DNA from: an uncultured Pelagibacteraceae bacterium
Lineage (GTDB): Bacteria; Pseudomonadota; Alphaproteobacteria; Pelagibacterales; Pelagibacteraceae
Length of the DNA stretch: 64,000 bases
Direction of reading: 5' to 3'
Assembly: GCA_902525355.1 (NCBI GenBank)
Contig: CABZGO010000006.1
Span: 1 to 64,000, forward strand
Positions 1-64,000 of this stretch are shown here, one piece after another (position 1 is the stretch's first letter; each line of letters starts with the position of its first letter). The position numbers and the translations under genes are program-made. The notes under the pieces were generated by a model, which was not told the DNA's origin, searched no databases, and saw nothing but the letters and a program-made list of their open reading frames with translations.

Positions 1-308
1 CCAAACAAACAAATTGAATTAGCCTTTGAATTTATTAAAGAAGAAATCATTGGATCGTTTTCAGCGCTATGATCAGATTTTTTGGTCATTCCAAAGGCAG
101 TTAATATTGAATGATGAAATGAATGTTTTTTATTAAAAAATTCAGTATCAGTAGGGTTTGCTCCTGGCCACCCACCTTCAATGTAATCAACACCAAGATT
201 ATCTAATGCTAAAGATATTTTTTCTTTGTCGTCTAAGGAAAAGTCAACACCTTGAGTTTGTGCACCATCCCGCAAAGTAGTATCAAATATGTATATTTTG
301 TCTGACAT
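1..308 (-). CDS. cimA: (R)-citramalate synthase / 2-isopropylmalate synthase-like, 5' part of gene only (runs off window start)
   Basis: Reverse-strand translation from ATG at 308: MSDKIYIFDTTLRDGAQTQGVDFSLDDKEKISLALDNLGVDYIEGGWPGANPTD, with the DTTLRDGxQ motif of the HMGL-like family. Open to the window edge; not in the ORF list. Confidence 0.85.
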   Translation of the reverse strand, partial: MSDKIYIFDTTLRDGAQTQGVDFSLDDKEKISLALDNLGVDYIEGGWPGANPTDTEFFNKKHSFHHSILTAFGMTKKSDHSAENDPMISSLINSKANSICLF

Positions 309-1670
309 TTATTTAAATTTCCACGAGGTTTTACCATCTTTATCCTCTATTTGAACTCCTTTTTCCAAAAGTTCATTGCGTATTTTATCAGCTAATTTGT
401 AATTTTTATTATCTCTAGCCTTATTTCGTTCTTTAATTTTAGTTTCAATAAAATCGTCATTTAAAATTGATTTATTTTTTTTAAAATTTTCCCATTCATC
501 TTTAGTTTCAGTTAATAATCCAACAAAATTACAAGCCGAGACAAACTTTTTTTTATCCTCAAGATTGCCTGATTGAGATTTCTCGAATAATTTATGAAGA
601 TTGGCAATATACTTTGGTGTATTTAAATCATCATACAAAGGTAAAAGATCATTATCAGAAATTAGTTTAGGCTTATCTAAACCAACATAACTTTTATACC
701 ATTTGTCGATTGTCTTTTGACTTTCGTCTAAAAGCTTATCGTTCCAATCTAAAGGCTGTCTGTACTGTGCGCTAATTAAAGCTAGTCTTAAAGTCTGGCC
801 ACTAACCTTCTTTTTAAAGTCGCTTATTTTTAAAATATTACCATGTGATTTTGCCATTTTTTCATTTGATAAGGTAATAAATCCATTATGTACCCAATAA
901 TTTGAAAAAACTTCAGTTTCATTAGCACATCGTGATTGAGCAATTTCATTTTCGTGATGTGGAAATATTAAATCTCTTCCCCCTCCATGAATATCAAACT
1001 TATCACCAAGATATTTTTTGGACATTACTGAACATTCTAAATGCCAGCCAGGGCGTCCTCTGCCCCAAGGTGACTCCCAACCAGGTTCGTCCTCTATGGA
1101 TGGTTTCCATAGAACAAAGTCTTCTTGTTTTTTTTTATTCTTAGTTTCTTCAACTCTTGATCCTGAAATTAATTCCTCTTGTTTTTTATTTGACAATTTT
1201 CCATAATCTTTAAACTTGCTAACTTCAAAATAAACATGTCTATTACTTTCATATGCAAAGTTTTTCTTAATTAAATTTTCAACCATGTTTATCATTAAAG
1301 TGATATTATTTGTGGCTCTAGGCTCAAAATTTGGTTTATCACAATTTAAGTATTCACAATCCTTATGAAATCTATTTGTAATATCCTCAGAGAGTTTTTT
1401 AATCGAAATTTTTTTATTTTTAGATGCTTCTATTATTTTGTCATCAATATCTGTGATATTTCTGACATAGGTAACGTTTTTATTACCATACTTACATTTA
1501 AGAACTTTAAATAGAATATCAAAAATTACTAAAGGTCTCGCGTTTCCAATATGTGGGTCATCATATACTGTTGGACCACAAACATACATTCTAATTTTTT
1601 TGTCATCAATAGGTACAAAAATTTCTTTTTTATTCGTTAAAGAATTAGATAAGAGAATATCTTTATTCAT
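309..1670 (-). CDS. cysS: cysteinyl-tRNA synthetase
   Basis: [18 protein letters not shown] (HIGH-type), [34 protein letters not shown] (KMSKS-type). Confidence 0.97.
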
Positions 1671-3329
1671 CTAACTCCAATTTCTAAATCCGCTAGTTAA
1701 TGGAAATCTTCTATCGCGGCCAAATGCTTTTGCAGTAACTTTTGGTCCTGGCGCAGATTGAAATCTTTTATACTCTGATCTAGCAAGTAATCGAGCAGTT
1801 TTTTCTACAACTTCTCTCTCAAATCCTTTTGAAATTATTTTCTCAACAGAGATTTCTTGTTCTACCAAGCTTTTAAGTATTTCATCCAAAATATCATATT
1901 CTGGTAGACTATCAGTATCCTTTTGATCATTTCTTAATTCTGCGGTTGGTGGTTTATTTATAATATTATCTGGGATTACTTGACCCTTAGGGCCTTTAAA
2001 TAAAGTTGAAAAGTTTTTATTTCGCCACTCACAAAGTTTAAATACATCGGTTTTCCAAACGTCTTTTATAGGTGCATATCCACCACACATGTCTCCATAT
2101 AAAGTTGAGTAACCAACCGCGTATTCAGATTTATTTCCTGTTGCAAGAACCATATATCCGTATCTATTAGATAAAGCCATTAATAAAAGTCCTCTTAATC
2201 TTGATTGAATATTTTCTTCGGTAATGCCTTTAGCAAAATTCGAGTCATTAAATTCTCCTAAGATTTTTTCAATAATTTTCATAGCTTCATTTATTTTTAA
2301 ATTTGAATAATTTATATTTAATAAACTTGCTGCTTTTTTTGCATCATTTAAGCTTTCATCTCCGGTATATGGACTAGGTAACATAATCGCTTGTACTGAA
2401 CTAGATCCAAATGCATCAGTTGCAATAGCAGCCACTAACGCTGAATCTATTCCTCCAGATAAGCCTAATAATACTCCTTTAAAATTATTATTGTTCACAT
2501 AATCCCTTAAGCCAACAACTAGAGCTTTATATAAACTTTCTTGCTTGGAAAATTTACTTTCAGTTTTACCTTTACCTTTCCATATTTCATTTTCTTTATT
2601 TAATTCAATTATAGAAATTTGTTCCTCAAATTCTAAAGATGAAAAAAATTTATTCCCGTTAGAGTTTAATCCAAACGATGAACCATCAAAAATTAACTCA
2701 TCTTGTCCACCTGTTCTATTTAAATAAATTAATGGTAAGTTAGTTTCATTAACTCTTTGAGTTGCAACAAGATCTCTTTCATTTTTTTTTTGAGTAGTAT
2801 AAGGGGAAGCGTTAATTGAAATAATTATTTCAGCACCTTTGCTTGATAAATTTTCCACTACATGCTTTTCCCATATATCTTCGCAAATTGGTAAACCGAA
2901 ATTTACATTTTTAATTTTTACGCAATCCTCTAATTTACCTTGACTAAAAATTCTTTGTTCATCAAAAACTCCAGTATTAGGCAACTCATACTTGTCTTTA
3001 ATTGTCAAAATTTTTCCATTTTCAATAACAAAAACTGAATTTCTTATTGAATTATTATATTTTCTTGGAGCTCCAAGGATAATTGAGGATTTATTATCTT
3101 TTGAAATTGTAACTAAACGTTCAATTCCGCCAGATACTGAATTTAAAAAATCTTCTCTTAAAACTAAATCATCGATAGGATAGCCAGAAACATAAAGCTC
3201 AGGGGCTACCAAAATATCAATATCGTTTTTTAACTTTGATCTAATTTTAATTAACTTTGAGATATTTTTTTCTACATCGCCCACTAATGGACTTAACTGC
3301 GCTAATGCGATTTTAATTTTATGGGTCAT
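1671..3329 (-). CDS. nadE: glutamine-dependent NAD+ synthetase
   Basis: N-terminal CN-hydrolase domain (LPICEDIWE) plus C-terminal NAD synthase domain (LLGLSGGIDSALVAAIATDA, TGNKSEYAVGYSTLYGDMCGGYAPIKD). Confidence 0.96.
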   Translation of the reverse strand: MTHKIKIALAQLSPLVGDVEKNISKLIKIRSKLKNDIDILVAPELYVSGYPIDDLVLREDFLNSVSGGIERLVTISKDNKSSIILGAPRKYNNSIRNSVFVIENGKILTIKDKYELPNTGVFDEQRIFSQGKLEDCVKIKNVNFGLPICEDIWEKHVVENLSSKGAEIIISINASPYTTQKKNERDLVATQRVNETNLPLIYLNRTGGQDELIFDGSSFGLNSNGNKFFSSLEFEEQISIIELNKENEIWKGKGKTESKFSKQESLYKALVVGLRDYVNNNNFKGVLLGLSGGIDSALVAAIATDAFGSSSVQAIMLPSPYTGDESLNDAKKAASLLNINYSNLKINEAMKIIEKILGEFNDSNFAKGITEENIQSRLRGLLLMALSNRYGYMVLATGNKSEYAVGYSTLYGDMCGGYAPIKDVWKTDVFKLCEWRNKNFSTLFKGPKGQVIPDNIINKPPTAELRNDQKDTDSLPEYDILDEILKSLVEQEISVEKIISKGFEREVVEKTARLLARSEYKRFQSAPGPKVTAKAFGRDRRFPLTSGFRNWS

Positions 3330-3411
3330 ATTTTAGATATAATCACTTTTAACAAATATAATAGTTTAATAAATTTCATGATGAACTCCTAATTTCAATG
3401 AAATTAAGAAT

Positions 3412-4791
3412 TTAAGAGGCTTCTTTAATTGAAGTTTTGGCGTAATTTGTATTTTTTTTAATTTCATCAGAAATTAAAAAAGCTAATTCTAATGCTTGAT
3501 TTGCGTTTAGTCTTGGATCACATTGAGTATGGTATCTACTTGATAAATCAGTATCTGATATTTTTTGAGCTCCACCAGTGCATTCTGTCACATTTTGACC
3601 TGTCATTTCAATGTGAAGACCGCCAGCATATGATCCCTCACTCTGATGAACTCCGAAGACATTTTTCACCTCATTTAACACATTATTAAACGGTCTTGTT
3701 TTAAATCCAGTTGATGATTTAATTGTATTTCCGTGCATGGGATCACAAGACCAGATAACGTTTATACCTTCTTTTTTGATACCTCTAATTAATTTAGGTA
3801 GATATTTTTCAACTTGATCATGACCAAATCTAGATATTAATGTAATTTTTCCCTTATCATTTTTTGGATTTATTTTTTCACAAATTTTTGCAATTTCCTC
3901 AGGTTCTGATGTTGGACCACATTTGATTCCTATTGGGTTTTCAATTCCTCTACAAAATTCTACATGACCACCATCAATTTGTCTCGTTCTATCACCTATC
4001 CAAAGAAAGTGGGCTGATGTATCATGATGCTCTCCAGTTGTTGAGTCTATTCTAGTCATAACTTCTTCAAATGGTAAATGTAACGCCTCATGAGATGTCC
4101 AGAAATTAACAGTATATAATCTTCTGTTGAAGTCAGATGTAATTCCACAAGCTTCCATAAATGCTAAGGCATCAGCTATTTTATCTTCTAATTCTTTAAA
4201 TTTTTTAGCCTGAGCTGCAGATTTAATGTATCCTAAATTCCACATATGAACATTTTTTAAATCTGCAAAACCACCGTTCGAAAAGGCTCTCAATAAATTT
4301 AAGGTTGAGGCTGATTGTGAATAGGCTCTAAATAATCTCTTTGGATCATAAGCTCTTCCTTTTTCAGTAAAATCTATAGAATTGATATTATCTCCTAAAT
4401 AACTTGGCAGCTCCATATCTCCAATTTTTTCGGTTGGTGCGCTTCTAGGTTTTGAAAATTGACCTGCAATTCTTCCTAGCTTAACTACAGGTAAAGATGC
4501 TGAGTAAGTCAATACTAATGACATCTGAAGCATTAGTTTAAAGTAATCTCTAATATTATCTGGATGAAATTCTGCAAAACTTTCAGCACAATCTCCTCCT
4601 TGCAATAAGAAAGCTTTTCCATCAACTACATTTGCTAATTGATCCTTAAGATGTCTTGTTTCTCCAGCAAAAACTAAAGGAGGAAAATTTTTTAATTTGT
4701 TTAAAACAATATTTAGTTCTTTTTCATCCTTATACTCAGGAATGTGTTTTACAGGATAATTTCTCCAACTATTTGCTTTCCATTTTTTCAT
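3412..4791 (-). CDS. 3-deoxy-7-phosphoheptulonate synthase, class II
   Basis: WRNYPVKHIPEYKD, LLQGGDCAESFAEF, KLGRIAGQFSKPRS, CDPMHGNT typical of class II DAHP synthase. Confidence 0.95.
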   Translation of the reverse strand: MKKWKANSWRNYPVKHIPEYKDEKELNIVLNKLKNFPPLVFAGETRHLKDQLANVVDGKAFLLQGGDCAESFAEFHPDNIRDYFKLMLQMSLVLTYSASLPVVKLGRIAGQFSKPRSAPTEKIGDMELPSYLGDNINSIDFTEKGRAYDPKRLFRAYSQSASTLNLLRAFSNGGFADLKNVHMWNLGYIKSAAQAKKFKELEDKIADALAFMEACGITSDFNRRLYTVNFWTSHEALHLPFEEVMTRIDSTTGEHHDTSAHFLWIGDRTRQIDGGHVEFCRGIENPIGIKCGPTSEPEEIAKICEKINPKNDKGKITLISRFGHDQVEKYLPKLIRGIKKEGINVIWSCDPMHGNTIKSSTGFKTRPFNNVLNEVKNVFGVHQSEGSYAGGLHIEMTGQNVTECTGGAQKISDTDLSSRYHTQCDPRLNANQALELAFLISDEIKKNTNYAKTSIKEAS

Positions 4792-4872
4792 AATACAATC
4801 TCAAGATGTATATATATCTGATTTTAATTAAAAAAAGTAATTTTTTGATTAATTTAAATTTTTATGAATAAT

Positions 4873-5595
4873 TTAAGTATAACTTGTAATTTTGAAAGCA
4901 ATTATTCCAAGAATTTCTCTAAAAAAAGTATTAAATTTTGAAAGATTATTAGTTACATCAAAAACCTGGTAACTATTCAGTAAAGGTGTTGTTGATCCTG
5001 AGATAGGATTGACTGGGTAAGGTATGACGTTTACTCCTTGTTTTTCAGCAATCATCATAGATCTTTTCATGTGATAAGCAGATGTAATAAGAACTGTCTC
5101 TGAGTATTTTAAATTTAATTCTTTAATTTCTTTAAAATTTTCAATTGTATTCCTTGATTTACCAATAAAATTTATACGATCCATATCAAAATTAAGGTCA
5201 TAATAAAATTTTTTTGCAATGGTAAGATCATCATTGTTAATATCTTTAATTAAATAAGCATTTCCACCAACGTAAAAAATTTTTGCGTCTGGGTATTGAT
5301 AAGCTAAACTAATTGAAGCTATTATCCTGTCGTCAGCTCCAGACAATACTAAAATGTTTTTTATATTTTTATATTCTTTTTTAAATATGAAATCTTTTTC
5401 AAGATATTTAATACCTAATGAACCTGTAGGCAAAAAAGAAATTATTATTATTAGAAAAATATTTAGACTTAATATTTTTAAGAAAATTTTTCTTTTACTA
5501 ATGAGGTAATAAATAAATAAAATTCCTAAAATTATAAATAAAAAATTTGTTGGGTTTAATAAAGGACCCAAGAATTTTGATAAGTAATAATACAA
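4873..5595 (-). CDS. YdcF/ElyC/SanA family (DUF218) membrane protein
   Basis: Two N-terminal TM segments, then ILVLSGADDR, ARNTIEN-like (SRNTIENFKEI) and LITSAYHMKRSMMIAEKQG typical of DUF218. Confidence 0.85.
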   Translation of the reverse strand: MYYYLSKFLGPLLNPTNFLFIILGILFIYYLISKRKIFLKILSLNIFLIIIISFLPTGSLGIKYLEKDFIFKKEYKNIKNILVLSGADDRIIASISLAYQYPDAKIFYVGGNAYLIKDINNDDLTIAKKFYYDLNFDMDRINFIGKSRNTIENFKEIKELNLKYSETVLITSAYHMKRSMMIAEKQGVNVIPYPVNPISGSTTPLLNSYQVFDVTNNLSKFNTFFREILGIIAFKITSYT

Positions 5596-5596
5596 G

Positions 5597-7417
5597 TTAT
5601 TCTACTGTTACGGATTTAGCTAGGTTTCTCGGCTTATCAATATCATAACCTTTTTCCAAAGCTGAATAAAAAGCCAATTTTTGTAAAGGAATAGTTGTTA
5701 AAAATGGTACCAACTCATCGTTTAATTTATCAACTTCAATTTGCTCCCAAATGTTTTCGGAAATTATTTCATCCTTATTTTTATTTGTAATTAACAATAC
5801 CTTCGCTCCACGCGCAATAACTTCCTGCATATTAGACATTGTCTTTAAATAGTGCTCATCTCTTGGCGCTATAACCACAACTGGCATTCCCTCTTCAATC
5901 AAAGCTAAAGGACCATGTTTCATCTCACCTGCTGGATAACCTTCTGCATGAACATAAGCTAACTCTTTTAATTTTAATGCACCTTCTAATGCAATTGGAA
6001 AAGAATAACCTCTTCCTAAAAACATACATCCTTTAGCATTTGCAAAAACTTTACCAATTTTAAGAAGTTTGTGATCTAATTTAAGAGTTTTTTTTGCAGA
6101 ATTAGACAATGATAATAAATTTTTAATCTTTGACTGATATATTTTCTTTGTAATTTTTTTCTGGTCAAAAGAAATCTTCAAGGATAATACATAAAGCACT
6201 AACATTTGCCCAAGAAAAGCTTTAGTAGATGCTACTCCTATTTCTTGTCCACAATATATAGGTAAAACTAAGTCAGAGTCTCTCGCTATTGAGCTTTCTA
6301 CAACATTCACAACAGCACAGGTTTTCATTTTATTTTTCTTACACAGTTCTAAAGCAGCATACGTGTCAGCAGTTTCTCCAGATTGGGATACGAATACATA
6401 TAAACAATCTTTTTTAAATCTTACTTTTCTGTACCTAAACTCTGAGGCTATATCTGTACTTACATCTAAATTTGTATTTTGCTCTAACCAATATTTTGCA
6501 ACCAAGCATGAATGGTAGGCTGTTCCACAACCAATCAATACAATTGATTTTAAAGAGCTTATCTTCCATGGAAAATTATATATATTTATTTGATTGTTAT
6601 ATTTATCCACGTATTCGTTTATACAGTCATTGATAGTCGAAGGCTGTTCATCTATCTCTTTTTCCATAAAATATTTATAGTCGCCTTTGTCATAATTAAA
6701 CTCTTCTTGAGAAAGATTCATTACTTCTTTGTTTATTTTTACTCCATTTCCCTCAAAAAATTGAATTTGATCTCTTTTGATTATACAAAATTCACCATCA
6801 TCTAAATATGTGATTTTATTAGTCATAGATTTTAGAGCATAAGAGTCTGAACCAAGATAATTTTCGTTTGGACCATATCCAACTGCCAAAGGAGAACCTC
6901 TTCTTGCACCAATAATTAGATCATTTCTATTTTTAAAAATGATTCCTAAGGCAAAACTTCCATGAAGTTTTTTCAAAACTTTAATAATAGTATCTTTGAG
7001 TGAATTTTTTTTTAAGTAATCAGTAACAAGATGGGCAATTACTTCGGTATCAGTTTGTGATTTAAATATGTAACCTTTTTTTTCTAAAAATTTTTTTAAA
7101 ATAGTAGAATTTTCAATAATACCATTATGAACAACCGAAACTTGTTCTGATGAATGTGGATGAGCATTAATTTTACTCGGCTTTCCATGTGTTGCCCATC
7201 TAACATGACCAATACCAATATCTCCCTTAAGATTAAATTTTGATATATCTTTTTCTAATACATCAACTCTTCCCTCGCACTTTACCTCATTAATACTTCC
7301 ATCAACTAGTGTTGCTATTCCAGCAGAGTCATATCCTCTATATTCAAGTTTTTTAAGTGAATTTACTATTCTACTTGAAACTTCATTAGAACTGATTATT
7401 CCGATTATTCCACACAT
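5597..7417 (-). CDS. glmS: glutamine--fructose-6-phosphate aminotransferase (isomerizing)
   Basis: MCGIIGIIS N-terminal Cys; SIS domains; C-terminal KPRNLAKSVTVE. Confidence 0.98.
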   Translation of the reverse strand: MCGIIGIISSNEVSSRIVNSLKKLEYRGYDSAGIATLVDGSINEVKCEGRVDVLEKDISKFNLKGDIGIGHVRWATHGKPSKINAHPHSSEQVSVVHNGIIENSTILKKFLEKKGYIFKSQTDTEVIAHLVTDYLKKNSLKDTIIKVLKKLHGSFALGIIFKNRNDLIIGARRGSPLAVGYGPNENYLGSDSYALKSMTNKITYLDDGEFCIIKRDQIQFFEGNGVKINKEVMNLSQEEFNYDKGDYKYFMEKEIDEQPSTINDCINEYVDKYNNQINIYNFPWKISSLKSIVLIGCGTAYHSCLVAKYWLEQNTNLDVSTDIASEFRYRKVRFKKDCLYVFVSQSGETADTYAALELCKKNKMKTCAVVNVVESSIARDSDLVLPIYCGQEIGVASTKAFLGQMLVLYVLSLKISFDQKKITKKIYQSKIKNLLSLSNSAKKTLKLDHKLLKIGKVFANAKGCMFLGRGYSFPIALEGALKLKELAYVHAEGYPAGEMKHGPLALIEEGMPVVVIAPRDEHYLKTMSNMQEVIARGAKVLLITNKNKDEIISENIWEQIEVDKLNDELVPFLTTIPLQKLAFYSALEKGYDIDKPRNLAKSVTVE

Positions 7418-8038
7418 TTATTTTTTTCTTTTATAATTTTTAAGTTCAACTTGTTTAGCCCTTGTTAAAGCTAATGAATTTCCAGTCACTTTTTTTGTAA
7501 TTACTGATCCTGCGCCAACTGTACTTTTTTTTTCAAGCTTAATTGGGGCAACTAGTGATGAATTTGATCCAACAAATACCTCATCACCAATTGTTGTTTT
7601 ACTTTTTTTGATGCCATCGTAATTACATGTAATTGTACCTGCACCAATATTTACTTTTTTACCTACGTTTGAGTCACCTATATAAGAAAGGTGATTTAAT
7701 TTAGAGTCTTTACCTATAATACTTTTTTTTACCTCAACAAAATTTCCAACCTTAGATCCTGATTTAAGAACTGTTCCTGGTCTTAATCTTGCATATGGTC
7801 CAATATTTACATTATTTTCAATTTTCACTCCTTCTAAATGAGAGAAAGATAGAATTCTTACATTGTTTCCTATTGACACATTATCAGCAATTACAACGTA
7901 TGGTTCTATAGTTACATTTTTTCCAATTTTTGTATTTTTAGAAAAAAAAACTGTATCAGGTGCAATCATTTTGACACCTTTTTTAAGAAATTTATTTCTT
8001 AACTTTAATTGAATATTTATTAATTTTTTTTGTTTCAT
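7418..8038 (-). CDS. GlmU-like glucosamine-1-phosphate N-acetyltransferase domain (left-handed beta-helix) lacking the N-terminal uridylyltransferase domain
   Basis: GPYARLRPGTVL, VGNFVEVKKS, LSYIGDSNVGKKVNIGAGTITCNYDG, GSNSSLVAPI correspond to the C-terminal half of GlmU; ORF only 206 aa; immediately downstream-coupled to glmS on the same strand. Confidence 0.88.
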   Translation of the reverse strand: MKQKKLINIQLKLRNKFLKKGVKMIAPDTVFFSKNTKIGKNVTIEPYVVIADNVSIGNNVRILSFSHLEGVKIENNVNIGPYARLRPGTVLKSGSKVGNFVEVKKSIIGKDSKLNHLSYIGDSNVGKKVNIGAGTITCNYDGIKKSKTTIGDEVFVGSNSSLVAPIKLEKKSTVGAGSVITKKVTGNSLALTRAKQVELKNYKRKK

Positions 8039-8106
8039 TTGATATTTTTATATATTTGGGTATTAGTTTAATTAATTCACAATATATTTCTTAATAATAC
8101 TTTTAA

Positions 8107-8772
8107 ATGACGCAAAAATTTACCATTCTTTTTGATCTAGATGGCACCTTGATTGATACTGCTCCAGATTTAATTCGTGCACATAATCATGTTATGAAAA
8201 AATTTGGATATCCAACAAAAACTTTGGGTGAATTAAAAAATGCTGTTGGCAGAGGTGCAAAAGCAATGATGGCAAAAGCTAACGGTCAATGGAAATGGTT
8301 TGATGAAAAAATTCAAAACGAAATGACAAATGAATTTTTATCTTATTATGGAGAAAATATATACCATGAAAGTAAGTTAATAAATGGGGTAAAGGAATTT
8401 TTAAATTGGTGTAAAAAAGAAAATATTTCTATGGCAGTATGTACTAATAAAACTGAACATTTAGCAGTTGATCTTTTAAAAAAAATTGGAATTTATGATT
8501 ACTTTGAATATGTTGCTGGATACAATACTTTTGAATATTGTAAACCAGATCCAAGACATTTGACTACTATTATTGAAATTTTGGATGGTGACATAAATAA
8601 ATCACTTATGATTGGGGATAGTGAAACAGATGCAAACGCAGCTAAAGCCGCAGAAATTCCAATAATTTTGCTAAAATATGGATATACTGAAAAGAAATCT
8701 AGTGAAATATATCATAATCACTTAGTTAAAGATTTCGTGGGTATTGAGAAAATTATAAATGAATATCTTTAA
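8107..8772 (+). CDS. gph: HAD-family phosphoglycolate phosphatase
   Basis: FDLDGTLIDTAPDL, CKPDPRHL, MIGDSETDANAA. Confidence 0.88.
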   Translation: MTQKFTILFDLDGTLIDTAPDLIRAHNHVMKKFGYPTKTLGELKNAVGRGAKAMMAKANGQWKWFDEKIQNEMTNEFLSYYGENIYHESKLINGVKEFLNWCKKENISMAVCTNKTEHLAVDLLKKIGIYDYFEYVAGYNTFEYCKPDPRHLTTIIEILDGDINKSLMIGDSETDANAAKAAEIPIILLKYGYTEKKSSEIYHNHLVKDFVGIEKIINEYL

Positions 8773-8824
8773 TATTGATTAATTTATTTTAACTATTAAA
8801 ACAAAATCAAAGCTAGGAGACATT

Positions 8825-10327
8825 TTGCTGTTAAACACTGTTAAAGTATACCCGTCAAAAATTAACTTTCCAAAGAAAAGGCAACTTGCATGGAAAATTG
8901 CAGAAATTGCAAGTGATAATTCAAAGTTAAATAAAGACTCAATAGAAATGGTTATCAATAGAATAATTGATAATGCATCAGTTGCTATTGCATCATTAAA
9001 CAGAAAACCAGTAATATCTGCTAGGGAAATGGCTAAAGGTCATTTAAGAAAGTCAGGATCAACCCTATTTGGTGTAAATTCTAAAATGAAATTTGATGCT
9101 GAGTGGGCAGCCTGGGCAAATGGAACTGCTGTTAGAGAATTAGATTTTCACGATACTTTTTTGGCAGCTGATTATAGCCATCCAGGTGATAACATTCCTC
9201 CTATACTAGCTGTTGGTGAAAAGCTTAAAAAAAGTGGAGTAGACCTTCTAAGAGGAATTATTACAGCTTATGAAGTTCAAGTTAATTTAGTTAAAGGAAT
9301 TTGCCTACATAAACATAAAATAGATCACATCGCACATTTAGGACCAAGTGTTGCTGCTGGAATTGGTTCTATGTTAAAATTAAATACAGAAACAATATAT
9401 CAAGCTGTTCAACAAGCTCTTCATGTAACAATTTCTACTCGTCAATCTAGAAAGGGTGAAATTTCGAGCTGGAAAGCTTATGCGCCCGCACATGCAGGTA
9501 AATTAGCAATAGAAGCAGTTGATAGAGCTATGAGAGGTGAAGGTGCTCCTAGTCCCATCTATGAGGGAGAAGATAGTGTTATTGCTAGAATACTAGATGG
9601 AAAAAATGCAAAATATAATGTTCCATTGCCTAAAAAGAATGAGTCTAAAAAAGCTATTCTAGAAACTTATACAAAGGAATATTCAGCTGAGTATCAAGCC
9701 CAAGCACTGATAGATCTTGGTAAGAAATTAAATAAAAAAATTTCCGATTTAAAAAATATAAAAAAAATTGATATTTACACTAGCCATCACACACATTTTG
9801 TAATTGGAACTGGAGCAAATGATCCGCAAAAAATGGATCCAAATGCCTCAAGAGAAACATTAGATCACTCAATTATGTATATATTCGCTGTGGCTTTAGA
9901 GGATGCGGATTGGCATCATGTAAAATCTTACACAAAAGCAAGAGCAAATAAGAAAAGTACTATAAAAATATGGAAATCGATAACTACTCACGAAGATAAA
10001 AAATGGACAAAAAAATATCATCATCCTGATCCGAAGAAGAAATCGTTTGGTGCAAAAGTAATCATTACCTTAAATAATGGTAAAAAAATATCTGAGGAGC
10101 TTGAAAGAGCTGATGCACATCCATATGGAGCAAGACCTTTTGAAAGAAAAGATTATATTAAGAAATTTTTAATTCTAACAAATAATATTATCTCGAAAGA
10201 AGAAAGTGATAGATTTTTAAAAACTGTTCAAAATTTAAAAAATTTAAAAAAAGGAAATCTAAATAAATTAAATATTGAAATAAGTAAAAATTACTTAAAG
10301 ACAAATAATAAGAAAGGTATTTTTTAA
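8825..10327 (+). CDS. prpD: MmgE/PrpD family 2-methylcitrate dehydratase (TTG start)
   Basis: PrpD-like sequence ([33 protein letters not shown]) directly followed by prpB and prpC. Confidence 0.92.
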
Positions 10328-11224
10328 ATGCATTTTGTTGAAAAGGATTTGACCCAGAAAAGAATAGATTTAGATACTAAACTTAAATCTAATAAAATTC
10401 TAAGAGTTCCGGGAGCTTATAATCCTTTAACTGCCAAGTTAATAGAAGAAATCGGTTATGATGCAGTCTACGTGTCTGGTGGTGTAATGGCTAATGATTT
10501 AGGCTTTCCAGATATTGGTTTAACAACTCTTCAAGATGTTAGTACAAGATCTTATTTAATTTCTAGAGTAACAAATCTACCAACAATTGTTGATATAGAT
10601 ACTGGATTTAAATCATGCAAAGAAACTATTGAAACATTTGAAGAATTTGGTGTTGCTGCTGTTCATTTAGAAGATCAAATAGAACAAAAAAGATGTGGTC
10701 ATTTAGATAATAAAGAACTCATTTCTAAAGAAAAGATGGTTTCTAAAATAAAAGAATGTGTAAGCGCTAAAAAAGATAAAAATTTCAAAATTATTGCTAG
10801 ATCTGATGCAAATAGTGTTGAAGGTATAAATAGTATGATTGACAGATGTAAAGCATATGTTGATGCAGGTGCTGAAGTAATATTTCCTGAAGCTTTGAAA
10901 GATGAAAAAGAGTTTGAATTAGTTAGAAAATCGCTTGATTGTTACCTTTTGGCTAACATGACAGAATTTGGAAAATCTAAATTACTTAATTATAAACAAT
11001 TACAAGATTTGGGATATAATATTGTTATTTATCCAGTTTCTACCCAAAGATTAGCAATGAAAAATGTAGAGGATGGTTTACGTGCTATTTTTGCTGATGG
11101 ACATCAAAATAACATTATTGATAAAATGCAAACGCGGAAAAGGTTATATGATTTAGTTGAATACGAAAAATATAATTCTTTAGACGAAAAGATTTATAAT
11201 TTTAATACAGATGGGCACGAATAA
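10328..11224 (+). CDS. prpB: methylisocitrate lyase
   Basis: ICL/PEPM family: VYVSGGVMAND, DIDTGFKS, HLEDQIEQKRCGHL (KRCGH catalytic motif). Confidence 0.95.
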   Translation: MHFVEKDLTQKRIDLDTKLKSNKILRVPGAYNPLTAKLIEEIGYDAVYVSGGVMANDLGFPDIGLTTLQDVSTRSYLISRVTNLPTIVDIDTGFKSCKETIETFEEFGVAAVHLEDQIEQKRCGHLDNKELISKEKMVSKIKECVSAKKDKNFKIIARSDANSVEGINSMIDRCKAYVDAGAEVIFPEALKDEKEFELVRKSLDCYLLANMTEFGKSKLLNYKQLQDLGYNIVIYPVSTQRLAMKNVEDGLRAIFADGHQNNIIDKMQTRKRLYDLVEYEKYNSLDEKIYNFNTDGHE

Positions 11225-12348
11225 TGAGTGACGAAATCAAAAAAGGATTACTTGGTATAGTTGTAGACGAAACAGAAGTTTCTAAAGTAATGCCAGAGAT
11301 TAATTCTTTGACTTATAGAGGATATGCGGCACAAGATTTATGTGCAAAATGTAAATTTGAAGAAGTTGCTTATCTTATCCTAAATGGTGAACTGCCAACT
11401 AAAAAGCAATTAAAAAAATTTGAAAAAGAAGAGAGAAAAGAAAGAAAATTATCCAAAACATTATTAGATGATATAAAAAAATTTCCTAAAAAGGCTCACC
11501 CGATGGATGTTGCAAGAACTGCAGTAAGTATTATGGGACTTGAAGATAAAGAGACCAAGGATAACTCCCCTAAAGCTAATATGAGAAAAGTCATGAGAAT
11601 TTTTGCAAAGATGCCTGTTGCATTAGCCGCATTTTATAGAGCAAGAAAAGGAAAAAAAATTATTCCACCGAAAATTAAACTTTCATTTTCTGAAAACTTC
11701 TTTTATATGTGTTTTGGAAAAGTTCCAAACAAAGAAATTGTTAAAGCATTTGATGTATCTCTTATTTTATATGCTGAACATAGTTTTAACGTTTCAACTT
11801 TTACAGCAAGAACTATAACAAGCAGTTTATCTGATATACATGGAGCAATAACTGGTGCAATAGCAAGTTTAAAAGGTCCTCTTCACGGAGGTGCTAATGA
11901 AGAAGTTATGCATATGATGAATAAAATAAAAAAACCTGAAAACGCTCTTAAATGGATAAATAAAGCTTTAGACAATAAAGATGTAGTTATGGGATTTGGT
12001 CACAGAGTTTACAAAAGTGGCGACTCAAGAGTCCCAACAATGAGAGAATATTTTGGAAAAGTTGCTAAAATCAAAAAAGATAAAAAATTTGAAAAAATTT
12101 ACGACATTGTAGAAAAAGTAATGATAGATCGAAAAAATATCTATCCAAACGTGGACTACCCAACTGGGCCTACTTACCATTTAATGGGATTTGATACTGA
12201 TTTCTTCACACCAATTTTTGTGATTTCAAGAATTACTGGTTGGTCAGCTCATATTATTGAGCAACATGCTGCTAATAAACTGATTAGACCTCTTGCGAGC
12301 TACAGAGGCAGCAAACATAGAAAAGTTCTTCAATTAAATCAAAGATAA
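11224..12348 (+). CDS. prpC: 2-methylcitrate synthase
   Basis: Citrate synthase family: AEHSFNVSTFTAR, GPLHGGANEEVM, GFGHRVYKSGDSR; overlaps prpB stop by 1 nt (TAATG). Confidence 0.93.
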   Translation: MSDEIKKGLLGIVVDETEVSKVMPEINSLTYRGYAAQDLCAKCKFEEVAYLILNGELPTKKQLKKFEKEERKERKLSKTLLDDIKKFPKKAHPMDVARTAVSIMGLEDKETKDNSPKANMRKVMRIFAKMPVALAAFYRARKGKKIIPPKIKLSFSENFFYMCFGKVPNKEIVKAFDVSLILYAEHSFNVSTFTARTITSSLSDIHGAITGAIASLKGPLHGGANEEVMHMMNKIKKPENALKWINKALDNKDVVMGFGHRVYKSGDSRVPTMREYFGKVAKIKKDKKFEKIYDIVEKVMIDRKNIYPNVDYPTGPTYHLMGFDTDFFTPIFVISRITGWSAHIIEQHAANKLIRPLASYRGSKHRKVLQLNQR

Positions 12349-12912
12349 TTATAAATAAGAAATTACCTTTGAAGGATCTGGTCTTCTTCTCTCGTTTGGC
12401 TCTTCAATTTTATGACCTATGTAAATGAAACCTGAAATTCTATCAATACCAGGTCTTCCTCCCAAATATTCTAACATTTTAGCATTGTAAGCATACCACT
12501 CTGTTAACCATTGAGCTGCATAACCTAAAGATTGAGCACATGATAATAAATTCATACATACAGCTCCTGAAGATAATACCATTTCCCAGTTTGGTATTTT
12601 TGGATGCTCAACAGGTGTCGATAAAACTGCCAGTACTACAGAAGCTCTTTGAAGTCTTTTTGACTCAATTTCTAAACTTTCATTACTGGCCTCAGGGTTT
12701 TCTTTCTTAAATTCTTTAAATATTACATCTTCATCAATAACTTTTAATTTATTGTCTTTTATAACCTTTATTTTCCAAGGATTTAAGGCACCATGATCTG
12801 GAACCCTTATTCCAGCATTAATTATTATTTGAAGGTCATCATCTTTAATTGGATGATTTTTCATTTTTTTTGCTAAAACTGATCTTCTTCTCGAATAAAA
12901 ATTATCACTCAT
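12349..12912 (-). CDS. nitroreductase family protein
   Basis: FYSRRRSV, GIRVPDHGALNPWKIKVI, SLGYAAQWLTEW, GFIYIGHK. Confidence 0.88.
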   Translation of the reverse strand: MSDNFYSRRRSVLAKKMKNHPIKDDDLQIIINAGIRVPDHGALNPWKIKVIKDNKLKVIDEDVIFKEFKKENPEASNESLEIESKRLQRASVVLAVLSTPVEHPKIPNWEMVLSSGAVCMNLLSCAQSLGYAAQWLTEWYAYNAKMLEYLGGRPGIDRISGFIYIGHKIEEPNERRRPDPSKVISYL

Positions 12913-12949
12913 GCTTATTCAGCTACTTTCTTCCGCACGTGTGGTTTTT

Positions 12950-13966
12950 TTAACTAAACGCTTCTGTCCAAGATCCTCTTGTGGATGCTTTTGAATATTC
13001 AGTTGCTCTACCTTCGAAGAAGTTCATATGTTCCACTGCATTCAACATGGTATCAAGCCAAGTTAGTGGATTTTTTTGAACATCATAAATAGGTTCTAAG
13101 CCTAACTGATCTAATCTTCTATTTGCAATAAACCTTATATATTCTTTAACCTCTTTTGCTGTTAAACCTTCCATAGGTCCCATTTCAAAAGCTAAATCAA
13201 TAAAAGAATCTTCATGCTCAACAATTGTTCTGCATGCCTCATAAAGTTCTTTTTTAAGTTTTAGTGTCCATATTTCAGGGTTCTCTTTAATAAACTCCTT
13301 AAAGATTCTAATCATTGAATTGCAGTGAAGTGTTTCGTCTCTTACTGACCAAGTAACAATTTGACCCATACCCTTCATCTTGTTATGTCTTGGGAAGTTA
13401 AGTAAGATTGCGAAACTTGCAAATAATTGTAAACCTTCAGTAAATGCACTAAATACGGCAACAGTTTTTGCAATATCTTCTTTTGAATTTACATTGAAGT
13501 TTTGCATGTAATCGTATTTGTCTTTCATCTCCTTATACTTCATGAACGCTGAATATTCGGACTCTGGCATTCCAATTGTATCTAAAAGATGTGAATAAGC
13601 TGCAACATGAACAGTTTCCATTGAAGCAAATGCAGTCATCATCATTAAAACTTCAGTTGGTTTAAATACAGTTGTGTAATGTCTTAAGTAACAATTATTT
13701 ACTTCGACATCAGCTTGAGTAAAAAATCTAAAAATCTGAGTTAATAAATTTTTTTCTGGTTGTGATAAGTTTTTTTGCCAATCTCTTACATCATCTCCTA
13801 ATGGAACTTCTTCAGGCAACCAATGAATTCTTTGTTGGGTTAACCATGCATCATAGCACCATGGATATCTAAAAGGTTTGTAAACTGGGTTTTCAACTAA
13901 CAGACCCATTTTTTTTGGTTGAATTATTTCTTTATTAATTTTTTCTGCTACTGACATGATAAACAC
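12950..13966 (-). CDS. nrdB: ribonucleoside-diphosphate reductase class I, beta subunit
   Basis: FTQADVEVNNCYLRHY, ASMETVHVAAYSHLLD, WSVRDETLHCNSMI iron-ligand motifs; likely true start at the second Met (13957). Confidence 0.96.
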   Translation of the reverse strand: MFIMSVAEKINKEIIQPKKMGLLVENPVYKPFRYPWCYDAWLTQQRIHWLPEEVPLGDDVRDWQKNLSQPEKNLLTQIFRFFTQADVEVNNCYLRHYTTVFKPTEVLMMMTAFASMETVHVAAYSHLLDTIGMPESEYSAFMKYKEMKDKYDYMQNFNVNSKEDIAKTVAVFSAFTEGLQLFASFAILLNFPRHNKMKGMGQIVTWSVRDETLHCNSMIRIFKEFIKENPEIWTLKLKKELYEACRTIVEHEDSFIDLAFEMGPMEGLTAKEVKEYIRFIANRRLDQLGLEPIYDVQKNPLTWLDTMLNAVEHMNFFEGRATEYSKASTRGSWTEAFS

Positions 13967-15885
13967 TCCTCATAATCTTGTTGGTTATTACTTTCGTCTT
14001 TTGATTTATAAACGTTTGCTGCAATGTCAGTTGAGTTTGCATCATTAACATTTTCAGCACGTTGTATTGATTTAGACCTACAGTAGTAAAGACTCTTCAA
14101 TCCTTTCTTCCATGCTTGAAAGTGAATTTGATGTAAATCTCTTTTGTGCACATCTGCAGGTAAAAATAAGTTAATAGATTGAGCTTGAGAAATATGAGGG
14201 GTTCTATCTGCACTTAAATCTACAAGCCATCTTTGATCTAACTCAAAAGCTGTTTTAAAAACGTCTTTTTCATCTTGAGTTAAAAAATCTAAATGTGATA
14301 CTGATCCTTGGTTAGTAGTAATACTTGACCAAACTTCATCTGTATCTTTTCCGTGTTTTTCTAATAGCTGTCTTAAGTATTTATTTCGAACATTAAAAGA
14401 ACCGGACAATGTTTTGTGTGTAAAACTATTAGCTGCGATTGGTTCAACACCTGGAGATGTTCCACCACATATTATTGAGATAGAAGCTGTAGGCGCTATT
14501 GCGGTTTTGTTAGAAAATCTCTCCATGATACCATAGTCTGCAGCATCAGGGCAAGAACCTCTTTCCTCAGCCAAGTCTTTTGATGCTTTATCCACATTTT
14601 TATGGATATGCTCAAAAATCTTTTTATTCCAAGCTTTGCTCATTACAGATTCTATTGGAATCATCTTTTTTTGATAATAAGAATGTAATCCCATCACACC
14701 CAATCCTACACTTCGTTCTCTCATTGCTGAATATGTGGCATCGCTAAATTGTTCAGGTGCATTTTCAATAAAATCAGTCATAACATTATCTAAAAATCTC
14801 ATAACATCTTGTATAAAGTTTTCATCATCTTTCCACTCATCGTACTTTTCTACATTTAATGATGATAAACAACATACGGCAGTTCTATCTCTTCCATCTT
14901 TATCAATTCCTGTTGGAAGTGTAATCTCGCTGCAAAGGTTTGAAGTTTTAACAGTAAGACCAGCAAGCTTATGATGTTGGGGAATTTGTCTATTAACAGT
15001 ATCTATGAAAACAATATATGGTTCTCCTGTCTCAATTCTTGCTGTTAATAGTCTTATCCATAAATTTCTAGCAGAAACAGTTGCTTGAACAGCTCCATCT
15101 TTTGGACTTTTTAGTCCCCATTGTTCATCTAATTCGACAGCTCTCATAAAGGCATCTGAAACTAAAACACCGTGATGTAAATTTAATGATTTTCTATTCG
15201 GATCACCTCCAGTTGGTCTTCTCATCTCAATAAACTCTTCAATTTCTGGATGATCTATTGGTATATAACAAGCAGCTGAGCCTCTTCTTAATGAACCTTG
15301 ACTAATTGCCATTGTTAAAGAGTCCATTACTTTTATAAATGGAATTATTCCTGAAGTTTTACCCACTCTTCCAATTTTCTCACCTATTGATCTAAGGTTT
15401 CCCCAATAGCTTCCGATACCACCACCACGTGCTGCAAGCCAAACATTCTCACTCCAAAGATCGAGAATACCGTTAAGACTATCGCTCGCTTCATTTAGAA
15501 AGCAAGATATCGGTAATCCTCTTGTAGTTCCACCATTTGATAAAACTGGTGTTGCTGGCATGAACCATAGATTGCTAATATAGTTATATAATCTTTGAGC
15601 ATGTAAATTATCGTCGGCATAATGACTTGCAACTCTAGCAAATAAATCCTGGAAAGATTCATTGGCTCCTAAGTATCTGTCTTTAAGAGTAGCTTTTCCA
15701 AAGTCGGTTAAATTATCATCTCTGCCTCTATCAATTTTAATTGTTATGCCTTTTGAATTTTGAAATAGCTCTGTTTCACTATTAAGAGAAAATAAATCTA
15801 ATCTTTTATCTTTAAGATCTTGATTCACACTTGGTGTATAATCAGAGACAGCTTTCCTAATAGCTTGTGATAAAATCTTGTTCAT
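13948..15885 (-). CDS. nrdA: ribonucleoside-diphosphate reductase class I, alpha subunit
   Basis: FMPATPVLSNGGTTRGLPISCFL, GSLRRGSAACYIP, NLCSEITLPT, C-terminal ECLSCQ redox pair. Confidence 0.96.
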   Translation of the reverse strand: MNKILSQAIRKAVSDYTPSVNQDLKDKRLDLFSLNSETELFQNSKGITIKIDRGRDDNLTDFGKATLKDRYLGANESFQDLFARVASHYADDNLHAQRLYNYISNLWFMPATPVLSNGGTTRGLPISCFLNEASDSLNGILDLWSENVWLAARGGGIGSYWGNLRSIGEKIGRVGKTSGIIPFIKVMDSLTMAISQGSLRRGSAACYIPIDHPEIEEFIEMRRPTGGDPNRKSLNLHHGVLVSDAFMRAVELDEQWGLKSPKDGAVQATVSARNLWIRLLTARIETGEPYIVFIDTVNRQIPQHHKLAGLTVKTSNLCSEITLPTGIDKDGRDRTAVCCLSSLNVEKYDEWKDDENFIQDVMRFLDNVMTDFIENAPEQFSDATYSAMRERSVGLGVMGLHSYYQKKMIPIESVMSKAWNKKIFEHIHKNVDKASKDLAEERGSCPDAADYGIMERFSNKTAIAPTASISIICGGTSPGVEPIAANSFTHKTLSGSFNVRNKYLRQLLEKHGKDTDEVWSSITTNQGSVSHLDFLTQDEKDVFKTAFELDQRWLVDLSADRTPHISQAQSINLFLPADVHKRDLHQIHFQAWKKGLKSLYYCRSKSIQRAENVNDANSTDIAANVYKSKDESNNQQDYEECLSCQ

Positions 15886-15920
15886 TTAGCTCCTTTTTTG
15901 TACTATACTCAATTAAGTAA

Positions 15921-15936
15921 AACAACTAGATGTTGT
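15921..15936 (-). promoter_or_regulatory. Palindromic element upstream of nrdA, candidate NrdR-type box
   Basis: AACAACTAGATGTTGT contains perfect dyad ACAAC-N5-GTTGT about 36 nt upstream of the nrdA start. Confidence 0.4.
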
Positions 15937-16044
15937 ATGATGGTTTGGTAAATATACTATATGACCAACAAATCAATAGAACATTTATAGAACTTAAGAA
16001 AAAAATTATCAATAAAAAAATAAACAAAATATAAAAATATTAAC

Positions 16045-17499
16045 ATGAAAAATTCAGTAAAAATTGATCCTTTTGGCTTTAGAGAGTACGACGCGCGATG
16101 GTTGTACCCTGATAATATCAATTTAGAAGGTGTGACAAATTTGGGGAAAGGTTTAGGCACGCAGATCATTAGTCATACAAATAAAAGTAATCCAAGAATC
16201 ATAGTTGGTCATGATTACAGATCTTATAGTGAAGAAATAAAATCAGCTTTGAAAAAAGGACTGATATCAACAGGTTGTTATGTTGAAGATGTGGGGTTAG
16301 CACTATCGCCAATGGTTTATTTTGCACAATTCAATTTAGAAAGTGATGCTGTTGCAATGGTTACAGCTAGTCATAATGAAAATGGTTGGACAGGTGTAAA
16401 GATGGGAATAAAGAAAGGATTAACTCATGCACCGGAAGAGATGAAAGAATTAAAAGATATAACCTTAAATAATAAATTTATAGAAGGTGAAGGAAATGAA
16501 AAAGAAATTAGTGATTTTCAAAGTGTTTATAAAGATGATCTTATAAATAAAAATAAAATTGAGAAAAAAATTAAAGCTGTAGTTGCCTGTGGCAACGGAA
16601 CAGCAGGTATATTTGCACCAGACATATTAAGAGGAATAGGATGTGAAGTAATAGAGCTAGATTGTAATTTGGACTATACCTTTCCAAAGTACAATCCTAA
16701 TCCTGAAGATCTTGAAATGTTACATGCAATAAGTAAATCTGTAAAAAAAAATAATGCTGATATTGGATTTGGATTCGACGGCGATGGTGACCGTGTAGGC
16801 GTAATAGATAACGATGGTAATGAAATTTTTTCAGATAAAATTGGGTTGTTGATCGCAAGGAACTTATCTTCAAACCACAAAGGGTCTAAATTTGTTGTAG
16901 ATGTTAAATCAACTGGGTTGTATTCAACTGATGAAGTTTTGAAAAATAACTCGTGTGAAACATTATATTGGAAAACTGGACATTCCCATATCAAAAGAAA
17001 AGTAAATAATGAAAAAGCACTTGCGGGCTTTGAAAAAAGTGGTCATTTCTTTTTTAACGAACCTTTAGGTTACGGATATGATGATGGTATAAATTCAGCT
17101 ATACAAGTTTGCCATTTACTAAATAATAATATTAAAAAAATGAGTGAAATCATAAGTGAATTACCTAATACCTTTCAATCACCTACCATGGCTCCTTTTT
17201 GTGAAGATAATGAAAAATATCAAGTTGTTGAAGAAATAATTAAACAAATTGAGGATTTAAAATCAAATAATTTTCAAATTGATAATCAAGAAATTGAGGA
17301 CATACTTACAGTAAATGGTATAAGATTTTCTTTTAAAGACGGCTCTTGGGGTTTAATAAGAGCCTCATCTAATAAGCCTTCTCTGGTAGTTGTTACTGAA
17401 AGTACAACATCTGATGAAAGAAAGAAAAAAATCTTTGAATTTATTGATGATTTACTGCAAAAAACGGGTAAAATAGGTGAATACGATCAAAAGATTTAA
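16045..17499 (+). CDS. phosphomannomutase/phosphoglucomutase
   Basis: FREYDARWLYPD, VTASHNENGWTGVKMG (TASHN), FGFDGDGDRVGVID. Confidence 0.93.
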   Translation: MKNSVKIDPFGFREYDARWLYPDNINLEGVTNLGKGLGTQIISHTNKSNPRIIVGHDYRSYSEEIKSALKKGLISTGCYVEDVGLALSPMVYFAQFNLESDAVAMVTASHNENGWTGVKMGIKKGLTHAPEEMKELKDITLNNKFIEGEGNEKEISDFQSVYKDDLINKNKIEKKIKAVVACGNGTAGIFAPDILRGIGCEVIELDCNLDYTFPKYNPNPEDLEMLHAISKSVKKNNADIGFGFDGDGDRVGVIDNDGNEIFSDKIGLLIARNLSSNHKGSKFVVDVKSTGLYSTDEVLKNNSCETLYWKTGHSHIKRKVNNEKALAGFEKSGHFFFNEPLGYGYDDGINSAIQVCHLLNNNIKKMSEIISELPNTFQSPTMAPFCEDNEKYQVVEEIIKQIEDLKSNNFQIDNQEIEDILTVNGIRFSFKDGSWGLIRASSNKPSLVVVTESTTSDERKKKIFEFIDDLLQKTGKIGEYDQKI

Positions 17500-18330
17500 T
17501 TAGAGATCTAAAAACCTAATTAAAAACAAAGTCCCTATTACATATAAAAATACCCCAAACATTCTCTGAGTTTTATTTTTATCTGTGGTGTGAACCATAT
17601 TAGCTCCAACTCTAGCCATAAAAGATGTAATCGGAATAAATATCAAAAAGGCAGGAATATTTACAAAACCTATGCTTAAAGGAAGATTTGCATTTAGCAA
17701 AAAGCCAGATGTCAAAAAACCAATTGAGCCAATAGATGCTATAATAAAACCTATTGCAGCAGAGCTTCCTATTGCTCTACTTATTGGATATCCAAAATAT
17801 CTTAAAATTGGTACATTCATCATAGCTCCTGTGATACCCATAGGAGCAGATATAAAACCTGAAATGAAACCAAAGGTTGCTCTTGGTAGAAACTTAAATT
17901 TTTTATTTTTTTTTAATTCTTCATTTACTAGTAATAAATATCCACCAAAAAAATATACAACTACAGCAAAAAATAAAACCAAAGATTTTGTGTTTAATAA
18001 TGCTGCCATATACGTACCTAATAAAACTCCAAATATAACAAATAGACCATAAGTTTTTAAAATATTTATATCTACAGCTCTGTGTTTTCTATGAGTCATA
18101 ACTGAAACAAAGGCTGTAAAAATTGTAATAGAAAAAGCGGTTCCTACTGAAAGATGCATTAAATAAGATTTATCAACATCTGCTGTTTCAAAAATAAAAA
18201 AAAGCACAGGTACAGATATTAAACCTCCACCTATGCCAAAATACCCTGCAAAAAATCCAACCGGAAATGCAGTGACTATCATTAATAAAATTAGAAGATA
18301 ATACTGATTAGATAAAATAGTATTAATCAA
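17500..18330 (-). CDS. TauE/SafE family sulfite-exporter-like permease
   Basis: FFAGYFGIGGGLISVPVLF and C-terminal repeat; multiple TM segments. Confidence 0.88.
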   Translation of the reverse strand: MINTILSNQYYLLILLMIVTAFPVGFFAGYFGIGGGLISVPVLFFIFETADVDKSYLMHLSVGTAFSITIFTAFVSVMTHRKHRAVDINILKTYGLFVIFGVLLGTYMAALLNTKSLVLFFAVVVYFFGGYLLLVNEELKKNKKFKFLPRATFGFISGFISAPMGITGAMMNVPILRYFGYPISRAIGSSAAIGFIIASIGSIGFLTSGFLLNANLPLSIGFVNIPAFLIFIPITSFMARVGANMVHTTDKNKTQRMFGVFLYVIGTLFLIRFLDL

Positions 18331-19369
18331 TTCGACCTGCCGAATGTAATTTAGGAGACAGTCTAACCTTATCCATAATATGATCTATTTTTTTTACATC
18401 CGCATCTCTTACACACATATTTTCGCTTAAATATCTTTTCCAGTGGCTTGAACCTGTTTGTCCATGGAATAAACCTAGTGTATGTCTCATAACTTGATTT
18501 ACTCTTGTACCCATTTGTACTTGATCTTTAACATAATTAATCAACTCCTCAACAATTTCCTCCCGTTTTTTAATATCATGGTTATTGAATATCTCTTTTT
18601 CAATATCAGCTAAAAGGTAAGGAGAATGATAAACAGATCTTCCAATCATTGCACCATCTACTTTATCTAAATGATCTTTTAATTCTTCTATTGAAGTTAC
18701 TCCACCGTTAATTATTATTTCTAGATCTTTAAAGTCTTGCTTTAAGTTATATACGTAATCATACTTTAGAGGAGGTATGTTAAGATTTTGCTTGGGTGTA
18801 AATTTACCTAGCATAGCTTTTCTTGCATGTATTATAAAAGTTTTAACTCCAGTATCTTTTAAAGTTTTTATGAAATTATAAAAATGTTCGTAATCTTCTA
18901 CATTATCATAACCAATTCTAGTCTTAACTGTAACTGGCAAAGACGTTGAATTAATCATTTCTGATAAACAATCAGCCACTAAAGATGGTTCCTTGATTAA
19001 ACATGCGCCAAATCTATTTTTTTGAACTTTTTTACTTGGACACCCTAAATTTAAATTAATTTCGTCATATCCATAATCTTCACCAATTTTGGCAGAGTTT
19101 GCCAATAATTTTGGAGTGGAACCACCTAATTGTAAAGCGACAGGTTTCTCTCTTAAATCAAATGATAATAGCTTGTCTTTATCACCTCTATCAATTGCCT
19201 CTGAAACAACCATTTCAGTGTAAAGCAGAACATTTTTACTAATTAGTCTTAAAAAGTATCTTTCGTGTCTATCAGTGCAATCCATCATAGGGGCAACTGA
19301 TACCAATCTATTAATTTTAGACATGTTTTTTAACTTTATTTGAAATATTAACTTTCTTTTCGTTAACAT
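18323..19369 (-). CDS. dusA: tRNA-dihydrouridine synthase A
   Basis: VSVAPMMDCTDRHERYF, NLNLGCPSKKVQKNRFGACL, VKTRIGYD, GRSVYHSPYLL; likely true start at MSKINRLVS (19324), reducing the overlap with the upstream gene. Confidence 0.94.
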   Translation of the reverse strand: MLTKRKLIFQIKLKNMSKINRLVSVAPMMDCTDRHERYFLRLISKNVLLYTEMVVSEAIDRGDKDKLLSFDLREKPVALQLGGSTPKLLANSAKIGEDYGYDEINLNLGCPSKKVQKNRFGACLIKEPSLVADCLSEMINSTSLPVTVKTRIGYDNVEDYEHFYNFIKTLKDTGVKTFIIHARKAMLGKFTPKQNLNIPPLKYDYVYNLKQDFKDLEIIINGGVTSIEELKDHLDKVDGAMIGRSVYHSPYLLADIEKEIFNNHDIKKREEIVEELINYVKDQVQMGTRVNQVMRHTLGLFHGQTGSSHWKRYLSENMCVRDADVKKIDHIMDKVRLSPKLHSAGRID

Positions 19370-20624
19370 ACTCTTGGTGATTTTTCTCGATTTTTGCTAA
19401 CTCGTATCTATAGTTAACCATGACACCAAAAGACCTTTTAAAACCAACTTCAGAAATATTTGCATTCACTGCAATGTCATCAATATCAGCTCCATTTTTT
19501 AAATGAAATCTACAAACGTCATTTATTGGAAATCCAAAATCATTTTTTTGTTTTACTAAATAGTTTACTGCTAGCTTACTTATCAAAGCCTTATTGTCGG
19601 CAATTCTTTTGTCTCCTATTTTTAAATCGGAAGACTTTAAAAAATCTAAACTATTTTTGTTTGCCTCACCAAGAATTTCAGCGGCTTGAGCACTTTCCAT
19701 TTTTTTAAACCATTTGGCAAAACCAACCATTGGTGATAAGGTTCCAAAATATTTTACATCTGGAAGTTCTTCTTGAAGTTCATAAACAACTCTTTTTATT
19801 AAAAAATTTCCTAACGTTACTCTTGACAAACCTTCTTGACAATTACTGATTGAATAAAAAGTTGCTGTATCATAATTTATTATTTTTTCCTCTGAGGGTC
19901 TTGTTAATTCTTGTATTGACTGACCAAGACCTTTTGTTAGAGCAATTTCAACAAATATTATTGGTTCATCATCTAATGCTGGATGAAAATATGCAAAAAA
20001 TCTTCTATCTTTTCCAAGTCTTCTTTTAAGTTCATTCATATCTTTCATGGAATGTACTTTTTCGTACTTTAATAATTTTTCTAAAATATTGGCTTTTGTA
20101 TCCCATGTAATTTTTTTTAATTTTAAAAATCCTGGGTTAAACCAATTTTTAAATATATCAATTAAGTCATAATCTAAACTTTTAACTTCAGGATTTTCTT
20201 TTATTAAGTTTAATAAATCTTCTCTCAAGGAGACTATCTCCGATGTGCCATTTGGAGCCATATTTAGTCTTACAAATAGTTCTTTTCTTACTCCTGATGT
20301 AACTCTAGATAGATTTAAGATAGATGAAATATCTTTAGATTTGCTGTAACTTTTAATTGCTTCATCTATTTTTACTGAGTCAGGTTTATACTTATCATTT
20401 ACTTGAATTAAAAATTTATATTTGTCCTCTGTAGATAAGTTTTGATATCTGAACAAGATATCTCTTGCTAATGTTATTCCAAAGGCCGCACCTTTAGTTG
20501 ATAATAAATCATCACAAAGATCTATAAGATCTCTTTTTTTTGTAATACTTTTGATAGATTTTTTTTCTAAAATTTTTTGTCCAGCATCAGCTATAGTTTC
20601 AAAAATTCTTTTTATATTTAACAT
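19317..20624 (-). CDS. malonyl-CoA decarboxylase
   Basis: HPALDDEPIIFVEIALTKG, FYSISNCQEGLSRVTLGNFLIKRV, TLSPMVGFAKWF, FHLKNGADI, YRYELAKIEKNHQEY: MCD family. Confidence 0.93.
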   Translation of the reverse strand: MLNIKRIFETIADAGQKILEKKSIKSITKKRDLIDLCDDLLSTKGAAFGITLARDILFRYQNLSTEDKYKFLIQVNDKYKPDSVKIDEAIKSYSKSKDISSILNLSRVTSGVRKELFVRLNMAPNGTSEIVSLREDLLNLIKENPEVKSLDYDLIDIFKNWFNPGFLKLKKITWDTKANILEKLLKYEKVHSMKDMNELKRRLGKDRRFFAYFHPALDDEPIIFVEIALTKGLGQSIQELTRPSEEKIINYDTATFYSISNCQEGLSRVTLGNFLIKRVVYELQEELPDVKYFGTLSPMVGFAKWFKKMESAQAAEILGEANKNSLDFLKSSDLKIGDKRIADNKALISKLAVNYLVKQKNDFGFPINDVCRFHLKNGADIDDIAVNANISEVGFKRSFGVMVNYRYELAKIEKNHQEYVNEKKVNISNKVKKHV

Positions 20625-20639
20625 GGTGTTTTTTATATA

Positions 20640-21971
20640 TTAAAAACCTAGGCTTTTGCCCATTATTTTATCAGGCAGCCAGGTAACAATTTCAGGGAAA
20701 ATGCACAATATTAATATAGCTAAAGCCATAATTATCATAAATGGAATAGATCCTTTTAATATTTCTGACAAACTTACATCTGGAGTAATACCTTTAATTA
20801 TATATAGATTTAATCCGACAGGTGGGGTAATAAGACCAATTTCCATATTTATAGTAAATACAATTGCAAACCAATATGGGTCAAATCCCAAGGTAGTTAT
20901 TACTGGTAATAATATTGCTGAGGTCATAACGATAACAGCTACCGGTGGTAAAAAGAAACCAGCTATTAATAAGAAAATATTTATTAATATAAATACTACC
21001 CATTTGTTAGAGCTTAACTCAACCATGCTCTGTGCTAATGATTGCGTCACATAAAGTTGGGATAATGTAAAAGCAAAAAGATAAGAGGCAGCAATGATAA
21101 ACATTATCATTACACTTTCCTTCATCGAAACTTTAACAATATTCCAAATCTTTTTTGGTTGATAAATTTTGTACACTACAGCGATCAATACAAAAACCAA
21201 GAATGCTCCTACACCTGACGCCTCTGAAGGTGTCGCAACTCCTCCGTATAGAACATACAAGACGCCAGCTATGATTGCTAAAAAGGGAAGAATTCTTGGT
21301 AATACTTCAATTTTTTCTTTGAAGGTTGGAGGGGTTCTATTTTTAAGTGCTTTTGCTGAATCCTTATCTATAAAATAACTATGTATAAGTGCCCACATTG
21401 CAAACATGCCTGCCAACATAAATCCAGGCACCAAACCACATAAAAATAATCTTCCAATTGATGTCCCCGTTGCTATTCCGTAAACAATTAAAACAATGCT
21501 TGGAGGAATTAAAACTCCTAGAGTACCTCCAGCAGCTATTGTTCCAGTTGCTATTTGATCTGAGTAACCTCTTTTTCTCATTTCAGGAATACCCATTGTT
21601 CCAATTGCTGCACATGTTGCAGGGCTTGATCCACTTAAAGCGGCGAAAACAGAGCATGCTCCAATATTAGATATTACCAATCCACCTGGAACCCTCCAAA
21701 GCCATCTATCTAATCCAGTGTATAAATCTTTTCCTGCAGGTGAATTAGCAACTGCCATTCCCATCAAAATAAACATTGGTATTGAAAGTAGAACAAAAGA
21801 ATTGAGACCTGCATAAAATGTTTCCGCAAAGACATCTAACATTTGAAATCCTTCAAATGCTACCAAAAGAGCTATAGAGACAAAGCTTAATCCAAATGCA
21901 ATTGGTATACCTGAAAATAAAACTATTAGTGTAAAAACTGCAACAATTACTGCTATTAATAAAGGGTCCAT
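20640..21971 (-). CDS. dctM: TRAP transporter large permease (DctM-like)
   Basis: 443 aa, about 12 TM; SGSSPATCAAIGTMGIPEMRKRGYSDQIATGTIAAGGTLGVLIPPSI. Confidence 0.95.
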   Translation of the reverse strand: MDPLLIAVIVAVFTLIVLFSGIPIAFGLSFVSIALLVAFEGFQMLDVFAETFYAGLNSFVLLSIPMFILMGMAVANSPAGKDLYTGLDRWLWRVPGGLVISNIGACSVFAALSGSSPATCAAIGTMGIPEMRKRGYSDQIATGTIAAGGTLGVLIPPSIVLIVYGIATGTSIGRLFLCGLVPGFMLAGMFAMWALIHSYFIDKDSAKALKNRTPPTFKEKIEVLPRILPFLAIIAGVLYVLYGGVATPSEASGVGAFLVFVLIAVVYKIYQPKKIWNIVKVSMKESVMIMFIIAASYLFAFTLSQLYVTQSLAQSMVELSSNKWVVFILINIFLLIAGFFLPPVAVIVMTSAILLPVITTLGFDPYWFAIVFTINMEIGLITPPVGLNLYIIKGITPDVSLSEILKGSIPFMIIMALAILILCIFPEIVTWLPDKIMGKSLGF

Positions 21972-22465
21972 TAATTATTATCCTCCTCATCAAAAAGTTT
22001 AATAATTTCAGCAATGTATTGAAGTATCATTAAAGCAGCACCGATCATCATAGATGAATAAGGTATCCATAAAGGGGGGTCCCAAACTGTTCCTGTTGAA
22101 TAATTTTTGGTAAAAGCTTCTTCGACCATGAGAAATCCAAAATAGAATAAAATTAAAAAAAATAATAAACTTATTAATGAGGTAAATATTTTAAGTCTTA
22201 AGATATTTTTTCTTGATAAAAAATCATATATCCATTCCATGCTAACATGAGCTTTTTCACTTAAAACATATGCACTTCCAATAAAAGTTGAAGCAACTAG
22301 CAACATTGTAACTAATTCTGTCTGCCATGTGATTGCTCTTTGAAAAAAATATCTTTCAAAGACAAGTTCCACAATTACTAAAATAGATAATATTAAAGCT
22401 AAAACAGCAAAAGCACCGCATGCTTTTGATGATAAATTGCAAAATTTTAAATATTTTTCTTTCAT
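21971..22465 (-). CDS. dctQ: TRAP transporter small permease (DctQ-like)
   Basis: Four TM small permease, translationally adjacent to dctM. Confidence 0.9.
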   Translation of the reverse strand: MKEKYLKFCNLSSKACGAFAVLALILSILVIVELVFERYFFQRAITWQTELVTMLLVASTFIGSAYVLSEKAHVSMEWIYDFLSRKNILRLKIFTSLISLLFFLILFYFGFLMVEEAFTKNYSTGTVWDPPLWIPYSSMMIGAALMILQYIAEIIKLFDEEDNN

Positions 22466-22470
22466 AAAAA

Positions 22471-22499
22471 AACCCCTATTTAATTTTTAAATAGGGGTT
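22471..22499 (-). terminator. Stem-loop with U-tract between dctP and dctQ: putative intrinsic terminator/attenuator
   Basis: Perfect 13-bp inverted repeat AACCCCTATTTAA (22471-22483) / TTAAATAGGGGTT (22487-22499), 3-nt loop. On the minus strand it is followed by an uninterrupted T run and then the dctQ ATG. Confidence 0.8.
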
Positions 22500-22514
22500 C
22501 TTTATATATCTTTT

Positions 22515-23525
22515 TTATTTAACTGCCAAAGCCATTTCCATCAGCTTATCGCCACCTGGAACTTTTTCAGCAAATGCTTTGTGTGAAGATTGTTTAGCTA
22601 TCTCAACCCATGCTGCGTGATCATTAGCATCCATATATACTAATTTTACTCCTGCTGCTTTATAAGCGTCTTCAAATTTTTTATCTAAATTTTCGACTTG
22701 CGCAGTCATATATTTTTCAGCAACTTTACCAGCTTTCATTAAAGCATCTTGTTGTTTTGAATTTAGTTTATCAAAACTCATTTTTGACATCAAAATTGGC
22801 TCATACATAAACCACAACCCAAATTTTCCTGGAGGTGTTGCACATGATACTTGCTCATAAATTTTATAACTTACAAAACTTCCAGAACTAGTATTTGCAC
22901 CTGTTAGTACTCCAGTTTGTAATCCGGTATAAATTTCTGAGGAAGGCATGCTCTGAATACCAGCACCAGCTGCTTCTAACATTTGGTTAAATGCTTTTCC
23001 AGCTGCTCTCATTACTTGTCCTTTAGCATCTGATGGATTTTTGATACATTTTGACTTTGATGCAAAACCGCCACCAAGCCATGCATCAGATAAAACGACA
23101 ACACCAGCATCATTAATAATTCTTTTAATCTCAGTCATCATTGGACCTTTATTAAATCTTAATGCATGATCATGGTTTTTAACTGTTCCTGGCATTAGAG
23201 TTGCATCAAATTCAGGATGAAATTTAGATGCATAAGCTAATGGAAATGCAGAAATATCTAACTGACCAGTTGTCATTGGTTTCCATTGTTCTTTTGGTTT
23301 ATATAATGATTTTGCTGGATAAATTCTAATATCTAAATCTACCCCTGCCTTTTTAACTTCATCAGCAATTATTTGAACCATTTCATGTCTTGGATCATAA
23401 GAACCATCAGCTCTAGGTGTCCCTGGCCATTGGTGACTTGCTTTGAGTGTAACAGCATATGCCGATCCAATTAATGAGAAAGCTAAAAATAATGTTGTGA
23501 AATAAAAACTTATTTTTTTAAACAT
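22515..23525 (-). CDS. dctP: TRAP transporter solute-binding protein (DctP-like)
   Basis: Signal peptide, LKASHQWPGTP, VMRAAGKAFNQMLEAAGAG, MPSSEIYTGLQTGVLTGAN. Confidence 0.94.
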   Translation of the reverse strand: MFKKISFYFTTLFLAFSLIGSAYAVTLKASHQWPGTPRADGSYDPRHEMVQIIADEVKKAGVDLDIRIYPAKSLYKPKEQWKPMTTGQLDISAFPLAYASKFHPEFDATLMPGTVKNHDHALRFNKGPMMTEIKRIINDAGVVVLSDAWLGGGFASKSKCIKNPSDAKGQVMRAAGKAFNQMLEAAGAGIQSMPSSEIYTGLQTGVLTGANTSSGSFVSYKIYEQVSCATPPGKFGLWFMYEPILMSKMSFDKLNSKQQDALMKAGKVAEKYMTAQVENLDKKFEDAYKAAGVKLVYMDANDHAAWVEIAKQSSHKAFAEKVPGGDKLMEMALAVK

Positions 23526-23612
23526 ATTTTCCCTCTTTAAATTAATTTAATAAACATATTAAATTGAACTTATGGGTAAGAGTCAATATAAGGAAATGTC
23601 GTATATTTTATT

Positions 23613-24755
23613 ATGGATGGACCACTAAAAAATTTATTAGTTGTTGATTTAACAAGGGTTTTGGTAGGACCTTATTGTACTATGATACTTTCAGATTTAG
23701 GCGCGAGAGTTATAAAAATTGAAGCACCTGAAACAGGTGATGATTCTAGAAAATTTGGACCTTTTGTTAAGGATTACTCTGCATACTTTATGTCATTAAA
23801 TAGAGGGAAAGAAAGTATAGCTTTGAATTTAAAGAATGATGAGGACAAAGAAATTTTTGATAAAATTCTATCTAAGGCAGATATTTTAGTAGAAAATTTT
23901 AAGCCTGGAACATTAGACAAATGGGGTTTTGGTTGGAAAGACGTAAATAAAAAATACCCTAAATTAATTTATGCATCAGCATCAGGATTTGGCCAAACTG
24001 GACCTTTAAAAGAGCTGCCTGCATATGACATGGTCGTTCAAGGTATGGGTGGTTTGATGAGTGTTACTGGTCATCCCAATTCTGAACCAACAAGGGTAGG
24101 AACTTCTATCGGTGATATTACTGCAGGTTTATTTACAGCAATTGGAATAAATGCAGCTTTATATGATAGACAAAAAACAGGAAAAGGATCATTCATAGAT
24201 GTGTCTATGCTAGATTGTCAAATAGCAATTTTAGAAAATGCAATTGCAAGATATCTTTCCAAAAATGAAATTCCAGAACCCATGGGTTCAAGACATCCTT
24301 CTATTGCTCCCTTTGAAGCTTTTAAAACAAAAGATAGTTACATAATTATTGCTGCAGGAAATGATAAACTTTTTGGAAAACTTTGTGAAGTATTAAAAAT
24401 TCCAGAAACTACAAATGATGAAAGATTTAATTCAAATTCGTTAAGATGTGAAAACATGAATCAATTAAAAGAAATTTTTGAAAAACAGTTAAGTTCAAAA
24501 TCTACAAATGAATGGATAAGAGAAATGGAGGCATTGAAAATTCCATGTGGACCAATTTTTAACATAAAACAAGCTGTAGAAAATCCTCAAATTAAAGAAA
24601 GAAATATGATTGTAAAATCTTACCACAAAATTATTGGTGAATTTAAATCTGCAGGAAACCCAATTAAAATGTCCACCTATAAAGATGAAACTACTAGGGG
24701 TAATATTCCTGATTTAGATGAGCACAGGGAAAAAATAATTAAGGAATTTACTTAA
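23613..24755 (+). CDS. class III (CaiB/BaiF) CoA-transferase
   Basis: MDGPLKNLLVVDLTRVLVGPYCTMILSDLGARVIKIEAPETGDDSR, LNLK, VENFKPGTLDKWG; divergent from the TRAP/MCD operon. Confidence 0.93.
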   Translation: MDGPLKNLLVVDLTRVLVGPYCTMILSDLGARVIKIEAPETGDDSRKFGPFVKDYSAYFMSLNRGKESIALNLKNDEDKEIFDKILSKADILVENFKPGTLDKWGFGWKDVNKKYPKLIYASASGFGQTGPLKELPAYDMVVQGMGGLMSVTGHPNSEPTRVGTSIGDITAGLFTAIGINAALYDRQKTGKGSFIDVSMLDCQIAILENAIARYLSKNEIPEPMGSRHPSIAPFEAFKTKDSYIIIAAGNDKLFGKLCEVLKIPETTNDERFNSNSLRCENMNQLKEIFEKQLSSKSTNEWIREMEALKIPCGPIFNIKQAVENPQIKERNMIVKSYHKIIGEFKSAGNPIKMSTYKDETTRGNIPDLDEHREKIIKEFT

Positions 24756-24756
24756 T

Positions 24757-25275
24757 TTATTCTTGATTTTCTGTTTCGTCAGATACAGTCTCTTCTTGAT
24801 CTTTCATTTCGTCTAATGAAACATCAGCCTCTTCATCTTGGATTTCTTCAACAGGATCTGAAGCGGGTTGTTCGGCTGTATTTTGTAACTCAGCTAAATC
24901 ATCTTTAGAAACTTGAATTTTTTCTGGAATTTTTCTAGCTCTCTTAGATGGAAGAATTGGTACACCGCTTTTTGAAATTTCACCTTTGTAAAGATTTTCA
25001 AAATCATCGCCAATATCATCTTCGTCCTCTGAAGTATCATCAATTTGCTCGACATGTTTTCTTAACTTGTAAACTGCAGCGTCTGTTAAATCAGGAACTT
25101 TAATTGTTTCCTCAGCTATTTCTCTTAATGCTATGACAGTGTTTTTGTCATTATCTCTATCTAAAGTGGGTTCTAATCCTGAATTAAGTTGGGTTGCTCT
25201 CTCCTTTGCAACTAATACTAATTCGTAAGGACTATCAACTTTATCTATACAATCTTCAACTGTAACTCTTGCCAT
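24757..25275 (-). CDS. rpoZ: DNA-directed RNA polymerase omega subunit with long acidic C-terminal extension
   Basis: [30 protein letters not shown] ... [15 protein letters not shown]; residues after about 80 are Asp/Glu rich. Confidence 0.93.
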
Positions 25276-25317
25276 GAACGGTTAAATACACCCCGAATAT
25301 AAAAAAATCAAGGGGTA

Positions 25318-26526
25318 TTAAAGATAAACTGGATTTAATTTTTTTCTGATAGTGAAAAGTAAGGCTATAGAGCATGCAATTGCAATTGCTGCAATTAGTG
25401 CGATTTTTTCAATTGAAAATCCAGCATCAATAAAAAGACCAAATAATGCTGTGCCAAAAGCAGTTGCAAATACCATTAAAGCAGTAGTTAAAGCTTTAAT
25501 AGATCCAATATATTTTACACCATAAATTTCTGCCCATGTTGATGATCCTAGTAAATTGGCTAGACCGTTTGATATTCCAACCAATCCAAGAAATAAAAAT
25601 GCAGTTTGTGGAGCATCAAAATATATGATGACTAAAGTTCCTAAGAATAATGGAATATTCATATAGATTAGTAATTTTCTACTTGTAAATTTATCAATCA
25701 AATAACCAGCCACAATTAAAGTGATTACAGAAAAAAATGAGTAAGACATAAAAGATTGCGCAATTGTATATTCACCCCACCCTTTTGAATTAGTAACAAA
25801 TGATTGATATACAAATACTCCTGTTGCAATCCAGGGCATTGCTAACATATTTAATGAAACAATGTAAAATCTATAATCTCGAAGAACTTCGATTCTTTTC
25901 CAGTTTTTAATATTTTCCTCTTTTAATTTTTCATTTTGGCTACTCTCTCTGGTATCTAATTTCACATCTTTAACTAAAATGTAAGAAGCCAAAGGTAAAC
26001 AAATTAAAACTATTAAAGAAAAGATTACCCATAAATCTTGCCAAATAACAATTGTTAAAAGATAAACAATTAATACAGGCATTATAAATTCTGCAGAAGA
26101 TAAACCAAACCAAATAATGCTTAACGCTTTACCCCTCGATTTCGTAAAATATCTTGAAATAGTAGTTGAAGCTGTGTGAGACATTAATCCTTGTCCAGAA
26201 AACCTCATTAAAAATATTGCAACAAATAAAAAAGCTACTGACGATGTTTTGGAAAAGAAAAATGAGGAAAAAGATAAAAGTATCGTAACAAAGATTGCAA
26301 ATTTTATCACATTTACATCATCAATTTTTTTTCCAATCCAAATAAGAAGTAAACTACTAAAAAGAGTTGCTGATGCATAAATCGTGCCAAATTGTCCATG
26401 TGTTATAGAAAGGGTTTCTCTGATGCTTGAATTGAATAAACCTATAAAAAAACTCTGTCCAAAACACGAAAAAAATGTAAAAATAAAACCGAAAATAATT
26501 ACTTTTAAACTTAAACTTTTAAACAT
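25318..26526 (-). CDS. MFS transporter
   Basis: About 12 TM; SHTASTTISRYFTKSRGKALSIIWFGLSSAEFIMP. Confidence 0.85.
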   Translation of the reverse strand: MFKSLSLKVIIFGFIFTFFSCFGQSFFIGLFNSSIRETLSITHGQFGTIYASATLFSSLLLIWIGKKIDDVNVIKFAIFVTILLSFSSFFFSKTSSVAFLFVAIFLMRFSGQGLMSHTASTTISRYFTKSRGKALSIIWFGLSSAEFIMPVLIVYLLTIVIWQDLWVIFSLIVLICLPLASYILVKDVKLDTRESSQNEKLKEENIKNWKRIEVLRDYRFYIVSLNMLAMPWIATGVFVYQSFVTNSKGWGEYTIAQSFMSYSFFSVITLIVAGYLIDKFTSRKLLIYMNIPLFLGTLVIIYFDAPQTAFLFLGLVGISNGLANLLGSSTWAEIYGVKYIGSIKALTTALMVFATAFGTALFGLFIDAGFSIEKIALIAAIAIACSIALLFTIRKKLNPVYL

Positions 26527-26537
26527 ATAAATAATTT

Positions 26538-27410
26538 ATGACTTGTAATGTTGCTTTCATAGGTCTCGGGGTAATGGGTTATCCGATGGCTGGTTATATA
26601 TCAAAAGCTGGGCACAATGTAACTGTTTTTAATAGAACAACTGCTAAAGCTGAAAAATGGATTACTGAATATAAAGGTAAAATAGCATCAACACCAAAAG
26701 ATGCTGCAGAGGGTGCTGATTTTATTTTTACTTGTGTAGGTAATGATGAGGATTTGAAACAAGTTACTTTAGGTGAAAATGGATTATTTCATAGTGCTAA
26801 GGAAGGTTCAATCTACGTAGATAATTCAACTGTATCTGCAGAAGTATCGAGAGATCTTTATAGTAAAGCAAAAGAAAAAGGATTTGCATTTTTAGATGCA
26901 CCAATTTCTGGAGGTCAATCAGGTGCTGAAGGAGGAATTCTTACAGTTATGGTTGGAGGTGATGAAGAGGTTTTTAAAAAAGCAGAACCAGTAATTGATT
27001 GCTATAGTAAAAAAGTAAAATTAATTGGTCCATCAGGAAGTGGTCAACTGACCAAAATGATGAATCAAATGTGTATTGCAGGAGTTGTTCAAGGTTTATC
27101 AGAGGCTATTAATTTTGGAATAAATGCTGGTTTAGACATTGATAAAGTAATGGAAACAATATCAAAAGGTGCAGCACAATCTTGGCAAATGGAAAACAGA
27201 TATAAAACTATGGTTGAGGATAAATTTGATTATGGTTTTGCAGTTGATTGGATGAGAAAAGATTTAAAAATAGTTATTGAAGAAGCAAAAAGAAATGGTT
27301 CACCTGTCCCAATAACAGAAATTGTTGACGAATATTATGCAGATGTTCAAAAAATGGGTGGTAATCGTTGGGATAGTTCTAGTCTGATCGCTAGACTTAA
27401 AAAAAAATAA
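26538..27410 (+). CDS. NAD-binding beta-hydroxyacid dehydrogenase (3-hydroxyisobutyrate dehydrogenase / tartronate semialdehyde reductase family)
   Basis: VAFIGLGVMGYPMAGYISKAGHNVTVFNRT, DAPISGGQSGAEGGILTVMVGG, GSGQLTKMMNQ. Confidence 0.92.
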   Translation: MTCNVAFIGLGVMGYPMAGYISKAGHNVTVFNRTTAKAEKWITEYKGKIASTPKDAAEGADFIFTCVGNDEDLKQVTLGENGLFHSAKEGSIYVDNSTVSAEVSRDLYSKAKEKGFAFLDAPISGGQSGAEGGILTVMVGGDEEVFKKAEPVIDCYSKKVKLIGPSGSGQLTKMMNQMCIAGVVQGLSEAINFGINAGLDIDKVMETISKGAAQSWQMENRYKTMVEDKFDYGFAVDWMRKDLKIVIEEAKRNGSPVPITEIVDEYYADVQKMGGNRWDSSSLIARLKKK

Positions 27411-27417
27411 TAAACCA

Positions 27418-28023
27418 ATGTCAAATACTGTCCCATACTATGAGGACTTCTCTGAAATAAAGAAAAAAATTTGGTCAATGCTTGATGATGCGGTAACTAA
27501 TAGGTCATCACCTTTTCGAATTCCAGTTTTTGTTTGTGGTGATCAATCAGACTTTGATGGAAGAATTGTTGTTCTTAGAAAATCTGACCAATCAAATAAT
27601 CTTCTTCAGTTTCATAGCGATATAAGATCTGACAAAATTCCAAAATTAAAAAAAAATAAAAGTGCTGCTCTAATATTTTACGATAAAGAAGAAAAAATTC
27701 AGCTACGTGTTAAAGTTAATTGCATAGTCAATCATGATAATGAAATCACAGAGCAATCATGGTCAAAAACTGCTCACGTAAGTCGAAAATGTTATTTAGT
27801 AAACAATGGACCAGGAACAGAAACGGATGAACCAAGCTCAGGTTTAAGTGAAGATATTGAAAAATCAGGCTTTACGATGGAGCAAAGTGAAGAAGGTTAT
27901 AAAAACTTTACAGTAATACAATGTAATATTGAAAGTATTGAGTGGCTTTATCTTGCAGCAAAAGGTCATAGAAGAGCAAGATTTGATATTACAAATAATA
28001 ATCAAAACTGGCTAATTCCATAA
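27418..28023 (+). CDS. pyridoxamine 5'-phosphate oxidase-family protein
   Basis: PFRIPVFVCGDQSDFDGRIVVLRKSDQSNNLLQFHSDIRSDKIPKLKKNKSAALIFYDKEEKIQLRVK split-barrel FMN-binding pattern. Confidence 0.75.
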   Translation: MSNTVPYYEDFSEIKKKIWSMLDDAVTNRSSPFRIPVFVCGDQSDFDGRIVVLRKSDQSNNLLQFHSDIRSDKIPKLKKNKSAALIFYDKEEKIQLRVKVNCIVNHDNEITEQSWSKTAHVSRKCYLVNNGPGTETDEPSSGLSEDIEKSGFTMEQSEEGYKNFTVIQCNIESIEWLYLAAKGHRRARFDITNNNQNWLIP

Positions 28024-28025
28024 AA

Positions 28026-28229
28026 ATGTTAAGTGGATTTATTATTGCTGTAGCACTTGTATTAGGTGGCTTAGCTGTAATGAGATTTGGTATTTTCCAA
28101 ATCAGAAAGTTTAAAAAAGGTGAAACTAGAGTTACTAAGAAAGTTAGTGAACAAATAGCTTTTTTAATATTTTTTGTAATTATTTTAGGATTAATTGTTT
28201 ATTCTGTTAATGATTTGCTTTTTAGATAA
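28026..28229 (+). CDS. small membrane protein of unknown function
   Basis: 67 aa with two predicted TM segments, 2-nt gap from the upstream gene on the same strand. Confidence 0.55.
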   Translation: MLSGFIIAVALVLGGLAVMRFGIFQIRKFKKGETRVTKKVSEQIAFLIFFVIILGLIVYSVNDLLFR

Positions 28230-28230
28230 A

Positions 28231-29220
28231 TTAGTTTTCCTGATAAATTTCTAACTCATCTTCCCAAGATGCAGTAACATCTCTTCTAGCATAAAAACAT
28301 TGATATCCAATACCTTCTTCAGGTTCAAATTTATTATAGTCTTGTATGGTAACTTTCCATTTATCTTTTGAGAGGCAGGTAACTTCAAATGGGTCAAAAG
28401 GAGTATCTGAAGTAGGAGTAAAATAAACACTATCTTGCATATCTGGACAACTTTCAATGTCATGACCCCAATAATCATCATTCTTTGGATCTAAAGTATG
28501 ATTTGTTCCATCGCCTGACCTGCTCATCATATCTTTTGTTTTTTTAGTATTATGTCCTTCAATATAATTTGGCGAACATGTATAAATTCCTCCCATAGCA
28601 TGTAAAACCTCGTGTAAAATAAAATATCCAACCTCTTTTTTATTAAGTGGCCATTTTTTTTGATGTTTAGAAAATACATTGAATATTGGAAACCCACCGG
28701 AAAATGGCCAATCTTTATAACTAAAATCTCCAAAGTTAAAATAAATTTTTTTAGGATTATTCATACCACTGTTAATTATAGATCTTCCGAATACATTTGC
28801 ACAACTTCCCCATTTTGATTTTTTCATATCTTTTTTGGTTCTATTAACTCTAAGAAATGTAATATCTAGCTTTCCATCTTCACGTCTATCCCATTTTAAT
28901 TTCTGACCTTCACCATTATTAAAATTTGATTTTTTATTTGCTTTTGCAGTTTTCTTCAAAATCCAATTATCTGCAATTTCTACCCATTTTTCTACATCTC
29001 CATTTATATCCCCTTCTTTATCTTTAGAGTCCTTTAATAAAGTGTAAACAACATGAACTTGAAAATCATCATTAACATCTGGTTGATCCTCAAAAAATCT
29101 GCCCGGTTTTTTATCGCTATCTAAGACTACTGGAGTTGTGTTACTATCATAACATTTATCAGCATATGCATTTGAAATTATTAAAATAAATGAAGTAAGT
29201 ATTATTAATATCTTTTTCAT
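28231..29220 (-). CDS. secreted putative zinc metalloprotease-like protein, paralogue A
   Basis: N-terminal signal peptide; HEVLHAMGGIYTCSPNYIEGH; CPDMQDSVYFTPTSDTPFDP; homologous in sequence to the next ORF. Confidence 0.7.
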   Translation of the reverse strand: MKKILIILTSFILIISNAYADKCYDSNTTPVVLDSDKKPGRFFEDQPDVNDDFQVHVVYTLLKDSKDKEGDINGDVEKWVEIADNWILKKTAKANKKSNFNNGEGQKLKWDRREDGKLDITFLRVNRTKKDMKKSKWGSCANVFGRSIINSGMNNPKKIYFNFGDFSYKDWPFSGGFPIFNVFSKHQKKWPLNKKEVGYFILHEVLHAMGGIYTCSPNYIEGHNTKKTKDMMSRSGDGTNHTLDPKNDDYWGHDIESCPDMQDSVYFTPTSDTPFDPFEVTCLSKDKWKVTIQDYNKFEPEEGIGYQCFYARRDVTASWEDELEIYQEN

Positions 29221-29222
29221 CT

Positions 29223-30089
29223 CTAGAAATTATTGAACTCTTTATATCTATTATATGTACACCAAGTTCTTTTCTTTTTAATTTTTTTTAGTTTTTTATG
29301 AGAATATCTATCTCTCCATTCATAATTACTATCAGGAGAAATACCTCGCCCAACCTCTGCAGCCATTGCACATTTTAAGTAAACAGGATTAAATGGTGTA
29401 CTAGAAGTCGGTTCTAAAAAAACAGAGTCTTTAAAATCAGGACAAGTAGGATCTTTATGATTATATAATGATGAGCCCAAATTATACTTGTCTCCCCCAT
29501 CAGGCCCTCCAATTATTGTTCCAGACTTGTGTGATTTTTTAGCTCCTTTTGTGCATGGCCAAGCAAATCCATTTACATGCATTAATTCATGTAAGGTAAT
29601 TAGAATTCTTTTATTTTTACTTGGGTTATGTTTACTTTTTAAAAAAATATATCCATGATGCACGCTCCCTTGTCCACCATCCCTATGCCCTACATCTACC
29701 CATGCAAAATACAATTTATTTGGACTATTAAATCCTAATTTTGTTAAATAAGCGTCAGGATAGTTCATTCCATAATTTCCTTTATATTGTTTATCAAATC
29801 TAACAAAAGAAATATCCATTTTTCCATCTTCCCTTAAGTCATACCTAAACTTCTGATTACCCTTTGTCATTTCAAACATTTTTTCATTTGCTTCTAATAA
29901 CTCTTTCTCCATTTTTCCATTGATGTCCCATTCTCTATCCTCGCTATCTTTGTTTAAGAGATAAATAAAATGAACTTGAGGTTCATTAGTAACATCTGGT
30001 TGATCTTTAAAATATCTTCCAGCTTTTTCATCTGATGAAAAAACGGCATTTGAAAATAGGGAAAATACTATAATTAATATTTTAATCAT
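29223..30089 (-). CDS. secreted putative zinc metalloprotease-like protein, paralogue B
   Basis: Signal peptide; HELMHVNGFAWPCTKGAKKSH; CPDFKDSVFLEPTSSTPFNP; shares KAGRYFKDQPDV/KPGRFFEDQPDV block with paralogue A. Confidence 0.7.
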   Translation of the reverse strand: MIKILIIVFSLFSNAVFSSDEKAGRYFKDQPDVTNEPQVHFIYLLNKDSEDREWDINGKMEKELLEANEKMFEMTKGNQKFRYDLREDGKMDISFVRFDKQYKGNYGMNYPDAYLTKLGFNSPNKLYFAWVDVGHRDGGQGSVHHGYIFLKSKHNPSKNKRILITLHELMHVNGFAWPCTKGAKKSHKSGTIIGGPDGGDKYNLGSSLYNHKDPTCPDFKDSVFLEPTSSTPFNPVYLKCAMAAEVGRGISPDSNYEWRDRYSHKKLKKIKKKRTWCTYNRYKEFNNF

Positions 30090-30706
30090 TTAGATATGTT
30101 TTTATCATTCAAGCCTACCATCGCTTTTCCTGGAGCAAAAGTATAATCATTATCATCCATTAATTTTCCATTTTTTAAATTATATAATTTCCAATTAAAT
30201 TTAATATTGCTATTTTGTTTTTTTCCTAATTTTAAAATTGTTAATTCAATTTTTCTAGGTTTCCCTCCAGAAGACCCTTCAAAAGACCTAGTTTCTCCCT
30301 CTTTCCAAATTCCCAAGGGAAATTTACATCCATTTTCAATTATTCTACCACCACGTCTACTATCCCAAATTCTTCCTATGCATTGTCCATCGTTAGTTAT
30401 AGTAAATAGCTGGGTTTTGAGACCACTTTGCCCTTTTCTTGTTCTTTTATAAACTTTTATTTTTTCTCCAGTTTCTGGATGATACCAATCTTCAGGACCT
30501 ATAATTTCCTTTTTTTTCTTTTCGCCAAATATCAAATTAGCTTTTGTAAATTTAATTTCTGTATCATTTCTAATTTTTCCACCTGTGAAAAGCTCTAAAG
30601 GTATAAATCTTTCAAAGGCCTGAGAGAATTGAGTTGATAAAACTAATATTAATAAACTATAAAAAAGTTTTTTCATTAAAATATAGACTTTAAATATTTT
30701 TTCCAA
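30086..30706 (-). CDS. secreted hypothetical protein (likely start at internal Met, 30673)
   Basis: MKKLFYSLLILVLSTQFSQA signal peptide; 4-nt overlap with paralogue B; no recognised family. Confidence 0.6.
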   Translation of the reverse strand: MEKIFKVYILMKKLFYSLLILVLSTQFSQAFERFIPLELFTGGKIRNDTEIKFTKANLIFGEKKKKEIIGPEDWYHPETGEKIKVYKRTRKGQSGLKTQLFTITNDGQCIGRIWDSRRGGRIIENGCKFPLGIWKEGETRSFEGSSGGKPRKIELTILKLGKKQNSNIKFNWKLYNLKNGKLMDDNDYTFAPGKAMVGLNDKNISK

Positions 30707-31188
30707 TTTTCTTGGTACCTAATAGCATTTTGTTTTACTGCTTCAATTTCATCATCAGTTAACTGACGAATAATCTTTCCAGGTGATCCCATTACTAAAG
30801 AATTGTCGGGAATTTCTTTATTTTCTGTAATTAATGATTTAGCTCCAATGATACAATTTTTTCCAATTTTTGCTTTATTGAGAACTACAGCTCCAATACC
30901 AATTAAAGAATTGTCATCAATCGTGCAGCCATGCAGCATTACTAAATGACCTATGGTTACATTCTTCCCAATTATTAATGGGTAACCTGGGTCAGTATGC
31001 AAAACACTTCCGTCTTGAACATTTGACCCCTCTCCTAAATGAATATTTTCTATATCACCTCTTAATGTTGCATTAAACCAGACACTAGAGTTTTTTTCTA
31101 ATGTTACATCACCAATTATAACAGCGTTTGGCGCTACCCAATTTTCGCCAAGGTTTTTTGGTTTTTTATCTTTTAAATCGTAAAACAT
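30676..31188 (-). CDS. gamma carbonic anhydrase-like hexapeptide-repeat protein (YrdA family)
   Basis: WVAPNAVIIGDVTLEKNSSVWFNATLRGDIENIHLGEGSNVQDGSVLH, IGHLVMLHGC. Confidence 0.92.
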   Translation of the reverse strand: MFYDLKDKKPKNLGENWVAPNAVIIGDVTLEKNSSVWFNATLRGDIENIHLGEGSNVQDGSVLHTDPGYPLIIGKNVTIGHLVMLHGCTIDDNSLIGIGAVVLNKAKIGKNCIIGAKSLITENKEIPDNSLVMGSPGKIIRQLTDDEIEAVKQNAIRYQENWKKYLKSIF

Positions 31189-31208
31189 AAATTATATAGT
31201 CTTTTAAC

Positions 31209-31763
31209 ATGGCATTAACTAAAACACCAATATGTGACTTCGGCAAAAAAGCTGACAACTTTGAACTCAAATCTATAGATAATAAAATAATTTCCTTGAA
31301 TGATGCAAGGGGTGAAAATGGAACACTAATAATGTTTATCTGTAATCACTGTCCATATGTTTTGGCTGTTATAAAAAATGTTGTAGAAGACTGTAAAGAG
31401 TTAGAAAATGATGGAATTAAATCTATTGCAATAATGTCAAATGACCCCAGTAGATATGAAGAAGATTCATTTGATAACATGATTAAATTTTCAAAAAATA
31501 ATGATTTTAATTTTCCATATTTAATAGATGAAACTCAAGAGGTGGCTAAAATTTATGGTGCAGTCTGCACTCCAGATTTTTTTGGTTATAATAAAAATCT
31601 TGAACTTCAATACAGAGGTAGAATTAGAGAATTAAAAAATTTAAAACCTATTCAGACTGGTGATAGTGAACTTAAAAATGCTATGAAAATGATTGCAAAA
31701 ACTGACAATGGTCCAAATGAACAATTTCCTAGTATGGGCTGTAGTATTAAATGGTTTAAATAA
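31209..31763 (+). CDS. thioredoxin-like/redoxin family protein
   Basis: TLIMFICNHCPYVLAVIKN, IAIMSNDPSRYEEDSFDNM, YGAVCTPDFFGY. Confidence 0.87.
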   Translation: MALTKTPICDFGKKADNFELKSIDNKIISLNDARGENGTLIMFICNHCPYVLAVIKNVVEDCKELENDGIKSIAIMSNDPSRYEEDSFDNMIKFSKNNDFNFPYLIDETQEVAKIYGAVCTPDFFGYNKNLELQYRGRIRELKNLKPIQTGDSELKNAMKMIAKTDNGPNEQFPSMGCSIKWFK

Positions 31764-31766
31764 TTA

Positions 31767-32849
31767 ATGTATTTAATAATAACTAGAACTTTTCCTCCTG
31801 AATTAGGAGGTATGCAAAATCTCATGTGGGGATTAACAAGGTCTCTTTCAAAACTAAATCTTATAAAGGTTTTTGCAGATTATCATGAAAATCATGAGGA
31901 GTTTGATAGGTCAGTTTCATTTTCAATTGAAAGAGTAAGTGGAATGAAGCTTATTAGAAAATATAGAAAATCTTATTTAATTAATGATTATCTTGAACAA
32001 AATAATAATGTTGAGTGTATTATTGCTGATCATTGGAAAAGTTTAGAACTAATTAAAACAATTAAAAAAAAAATCTGTTTAATTCATTCTAAGGAAATCA
32101 ATCATCCAAAAAGTTCTATATTAAATAAGAAAGTTTTATCAGTTTTAAATAATGTGGATCATATTGTTGCTAATTCAAATTTTACAAAAAATTTGGCTGT
32201 TGATCTAGGAGTAGATGAAAAAAAAATTGTTGTTATAAACCCAGGGATTGATCCTGTAGTTGAAGTTCCAAAAAAATATTTAGATGAAGCTGAAGAAATA
32301 TTAAAAGGTAAGAAAAATAGACTAATTACGGTGTCAAGATTTGATAAAAGAAAAAATCATGAAAAAGTAATTATGGCTATTAGAAACCTTAAAGAAATTT
32401 ATCCAGATATAATTTATACATGTGTAGGATATGGTGATGAGGAAGAGAAATTAAAAAAATTAGTTATAGAACTTAATCTTAATGATCAAGTAACTTTTCT
32501 TAAAGATATACCAATAAATTTAAAGAATGCTCTAGTAGCTAAATCAAATATTTTTGTAATGCCATCGATAATTCACAAAAAATCTGTAGAAGGTTTTGGT
32601 ATAGCTTATGTTGAAGCTGCCCAATATGGCATACCATCTATAGGAGGTAAAGATGGAGGAGCTTCGGATGCAATAATTCATGAAAAAACTGGTTTAATAT
32701 GCGATGGTAACAAACTAGAGGAAATTTACTCAAGTATAGACTCTCTTTTTAAAGAAAATAAATATGTAGAATTCGGCAGAGAAGCAAAAAATAATTCTGT
32801 AAACTTTCTCTGGGATAAGGCAATTGAAAAATATAAAAGAATCCTATAA
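31767..32849 (+). CDS. glycosyltransferase family 4 protein
   Basis: RTFPPELGGMQNLMWGLT, VSRFDKRKNHEKVIMAI, EGFGIAYVEAAQYGIPSIGG. Confidence 0.92.
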   Translation: MYLIITRTFPPELGGMQNLMWGLTRSLSKLNLIKVFADYHENHEEFDRSVSFSIERVSGMKLIRKYRKSYLINDYLEQNNNVECIIADHWKSLELIKTIKKKICLIHSKEINHPKSSILNKKVLSVLNNVDHIVANSNFTKNLAVDLGVDEKKIVVINPGIDPVVEVPKKYLDEAEEILKGKKNRLITVSRFDKRKNHEKVIMAIRNLKEIYPDIIYTCVGYGDEEEKLKKLVIELNLNDQVTFLKDIPINLKNALVAKSNIFVMPSIIHKKSVEGFGIAYVEAAQYGIPSIGGKDGGASDAIIHEKTGLICDGNKLEEIYSSIDSLFKENKYVEFGREAKNNSVNFLWDKAIEKYKRIL

Positions 32850-32858
32850 AATTTATTT

Positions 32859-33281
32859 GTGATAGATAAATTTAATAATGTTTGGTATTTACTTATATTT
32901 CTAGTCCATTTTATTGGTATTGGAGCTTACGCTTATCAAACAATTTTTCAAACTAGAAAATTTTGCACAAAGTTTGAAATTGATGATTCAGCATTTACAA
33001 TTGTTAGATTTGTTGGAGCAATGTTTTTAGGTCAATTAATTATGGCTCTTTATATATTATTTTTAAGAAGGAATGGTGTTGTTGCAGCTGGGTCCTTTTT
33101 TAATTTAGTTTTTCTAACAAATCTGTGTATTTATCTTGTAAATTCATATTCAATATTGATTGATAAAACTGGCATAAAATCACCCGAGAGAGCCAGAGAA
33201 GGAATCATAGCTCCATTGTTTTTTTCAGCAACCAGCGCAATTTTATGTTATGGGCTTGCTGATAAGATTTACGGATATTAA
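32859..33281 (+). CDS. hypothetical membrane protein (GTG start)
   Basis: 140 aa, about four TM segments, same strand and close to the upstream gene. Confidence 0.6.
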   Translation: MIDKFNNVWYLLIFLVHFIGIGAYAYQTIFQTRKFCTKFEIDDSAFTIVRFVGAMFLGQLIMALYILFLRRNGVVAAGSFFNLVFLTNLCIYLVNSYSILIDKTGIKSPERAREGIIAPLFFSATSAILCYGLADKIYGY

Positions 33282-33287
33282 TCAAAT

Positions 33288-34781
33288 TTATTTTTTTAAA
33301 CTTTTAAATAATTGCCAGCATACAATACTCAATGTAAGTATTAATATTATAAGTGTTAAAGGTCTACCCCATAAAAATTCCCATGATCCGTTGCTTAACA
33401 ATAAAGATCTTCTTAAATTCTCTTCCATTAAACCTCCAAGTACAAATGCGAGTATTAAAGGTGGCATTGGGAAATCATAAAGCCGCATAAAAGTTGCAAC
33501 AACTGCAATTCCAATCATTAAATAAATATCAAAATTATTAAATGACATTACGTAAATTCCTGTAATTGAAAAAAATAATATTAAAGGAATTAAGTAATTT
33601 TTTGGAACTGCTAAAATTCTTGCTATATATGGAATAAGAGGAAGATTTAATATTAATAATATAACCATACCTATATACATTGACATTATTATTGACCAAA
33701 ATATCTCTGGATTTGTCATATATAATCTTGGACCTGGTTGAACTCCAAAACCTAATAGTGCGCCCAACATGACTGCAGTAGTACCACTTCCTGGTATACC
33801 TAACGTTAACATGGGAACAAATGAGCCTGAGCATGCTGCATTATTTGCAGTTTCGGGAGCTGACAAACCATTTACACTTCCTTTACCAAATTTTTCTTTT
33901 TCTTCATCGTTAACTACATTTCTTTCCATTCCATAAGCTAAGAAAGATGCAATTGTTGCACCAGCGCCCGGTAATACACCAATTAAAAAACCTATTATTG
34001 ATGATCTAGGAATTGTTTTATACATTTTTGATCTTTCTTCTTTGTTAATTTTAATCGAACCAAGTTCTGTTAATGAAACTTGTTTAGCTGCGCTAGTTGG
34101 ATCATTTCTTTTTAATATAATTGTAAGTGCTTCACTCATTGCAAATGTTGCCATAACAATAAGAACAAAGCTAATTCCATCTGTTAAATTCATGTTATTA
34201 AATGTAAATCTGGTAATATCTGATAAGCTATCTTGACCAACAGATGCTAGCATTAAACCAAGTACTACCATCATCATAGCCTTTAAAAACTGTCCCTTAG
34301 AAGAAAACGCAGCTATAGCAGTCAGACCTAAAATCATTAACGCGAAATAATCAGGAGATCTAAAAGATAAGCTTACTTTAGATAAACTTGGAGCCATAAA
34401 TAATAAATATATTGCTGACAACGTACCACCAGCAAATGAACTCCAGGCGGCTATGGCTAAAGCTTTCCCTGCCTTTCCTTGTTGAGCCATTGGGTAACCA
34501 TCAAATGATGTTGCTACAGTTCCTGGAACACCAGGTGCGTTTAACAGTATTGATGATGTAGAACCTCCAAATACTGCACCATAGTAAACTCCTGCCATTA
34601 AAATTAAACCAGTTGCTGGATCAAAACCATAAGTAATTGGTATCATTAAAGCTATCGCTGTCATTGGACCAAGTCCAGGTAACATTCCAATAATTGTTCC
34701 AAAAAAACAACCAATCATTACCATTAAAATATTTTGAAGAGTAAGAGCTGTTGTTAAACCAATTAGTATCCCTTCAATCAT
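33288..34781 (-). CDS. tctA: tripartite tricarboxylate transporter large permease TctA
   Basis: GTIIGMLPGLGPMTAIALMIPITYGFDPATGLILMAGVYYGAVFGGSTSSILLNAPG. Confidence 0.97.
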   Translation of the reverse strand: MIEGILIGLTTALTLQNILMVMIGCFFGTIIGMLPGLGPMTAIALMIPITYGFDPATGLILMAGVYYGAVFGGSTSSILLNAPGVPGTVATSFDGYPMAQQGKAGKALAIAAWSSFAGGTLSAIYLLFMAPSLSKVSLSFRSPDYFALMILGLTAIAAFSSKGQFLKAMMMVVLGLMLASVGQDSLSDITRFTFNNMNLTDGISFVLIVMATFAMSEALTIILKRNDPTSAAKQVSLTELGSIKINKEERSKMYKTIPRSSIIGFLIGVLPGAGATIASFLAYGMERNVVNDEEKEKFGKGSVNGLSAPETANNAACSGSFVPMLTLGIPGSGTTAVMLGALLGFGVQPGPRLYMTNPEIFWSIIMSMYIGMVILLILNLPLIPYIARILAVPKNYLIPLILFFSITGIYVMSFNNFDIYLMIGIAVVATFMRLYDFPMPPLILAFVLGGLMEENLRRSLLLSNGSWEFLWGRPLTLIILILTLSIVCWQLFKSLKK

Positions 34782-35248
34782 CCCATTACTCCAATTGATT
34801 GTAGAAATGGATCTCTTAGATAAATATCAAGAACACCATGAAGCAAATACATAAACGCAGCTACAAAAGGGAAAGACAATAAAAACATTAAAAACCATCT
34901 TCTCTCTCCTAAAAAATAATATGATGAGAACAAAAATAATGATGTAGTTAAAAAATAACCAACTTTTAAAATTGTAGCACCATAAATTATCGCAATAACA
35001 ATAAGTAGCGCTGTCTTTTTATATTCTAAAGTTTTATGCTGAACTTTTATTGTATTTGGATCTGGTAAAATTAGTTTTAATCCTGAAAAAAAAAGGCCTG
35101 CATAACCTAGATAAATTGGAAATGTTCTTGCATTAAAGGGAGCATTTTCATCGAATGCAAAAACTTGAATTTGATAAGCTGTGTATAAATAAAATGCGGA
35201 AAATATAAAAAAGAGCAGTGATATAACTTTTGTAGTATTTATATTCAC
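34778..35248 (-). CDS. tctB: tripartite tricarboxylate transporter small permease TctB (GTG start)
   Basis: Four-TM protein between tctC and tctA; 4-nt overlap with tctA. Confidence 0.85.
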   Translation of the reverse strand: MNINTTKVISLLFFIFSAFYLYTAYQIQVFAFDENAPFNARTFPIYLGYAGLFFSGLKLILPDPNTIKVQHKTLEYKKTALLIVIAIIYGATILKVGYFLTTSLFLFSSYYFLGERRWFLMFLLSFPFVAAFMYLLHGVLDIYLRDPFLQSIGVMG

Positions 35249-35254
35249 TGCTCT
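35212..35254 (-). promoter_or_regulatory. 10-bp inverted repeat enclosing the tctB GTG start codon
   Basis: AGAGCAGTGA (35212-35221) / TCACTGCTCT (35245-35254). On the minus strand the 5' arm reads AGAGCAGTGA and contains the GTG at 35248-35246. Confidence 0.5.
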
Positions 35255-35275
35255 AATATTTAATAATCGTTAAGA

Positions 35276-36256
35276 TTATATAACTCCTAATTTCTTCATA
35301 AGAGCCGTCATTTCTTCAGTTTGTTTTTCTAAAAAAGAGACAAACTTACCCTCTGGATTGTAAATATTAACCCATGCATTTCTTGCTCTAACAGCCTCCC
35401 ATTCAGAAGTCTTTTGTACATCGCCTAACATTTTTGCAATTTTAGATTTATCCGCATTGCTCATTCCTGGAGGTCCAAAGAAACCTCTCCAGTTAACAAA
35501 TTGTACATCATAACCCTGTTCTTTAAGAGTTGGTGCATCTGGAGCATCAGAAACTCTTGACGGAGCTGTAATACCAATAATTCTTACTTGGTCTCTTGCA
35601 CCCATTAGTTCACCTAAACCAGTTGAGATAATTTGTGTTTCTCCAGATAATAGTCCGGCTAAAGCTTTTCCACCAGCGTCATAAGGAATATAAGCAACAT
35701 CATTTGGATTAGCACCAGCAGCTTGGAAAGCTAAAGCACCAATTAAATGGTCCATACTACCTCTTACTGATCCGCCAGCCATTTTAATAGAGCTTGCATC
35801 TTTTTTATACGCATCAACTACATCTTTGAAATTTTTATAAGGTGAATTTTTAGCAACTGCTATCGCACCGTAATCACCAATAACGCCAGCTATTGGCACA
35901 ACATCTTTGTATGATAATGTTCCACTTCCACTTACATAACCTTTATGTCTTGTAATTGATCTTAAAACTAATGGTGTTGATTGAACTAATACTGTATTAG
36001 CAGGCTTATTATTAATCATATAAGCTAATGCTTTTCCACCACCACCACCTGACATATTTTCAAATGATGCACTTTTTAACATTCCGGCTTTTGTTAAAGC
36101 TTCTCCAGTACCTCTAGCAGTTCCATCCCAACCACCACCAGCACCACCACCAATTACAAAGTGCAATTTATCAATTGCTATTGAACTAGTTGTTGTTGCT
36201 GAAAGTATAAGAATTGCAGAGAATAAAACTGAAATTATAGATTTAATTAGTTTCAT
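35276..36256 (-). CDS. tctC: tripartite tricarboxylate transporter substrate-binding protein TctC
   Basis: Signal peptide; FVIGGGAGGGWDGTARGTGEAL, AGGSVRGSMDHLIGALAFQAAGA, YDAGGKALAGLLSGE. Confidence 0.93.
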   Translation of the reverse strand: MKLIKSIISVLFSAILILSATTTSSIAIDKLHFVIGGGAGGGWDGTARGTGEALTKAGMLKSASFENMSGGGGGKALAYMINNKPANTVLVQSTPLVLRSITRHKGYVSGSGTLSYKDVVPIAGVIGDYGAIAVAKNSPYKNFKDVVDAYKKDASSIKMAGGSVRGSMDHLIGALAFQAAGANPNDVAYIPYDAGGKALAGLLSGETQIISTGLGELMGARDQVRIIGITAPSRVSDAPDAPTLKEQGYDVQFVNWRGFFGPPGMSNADKSKIAKMLGDVQKTSEWEAVRARNAWVNIYNPEGKFVSFLEKQTEEMTALMKKLGVI

Positions 36257-36344
36257 TATTTTTTCTCCTATTATAATTATAATTAGTTATTAAACATAAA
36301 TTAAAATTCAGTGTCAATGAGGATTTATTATTTAAATATTAAAC

Positions 36345-37427
36345 GTGATTCCATTTAAAAGATTATTAAATGAGCTTAACATTAGTTATAAGGCTTTAAT
36401 CATAGGGGTAATAGGAGGTTATATTGGAACTCTGATTAGTCTTCCTTTACCATGGTTACTTGGTGCTTTAGGTTTAAATCTTTGCATTGCTTTCACCAAT
36501 TTTAAAATTAAATTTTCAACAAAATTACTTAATCCAGTTTTTCTAATGGTTGGTATTATTTTAGGCGGAACGTTGAATGTATCTTTATTATATAAAATTC
36601 ATTTATGGATATTCTCATCTATGGCTATGATTGTTTGTACTGTAGTCAGCACTGTTTTAGCAGGATATTATTTTATTAAAGTTTGTAAATTTGATAAGTT
36701 TATTGCTACACTTGCTGCACTACCTGGGGCATTTGTCCCAATAGCTGGAGCACTTTTAGAGTATGGAAAAAAAGAAAATCATAAACAAGTTTTAATTCCT
36801 CAGGCTACAAGAGTCATTTTTATTGTAAGTTTTGTGCCTATATTATTTATTAGCAAGTTAGGATTTTCTGAAATAGCAGGATACAATTATGAAAATATTT
36901 ACGATCTAAGATATTTTTTAGAAATTATTTTTTTAATAGTTATTTGTTATTTATTTTCTAAATTGCTCAAAAAATTTAATATCCCTTCACCTATACTTGT
37001 TGGTGCAATGGCCTTATCTGGCTTATTTTATACTTTTGAAATTGTTAACTCTAGATTCCCAGATACGGTAATAAATATAGCTTTTATTTTTTTGGGCACT
37101 GCTCTTGGAAGTAGATTAAATGGATTAAAACTTAAAGAATTATTTTTTTATATTTTTCATGGAATAATTGTTTGTTCTATTTTAGTTATTGTTGCGATGA
37201 TTACAGCTTACTTTCTTCAATATTTAGGATTTGATTTTATTCCAACTTTTTTGAGTTTTGCTCCAGGAGGAATTCATGAAATGGTTGTGATTAGCGTTGC
37301 ATATAATATTGATCCTATTTTTGTAAGTTATCATCATTTTTTAAGAATATTAATAATTGTAGCTTTTTTACCATTTTTGCTAAAAAAATTTGGGAACAAC
37401 TCTAATAAAAATACAAAGTTCAAATAA
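36345..37427 (+). CDS. AbrB family transmembrane protein (GTG start)
   Basis: LPLPWLLGALGLN, GIILGGTLN, LPGAFVPIAGALLEYGKK, SFAPGGIHEMVVISVAYNIDPIFVSYHHFLRIL. Confidence 0.87.
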   Translation: MIPFKRLLNELNISYKALIIGVIGGYIGTLISLPLPWLLGALGLNLCIAFTNFKIKFSTKLLNPVFLMVGIILGGTLNVSLLYKIHLWIFSSMAMIVCTVVSTVLAGYYFIKVCKFDKFIATLAALPGAFVPIAGALLEYGKKENHKQVLIPQATRVIFIVSFVPILFISKLGFSEIAGYNYENIYDLRYFLEIIFLIVICYLFSKLLKKFNIPSPILVGAMALSGLFYTFEIVNSRFPDTVINIAFIFLGTALGSRLNGLKLKELFFYIFHGIIVCSILVIVAMITAYFLQYLGFDFIPTFLSFAPGGIHEMVVISVAYNIDPIFVSYHHFLRILIIVAFLPFLLKKFGNNSNKNTKFK

Positions 37428-38163
37428 AATCAAATATTAATTTTGTACTGCTGACAAGAATTAAACCATAGATAATGTTATAAAACAAATTTTCCTCTAT
37501 AATTTTAAGCAATTGATAACCAATAAATATTCCAATTAAAGCCAATGGAAAAAGTGAGACAGATTGAAATAAGGTATCAAAATTCATCATTGATAGATAA
37601 ATATACAAAGGTAGCTTTATTAAGTTAACACAACTAAAAAAGATAATTCTCGTTCCTACATATATTTCTTTTTTTAACCTTAATGGAAGTAAATAAAGAC
37701 TAGTGGGTGTTCCACCAGCATGCACACAAAAACTAGAAAATCCTGCAATAGATGAACAAATTGCACCCTTCAAAAAATTTTGGTTGGCTGGAACTGTTTT
37801 TTCTTTTTTAAACAAGAAGTATTGCCCAGCAAATATAAATCCCATTATTCCAACTATTAATTTAAGTAAATCCTCAGAAAAATGATTGAATGTTAAGGAA
37901 CCAATTACAATCCCTATTGCCGCAAACGGTATAATTACTCTCAATATACTAAAATTAAACTCTCTTCTAAATCTGTAAACAGCAATCATGTCTGAAAAAA
38001 TTAAAATAGGTAGAATAATTGCTAATGCCTGCTGTAATGGCATTACAACTGTCATCAATGGGACTGATATTAATGATATAGAACCACCTAAACCTGATTT
38101 TGCAATACCATACAAAATAATTGCTGGAACTACACTTATGAAAAAAAGGAAATTGATTTCCAT
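37420..38163 (-). CDS. TauE/SafE family permease
   Basis: GIAKSGLGGSISLISVPLMTVVMP; repeated TM halves. Confidence 0.87.
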   Translation of the reverse strand: MEINFLFFISVVPAIILYGIAKSGLGGSISLISVPLMTVVMPLQQALAIILPILIFSDMIAVYRFRREFNFSILRVIIPFAAIGIVIGSLTFNHFSEDLLKLIVGIMGFIFAGQYFLFKKEKTVPANQNFLKGAICSSIAGFSSFCVHAGGTPTSLYLLPLRLKKEIYVGTRIIFFSCVNLIKLPLYIYLSMMNFDTLFQSVSLFPLALIGIFIGYQLLKIIEENLFYNIIYGLILVSSTKLIFDFI

Positions 38164-39104
38164 TAATTTAAAGATTTTATAAAATATTCAAATACTTTTT
38201 CTGGAGATAATTTATTTAAGTCTGTTACTTGAATTGCTTTAAAATTTTCTCTCTCTATACTTACTTTGTAAGCAGTAGTATGAGAGCCGAATAAAGCTAA
38301 ACCATTAGAATCCAAGTGTGCTGCTATATGTGCAGGTCCAGTGTCATTTGCTACAACGAAAGAACTGTCTTTTATTAATGTAGCAAGCTCAGAAATATCT
38401 AAAGATCTATTTTCTTTTAAAATTGAAATCGCATTAATTTCTTTTGTCATATTAATTTCATCAGGACCTGGAGCTACAATAATTTTATATTCATCTTTAA
38501 ATTTATTCTTAATTAAATCTATAAGTTTATTATAATTAGGCCATTTTTTAATCTGTAAATGTGGAGAGCAAAAAGGAAATAAAATTATATATTTATTTAA
38601 ATCAAATTTTTTTTTTATATTTTCAATATTGGAACAAGCCCACTTAAAATTAGGAAACATAGTGTTTTTAGTATTAACTCCAGATGTTTCTAATTGATGT
38701 TTAAATCTGTCTAAAACGGGATTTTTATCAAATTCATCCTTGGATTTATATTTTGGCAAAGTGGTTTCAGAAGACGACCAAACAAGATTACTAGCATTTG
38801 GGAACAATATTTTCTTATAGAAATTTGAACGAGAAGAATTTTGTAAATCAAAAACTTTTATAAATTTATATTTTTTTAATTTGCGCATGAGATTGAATAA
38901 ATAAATCAGATTAAATTTTGATAATCTCTTATCCAAAATTATGTCCTCTAAATATGGATTTTTTTTGAAAAGATCAATGTAAGGCTTTGATGTTAATAAA
39001 TAGACTTTATCATCTTTGTGAAAATCAGAAATATCTTGAATTGCACCGCTCGCTTGGGCTATATCACCTAAAGATCCATGTTTAATTATAAGAATATTAG
39101 ACAT
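38163..39104 (-). CDS. glycosyltransferase family 9 (heptosyltransferase-like)
   Basis: ILIIKHGSLGDIAQASGAIQDI, DLQNSSRS, VVANDTGPAHIAAHLDSNGLALFGSHT. Confidence 0.92.
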   Translation of the reverse strand: MSNILIIKHGSLGDIAQASGAIQDISDFHKDDKVYLLTSKPYIDLFKKNPYLEDIILDKRLSKFNLIYLFNLMRKLKKYKFIKVFDLQNSSRSNFYKKILFPNASNLVWSSSETTLPKYKSKDEFDKNPVLDRFKHQLETSGVNTKNTMFPNFKWACSNIENIKKKFDLNKYIILFPFCSPHLQIKKWPNYNKLIDLIKNKFKDEYKIIVAPGPDEINMTKEINAISILKENRSLDISELATLIKDSSFVVANDTGPAHIAAHLDSNGLALFGSHTTAYKVSIERENFKAIQVTDLNKLSPEKVFEYFIKSLN

Positions 39105-39136
39105 ATTTTTAACAACTTAACACACTATGTTTATAT

Positions 39137-39526
39137 ATGAATAAAATTTTAGTTGAAGTATCTGTAGGTGAACTTTTAGATAAAATCTCAATTTTAGAAA
39201 TCAAAAAAGAAAAAATTAAAGACTCAGATAAATTAATATTTATTAATGATGAATATCTAGTTTTAACAAAACAATTAGATGAAAACATAACTTTAAAAGA
39301 TGAATTAAAAAAACTTTATGAAGAATTAAAGGCAATAAATGCAAAACTTTGGGATATTGAAGATAAAAAAAGAATGTGTGAAAAAGATAGTGATTTTGGT
39401 GAAAATTTTATAAAACTATCAAGAGATGTTCATTTTCTAAATGATGATAGAGCAAAAATTAAATTAGCAATAAACAATAAAACTGGTTCAAAGATAAAAG
39501 AGATTAAACAATACACAAACTATTAA
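39137..39526 (+). CDS. DUF6165-like protein
   Basis: MNKILVEVSVGELLDKISILEIKKEKI ... AKLWDIEDKKRMCEKDSDFGENFIKLSRDVHFLNDDRAKIKLAIN; family name from memory of this short conserved pattern. Confidence 0.7.
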   Translation: MNKILVEVSVGELLDKISILEIKKEKIKDSDKLIFINDEYLVLTKQLDENITLKDELKKLYEELKAINAKLWDIEDKKRMCEKDSDFGENFIKLSRDVHFLNDDRAKIKLAINNKTGSKIKEIKQYTNY

Positions 39527-40308
39527 AGCATACTTGGAATAACTTTTCTTAAATCCATAGCTATTTTTGGAATTATATTTGAATATATAATTCCTTTACC
39601 AACTTTCTTGAGAGCCATTATTTTACCATCGGGTGAAATAATAACTGTATGCCCAAAAGTTTCTCTTTTAATCGTATTTTTTCCTGTTTGATTAGGTGCA
39701 AAAATATAGCAAAAGTTTTCAATTGCTCTTGCTTGTAATAAAGTTAACCAATGTCTTTGACCAGTTGTTTTAGTGAATGCAGATGGAACAGTGATAAAAC
39801 TTAGATTTCTTTTTGATAAGTTTCTATAAAGTTCTGGAAATCTTAAATCATAACAAATTGAAAGACCTATATTTCCCCAGGGTAATTTAGCCGATACTAA
39901 TTTTTTACCTGCCTTAAATACTTTGCTTTCTTTATGTTGTTCTTTTTTTGAAACTTTTACATCAAACATATTTATTTTATCATAATAAGTAATTATTTTA
40001 CCCTTAGGTCCAATAAGAATTGATCTGTTTCTTAATTTGCCTTTTTCTTTAATGCACATTGAGCCAAGAAGTATCCATTTCTTCTTTGTTTTAGCTATAA
40101 TTTTTACTTTTTTTATTATTGGATCATTTTTCATTTCATATGAATATTTAAATAAATTATTTTTGTCAGCAGACATCAATGAAGAAGTTTCTGGAGTAAT
40201 TATTAAGTCTGCTTTATTTACAATTGCTTGATATATATATTTTACAATATCTTTAAAATTTTTATTATAATCTTCCCCGCTAGACAATTGAATACAAGCT
40301 ACTTTCAT
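39523..40308 (-). CDS. carbon-nitrogen hydrolase (Nit-like amidase)
   Basis: ITPETSSLM (Glu), GLSICYDLRFPELYRNL (Cys), QRHWLTLLQARAIENFCYIFAPNQTG. Confidence 0.92.
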   Translation of the reverse strand: MKVACIQLSSGEDYNKNFKDIVKYIYQAIVNKADLIITPETSSLMSADKNNLFKYSYEMKNDPIIKKVKIIAKTKKKWILLGSMCIKEKGKLRNRSILIGPKGKIITYYDKINMFDVKVSKKEQHKESKVFKAGKKLVSAKLPWGNIGLSICYDLRFPELYRNLSKRNLSFITVPSAFTKTTGQRHWLTLLQARAIENFCYIFAPNQTGKNTIKRETFGHTVIISPDGKIMALKKVGKGIIYSNIIPKIAMDLRKVIPSML

Positions 40309-40982
40309 GTTTGAAATCCGTATTTTTTTTCTAAATACTTTATAATATTGTGAATTATAAATGTAATAAATAAATAAATTATTCCTGCTGTAATAAAAGC
40401 CTCAAAAGGTTTAAAAGTTAAAACATTTACTTTTCTAGCTTCACCCATTAAATCCATAATAGTTATAACACTTGCAAGTGAAGTTCCTTTAAGCATTAAT
40501 ATTATTTCATTCCCATATGCTGGAAGTGATTGTTTTATAGCTATTGGCAATTGAATTCTGTAAAAAGTTATTTTTTTTGTTACTCCTAAACTTTGAGCGG
40601 CTTCAATGTAACCTTTTTTAATTGTTTGAAATGCTGATCTTAGTATCTCAGACGTATAAGCTCCTGTATTTAAAGAAAATGCAATTATTGCACACCAATA
40701 TGGTTCCTTTATTATTACCCAAAAAAATGAATTTCTTAACAACTCTATATTAGCTAATCCATAATAAATTAAATATAATTGAACTAGTAATGGTGTTCCT
40801 CTAAAAAAATAAGAATATCCATAAGCAAAATTATTAATTATTGGATTTTTATTAATTCTTAAAATTGCAAAAATTAAACCTATTATTAATCCAAAAAACA
40901 TTGAAGCTACTAAGAGTTGAAGAGTGATAACTGCACCATTTAACAAGCCTGGAAAAATACCAATCATTAATTTTATATCCAT
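40305..40982 (-). CDS. polar amino-acid ABC transporter permease
   Basis: FRGTPLLVQLYLIYYG, YTSEILRSAFQTIKKGYIEAAQSLGVTKKITFYRIQLPIAIKQSLPAYGNE. Confidence 0.95.
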   Translation of the reverse strand: MDIKLMIGIFPGLLNGAVITLQLLVASMFFGLIIGLIFAILRINKNPIINNFAYGYSYFFRGTPLLVQLYLIYYGLANIELLRNSFFWVIIKEPYWCAIIAFSLNTGAYTSEILRSAFQTIKKGYIEAAQSLGVTKKITFYRIQLPIAIKQSLPAYGNEIILMLKGTSLASVITIMDLMGEARKVNVLTFKPFEAFITAGIIYLFITFIIHNIIKYLEKKYGFQT

Positions 40983-41674
40983 CAGTATCCTTTGCTATAT
41001 TTTATTTCTAATTTATTAATTAATTTCATACTTAGGAAAGTAAGCATTAAGTATAATACAGCTGCTACTGAATAAAAAAATAAAGGATCTCTAGTTGAGC
41101 CAGCAGCAATATAAGACTGCCTCATTATTTCTACTAATCCTGTAACAGAAATTAAAGAAGTATCTTTTAAAGTTATTTGCCAAACGTTACTGAGGTTTGG
41201 AATTGATAACCTCAACATTTGTGGGAAAATAATTTTGTAAAATTGAATATGTTTTTTTATACCCAAAACTTTTGAAGCCTCAAATTGACCTTTATCTATT
41301 GATAAAATTGCACCTCTAAAAACTTCAGTGGAATAGGCTCCAGAAATAATTCCAATTGCAAGAGCACCGGTTATAAATGCATTTATTTCAATATAACCAT
41401 CATACCCAAAAATTGAAGCCACATACATAGCAGCTCCTGTTCCTCCAAAAAATAACAAGTATATTACTAATAATTCTGGAACACCTCTAATAATAGTAGT
41501 GTAACAATTTCCAATTACATTTAGTGTTTTATTTTTAGATAATTTTAAAGGAGTAAATATTAAAGCAAATACAAATCCGATTGCCATTGCAGCAATAGAT
41601 ACAGCAATCGTAATTAGGGTTGCAAAAAACAGTTCGTCTCCCCAACCAGTATCTCCAAATGATAGAAGTTCCAT
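40982..41674 (-). CDS. polar amino-acid ABC transporter permease
   Basis: IIRGVPELLVIYLLFFG, YSTEVFRGAILSIDKGQFEASKVLGIKKHIQFYKIIFPQ. Confidence 0.95.
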   Translation of the reverse strand: MELLSFGDTGWGDELFFATLITIAVSIAAMAIGFVFALIFTPLKLSKNKTLNVIGNCYTTIIRGVPELLVIYLLFFGGTGAAMYVASIFGYDGYIEINAFITGALAIGIISGAYSTEVFRGAILSIDKGQFEASKVLGIKKHIQFYKIIFPQMLRLSIPNLSNVWQITLKDTSLISVTGLVEIMRQSYIAAGSTRDPLFFYSVAAVLYLMLTFLSMKLINKLEIKYSKGY

Positions 41675-41680
41675 AAAGAT

Positions 41681-41705
41681 TGGCGACTATATATTATAGT
41701 CGCCA
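41681..41705 (-). repeat. Perfect inverted repeat (stem-loop) between ABC binding-protein gene and permease gene
   Basis: TGGCGACTATA (41681-41691) / TATAGTCGCCA (41695-41705), 3-nt loop, no long U-tract. Confidence 0.8.
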
Positions 41706-41718
41706 TATCTAAAATTAA

Positions 41719-42558
41719 TTACATAGAAGCATCAAAGCCGAACCATTTAATGGCAATTCTGCTTATGTGCCCATCTTTTCTTGCTTTATCGATTGCTTTG
41801 TTAAAAGCTTTTAAGAGTTTAGTATCGTCTTTTCTAATACCTACCCCTACACCATTACCAAATGCACCACCAGAAAAAGTCGGTCCCACAAGTACAACCG
41901 CTTCACCAGATTTTTCTGCATAGTCAGTAAATGCTACCGCAGCAGCTAAAGCAACATCACATCTACCATTACTTAAATCAAGATTAACCTCATCTTGAGT
42001 TTTATAAGTTTTCAAATTTATTTTTCCAACATCACCAGATTCTAAGAAATTTTGGTGGATTGTTCCAATTTGAGTACAAACTGTTTTACCTGATAAAGCT
42101 GATGTTAAAGTTTTCATAGCTTTATTTACAGACGAACCACCTAAATTTAAATTCACAGCTTCTGGGGTATCTATTCCCTCTAAGTCTGAACCTTTCATGA
42201 CAGCCAAAGATGCAACTTCATCAGCATATCCTTGTGAAAAATTAATTGTTTTCATTCTTTCATCAGTGATTGACATTCCAGCCATTATAGCATCAAATTT
42301 TTTTGATGTTAAAGCTGGTATCATGCCATCCCAATCTTGCTCAACGATTTCACATTGCTGTCCTATGTATCTGCAAAGTGTCCATGCAAGTTCTACCTCA
42401 AATCCAATAAGTTTACCTGAAGCATCTTTTGAATTCCAGGGTGGGTATGCTCCCTCCGTTCCAATCTTAATTTTATCGGCATTAGAATTACTAATTAAAA
42501 ATAAAGATAACAAAACTGTTAAAAATATATTTTTTATTACATTCATTATTTCCTCCAT
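41719..42558 (-). CDS. amino-acid ABC transporter substrate-binding protein (family 3)
   Basis: Signal peptide; KIGTEGAYPPWNSKDASGKLIGFEVELAWTLCRYIGQQCEIVEQDWDGMIPALTSKKFDAIMAGMSITDERMKTINFS. Confidence 0.95.
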   Translation of the reverse strand: MEEIMNVIKNIFLTVLLSLFLISNSNADKIKIGTEGAYPPWNSKDASGKLIGFEVELAWTLCRYIGQQCEIVEQDWDGMIPALTSKKFDAIMAGMSITDERMKTINFSQGYADEVASLAVMKGSDLEGIDTPEAVNLNLGGSSVNKAMKTLTSALSGKTVCTQIGTIHQNFLESGDVGKINLKTYKTQDEVNLDLSNGRCDVALAAAVAFTDYAEKSGEAVVLVGPTFSGGAFGNGVGVGIRKDDTKLLKAFNKAIDKARKDGHISRIAIKWFGFDASM

Positions 42559-42604
42559 TAAAACAATAATTATTTCATAATTTTTGAGATTTAAAAAGAA
42601 GTTT

Positions 42605-43648
42605 CTAGTGATTTATTGATGAAGAAAAATTCCAAGAACAATCAAAACTTGGTATATAAACTCTAGATAATTTAGTATTACCAAAATTTTCATTAAATAT
42701 GTTTAGCCAATTTTCTACTTGTTTAGGTTTTTTATCTTGGCTTCCAACCTGAGCTGTAATTACTCCTTTTGGCTTTAAAATTCTTACAAGTGAATTCATA
42801 TTTTTAGCAGCCAAATCTATACAGTATTGGTCATCATTTAAATCAACATATATTTGATCATATGTATCATCTTTAACTGATTTAATGCTTTCAAATGCGT
42901 CTCCCCAAATACATTTAACTGAATTTTTCTCTGTTGCTTTCTCACCAATTTTGCCTAGATGTTTATCACAAATCTCAACTACTTCAGGATCCAACTCATA
43001 CCAATCAATAAAACTAAAATTTTTTGATATACATTCTCTTGCTACACCTCCATCTCCACCACCTATAATTGCTGCTTTTTCTTTACTTGAATTTAAGTCA
43101 AGTCCTGATTTTACAAAAATAGAGCTATAAAGATATTCATCTTTTTCTGATACCTGAATTTCATTATCTATAAACAAGGCTTTTCCAAATTGTTCTAGTT
43201 CGAGTATCTCTATGTGTTGGCCTACTTTTGATTTAAAGTTTTCGATTACATTATTTACTACATACGATTTTTTTAAACCAGGTGAACTATAATTGTCATG
43301 ATAGAGGTCTACTGTATCTCTATTAAATTTTTTCTTAATTATATGAGTATGCTCTATTTCATCTTTAATGACATCCAAAGCAACAGAAGGTGAAATTTTT
43401 GCACATGTAAAAAAGTCAAAACTAATAATTCCTTTTTCGGGAAATGTATGGAAACTTATGTGGCTTTCCGCAAGAAGTGCAACTAAAGTAAAACCTTGTG
43501 GTTCAAACTTATATTTTGATATTTCTAATACAGTTACTTTTGCAATTTTTGCAATTTTGTAAACTAATTTTTCAAAAAAAACAGGATCATACTCTTTTTT
43601 AGCACCTATTATATCAAGTGTTATATGTTCACCAACTTTTGTAATCAT
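42605..43648 (-). CDS. fused S-adenosylmethionine decarboxylase (SpeD) - spermidine synthase-like (SpeE) protein
   Basis: N-terminal SpeD with pyruvoyl site AESHISFHTFPEKG; C-terminal SpeE-like ELEQFGKALFIDNEIQVSEKDEYLYSS, AIIGGGDGGVARECI, IYVDLNDD. Confidence 0.92.
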   Translation of the reverse strand: MITKVGEHITLDIIGAKKEYDPVFFEKLVYKIAKIAKVTVLEISKYKFEPQGFTLVALLAESHISFHTFPEKGIISFDFFTCAKISPSVALDVIKDEIEHTHIIKKKFNRDTVDLYHDNYSSPGLKKSYVVNNVIENFKSKVGQHIEILELEQFGKALFIDNEIQVSEKDEYLYSSIFVKSGLDLNSSKEKAAIIGGGDGGVARECISKNFSFIDWYELDPEVVEICDKHLGKIGEKATEKNSVKCIWGDAFESIKSVKDDTYDQIYVDLNDDQYCIDLAAKNMNSLVRILKPKGVITAQVGSQDKKPKQVENWLNIFNENFGNTKLSRVYIPSFDCSWNFSSSINH

Positions 43649-43649
43649 A

Positions 43650-44279
43650 CTAATCTCTTTTATACGTTTTACTTTTAGATAAAACTTTTTTCATTTGATT
43701 TAAACTTAAAAGTTTAGGTCGTCCTAAAACGAGAGATTTGATATATTGTTTAGCAAGATTGTCAACTTCTTCAGCTAGTTCAAATGCATCCGCAAGATTT
43801 TGTCCAAATGCAATCTGCCCATGATTTGCTATTAAACATGCCGACCTATTGGTCAGGGCTTTAAGGATATTTTTTGAAAGTTCTCTTGTTCCATATGTTG
43901 CATATTTTGCACATTTTATATCAGTGCCACCTGCTAAAGCGACCATGTAATGAAATGAAGGTATTTTTTTATTATGAGTTGATAAAGCAGTAGCGTTTGT
44001 AGAATGAGAATGAACTATTGCTTTTGCGTTTTTTTTTGAATTATATATATCTTGATGAAATCTCCATTCAGATGATGGTTTTTGATTCTCATCATATTCG
44101 CCATTAAGGTTTATATAAACAATATCTTTTTCCTTTAACGATGAATATTTTTGTCCTGAAGGTGTTATTAAAAAACCATTTTTGTATCTTAATGAAATAT
44201 TACCAGATCTTAATGCTGATAGTTTTTTATCATTAAGCATTTTGGCAAATTTAATGACTTCTTTTTTTGATGAATTCAT
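43650..44279 (-). CDS. class II aldolase/adducin family, FucA-like; candidate 5-methylthioribulose-1-phosphate aldolase (Ald2-type)
   Basis: SSEWRFHQDIY, AIVHSHSTNATALS, FHYMVALAGGTDIKCAKYATYGTRELS, ANHGQIA; 1 nt upstream of speD-speE on the same strand. Confidence 0.88.
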   Translation of the reverse strand: MNSSKKEVIKFAKMLNDKKLSALRSGNISLRYKNGFLITPSGQKYSSLKEKDIVYINLNGEYDENQKPSSEWRFHQDIYNSKKNAKAIVHSHSTNATALSTHNKKIPSFHYMVALAGGTDIKCAKYATYGTRELSKNILKALTNRSACLIANHGQIAFGQNLADAFELAEEVDNLAKQYIKSLVLGRPKLLSLNQMKKVLSKSKTYKRD

Positions 44280-44323
44280 TTTATTAAGTATACTAAATTT
44301 TTAATTTTTATTAGATTGAATTT

Positions 44324-45109
44324 ATGGCCTTTTTTCAACCAGATAAATTACCTAGTTTAATGGTAGCTCCAAATGGGGCAAGAAAAGTTAAGAAAGATCA
44401 CCCTGAGGTACCTTTAACAATTAAAGAAACAGTTGAAGTTGCTAAAAACTGTTTTAAGGCAGGAGCAGGGGCTATTCATCTACATGTAAGAAATGATAAA
44501 GGAGAACACGTTTTAGATGCTGGACTTTATAAAGAAGCGTTAAATGAATTAGAATATCAAGTTCCGAAAATGCATATTCAGGTCACTACAGAAGCAGTTG
44601 GAAAATATTCGCCAGAGGAAATGAGGAAACTTGCTTATGATGTTACTCCACCAGGAACATCAATTGGTATAGCTGAAATGATACCCTCAAGAAATCCCAC
44701 AGATGAAGATATAAAATTATACAGATATTTGACAGAAGCTGGAACTAAAATACAACATCTTTTATATAATCCAGACGATATAAGTTTGCTCGTTAATTTA
44801 CTAAATAAAGCTGAGATCCCTTCAGATGGTGCTTGGTGCTTGTTTGTGATTGGTCACTACTCAGGTAAAATTAGTTACCCAGAAAACATTCCAATGTTTC
44901 TAGAAAAAATGAGAGAGAATAATATTAATTTAGACTGGGCAATCTGTGCTTTTGCAAAAGAGGAAATATCCTGTCTAGAAAAAGCAATAAATCTAGGTGG
45001 TAAAATAAGAGTTGGGTTTGAAAATTCTTTATTTATGCCTAATGGTGAGATAGCCCCAAATAATCACTCAAAGATCAAAGCAGTAAATGAAATTTTTAAA
45101 TTATCTTAG
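44324..45109 (+). CDS. BKACE family (DUF849) 3-keto-5-aminohexanoate cleavage enzyme-like protein
   Basis: APNGARK, GAGAIHLHVRNDKGEHVLD (HxH zinc motif), GKIRVGFENSLFMPNGEIAPNN. Confidence 0.92.
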   Translation: MAFFQPDKLPSLMVAPNGARKVKKDHPEVPLTIKETVEVAKNCFKAGAGAIHLHVRNDKGEHVLDAGLYKEALNELEYQVPKMHIQVTTEAVGKYSPEEMRKLAYDVTPPGTSIGIAEMIPSRNPTDEDIKLYRYLTEAGTKIQHLLYNPDDISLLVNLLNKAEIPSDGAWCLFVIGHYSGKISYPENIPMFLEKMRENNINLDWAICAFAKEEISCLEKAINLGGKIRVGFENSLFMPNGEIAPNNHSKIKAVNEIFKLS

Positions 45110-46561
45110 AATTTCAGAATATTTTTTTAACAGTAAATTTATTTTATGATTTGATTTTGCTGAGCCCAAAATAAATCGATCGGGCCTTACAATAATTGCC
45201 TTCGAATTTATATTTTTTAAGTAGACTGACAATTTCTTAAATTTTTTTGAATTTATGAAAGGATATTTTTTTAAAGCCTTTGTTTTGATATTAGAAGACA
45301 ATATTAAAATTCCTTTTTTTGAAAAATTATCATCTAAACTTATATTTTTGTTTAATTTAAATTGAGGAAATATTTTTCCTCTATTTTTATCCCTTAGGTT
45401 TCCTAAGCCTTTTCCTAGTTTAGGTTTAATTGATTGCATCCTTTTAATACCTTGATTATCAGATTTTATATTGTCAGTTATTTGAATGGACTCAACAGCA
45501 TTTACAAATTCTCCCATCCTCATAGTGGTTTCAATATATTCTTTAACATTGAGAGATCTTTCTGATTGATATGTATTTAAAAGTGTTTCATCAAATTTAT
45601 TTCTTATACAATTGGCAATTTTCCATGCTAAATTTGATGCATCCCTTATCCCAGCACACATTCCTTGACCCATAAATGGAGGCATTAAATGAGCGGCATC
45701 ACCAGCTATAAAAACTCTACCTTTTCGCCATTTTCTAGCAATAGCAGATTCAAATGTATAAATTGTTTTTCTCTCAATAATTGCTTCACTTTTATTTAGC
45801 CAAGGTTTTAGAAAATTCCAAATATAATTTTCTGATAAAACTTTTTTATCACTATGATTTTTCTTAATTGCAAACTCCCATCTTCTACGTCTACCAACAT
45901 TTCTACAATATGTTGCTGGTTGTTTTGGATTTGAATATTGAATTGTTCTATCTGGTAAATTATTTTTTTTCTTTTTCAATATCAGATCAACTACTGCCCA
46001 TTTTTGAGTAAAACCTAAATTATCCATTTTTGTTTTCATTTGTTTTCTAGTTATAGAGTTGGCACCATCACAGCCAATTACATAATTTGACCTTATGAGA
46101 TGCTCATTGTGATTATTAATATTTAAATAAGTTATATCCACATGATTTTTTGAATTTTTAATTTTTATAACTTCGGAATTTTGTTCTATTGAGACTTTTG
46201 TATAATTTTTTAATTTTTTTCTAAGTTTTTTTTCTAGATCAGGTTGATGAAATCTATAACTTGGATACCATCCATTATCAGTAATTTTTTTTGGTCTTGG
46301 CCAATCTAATATTACTTTATTTTTAGAATTAACAAATTTAGTACCTTTATTAATTATAGTATGTTTCAAAAAATCTTTTGTAATTCCTATTGTTTGAAAT
46401 ACTCTCATTATTTCATCATCAAAATGAACTGCTCTAGGTAGTGGGTAAAAACTTTTTTCTTTATCGAGAATTAATATTGAAAAGTCATGCATTGCCAGAA
46501 GGTTTGCTAAGGTTCCACCTGTAGGTCCTAATCCTACTATTGTGACATCAAATTCTTTCAT
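45101..46561 (-). CDS. FAD-dependent aromatic monooxygenase (MhpA-like flavoprotein hydroxylase)
   Basis: VTIVGLGPTGGTLANLLAMHDFSILILDKE (GxGxxG), YVIGCDGANSITRK (DG), RVFIAGDAAHLMPPFMGQGMCAGIRDASNLAWKI (GD). Confidence 0.92.
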   Translation of the reverse strand: MKEFDVTIVGLGPTGGTLANLLAMHDFSILILDKEKSFYPLPRAVHFDDEIMRVFQTIGITKDFLKHTIINKGTKFVNSKNKVILDWPRPKKITDNGWYPSYRFHQPDLEKKLRKKLKNYTKVSIEQNSEVIKIKNSKNHVDITYLNINNHNEHLIRSNYVIGCDGANSITRKQMKTKMDNLGFTQKWAVVDLILKKKKNNLPDRTIQYSNPKQPATYCRNVGRRRRWEFAIKKNHSDKKVLSENYIWNFLKPWLNKSEAIIERKTIYTFESAIARKWRKGRVFIAGDAAHLMPPFMGQGMCAGIRDASNLAWKIANCIRNKFDETLLNTYQSERSLNVKEYIETTMRMGEFVNAVESIQITDNIKSDNQGIKRMQSIKPKLGKGLGNLRDKNRGKIFPQFKLNKNISLDDNFSKKGILILSSNIKTKALKKYPFINSKKFKKLSVYLKNINSKAIIVRPDRFILGSAKSNHKINLLLKKYSEILR

Positions 46562-46576
46562 TGATATTTTTAAAAA

Positions 46577-47548
46577 TTATTTTTTTTTTATATTTGAATA
46601 TAACCAAGGACAATCAATTAACAATGGAGCTTGTTTTCCTTGAGAAGCAGTTTCTAGTCTTTTATTTCTAAATTTCATTCTCTCATCATCAGGTAAATAA
46701 AGTCTCTCGTGCCCCCAAAAACTAGGTCCCTCAAATGTTTCAATTGGCTCCCATGTGTCCGGATTAATAATCCTCCCACCCCATCCATTTTCAATAAAAA
46801 ATCCTGAAGGTGTAATTGAATAAAATGAAGTCATATAATCATTGGTATGCCGTCCCATTGTATAAGCAATTGCATTATCCTTGTATTGTAACAAGTCATA
46901 ACCTTGACCTACATCGTCTAGGTTATTGTATTCAACCATAAAATGATGGAAACCAGTTCCACCTGAACCAAATAAAGCTAAACTATGATGTCTGCCGTTA
47001 ACATGAAAAAAGCATAAAGATATTGGAGTATGACTATAATCACTTATCTTGAAACCCATTACATCTCTGTAAAATGGAATTAAATCATCAATATTTTTAA
47101 CATGTACAACTGCATGTCCCATTCCTAGTGCCCCAGTCTTAAATCCTGAAATTGGCCTACCTGGTTTAAAAGGATCTGTATCTAACATAGGCTTATAAAC
47201 GAGTTCAATGCGATTACCTTGTGGGTCGTTAAAATATATTAAATCTTCAACAAAACGTTTGTCAGCAAAAGAAGTCTTTCCATGATTTACTACTATTTTA
47301 TTTTCTTCTAATTTATTTGCAAAAGTTTGAAGATCTTCCTTGTTCTCAACTTCCCATCCTAAAAATCCTAATCCATCTCCTTTTTCACCAGTTATTGTTA
47401 ACCTTTGTTTTTGGTCATCCATTCTAAAAGATAAAATTTCTTTTCCATGGTCTATCTGTTGCATACCAAGGTATTTTTGAGAATATTCTGACCAATCCTC
47501 AAATTTATCTGAATTAACTCCAATATAACTTAAAGCTTTTACCGCCAT
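46577..47548 (-). CDS. VOC-family type I extradiol ring-cleavage dioxygenase (BphC-like)
   Basis: Two VOC domains; putative Fe ligands in MGHAVVHV, GFHHFMVEY, GFFIENGWGG. Confidence 0.9.
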   Translation of the reverse strand: MAVKALSYIGVNSDKFEDWSEYSQKYLGMQQIDHGKEILSFRMDDQKQRLTITGEKGDGLGFLGWEVENKEDLQTFANKLEENKIVVNHGKTSFADKRFVEDLIYFNDPQGNRIELVYKPMLDTDPFKPGRPISGFKTGALGMGHAVVHVKNIDDLIPFYRDVMGFKISDYSHTPISLCFFHVNGRHHSLALFGSGGTGFHHFMVEYNNLDDVGQGYDLLQYKDNAIAYTMGRHTNDYMTSFYSITPSGFFIENGWGGRIINPDTWEPIETFEGPSFWGHERLYLPDDERMKFRNKRLETASQGKQAPLLIDCPWLYSNIKKK

Positions 47549-47573
47549 TTTTTTATTATACTTAATTTTGAAA

Positions 47574-47599
47574 GAGCCCGCTATGAAATTAGCGGGCTC
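47574..47599 (-). terminator. GC-rich stem-loop after TRAP binding-protein gene
   Basis: GAGCCCGCTA (47574-47583) / TAGCGGGCTC (47590-47599), 6-nt loop; minus-strand 3' flank begins TTTC, only a short T run. Confidence 0.75.
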
Positions 47600-47610
47600 G
47601 AATTTAACTA

Positions 47611-48624
47611 TTAACCATCTATTTTAGAAATTACTTCTCTTGCTCTTTTTAATACAGCATCTCCATCAAGACCTTTACCTTTCATTTCTGCTAACCAGTC
47701 AGATTCGATTGGAGCCAATATTTTTTTGTATTCAGCTAAAACTGAGTCTGATGCAACAGTTATCTCGTGTCCTGGAGTATTTTCTACTTGAACTCTCATC
47801 TTGGCATTCTGAGTATCAATTAAATTAGATGCCCAATCGCCAAACCATTGACCAGAATGTTTATCAACACATCCTTTTGCTGCTGAAGAAAGACCGTTAT
47901 ATTTCCCCTCATTCATTATTAGTCCAAATGTAGCGTTAGTAATGTTAACTTCTGTGTGATATTTAGTGACATCAAATAATCTAAATGAACCAATTGCAGT
48001 ATACGGGAACGGTGTTCCATCTATAACACCTTTATTTAAGGCTTCTGAAGTCCCTGGTGCTGGTACTTTAACTCCAGTTGCTCCTAAAGTTTTAAGAATA
48101 GTTCCCGCTATTTTGCTTGGAACTCTCATTTTTTTACCTTTAAAGTCTGCGGGCTCAACTACTTTAGTATCCTTCATATGGATTTGATATCCTGGGTTCG
48201 AATGAAGTCCTATCAATTTAATTCCTGCCATTTCTTTATCTAGGTAGCCTTCTTCAAAAAGAGTATTTAAAGCTCTAGATCCAGCTTTTGAAGTTTTGGT
48301 CAAGAATGGTAGTTCTACAACTGAACTTAATGGAAATTGACCACCAATATATCCAAGAACTGTCCAAGATATATCTGCAACACCTGAGGTTACTATATCA
48401 TATTGTTTGGGAGGACTTCCTAATACTCCTCCTGCATACATTTTTACGTTTAAAGCACCATTTGAACATTTGTTAACTTTATCTGCCCAAGCAGCTAAAA
48501 TTTTACTTGCTATAAATGCTTTTGGTGGTTCAAAAGTTGCTAACTTTAATTCTGTAGCTGATGCCGTGCTAATAATGCTTAAGGAAAAAATTCCTATAAC
48601 AAAACCAATTATTTTTTTTTTCAT
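47611..48624 (-). CDS. dctP: TRAP transporter solute-binding protein (DctP-like)
   Basis: Signal peptide; TELKLATFEPPKAFIASKILAAWADKVNKCSNGALNVKMYAGGVLGSPPKQYDIVTSGVADISW. Confidence 0.93.
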   Translation of the reverse strand: MKKKIIGFVIGIFSLSIISTASATELKLATFEPPKAFIASKILAAWADKVNKCSNGALNVKMYAGGVLGSPPKQYDIVTSGVADISWTVLGYIGGQFPLSSVVELPFLTKTSKAGSRALNTLFEEGYLDKEMAGIKLIGLHSNPGYQIHMKDTKVVEPADFKGKKMRVPSKIAGTILKTLGATGVKVPAPGTSEALNKGVIDGTPFPYTAIGSFRLFDVTKYHTEVNITNATFGLIMNEGKYNGLSSAAKGCVDKHSGQWFGDWASNLIDTQNAKMRVQVENTPGHEITVASDSVLAEYKKILAPIESDWLAEMKGKGLDGDAVLKRAREVISKIDG

Positions 48625-48674
48625 GTTAATCCCCTCTTATTATTAAATAATTAAAAGAAAGTTTAACTTGAAAA

Positions 48675-49526
48675 TTAGATTATTTCATCCTTAATTGTAT
48701 TAGATAAAGTGCCAATTTCCGTAATTTCTATTTCAACATTATCGCCAGGCCTCATAAATATTGGCGGATTTCTTTTAAACCCTACTCCACCTGGCGTACC
48801 AGTAACAAGCACATCACCAGCTCTCCAAGCCATCGCTTTAGAGACATAAGAAATTAAAATTGGAATATCAAAAATAAGCTGACTTAATTTTGCATTTTGC
48901 ATCACTTCACCATTCAATCTTGTTTCAATAGTTAGTTTTTTATAATCTTTAATATCTTCTGCTAAAACCATATGTGGACCAAAACTTCCTGTTTTTTCAA
49001 AGTTTTTACCCATTCCGAATTGTCTAGTATGTCTCTGCCATTCTCTGATTGTGCTTTCATTATAACAAGAGTACCCAATAATATTTTTTAAAGCATTCTC
49101 AGGTTTGATATGTTTGCCACCTTCGCCCATAATTACTGCCATTTCACCCTCAAAATCTAAACTTTGTGAGACAACGGGTCTTTGAATTGGTTGCAGGTGC
49201 GCAGTTTGACTCTCTGGAAATCGATGAAATATTACTGGATTTTCTTCTACTGTTCTGTTGGTTTCTTTAACATGTTCGCTATAATTTAAACCTACACAGA
49301 TAATTTTTCCAGGGTTTGGGATTAATGGTAAATACTCAATTTCTGAAATATTAATATTACCTGGATTGTTCTTTGCATAAGATTTTGCTTCTTCAATTCC
49401 TTGGTTTGAAATTAAATCTTTTAAAGAGTTTGAGTCCGAAACTTTTCCAGTCAGATCTGTAATTTTATCATCACTTATAACACCGAACTTATGTTGTTCA
49501 TTGTGTTTAAAAGAAATAAATTTCAT
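48675..49526 (-). CDS. fumarylacetoacetate hydrolase (FAH) family protein
   Basis: KIICVGLNYSEHVKET, DFEGEMAVIMGEGGKHIKPENAL, RMVAWRAGDVLVTGTPGGVG-type sequence (AMAWRAGDVLVTGTPGGVGFKR). Confidence 0.94.
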   Translation of the reverse strand: MKFISFKHNEQHKFGVISDDKITDLTGKVSDSNSLKDLISNQGIEEAKSYAKNNPGNINISEIEYLPLIPNPGKIICVGLNYSEHVKETNRTVEENPVIFHRFPESQTAHLQPIQRPVVSQSLDFEGEMAVIMGEGGKHIKPENALKNIIGYSCYNESTIREWQRHTRQFGMGKNFEKTGSFGPHMVLAEDIKDYKKLTIETRLNGEVMQNAKLSQLIFDIPILISYVSKAMAWRAGDVLVTGTPGGVGFKRNPPIFMRPGDNVEIEITEIGTLSNTIKDEII

Positions 49527-49593
49527 AATTAATACTTTCTATTTTTGAAACTACTTATATGTTAATGTTTAAATAATTTGAAGCAAGATTTTT

Positions 49594-50082
49594 ATGATTT
49601 CTAAAGTCAGTAGAGTTTTTGATTATTCAGCAATAGCTTCAGGTCTTATTTTATTTTTATTAGCTGTATTAACTTTTTGTGACGTATTTGGAAGACGGTT
49701 TTTAAACTCTCCAGTAACAGGTACAATAGAGTTAGTTGAAATAGGAATGGCATTAGTAGCTTTCCTTGCAATGCCAAGAGCATTTTATTTAAATGCTAAT
49801 GTTTCAGCAGATTTTATAAATAATTTAAATTTGGGTATATTTAAAACTTATTTAGTAATTTTAAAATTTGTTTTAATGATAACGATTATGTCTTTGATGG
49901 CATACTCAACTACTTTAACATCATATAAATTTATGAACAATCAAAGAGTAACGATTGACTTAGAGCTTTATTTTTATCCTTTTTATTTCATATGCTCTAT
50001 TGGGATGTGGTTGAGTGTATTTGCTATCATCATATGGTTTATTAAAACTATTTTTAAAAATAACTCATCTGAGAATTTATAA
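49594..50082 (+). CDS. dctQ: TRAP transporter small permease (DctQ-like)
   Basis: Four TM; RRFLNSPVTGTIELVEIGMALVAFLAMP. Confidence 0.92.
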   Translation: MISKVSRVFDYSAIASGLILFLLAVLTFCDVFGRRFLNSPVTGTIELVEIGMALVAFLAMPRAFYLNANVSADFINNLNLGIFKTYLVILKFVLMITIMSLMAYSTTLTSYKFMNNQRVTIDLELYFYPFYFICSIGMWLSVFAIIIWFIKTIFKNNSSENL

Positions 50083-51392
50083 TGGGACTAGAAGCTGTAA
50101 TTAATGGTGGATTGTCTTTTGCTGCTGTATTAATTTTGATGGTGTTAAATGTACCAATTGGAATTGCAATGTTGGTAGTTGGTTTTACTGGCTTTGCAAT
50201 GATTTCAGGATTTGATCCTGCAATATTTGTTTTAGGAACTGCTCCTTTTGATGCTGTCTCAAAATATACATTATCAGTGTTACCTTTATTTGTTCTAATG
50301 GGAAATCTTGCCAACAGTTCAAATTTATCAAGAAATTTATATGACGCAGCCTATGCAATAGTAGGTCATTACAAAGGTGGTTTAGCAATGTCTACGGTGG
50401 GAGCATGTGCGGGATTTGGAATGATTTGCGGATCTTCAATTGCAACGGCTGCAACGATGTCTCAAATGGCCGGCCCCGAAATGAGAAGACATGGTTATAG
50501 TGATGCATTAATAAGTGGATCAATTGCATCTGGCGGAACACTTGGAATAATAATTCCTCCTAGTGTTATTTTAGTGATATATGCTTATTTAACAGAACAA
50601 TCTGTTCAAGAATTATTCTTTGCAGCGCTTATACCTGGAATAATAGCGGTAGTTCTGTATATGATGGCTATTAGAATTTATCTTTTAATTTATCCGTCAC
50701 AAGGTGGTTATGGAACAAAAATGCCTTTGAAGGAACGAATTTCAGCATTATCAAAAGTTTTTCCAATTTTTTTAATATTTACAATTATGATGGGTGGACT
50801 TTATCTAGGTTTTTTCACAGCGACAGAAAGTGCTGCTGTAGGTGTAATATTAGTTTTAATATTTATTTTTTTTAGAGGTCAATTAAAATTAAGATTATTG
50901 AAAGATGCTTTATGGACCACTATAAAAACTGTTGGTTCTTTGTATTTAATTGTTATTGGTGCAAGTATATTTAATTATCTTATAACTGTCACACAATTAC
51001 CTTTTGCAGTTGTTGATTTTATAAATTATCTTGAGCTTACTCCATTAGGAATAATTTTAGTAATTTGTGCAATTTATTTAGTTCTTGGTACTGTAATGGA
51101 CTCTTTGGCAATGTTATTTTTAACTATTCCAGTATTTTATCCTGTAATTGTAGATGCTGGAATTGATCCAGTATGGTTTGGTATATTTGCAGTAATAGTT
51201 GTTGAATTTGGATTGATTTCACCTCCTGTAGGAATGAATTTATTTGTTATTAAAGGTGTAATGCAAAAAACACCTTTACAAACTATTTGGTTTGGGACAC
51301 TTCCATTTTTAATGACTGATGTAATTAGACTCGCTTTAATTATTTCTTTTCCTGCAATTTGTTTGTATTTGCCTAGTCTGATGGCTCAATAG
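50082..51392 (+). CDS. dctM: TRAP transporter large permease (DctM-like)
   Basis: GSSIATAATMSQMAGPEMRRHGYSDALISGSIASGGTLGIIIPPSVILVIYAYLTEQS. Confidence 0.95.
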   Translation: MGLEAVINGGLSFAAVLILMVLNVPIGIAMLVVGFTGFAMISGFDPAIFVLGTAPFDAVSKYTLSVLPLFVLMGNLANSSNLSRNLYDAAYAIVGHYKGGLAMSTVGACAGFGMICGSSIATAATMSQMAGPEMRRHGYSDALISGSIASGGTLGIIIPPSVILVIYAYLTEQSVQELFFAALIPGIIAVVLYMMAIRIYLLIYPSQGGYGTKMPLKERISALSKVFPIFLIFTIMMGGLYLGFFTATESAAVGVILVLIFIFFRGQLKLRLLKDALWTTIKTVGSLYLIVIGASIFNYLITVTQLPFAVVDFINYLELTPLGIILVICAIYLVLGTVMDSLAMLFLTIPVFYPVIVDAGIDPVWFGIFAVIVVEFGLISPPVGMNLFVIKGVMQKTPLQTIWFGTLPFLMTDVIRLALIISFPAICLYLPSLMAQ

Positions 51393-51717
51393 TATTTTTT
51401 ATTTTTTTTATATAATTAAAATAAATAAAGCCAAAAACTGCACCTACAATCATTAAAATATATTGATAAAATTTTAATAATACAAACACTATTGGCAGTT
51501 CTTTACCTGGATTCTGGGCATAAAAATTATCTGTACCATCTTTATATAAATCCATTGGACCTAAAGTTGCATACAAACCAAAGATAAATATATAAATACA
51601 GGGCAATAAAGAAATAATTAATAAAATTCTATTTCCACGAATTAATTTTATTAAATTTGCAGATACTCCGACTGAAACTAGACAAATTAGCGACAATATT
51701 AAAGGGTTCATTACCAA
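51373..51717 (-). CDS. hypothetical membrane protein
   Basis: 114 aa, about three TM; overlaps the upstream sulfatase gene start/stop on the same strand. Confidence 0.55.
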   Translation of the reverse strand: MVMNPLILSLICLVSVGVSANLIKLIRGNRILLIISLLPCIYIFIFGLYATLGPMDLYKDGTDNFYAQNPGKELPIVFVLLKFYQYILMIVGAVFGFIYFNYIKKIKNTIEPSD

Positions 51718-53294
51718 ACTCCTATCATAATTCCATCATCTTTTGTATAATCTCTTTCTTTTAAAACAAATTCATCTGTTGCTGCAACCCTATTTTTTCT
51801 ATCGGTAATTCTTTTAAGTAGAATATCCTTCATTTCATCAATAATTTTTTTATGATCTGGTGATTGTCCTAAATCATTGAATTCATCTGGATCATTTTTT
51901 AAATCAAATAATTGAGATGGGAAACCTTTGTAATAAATATACTTCCATCTATCATTTCTTATCATATATGCTCTTGCATCTGATGCTCCTATATTAAGAA
52001 TTTTTCTTGCTTCATTAAATGAGTAATCTATTTCACTAAACACACTGTTTTTCCAATTAGGGGCTTCATTTCCTCTTATAATTGGTAGCAATGATTGACC
52101 CTCAAGACGATGTTTGCTTACTTTACTATCTACAGATTCCAAAAAAGTTGGGAGTAAGTCTATAGCCTCCACAAACCTTTTTTCTCTTACTCCCCTGTTA
52201 TTATCTGACAAATTGCTTGGATCATAAATTATCATTGGAACTTTAACAATTTGTTCATGAAAAAGCTCTTTTTCTCCTAGCCAATGATCGCCCTGATAGT
52301 CACCATGATCTGATGTAAAAACTATCATTGTATTCTTCATATAATTTTTTTCTTTAAGAAAATTAAATAGTCTTCCAAGATTATCATCTATTTGCTTTAT
52401 CAATCCCATGTATCCTGAAAGAACAGTGTTTCTCACTTCTTCTCTTGAAAAAGTTTTTGAAATATTATTTTCCATGAAAGCTTTATAGACTGGATGATTT
52501 ATTTCTTTTTCAGCATCACTTCTATGAACTGGTAAAAATTGATTTGAGGAGTACATATTATGATAAGGGGCAGGAGCAATGTATGGCCAATGTGGTTTAA
52601 TATATGATAAATGTAAAAACCAAGCCCCCTCTCCACTTTCTTGAATAAATTCCATTGATCTATTTGTCATAAATGCAGTTTCAGAATGTTCTTCTTTAAC
52701 TCTTGCTGGTTTATTTGAATTTCTTAACCTCCACCCACTCAAAATATTTCCATTTTCATCCTCTGATGAATTTGCCCAACTATCCCAGGGATTATCACCC
52801 TCATATCCAAGTTTGTTTAACCAATCATTGTAAGATAGTTTTTTAGTTGAATTTTTAATGTGGTTATTAGGATGAAGTCCGTCATCTCTCTCATAAGGAT
52901 CAAATCCTGGTTCACTAACCGTCAGACCTATTTCTGTATCTTTTGAAATTCCAAGTCTATTCATTCCTTCTATATCGGGTCTCATATGTGTTTTACCAAC
53001 AACTCCAGTCCTAATTCCGGATTGCCTCAGATAATCTCCAATAGTTAATTCACCGATTGGTAAGGGTATTTGGTTCCAAGTTGATCCATGGCTAAATACT
53101 GTTCTTCCTGTATAATAAGATGCCCTTGATGGGCCACAAACAGGAGCTTGAACATAAGCCGACTCAAATATAACTCCTTTTTTTGCTAAACCGTCTATGT
53201 GAGGTGTTTTAAGGTGCGGATGACCATAACAAGAAAGATAATCAAATCTAAGTTGATCAGCCATTATAAATAAAATATTTTTAACTTTATTCAT
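51711..53294 (-). CDS. sulfatase (arylsulfatase/choline-sulfatase superfamily)
   Basis: NILFIMADQLRFDYLSCYGHPHLKTPHIDGLAKKG, APVCGPSRASYYTGR (C-x-P-S-R formylglycine signature), FTSDHGDYQGDHWLGEK. Confidence 0.93.
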   Translation of the reverse strand: MNKVKNILFIMADQLRFDYLSCYGHPHLKTPHIDGLAKKGVIFESAYVQAPVCGPSRASYYTGRTVFSHGSTWNQIPLPIGELTIGDYLRQSGIRTGVVGKTHMRPDIEGMNRLGISKDTEIGLTVSEPGFDPYERDDGLHPNNHIKNSTKKLSYNDWLNKLGYEGDNPWDSWANSSEDENGNILSGWRLRNSNKPARVKEEHSETAFMTNRSMEFIQESGEGAWFLHLSYIKPHWPYIAPAPYHNMYSSNQFLPVHRSDAEKEINHPVYKAFMENNISKTFSREEVRNTVLSGYMGLIKQIDDNLGRLFNFLKEKNYMKNTMIVFTSDHGDYQGDHWLGEKELFHEQIVKVPMIIYDPSNLSDNNRGVREKRFVEAIDLLPTFLESVDSKVSKHRLEGQSLLPIIRGNEAPNWKNSVFSEIDYSFNEARKILNIGASDARAYMIRNDRWKYIYYKGFPSQLFDLKNDPDEFNDLGQSPDHKKIIDEMKDILLKRITDRKNRVAATDEFVLKERDYTKDDGIMIGVW

Positions 53295-54367
53295 TATCTA
53301 TTAAACATTTGATTTATACCAACAGTTGATGCCTGACATATACCTTTCTCAGTAATTAAGCCTGTTACATATTTTGCTGGAGTTATGTCAAATGCCAAAT
53401 TCATCGATTTACTGTTTTCAGGATAGATTAAAACTTTCTTGATATTATTTTTATCGTCTTTTCCTTCTATATGGGATAGTTCCTCAGAATTTCTTTCTTC
53501 AATAGGTATCTTATTATAATCTTTAGTTTCCCAATCAATTGTGGAGCTTGGTAAAGCCACATAAAAGGGCACATTATTATCATGTGCTGCTAATGCTTTT
53601 AAATATGTACCAATTTTATTACAAACATCTCCAGTTGATAAAGTCCTGTCAGTTCCAACTATGCACATATCAACCTGACCTCTTTGCATTAAAATACCAC
53701 CAGTATTATCTGTAATAATTGTATTTGGTATACCCTCTTCATTTAATTCAAATGAAGTAAGATTTGCTCCTTGATTTCTTGGTCTTGTTTCATCGACCCA
53801 TACATGAATTGGTATTCCTTTTCTATGTGCTTGATAAATTGGTGATGTTGCTGTCCCCCAATCTATAGTTGCTAACCAACCTGCATTACAATGAGTTAAG
53901 ATATTAACAGTTTTATTGTCTTTATTAAAAATTTCTTGAATTATTTTAAGCCCATTAAATCCTATATTCTCACAAAATTTGACATCTTCATCACATATTA
54001 ATTTTGCTTCTTTTAATGCCACATCCAATAACTTATCAGACTTCACAAATGATAATTTATTATTCATTCTATGAATTGCCCATTGTAAGTTTATAGCTGT
54101 AGGTCTTGAATTAACTAATTCTTCTGAACTTTTTTTAATGAAATCTAAATTTTTATTTTCTTGTATTGCCAACACTATTCCATAAGCAGCAGTTACACCA
54201 ATAAGAGGTGCTCCTCTTACCTCCATAGTTTTTATTGCTTTTACTGCATCTTTTATTGTCTTCAAATCTTTAATAATAAACTGATGTGGAAGTTTGGTTT
54301 GATCAATTATTTTTACTACATTATTTTCATACCAAATTGTTCTATATTTTTTTCCATTTATTTTCAT
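53294..54367 (-). CDS. mtnA: S-methyl-5-thioribose-1-phosphate isomerase
   Basis: VRGAPLIGVTAAYG, LTHCNAGWLATIDWGTATSPIYQAHRKG, HVWVDETRPRNQGANLTSFEL, CIVGTDR, NKIGTYLKALAA, FDITPAKYVTGLITEKG. Confidence 0.95.
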   Translation of the reverse strand: MKINGKKYRTIWYENNVVKIIDQTKLPHQFIIKDLKTIKDAVKAIKTMEVRGAPLIGVTAAYGIVLAIQENKNLDFIKKSSEELVNSRPTAINLQWAIHRMNNKLSFVKSDKLLDVALKEAKLICDEDVKFCENIGFNGLKIIQEIFNKDNKTVNILTHCNAGWLATIDWGTATSPIYQAHRKGIPIHVWVDETRPRNQGANLTSFELNEEGIPNTIITDNTGGILMQRGQVDMCIVGTDRTLSTGDVCNKIGTYLKALAAHDNNVPFYVALPSSTIDWETKDYNKIPIEERNSEELSHIEGKDDKNNIKKVLIYPENSKSMNLAFDITPAKYVTGLITEKGICQASTVGINQMFNR

Positions 54368-55159
54368 TTAATTACCCCAAACCACAGGAAACCAATCCTT
54401 TCTCATTTTATCTCCTGAATTTAAATCTATTCCTTCAAAAGGTGGAGAAGTTTCTCCTTTTCTATCAATGTATCTTACATCGTCTCCAATAAATCTTGCA
54501 GAGAAAGCTTTACGGCTTTTTTTGTCACTATTTCCTGAAGATGAATGTAAAACTTTAAAATTAAATAATATTGCATCTCCTATATTCATCTCTGTACTAA
54601 AAATATTATTTTTATCTATATTTGGCACGTCCATAAAATTTTTGTTATTTCTATACCAAGAAGAGTCATTTGACCATTTGGTAGGCTTTACTAGCATTGG
54701 TAATTTATGGGATCCTTTCAAAACTTTCAGGCAGTTATCTTTTGACACATTATCTAATGGTATCCAGAAACTTCCTGTATCATTTCCATCTACACAATAA
54801 TAAGGAAGATCTTGATGCCATGGTGTTTCCATTTTTGTTCCAAGTTCCTTTAAGAAAATGTGTTCATGAAAAACTTGAATTTTACTGGATTGAGTTGATT
54901 GAGCAACAATTTCTGCTGCTGGAGAATTAAAAATAAAATCTTTAAATTCCTCAATTCTTTCCCAGTTACAATAATCTTCAAAAAATCTTCCTTCCTGTGG
55001 ATTTGAAATATTTTCTCTTCCGTATGGACTTGGGTTATTCAATACTTTCTGAAATCCGTTTTTAAGTTTATCAATCCAAGGTAAAAAAGCTTCTTTGATT
55101 AAAATTACACCATCATTTTTATAATTTGAAATTTGTATATCAGATAGTTTTACTGTCAC
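54368..55159 (-). CDS. phytanoyl-CoA dioxygenase (PhyH) family Fe(II)/2-oxoglutarate dioxygenase
   Basis: TPWHQDLPYYCVDGNDTGSFWIPLDNVSKDNCLKVLKGSHK (HxD), VLHSSSGNSDKKSRKAFSARF (distal His/Arg). Confidence 0.9.
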   Translation of the reverse strand: MTVKLSDIQISNYKNDGVILIKEAFLPWIDKLKNGFQKVLNNPSPYGRENISNPQEGRFFEDYCNWERIEEFKDFIFNSPAAEIVAQSTQSSKIQVFHEHIFLKELGTKMETPWHQDLPYYCVDGNDTGSFWIPLDNVSKDNCLKVLKGSHKLPMLVKPTKWSNDSSWYRNNKNFMDVPNIDKNNIFSTEMNIGDAILFNFKVLHSSSGNSDKKSRKAFSARFIGDDVRYIDRKGETSPPFEGIDLNSGDKMRKDWFPVVWGN

Positions 55160-56028
55160 TTATTTAAAACTCTTCCTGCTACTGTTTTTAGTTTATCTTT
55201 TGTTTTTTGTGATCTTTTTTCTGGATCAGTAATTATAGCAACATCTAAGCAATTATTTGTTGGGTCATCTGGGTCAATATGATTATCAAAATTATCAACA
55301 AGATTTTTAATCATACTTTTTGCTTTAGAGGCATTATCTAATAATACTTTTATCACTTGTTGGACATCAACATTTTCATGATCTGGATGCCAACAATCAT
55401 AATCAGTCACCATAGAGACAGATGCATATCTAATTTCTGCTTCTCTTGCTAATTTGGCTTCCGGCATATTTGTCATTCCAATCACATCGGCTTTCCATGA
55501 TCTGTAAAGATTCGACTCAGCCAATGTTGAAAATTGTGGACCTTCCATTACCACATAAGTTCCTCCTTTTTGATAATCTATTCCTTCTTTTTTAATTGCA
55601 TTCTCACATGCATTCATTAAACCCTTAGAAGTTGGGTGTGCCATTGATACATGAGCAACTATTTCCTCATCAAAAAAAGTTTTATTTCGAGCAAATGTTC
55701 TGTCTATAAATTGGTCAATAATAACAAATTTACCAGGAGGCAAATTTTCTTTTAAAGAACCAACCGCAGAGACAGAGACAATATCTGTTACACCCAATTG
55801 TTTTAATGAGTCGATGTTTGCCCTAAAATTTATCTTTGATGGTGATATAAAGTGCCCCCTACCATGTCGTGGTAAAAAATAAACTTCTTTATTTTTATAA
55901 ACTGTTTTTAAAATCTGATCTGATGGTTTTCCCCAAGGAGTGTTTAAATCTATTAATTCTCTATCTTTAAACTCCTCAACATCGTAAAGACCACTTCCTC
56001 CAATTATTGCTAATTTATTATTTGCCAT
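55156..56028 (-). CDS. mtnP: S-methyl-5'-thioadenosine phosphorylase
   Basis: LAIIGGSGLYDVEEF, FLPRHGRGHFISPSKINFRANI, GTYVVMEGPQFSTLAESNLYRSWKADVIGMTNMPEAKLAREAEI. Confidence 0.95.
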   Translation of the reverse strand: MANNKLAIIGGSGLYDVEEFKDRELIDLNTPWGKPSDQILKTVYKNKEVYFLPRHGRGHFISPSKINFRANIDSLKQLGVTDIVSVSAVGSLKENLPPGKFVIIDQFIDRTFARNKTFFDEEIVAHVSMAHPTSKGLMNACENAIKKEGIDYQKGGTYVVMEGPQFSTLAESNLYRSWKADVIGMTNMPEAKLAREAEIRYASVSMVTDYDCWHPDHENVDVQQVIKVLLDNASKAKSMIKNLVDNFDNHIDPDDPTNNCLDVAIITDPEKRSQKTKDKLKTVAGRVLNK

Positions 56029-56065
56029 GTAAAAAGTAATTATATTGTATTTATAAATAACTATT

Positions 56066-56593
56066 ATGGATTTAAAAGATTATATTCGCTCAATTAAAGA
56101 TTATCCTAAAAAGGGTATTTTATTTAGAGATATAACTACTTTAATAAAAAATGAGACTGCTTTTGAGGAAACAATTAATCAAATCGTTGAGAGATCCAAA
56201 AAATTTAAGGTAGATAAGATAGCTGCAATTGAGTCACGTGGTTTTGTATTTGGATCTGCTGTTTCCTACATATTAAAAAAACCATTTATAATGCTAAGAA
56301 AAAAAAACAAACTTCCTGCTGATGTGCACTCAATTGATTTTATACTTGAATATGGAACAGCAACAATAGAGGTTCATAAAGACTCAATTTCAGAAAATGA
56401 TTCTGTTCTTATAATAGATGATTTGATAGCAACAGGAGGAACCGCAGAAGCTGCAGCTAAACTTATAGAAATTTCTGACGGAAATGTTGCAGCTTTTATA
56501 TTTGTCATAAATCTTTTTGACTTAGGCGGTTGTGATAATCTTATAAAAAAGGGATATAAAGTTGAAAATTTAATGGATTTTCCAGGTCATTAG
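56066..56593 (+). CDS. apt: adenine phosphoribosyltransferase
   Basis: IRSIKDYPKKGILFRDITTLI, ESRGFVFGSAVSYIL, VLIIDDLIATGGTAEAAAKL. Confidence 0.96.
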   Translation: MDLKDYIRSIKDYPKKGILFRDITTLIKNETAFEETINQIVERSKKFKVDKIAAIESRGFVFGSAVSYILKKPFIMLRKKNKLPADVHSIDFILEYGTATIEVHKDSISENDSVLIIDDLIATGGTAEAAAKLIEISDGNVAAFIFVINLFDLGGCDNLIKKGYKVENLMDFPGH

Positions 56594-56595
56594 TT

Positions 56596-56672
56596 TGGTA
56601 GCGGGAAGTGGGATCGAACCACTGACCTCGGGCTTATGAGTCCCGCGCTCTAACCAACTGAGCTACCCCGCC
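56596..56672 (-). tRNA. tRNA-Met (anticodon CAT), CCA encoded
   Basis: Minus strand GGCGGGGTAGCTCAGTTGGTTAGAGCGCGGGACTCATAAGCCCGAGGTCAGTGGTTCGATCCCACTTCCCGCTACCA folds as a 77-nt cloverleaf with loop CTCATAA. tRNA-Ile2 (lysidine) not formally excluded. Confidence 0.93.
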
Positions 56673-56728
56673 ATAAATTCCTGAGTGTTATAATAGAAAT
56701 TTTATATAACGCAATCAACTATTAAAAA

Positions 56729-57415
56729 TTAGGTTTTTTTAACTCCTGTTGGATGTGGAAACCCATCAATTACTAATTTCGGTTCAACACTTACATCAAT
56801 CAATTCAGGGCGTTTATCCAAATAAGATTTAACACTTTCGATATGCATTATGTCTTGCAAAAATTTTTCTAACCTAGGAAATTTTTTTATTATTGAGGGA
56901 TCAAGCATTTTAGATAAATCTAAATGATGAAACGCAACAAAATCACATGCTCTAGGCTCATCATAGATAAAAAATTTTTTATCATTATTATTCATGGCTT
57001 TTTCAAGATCTTCAAATCTTGACAATAAAAATGGCATCATGTCATTTTTTTTCTTTATAAATTTCTCACCTATTGCAAAATTTACTGTTGGGTTAAGAGG
57101 CATAAAAAGTTCCTGTGCACTCTGCATGATAGCATTTGCTTTAGCATTTAATATTGGATCAGTAATATTAATACCTGCTAAATTTTCAATAAATGTCATG
57201 ATTGCCATGCTTTGACAAATCTCATGCTTCTTATCTATAACCAACATAGGTAATTGTTTAAATGGTATATTAGGTTTTACCTCATACCATTCCTTATCAT
57301 AATAATCCCATGACATAATATCTTCATATTGAATATTTGTGTAATGAAATAATAAACGAGGAGCTTCTGCTAGTGCTCTCATTTTGAAATAAATTAATTC
57401 CAATTTATGTTTCAT
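56729..57415 (-). CDS. glutathione S-transferase family protein
   Basis: KLELIYFKMRALAEAPRLLFHYTNIQYEDI, PFKQLPMLVIDKKHEICQSMAIMTFIENLAG. Confidence 0.87.
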   Translation of the reverse strand: MKHKLELIYFKMRALAEAPRLLFHYTNIQYEDIMSWDYYDKEWYEVKPNIPFKQLPMLVIDKKHEICQSMAIMTFIENLAGINITDPILNAKANAIMQSAQELFMPLNPTVNFAIGEKFIKKKNDMMPFLLSRFEDLEKAMNNNDKKFFIYDEPRACDFVAFHHLDLSKMLDPSIIKKFPRLEKFLQDIMHIESVKSYLDKRPELIDVSVEPKLVIDGFPHPTGVKKT

Positions 57416-57424
57416 ATGAATTTT

Positions 57425-57607
57425 TTAGGAAGCTATAAATTTTATTAAATAATAGAGAATGCCAGTGATTATTGTTGCGTAAATGAAACCAATCACAAAT
57501 AACTTTATGATAGTTTTATTATCATCATACTTAGACTTTAAATAAACATAAATAATTGTATATATTCCAACGATTGCAATACTTAGCAGAATATCAGTTG
57601 GGTTCAT
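57425..57607 (-). CDS. small membrane protein
   Basis: 60 aa, two TM segments; 4-nt overlap with upstream ORF on the same strand. Confidence 0.5.
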   Translation of the reverse strand: MNPTDILLSIAIVGIYTIIYVYLKSKYDDNKTIIKLFVIGFIYATIITGILYYLIKFIAS

Positions 57608-58074
57608 TGGATTTCATCAAAAAATAATTTTTTTTGTTTGTATGTAAAAGGATATTCTTTTCCGATTGGTTGAAATTTTGTTTTAATAACCATTAAATTT
57701 TCTTTTCCTATTTTTATTTTCCAGGTGAGTTTTACATCACCATTAAATAATCTTAAAGCTCCTAATTTTGAAAATCTCCATCCATCTTCAGATATGATAT
57801 TGCCATTCTTATATCTTTTGTAATTCTCACTATCGAAAATATAGGTAACCTCCCCGTCGGTCCTTTCATCTTTAAGTGTAATTGCATAATTATTTAAAAA
57901 TTCAGCAGTTTGATTTTTGTTTAGTCCCCTTTTTGAAACAGACTTTAAAAAATCTGTAGTTTTGTCAACAGCTTCATCTATTTTGGTTTCGCTATAAGAA
58001 TAATTTGAGAATAAAAGCAGAAAAAAAAGCACAAAAAGGCTTTTTGATAATTTGTGAATCATGGTTTCGATCAA
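57604..58074 (-). CDS. secreted hypothetical protein
   Basis: N-terminal hydrophobic segment, no recognised family. Confidence 0.55.
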   Translation of the reverse strand: MIETMIHKLSKSLFVLFFLLLFSNYSYSETKIDEAVDKTTDFLKSVSKRGLNKNQTAEFLNNYAITLKDERTDGEVTYIFDSENYKRYKNGNIISEDGWRFSKLGALRLFNGDVKLTWKIKIGKENLMVIKTKFQPIGKEYPFTYKQKKLFFDEIQ

Positions 58075-58175
58075 TATAACATTTAGACCTTATTATTCAA
58101 ATTTAAGCAGTTTTATTTTGATTGTTTTAATTGGTTCAAAATAATAAGATTATTTAAAAAAAAGAGAGGGAAAAT

Positions 58176-59192
58176 ATGAATAAAACAAAAATATTATCAA
58201 AAAGTTTTGTTAGCTTTTTATTAGTTATTTCATTTGTAATTTCTTCAACTGTAGCTTTTGCTGAGATTGTTGGACGTCTATCTGTTCATTGGAGTCCAAA
58301 ACATCACAGTGCAAAGCATGCTCAAATTTTTGCAGATGAAGTAAATAAAAGAGCAAATGGAAAACTTAAAATCGAGGTGTATCCATCTAAACAACTTTTC
58401 GGAATTAGAGAAGTAATGGGCGCAGTAACTTCAGGAGCTGTTGAATTAGGAGGAATTGTTGGTGTTGTAAGTTTTCCACCAATTAATAAGAACTTTAATG
58501 TTGCCTCTTTTCCTGGACTATTTAATTCTTGGGAACAACAAAGAGGTTTTTTTCAAAATTCTTCAAAAGGAAAAGAAATTTGGGGTGAATTAACAAAAAA
58601 AACAAATTCAACTTTGGTCATGTACAACCCTGTTGGACCTGTAATGTCAATTTCAAGTGCGCGAGAATTAACAGGTATAGATGCTATGAAAGGTCTTAAA
58701 GCTAGAAGACTACTTAAAAGTGAAGAACCTATGTGGGATGCTCTTGGAGCAAACCGTGTATCTTTAAAGACTGGAGAGGTATACAATGCTTTACAGTCTG
58801 GGATGATTGATACGATTAATAGTCCCCCAGGAAGTATTAAAGCTTATAGTTGGTGGGAATTTTTAAAGTACGCACAAAAACCATATCAGTATTATGCTGA
58901 CGCTTATATAATGGCAAATTCTACCTGGTTTAATAGCTTACCAGCTGACTTACAGAAAATAATTATGGATGTTGGTAAAGAAGTGGGAACACTTTCAACA
59001 GACAGAATTATGGATCATGGTGAAACTGTTCTTAAAGAATTCCAAGACAGAGGCGGTGTAGTAACAACTCTTTCAGGAGCTGAGAAAGCAAAATTTGACG
59101 AGTTAATGAAAGATAAAGTTATGCCTGCAATGGCTAAAATGATTGATGCTGATGCTTTAAAAGCAGCACAAGATTACGCAAAAAGTAATTAG
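58176..59192 (+). CDS. dctP: TRAP transporter solute-binding protein (DctP-like)
   Basis: Signal peptide; HHSAKHAQIFADEVNKRANGKLKIEVYPSKQLFGIREVMGAVTSGAVELGGI. Confidence 0.93.
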   Translation: MNKTKILSKSFVSFLLVISFVISSTVAFAEIVGRLSVHWSPKHHSAKHAQIFADEVNKRANGKLKIEVYPSKQLFGIREVMGAVTSGAVELGGIVGVVSFPPINKNFNVASFPGLFNSWEQQRGFFQNSSKGKEIWGELTKKTNSTLVMYNPVGPVMSISSARELTGIDAMKGLKARRLLKSEEPMWDALGANRVSLKTGEVYNALQSGMIDTINSPPGSIKAYSWWEFLKYAQKPYQYYADAYIMANSTWFNSLPADLQKIIMDVGKEVGTLSTDRIMDHGETVLKEFQDRGGVVTTLSGAEKAKFDELMKDKVMPAMAKMIDADALKAAQDYAKSN

Positions 59193-59220
59193 AATAAAGT
59201 TATTTGCTTAATCTAATAAA

Positions 59221-59724
59221 ATGAAAGCGTTGCGAGCAGTTAATAATTTTTTAGCTTCGGCTTCATTAGCTCTCGCAATGTTCATCATTTTTATAATGGT
59301 TGCTGCTTTATTTTTAAGTGCAGCCACACGTTTTATAACTGGAACCGGATTTGCTTGGTTTATAGAATTACCGCCTGTATTAGTTAGTTGGTTAGTATTT
59401 CCATTATTAGGACCTCTTTTAAAAAAAGGACAACATATAAAAGTTGATTTTTTGACTCCTTTATTATCAAAAAAAAATAAGGAGATATTGTTTTTAATTG
59501 TAAATATAGTTGCACTTATATCTGCTTGTATATTCTTTAAAGCTGGTCTTGATGCAACAATCATGTATTTCAATTTAGGTCAAGTAATGGAAATTGAAAT
59601 TAGCATTCCTATATGGTGGATGTTTTTAGCATTCCCTATAGGTTTCTTGATATTAGCTTTAACTTCTTTGGAGTTACTATTCGATAACATTTCAAATTTA
59701 ATAAAAATTAAATGTTTGCATTAG
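59221..59724 (+). CDS. dctQ: TRAP transporter small permease (DctQ-like)
   Basis: Four TM; GTGFAWFIELPPVLVSWLVFPLLGPLLKKGQHIKVDF. Confidence 0.9.
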   Translation: MKALRAVNNFLASASLALAMFIIFIMVAALFLSAATRFITGTGFAWFIELPPVLVSWLVFPLLGPLLKKGQHIKVDFLTPLLSKKNKEILFLIVNIVALISACIFFKAGLDATIMYFNLGQVMEIEISIPIWWMFLAFPIGFLILALTSLELLFDNISNLIKIKCLH

Positions 59725-60977
59725 CATCTATTCTTTCTTTGGTAGCATTAATAATTTCTGTTCCTATTTTTTTGGTATTTGGTTTAGGTAGCTCTATAGC
59801 TGCTATTGGTGGACTAAATCTTCCTTGGTCTGTTTTAATTCAAGTATCTTTTGGAGCTCTAACAAAACATGTGCTGATAGCAGTACCATTATTTATTTTT
59901 AGTGGGATGGCAATGCTTAAAGGTGGTGCAGCACTTAGGCTTGTAAGATTTGCAACAACTTTAGTTGGTCATTGGCCAGGAGGTCTAGGTGTTGCAATGG
60001 TTATTGCTATGGGTTTCTTCGCAGCGTTTTGTGGATCTATATTAGCTGCAATAACTGCAATTGGTACAATCATGATGCCTAAAATGATTGAACAAGGTTA
60101 CCCTACTCCATTTGTTGTAGTACTAGCTGCATCAGCAGCTTTACTTGAAGCCTTAATACCTCCATCTAACGCAGCAATATTATTTAGTGCGCTTACATAC
60201 GTGCCAGTTTCAAAAACTTTTGCAGCAGGTGTAATACCAGGTATTATACTTTTAATTTTAATGGTTCTATTGGTCCTATTTAAATGTAGACATATAAGAG
60301 CAGATAAAAAAGCGACATTAAAAGAAAGAATAAATTCATTTATTGCAGCACTTCCAGCATTGATAACCCCAATAATTATTTTAGGTGGTATATATGCAGG
60401 TTTTTTAACACCATCAGAGTCTGCAGCAATTGCTGGAGTTTATGCAGTAACAATAGGATTTTTAATTTATAGAGAATTAACTTTTTCATCTCTATTAAGT
60501 TGCTTGAAAGATACCGCAATAATTACCGCTGTTATTTTTTCAATAATCGCGACAGCTACTTTTTTAAGTGTTGTTCTTACCTATACTCAAGCCCCTCAAA
60601 AAATTATAACTTATTTTACAGATATGGGAGTAAGTGTGAATTTATTCTGGATAATGTTGGGAGCGATATGTTTAATTTTAGGAACATTTATAGAAATAGT
60701 TCCAGTATTTTATTTAACTGTTCCAATATTTGCTGCATTGACATTATCTTTTGATCAAAGCCTGCTTCACTTATATGTAGTATTTGTTGCTTTTGCTGGG
60801 ATAGGTATGATTACTCCACCAGTTTGTGTAGGAATATATACTGCTGCAGGTGTAATTAAAGAAAATCCTGCTAATGCGTTTAAGGAAGTCCCTTTATTTA
60901 CAATTGTTGGTATTATTTATGGAATATTAATGATTTTATTTCCATTTTTTTCAACTTGGTTACCAAGTCTTCTTTAA
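59712..60977 (+). CDS. dctM: TRAP transporter large permease (DctM-like)
   Basis: GFFAAFCGSILAAITAIGTIMMPKMIEQGYPTPFVVVLAASAALLEALIPPSNAAILFS; overlaps dctQ by 13 nt. Confidence 0.95.
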   Translation: MFALASILSLVALIISVPIFLVFGLGSSIAAIGGLNLPWSVLIQVSFGALTKHVLIAVPLFIFSGMAMLKGGAALRLVRFATTLVGHWPGGLGVAMVIAMGFFAAFCGSILAAITAIGTIMMPKMIEQGYPTPFVVVLAASAALLEALIPPSNAAILFSALTYVPVSKTFAAGVIPGIILLILMVLLVLFKCRHIRADKKATLKERINSFIAALPALITPIIILGGIYAGFLTPSESAAIAGVYAVTIGFLIYRELTFSSLLSCLKDTAIITAVIFSIIATATFLSVVLTYTQAPQKIITYFTDMGVSVNLFWIMLGAICLILGTFIEIVPVFYLTVPIFAALTLSFDQSLLHLYVVFVAFAGIGMITPPVCVGIYTAAGVIKENPANAFKEVPLFTIVGIIYGILMILFPFFSTWLPSLL

Positions 60978-61178
60978 TTATTCTAGTCGTTCCCTAATTT
61001 CCTTTTCACAAATAATTCTAGCTTCTTGTGGAGTGATTTCTTTAAGTATTTTACCTTTGGCTATAACACAGGCTGATATAGATTTTTGAAGACTAAATTC
61101 TTCATATTTTCCTACACTTAAATAAAGAAAAATTACAGCTGCACCTAAGAACAATAATAATTTATAGTTTTTATACAT
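60978..61178 (-). CDS. small membrane-anchored hypothetical protein
   Basis: 66 aa, one N-terminal TM; 1-nt overlap with the upstream desaturase stop. Confidence 0.5.
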   Translation of the reverse strand: MYKNYKLLLFLGAAVIFLYLSVGKYEEFSLQKSISACVIAKGKILKEITPQEARIICEKEIRERLE

Positions 61179-62179
61179 TAAGAAGCTTGTTTTTCTGGTA
61201 AAGAAATATCTAAATGATAATCAGGCTCATCTCTTTGTTTTCTAAGAGCTGGAATTATCTCTTTATAAGTATCAAATAATCCATTTTTAATTTCAGGTAA
61301 CTGATCTTTTAAATGATAATGTAATTTTTCTAAATTATAAGCTGGAACAGTTGGAAACATATGATGTACACAATGATATTCCATTTTCCAATATAAAAAG
61401 CTCAATATTGGATTTAATCTCATATCTCTAGCTGACAATCTATGATCTTTTACATCTCTCGCTAATCCAGCATGTTGTGTAAATGCAACTAACTTGTGTA
61501 ACCCCTTACCATAATAATGTGGTAACAAGAGATATAATACTGGAAGCCATGATGATATTAGGAGAGACCAAATAATTATAGAAAACCAAATACCAACATA
61601 AATTCTTGAAATCAAAATAGCTCTTGGTCTTGCGTTTTCAGGAATACTATCAATCATTACTTTAGTTTTTATACCAAGAGCATGTTTAACAACTTCGAAA
61701 GCAATACTTTTTTTAAAAAATAACAATTCACCAAAGGGAATTAAATTCATTATTAATTTTTTGGGAGTATCTTTATGATTATTGTCATATTCAATTTCAT
61801 GGTCATAAGGATTTTTTGTTGAATATGTATTTCCATGGTGAACAAAATGGGTAAATCTCCATCTCGTAGGCTCAAAATAAGCCATGAAACATGAAATATA
61901 ATAAAATATTTCATTTAAAAATTTACTTTTGAATGCTGTTTTATGACCTGTTTCATGCCAAATTGGATTACAAAAACAAAAAATATTTCCATAAATATAA
62001 AACCAAAATAATGACCACCAAGTGCCCCAAGTAAGATAAGCTAAAACTCCAACACAACTTAATAAGCTAAAATAAAAACCAACGTGTATCAGTCCTTTGA
62101 TATCTGATTTTTTTGTAAGCTCTTTTAAGATATCTTGATCAATGCTAGGTCTGAACCACTTTTCTAATTTAACGTCCAT
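61178..62179 (-). CDS. membrane fatty acid desaturase
   Basis: Three His boxes: HETGHK, THFVHHGN, YHCVHH. Confidence 0.9.
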   Translation of the reverse strand: MDVKLEKWFRPSIDQDILKELTKKSDIKGLIHVGFYFSLLSCVGVLAYLTWGTWWSLFWFYIYGNIFCFCNPIWHETGHKTAFKSKFLNEIFYYISCFMAYFEPTRWRFTHFVHHGNTYSTKNPYDHEIEYDNNHKDTPKKLIMNLIPFGELLFFKKSIAFEVVKHALGIKTKVMIDSIPENARPRAILISRIYVGIWFSIIIWSLLISSWLPVLYLLLPHYYGKGLHKLVAFTQHAGLARDVKDHRLSARDMRLNPILSFLYWKMEYHCVHHMFPTVPAYNLEKLHYHLKDQLPEIKNGLFDTYKEIIPALRKQRDEPDYHLDISLPEKQAS

Positions 62180-62246
62180 AATTAATTAATTTATCTATAA
62201 TATTTAAATTATATAGTAATAAAAATTTAATAAAATATTTTATTTT

Positions 62247-63374
62247 ATGAGAAAATATATTCTTCTTATTATTTCTGTTCTTCTAATTGATTTAATATTA
62301 AGCAGTCTTATTTTAAAAAAAACTAAATTTTGGGTAAATAGTTCTTGGGAAAATAAGTGGTGGAGAATATCATCTCAAGTTTATCATCATAAAATACTTC
62401 CAAATATTAAAAAAAAGGAGAAATGGGGAGGCAAAATTGAAAGAGAACTAATTACCAATTCAATTGGTTTTCGCGATAAAGAGGTCCGAAAAATTGAAAA
62501 AGTTAATTTAGATAAAAAAAGAATTTTATTAATTGGAGACTCATTTATTGAGGGTGTTGGCTTAAACTATGAAAATACAATCTCTGGGCTTTTAGATGAA
62601 TATTTAAAAGATGATTATGAGGTTCTGAATTCTGCAGTTGGTTCATATTCTCCTAGTATTTATTATAAAAAAACTAAGCATTACCTCGACCAAGGTTATA
62701 AATTTGATCAAGCTTTAATTTTTTTAGATGTTTCAGATGTATTTGATGAATTATTTATAAAATTTAATGCGGATGGAGAAATACTTACTTATGAGGAAAC
62801 TAAACAAAGAAGTGTTCCAAAAAAACTATTTTATGCAACCGGAAAAATACTAAGGGATAACTTTTCCATATTTAGGTTTGTTTATATGCTATCCGATAGA
62901 ACTGAAATAATTAAAAATTATATAAAATTAAAATTAAAAACATCTAAAGAATTAAATAAAAGCTTTTTCAATACTACAAGGGATGAAGTAATATTTTACA
63001 GAATGACTCATATTGATAGAGGTTTTTGGACATATAATGTGGAAAAATTTAGCAAAATATCAAAAGGACTTGAGCAATCTGAAAAATATCTAATAAAATT
63101 ATTCAATTTATTAAATAAAAATAATGTAAAATCTACATTGATTATCTATCCTTGGCCAACTCAAATTTTCTATGGTGATAAATATCACGAAAAACATTGG
63201 AAAAAATTTGCACAAATAAACAAGATCAACTTTTTAAGTACTTACAACGTATTTAAGTCTGAGGATAATAAACAATTTATATTTGACAACTTTATATATG
63301 GAGATGTTCACTGGAATAATAAAGGTACTAAAATTATATTTGAAGAATTATTGAAACGGATTAATTTTTTTTAA
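62247..63374 (+). CDS. membrane-anchored SGNH/GDSL-like hydrolase
   Basis: N-terminal TM; RILLIGDSFIEGVGL (GDS block) and GDVHWNNKGTKII (DxxH block). Confidence 0.75.
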   Translation: MRKYILLIISVLLIDLILSSLILKKTKFWVNSSWENKWWRISSQVYHHKILPNIKKKEKWGGKIERELITNSIGFRDKEVRKIEKVNLDKKRILLIGDSFIEGVGLNYENTISGLLDEYLKDDYEVLNSAVGSYSPSIYYKKTKHYLDQGYKFDQALIFLDVSDVFDELFIKFNADGEILTYEETKQRSVPKKLFYATGKILRDNFSIFRFVYMLSDRTEIIKNYIKLKLKTSKELNKSFFNTTRDEVIFYRMTHIDRGFWTYNVEKFSKISKGLEQSEKYLIKLFNLLNKNNVKSTLIIYPWPTQIFYGDKYHEKHWKKFAQINKINFLSTYNVFKSEDNKQFIFDNFIYGDVHWNNKGTKIIFEELLKRINFF

Positions 63375-63402
63375 TTATAATTTTAAAATAAATGCACCTA
63401 AC

Positions 63403-64000
63403 TTAGTTCACCAAAGATTTTTGTGGTTTCATATCACTTTTTTCAATTCCTGCTACTTCAACTGGTTTCTTCATTGCATCTCTTCTAAACGGTTCACCAA
63501 GTTCCTGATTTAAAATCACCTCTATAAATGTTGTAATTCCTTTCTTTTGATCCTCACAAGATTGTTTTATTGCTGCTGTTGTTTCTTCCATGGTTTTAAC
63601 TGCTATACCTTTCAATCCGCATGCATTTGCAACTTTAGCGTAACTTAAATCTGGATCAAGTTCTGTCCCAATAAAATTATCATCAAACCATAGGATAGAA
63701 TTCCTCTTTTCTGCTCCCCATTGATAATTTCTAAATATTACCATAGTTATTGCAGGCCATTCCTCTCTAGCACAAGAACTCATCTCATTCATACTTATAC
63801 CAAAAGCACCGTCACCAGCAAAACCAATTACAGGAGTGTCTGGGCATCCAATTTTAGCACCTAATATTGATGGAAAACCGTATCCACATGGACCGAATAA
63901 ACCTGGTGCTAAATATTTTCTTGGTTTCTCAAATGTTGGATAAGCATTCCCTATTGCACAATTATTTCCAATATCACTTGAAATAATTACGTCATCAGGC
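63403..64000 (-). CDS. xsc: sulfoacetaldehyde acetyltransferase, C-terminal part (ThDP enzyme, truncated by window end)
   Basis: Frame is open beyond the listed ORF to 64000: DIGNNCAIGNAYPTFEKPRKYLAPGLFGPCGYGFPSILGAKIGCPDTPVIGFAGDGAFGISMNEMSSC, then NFIGTELDPDLSYAKVANACG and ELGEPFRRDAMKKP, which match Xsc signatures. Confidence 0.88.
   Translation of the reverse strand, partial: PDDVIISSDIGNNCAIGNAYPTFEKPRKYLAPGLFGPCGYGFPSILGAKIGCPDTPVIGFAGDGAFGISMNEMSSCAREEWPAITMVIFRNYQWGAEKRNSILWFDDNFIGTELDPDLSYAKVANACGLKGIAVKTMEETTAAIKQSCEDQKKGITTFIEVILNQELGEPFRRDAMKKPVEVAGIEKSDMKPQKSLVN

Follow-up and report, generated by a model that had tools for sequence, protein, structure and literature searches.

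The locus lies within a window of 64,000 nucleotides, the whole stretch of DNA analyzed, from a SAR11/Pelagibacter genome of 1.18 Mb with an estimated completeness of 80.8%. The relevant genes and features are as follows.

40305-42558, minus strand: basic-amino-acid-type ABC transporter (binding protein and two permeases), downstream of speDE (TIGR01096 236 bits, below the cut-off of 256)
42605-43648, minus strand: speDE, fused S-adenosylmethionine decarboxylase-spermidine synthase, 347 aa (PF02675, PF17284 and PF01564)
43650-44279, minus strand: ald, FucA/Ald2-type class II aldolase, 209 aa (PF00596, 170 bits)
44324-51392, no strand assigned: inserted block encoding BKACE, an MhpA-like hydroxylase, an extradiol dioxygenase, a TRAP binding protein, an FAH hydrolase and TRAP permeases
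51373-51717, minus strand: open reading frame of 114 aa, small putative membrane protein, with a homologue between mtnA and ald in loci L054-L056
51711-53294, minus strand: sulfatase-family gene directly after mtnA (PF00884, 166 bits)
53294-54367, minus strand: mtnA, 5-methylthioribose-1-phosphate isomerase (TIGR00512 420 bits, cut-off 279)
54368-55159, minus strand: PhyH-family 2OG oxygenase between mtnP and mtnA (PF05721, 83 bits)
55156-56028, minus strand: mtnP, MTA phosphorylase (TIGR01694 307 bits, cut-off 275; NF006492 442 bits, cut-off 437)
56066-56593, plus strand: apt, adenine phosphoribosyltransferase-like, divergent from mtnP and named from reading of the sequence

The speDE product scored above the TIGR03330 cut-off, and Pfam placed its SpeD domain (PF02675) at residues 8-110 and those of spermidine synthase at residues 117-341. 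A first-pass annotation of this DNA had placed the end of a class II aldolase 1 nt before the SpeD-SpeE fusion, and the coordinates agree, a single nucleotide (43649) separating the aldolase stop codon from the ATG of speDE. The same annotation had noted mtnP and mtnA in the window, and both exceed the curated cut-offs of their families. The best aldolase matches in named genomes were to Pelagibacteraceae single cells.

The order of genes in relatives is apt (divergent), mtnP, mtnA, ald, speDE and then the ABC transporter. This transporter lies downstream of speDE in nearly all of them, and apt adjoins either mtnP or a nucleosidase that replaces the module (see below) in most. Among Pelagibacter loci picked by similarity to the window's aldolase, with some genomes counted twice, ald and speDE were found on the same strand in all 102 loci holding both, spaced by -7 to +23 nt and mostly by 0 or 1; mtnA and ald were separated by no more than 2 nt, or overlapped, in 56 of 76 loci, and in 40 of 66 mtnP overlapped mtnA (gap of -4 or -1 nt). 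Given that ald and speDE share one strand and so narrow a range of spacing in every locus, their adjacency is not the result of chance. The same order recurs in one further genus of this family (G158 and L252), and the coupling of mtnP, mtnA, ald and speDE is ancestral.

In the window, mtnP and mtnA are on the same strand as ald but ∼9 kb upstream of it, whereas in most relatives they abut ald. Between mtnA and ald lie the sulfatase gene, the 114-aa open reading frame and then the BKACE/hydroxylase/dioxygenase/TRAP/FAH block. In L054-L056, the mtnA-ald interval holds the small open reading frame only, the sulfatase gene being absent from it, and this spacer matches the 51373-51717 segment of the window (72% over 319 nt). 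The block is present in L033-L053 and absent from L054-L112, with the exception of L087 and L092. Given that tight mtnA-ald linkage is widespread, the simpler reading is that the operon was split in the window's clade by insertion rather than by loss. The block seen in the window, with its sulfatase, TRAP, FAH, dioxygenase, hydroxylase and BKACE genes, was also observed in L132 (G023:C7:500-20400), between mtnA and an aldolase/short-chain-dehydrogenase (SDR) fusion in a strain that lacks ald; thus, the block and the type of aldolase vary independently. The divergent ald and BKACE genes are separated by 44 nt (44280-44323); conservation of this gap is high among members of the split clade, where it probably carries the start signals for ald-speDE. 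A promoter search of this gap returned one match, on the opposite strand and within the expectation from shuffled sequence, and none stands out.

Several neighboring genes deserve separate mention. The 114-aa open reading frame, to which a family search assigned no family, accompanies mtnA and ald in some SAR11, and the putative membrane protein could be a transporter or an anchor for the pathway. Throughout the window's clade, the PhyH-family oxygenase gene lies between mtnP and mtnA; other SAR11 have a ∼60% identical homologue beside or after the cluster's artM, and this gene appears to move within the locus. At 28231-30089, the window encodes in tandem two related proteins that are predicted to be secreted and that carry HExxH-like motifs (ILHEVLHAMGG and LITLHELMHVNGF); they are possibly metalloproteases.

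The distribution of the module was established in 37 Pelagibacter genomes. All four of mtnP, mtnA, ald and speDE are present in 22. A further four (G013, G023, G024 and G027) have mtnP, mtnA and speDE without ald, and exactly these four carry a 677-aa aldolase/SDR fusion, encoded on the opposite strand between mtnA and speDE; ald and the fusion were never found together. In G012, a complete genome, and in G019, mtnP, mtnA and ald are all missing, and a 175-aa nucleosidase-family protein is encoded between apt and speDE instead. Four partial cases remain (G001, G005, G031 and G035), which are explicable by contig ends or by the missing parts of partial assemblies, and five genomes that lack the whole set, at 55-79% completeness, may simply be partial. 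An aldolase, whether ald or the fusion, accompanies mtnA in 27 of 28 mtnA-positive genomes and is present in 2 of the 9 that are mtnA-negative (Fisher p = 2.6e-5, a value that ignores relatedness).

Similar arrangements occur beyond the genus. The fusion directly follows mtnP-mtnA in an order-level relative (G041), and an open reading frame that reads like agmatine deiminase comes after it (L134:8244-9383), a possible second link of the module to polyamine metabolism. Across 89 alphaproteobacterial mtnA loci, for which flanks of 1.5 kb (first 29 loci) or 3.5 kb (the rest) were inspected, a FucA-like aldolase was located nearby in 39 and an aldolase/SDR fusion in 17. In Ruegeria sp. THAF33, mtnA is followed by an annotated bifunctional aldolase/short-chain dehydrogenase; at the Azospirillum, Mariluticola and Ensifer mtnA plasmid loci, no aldolase adjoins mtnA. 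That a distantly related aldolase has been swapped in at the same position is strong evidence for an aldol cleavage following MtnA. The mtnA-linked SAR11 fusion scored 442 bits against RhaD_aldol-ADH, below the cut-off of 568, and exceeded the cut-off of PRK08324.1-6.

To place the aldolase within its superfamily, family scores, a tree of 83 class II aldolases and an alignment of active-site residues were considered. The best-scoring models were those of FucA, at 213, 201 and 194 bits, all under their curated cut-offs, and the MtnB model TIGR03328 gave 77 bits against a cut-off of 137; the enzyme had been described earlier as FucA-like rather than MtnB-like, which these scores uphold. The closest solved relative is E. 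coli FucA, at about 45% identity, and at this distance a predicted structure would be uninformative on substrate. In the tree, from which one sequence on a very long branch (L217_fus, a probable extraction error) was disregarded, SAR11 ald groups with E. coli FucA, with E. coli Ald2 (represented by L183:6147-6788) and with aldolases linked to mtnA elsewhere in the Alphaproteobacteria. This group lies apart from MtnB, AraD and RhaD, true MtnB proteins form a clade of their own (100/100), and the FucA/Ald2/mtnA-linked clade also takes in aldolases that have a sugar kinase in their genomic context (L151-L153). Given that E. coli FucA and Ald2 are sisters within the clade that holds SAR11 ald, tree and sequence alone cannot separate the substrates, and a choice between FucA and Ald2 by hidden Markov model or tree alone was therefore rejected. 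Of the FucA residues compared, E73, H92, H94, Y113, H155 and Y209 are conserved in SAR11 ald and F206 is not. Glu73 was rejected as a discriminator between FucA and MtnB, the alignment showing that MtnB has it too. By contrast, Tyr113 and Tyr209 are present in SAR11 ald and absent in MtnB. We infer that it is the genomic context, not the tree, that points to the substrate of ald.

MTA is a toxic byproduct of spermidine synthesis. On the evidence above, it is very likely that ald supplies the aldolase of a DHAP shunt of the MtnP type, by which MTA arising from the co-encoded spermidine synthase is removed. Here, SpeDE, the proposed MTA producer of the locus, would decarboxylate S-adenosylmethionine and transfer the aminopropyl group to form spermidine, with release of MTA; MtnP would cleave MTA phosphorolytically to adenine and 5-methylthioribose-1-phosphate; and MtnA would convert the latter to 5-methylthioribulose-1-phosphate. 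Ald, as an Ald2-type enzyme, would then yield DHAP, which would enter glycolysis, and 2-methylthioacetaldehyde, and Apt would recycle the adenine. The same enzymes may convert 5'-deoxyadenosine from radical SAM enzymes to DHAP and acetaldehyde, and the proposed substrates of ald are accordingly worded as 5-methylthioribulose-1-phosphate and also 5-deoxyribulose-1-phosphate. The activities of SpeDE, MtnP and MtnA are predicted from family assignment, and that of Ald from context and from homology to Ald2 of R. palustris (PMC5893883) and E. coli (PMC10986504); the substrate of ald, the direction of its reaction and the fate of the aldehyde are presumed. The module in the window encodes no aldehyde-handling enzyme. 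In other genomes, a candidate for this role is the SDR domain of the fusion that replaces ald, which may oxidize 2-methylthioacetaldehyde by analogy with RhaEW, and a lone nucleosidase would release adenine and presumably leave methylthioribose unused. The earlier proposal that an MTA producer and a scavenger of MTA carbon are encoded together is thus strengthened by the mtnP-mtnA-ald-speDE operon of most relatives and by the complementary occurrence of ald and the fusion in 27 of 28 mtnA genomes. A wider reading is slightly favored: that SAR11 and other Alphaproteobacteria possess a second form of the shunt, in which the fusion would cleave 5-methylthioribulose-1-phosphate and oxidize 2-methylthioacetaldehyde to (methylthio)acetate, and that in Pelagibacter the apt-speDE site accepts exchangeable modules for MTA disposal (mtnP-mtnA-ald, mtnP-mtnA with the fusion, or a lone nucleosidase).

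The likeness to solved E. coli FucA, the high scores from FucA models and the related aldolases beside FGGY kinases in plasmids would all suit a true L-fuculose-1-phosphate (or other sugar-1-phosphate) aldolase of deoxyhexose or pentose catabolism, whose linkage to polyamine genes would be accidental. This is judged improbable: the adjacency to mtnA and speDE is kept across the genus and also in a second one, and ald is interchangeable with another aldolase beside mtnA. Moreover, a fucose pathway is unlikely because a search for FGGY kinases in the window's genome, which is 81% complete, recovered the glycerol kinase GlpK (676 bits, cut-off 590) and no other; no FGGY kinase was found in 16 ald-bearing genomes, one of them 96% complete. 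We consider it very improbable that the module serves mainly 5'-deoxyadenosine, the radical SAM byproduct, and not MTA, as proposed for Bacillus thuringiensis. The enzymes of the shunt are described as dual-purpose, acting on both MTA and 5'-deoxyadenosine (PMC10986504), and 5-deoxyribose salvage comprises a kinase, an isomerase and an aldolase (PMC6079011); however, the tight partner of the module is speDE, a predicted MTA producer, and mtnP is above cut-off as an MTA phosphorylase. This proposal also overlaps with the MTA shunt favored here, as both substrates could be used.

It is barely credible that the open reading frame encodes a divergent MtnB dehydratase feeding universal methionine salvage. 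Membership of the same superfamily and the weak TIGR03328 match are compatible with such an enzyme, but the score is far under the cut-off, the true MtnB proteins are set apart in their own clade and the two tyrosine residues distinguish ald from MtnB; the phylogeny thus leaves the enzyme with the FucA/Ald2 mtnA-linked group, not clustering with MtnB. The first-pass annotation had allowed for a complete mtnBCD route elsewhere in the genome; for mtnB and mtnD, none was found, with a match to MtnD/ARD (PF03079) in 0 of 61 relatives and MtnB above cut-off likewise in 0 of 61. Of these genomes, 18 have a completeness of 90% or more. The MtnB model matched 4 of 96 class-wide, and no MtnC, MtnK or RuBisCO-like MtnW was recognized in the window's lists of open reading frames.

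SAR11 are the most abundant bacteria of the ocean, dominant in its surface waters and dependent on reduced sulfur. If the MTA shunt operates as proposed, a route to DHAP and a methylthio aldehyde would return carbon to these cells for each spermidine made, and the reduced-sulfur product would be kept, released or made volatile. Existing annotations probably mislabel both aldolases, ald and the fusion, as enzymes of fuculose or rhamnulose. Direct, testable predictions follow from the mtnA-linked fusion and from the exchange of modules at a single site. In addition, SAR11 SpeE has been proposed to run also in reverse, degrading spermidine (PMC8437039). Given that the reverse reaction needs MTA and that the same operon encodes its predicted removal, the module would work against reverse SpeE, and the two ideas are jointly testable.

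The Pelagibacter SpeD-SpeE fusion is itself already known (Green et al. 2011, as cited in PMC8437039), and its operon link to MTA salvage is unmentioned in the literature searched. Likewise, in that literature, which left out the main genome surveys of the shunt, neither a SAR11 shunt nor its speDE operon nor the mtnA-linked aldolase/SDR fusion is described. The DHAP shunt is a known but sparsely studied route. MtnP-MtnA-Ald2 has been demonstrated in R. palustris, where it works aerobically (PMC5893883), and the R. rubrum/R. palustris shunt resembles the SAR11 module in its MTA phosphorylase, methylthioribose-1-phosphate isomerase and class II aldolase, as well as in belonging to the Alphaproteobacteria. 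It differs from the SAR11 module, in which speDE, for the MTA producer, shares an operon with the genes for these three enzymes; the tree was without the R. palustris and R. rubrum aldolases by name. The mtnK-mtnA-ald2 shunt of E. coli (PMC10986504, PMC12632272) shares MtnA and a FucA-like Ald2, but uses the Pfs nucleosidase and MtnK instead of MtnP (PMC10986504) and has no linkage to spermidine synthesis, and in the tree E. coli FucA, not SAR11 ald, is the nearer relative of its Ald2. Given the use of Pfs and MtnK in E. coli, the R. rubrum/R. palustris form is the closer precedent. In summary, the data support assignment of the SAR11 module to the MtnP-type DHAP shunt, with a coupling to the MTA producer that is apparently unreported in the literature searched. 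The fusion that replaces ald in some SAR11, and lies beside mtnA in other Alphaproteobacteria, has the domain architecture of RhaEW, a bifunctional aldolase/lactaldehyde dehydrogenase that oxidizes lactaldehyde (PMC3870299). However, the genes for RhaEW are reported to lie in rhamnose loci without exception (PMC3870299), whereas the SAR11 fusion is linked to mtnA, and the aldolase/SDR form in these relatives is probably a new variant of the shunt.
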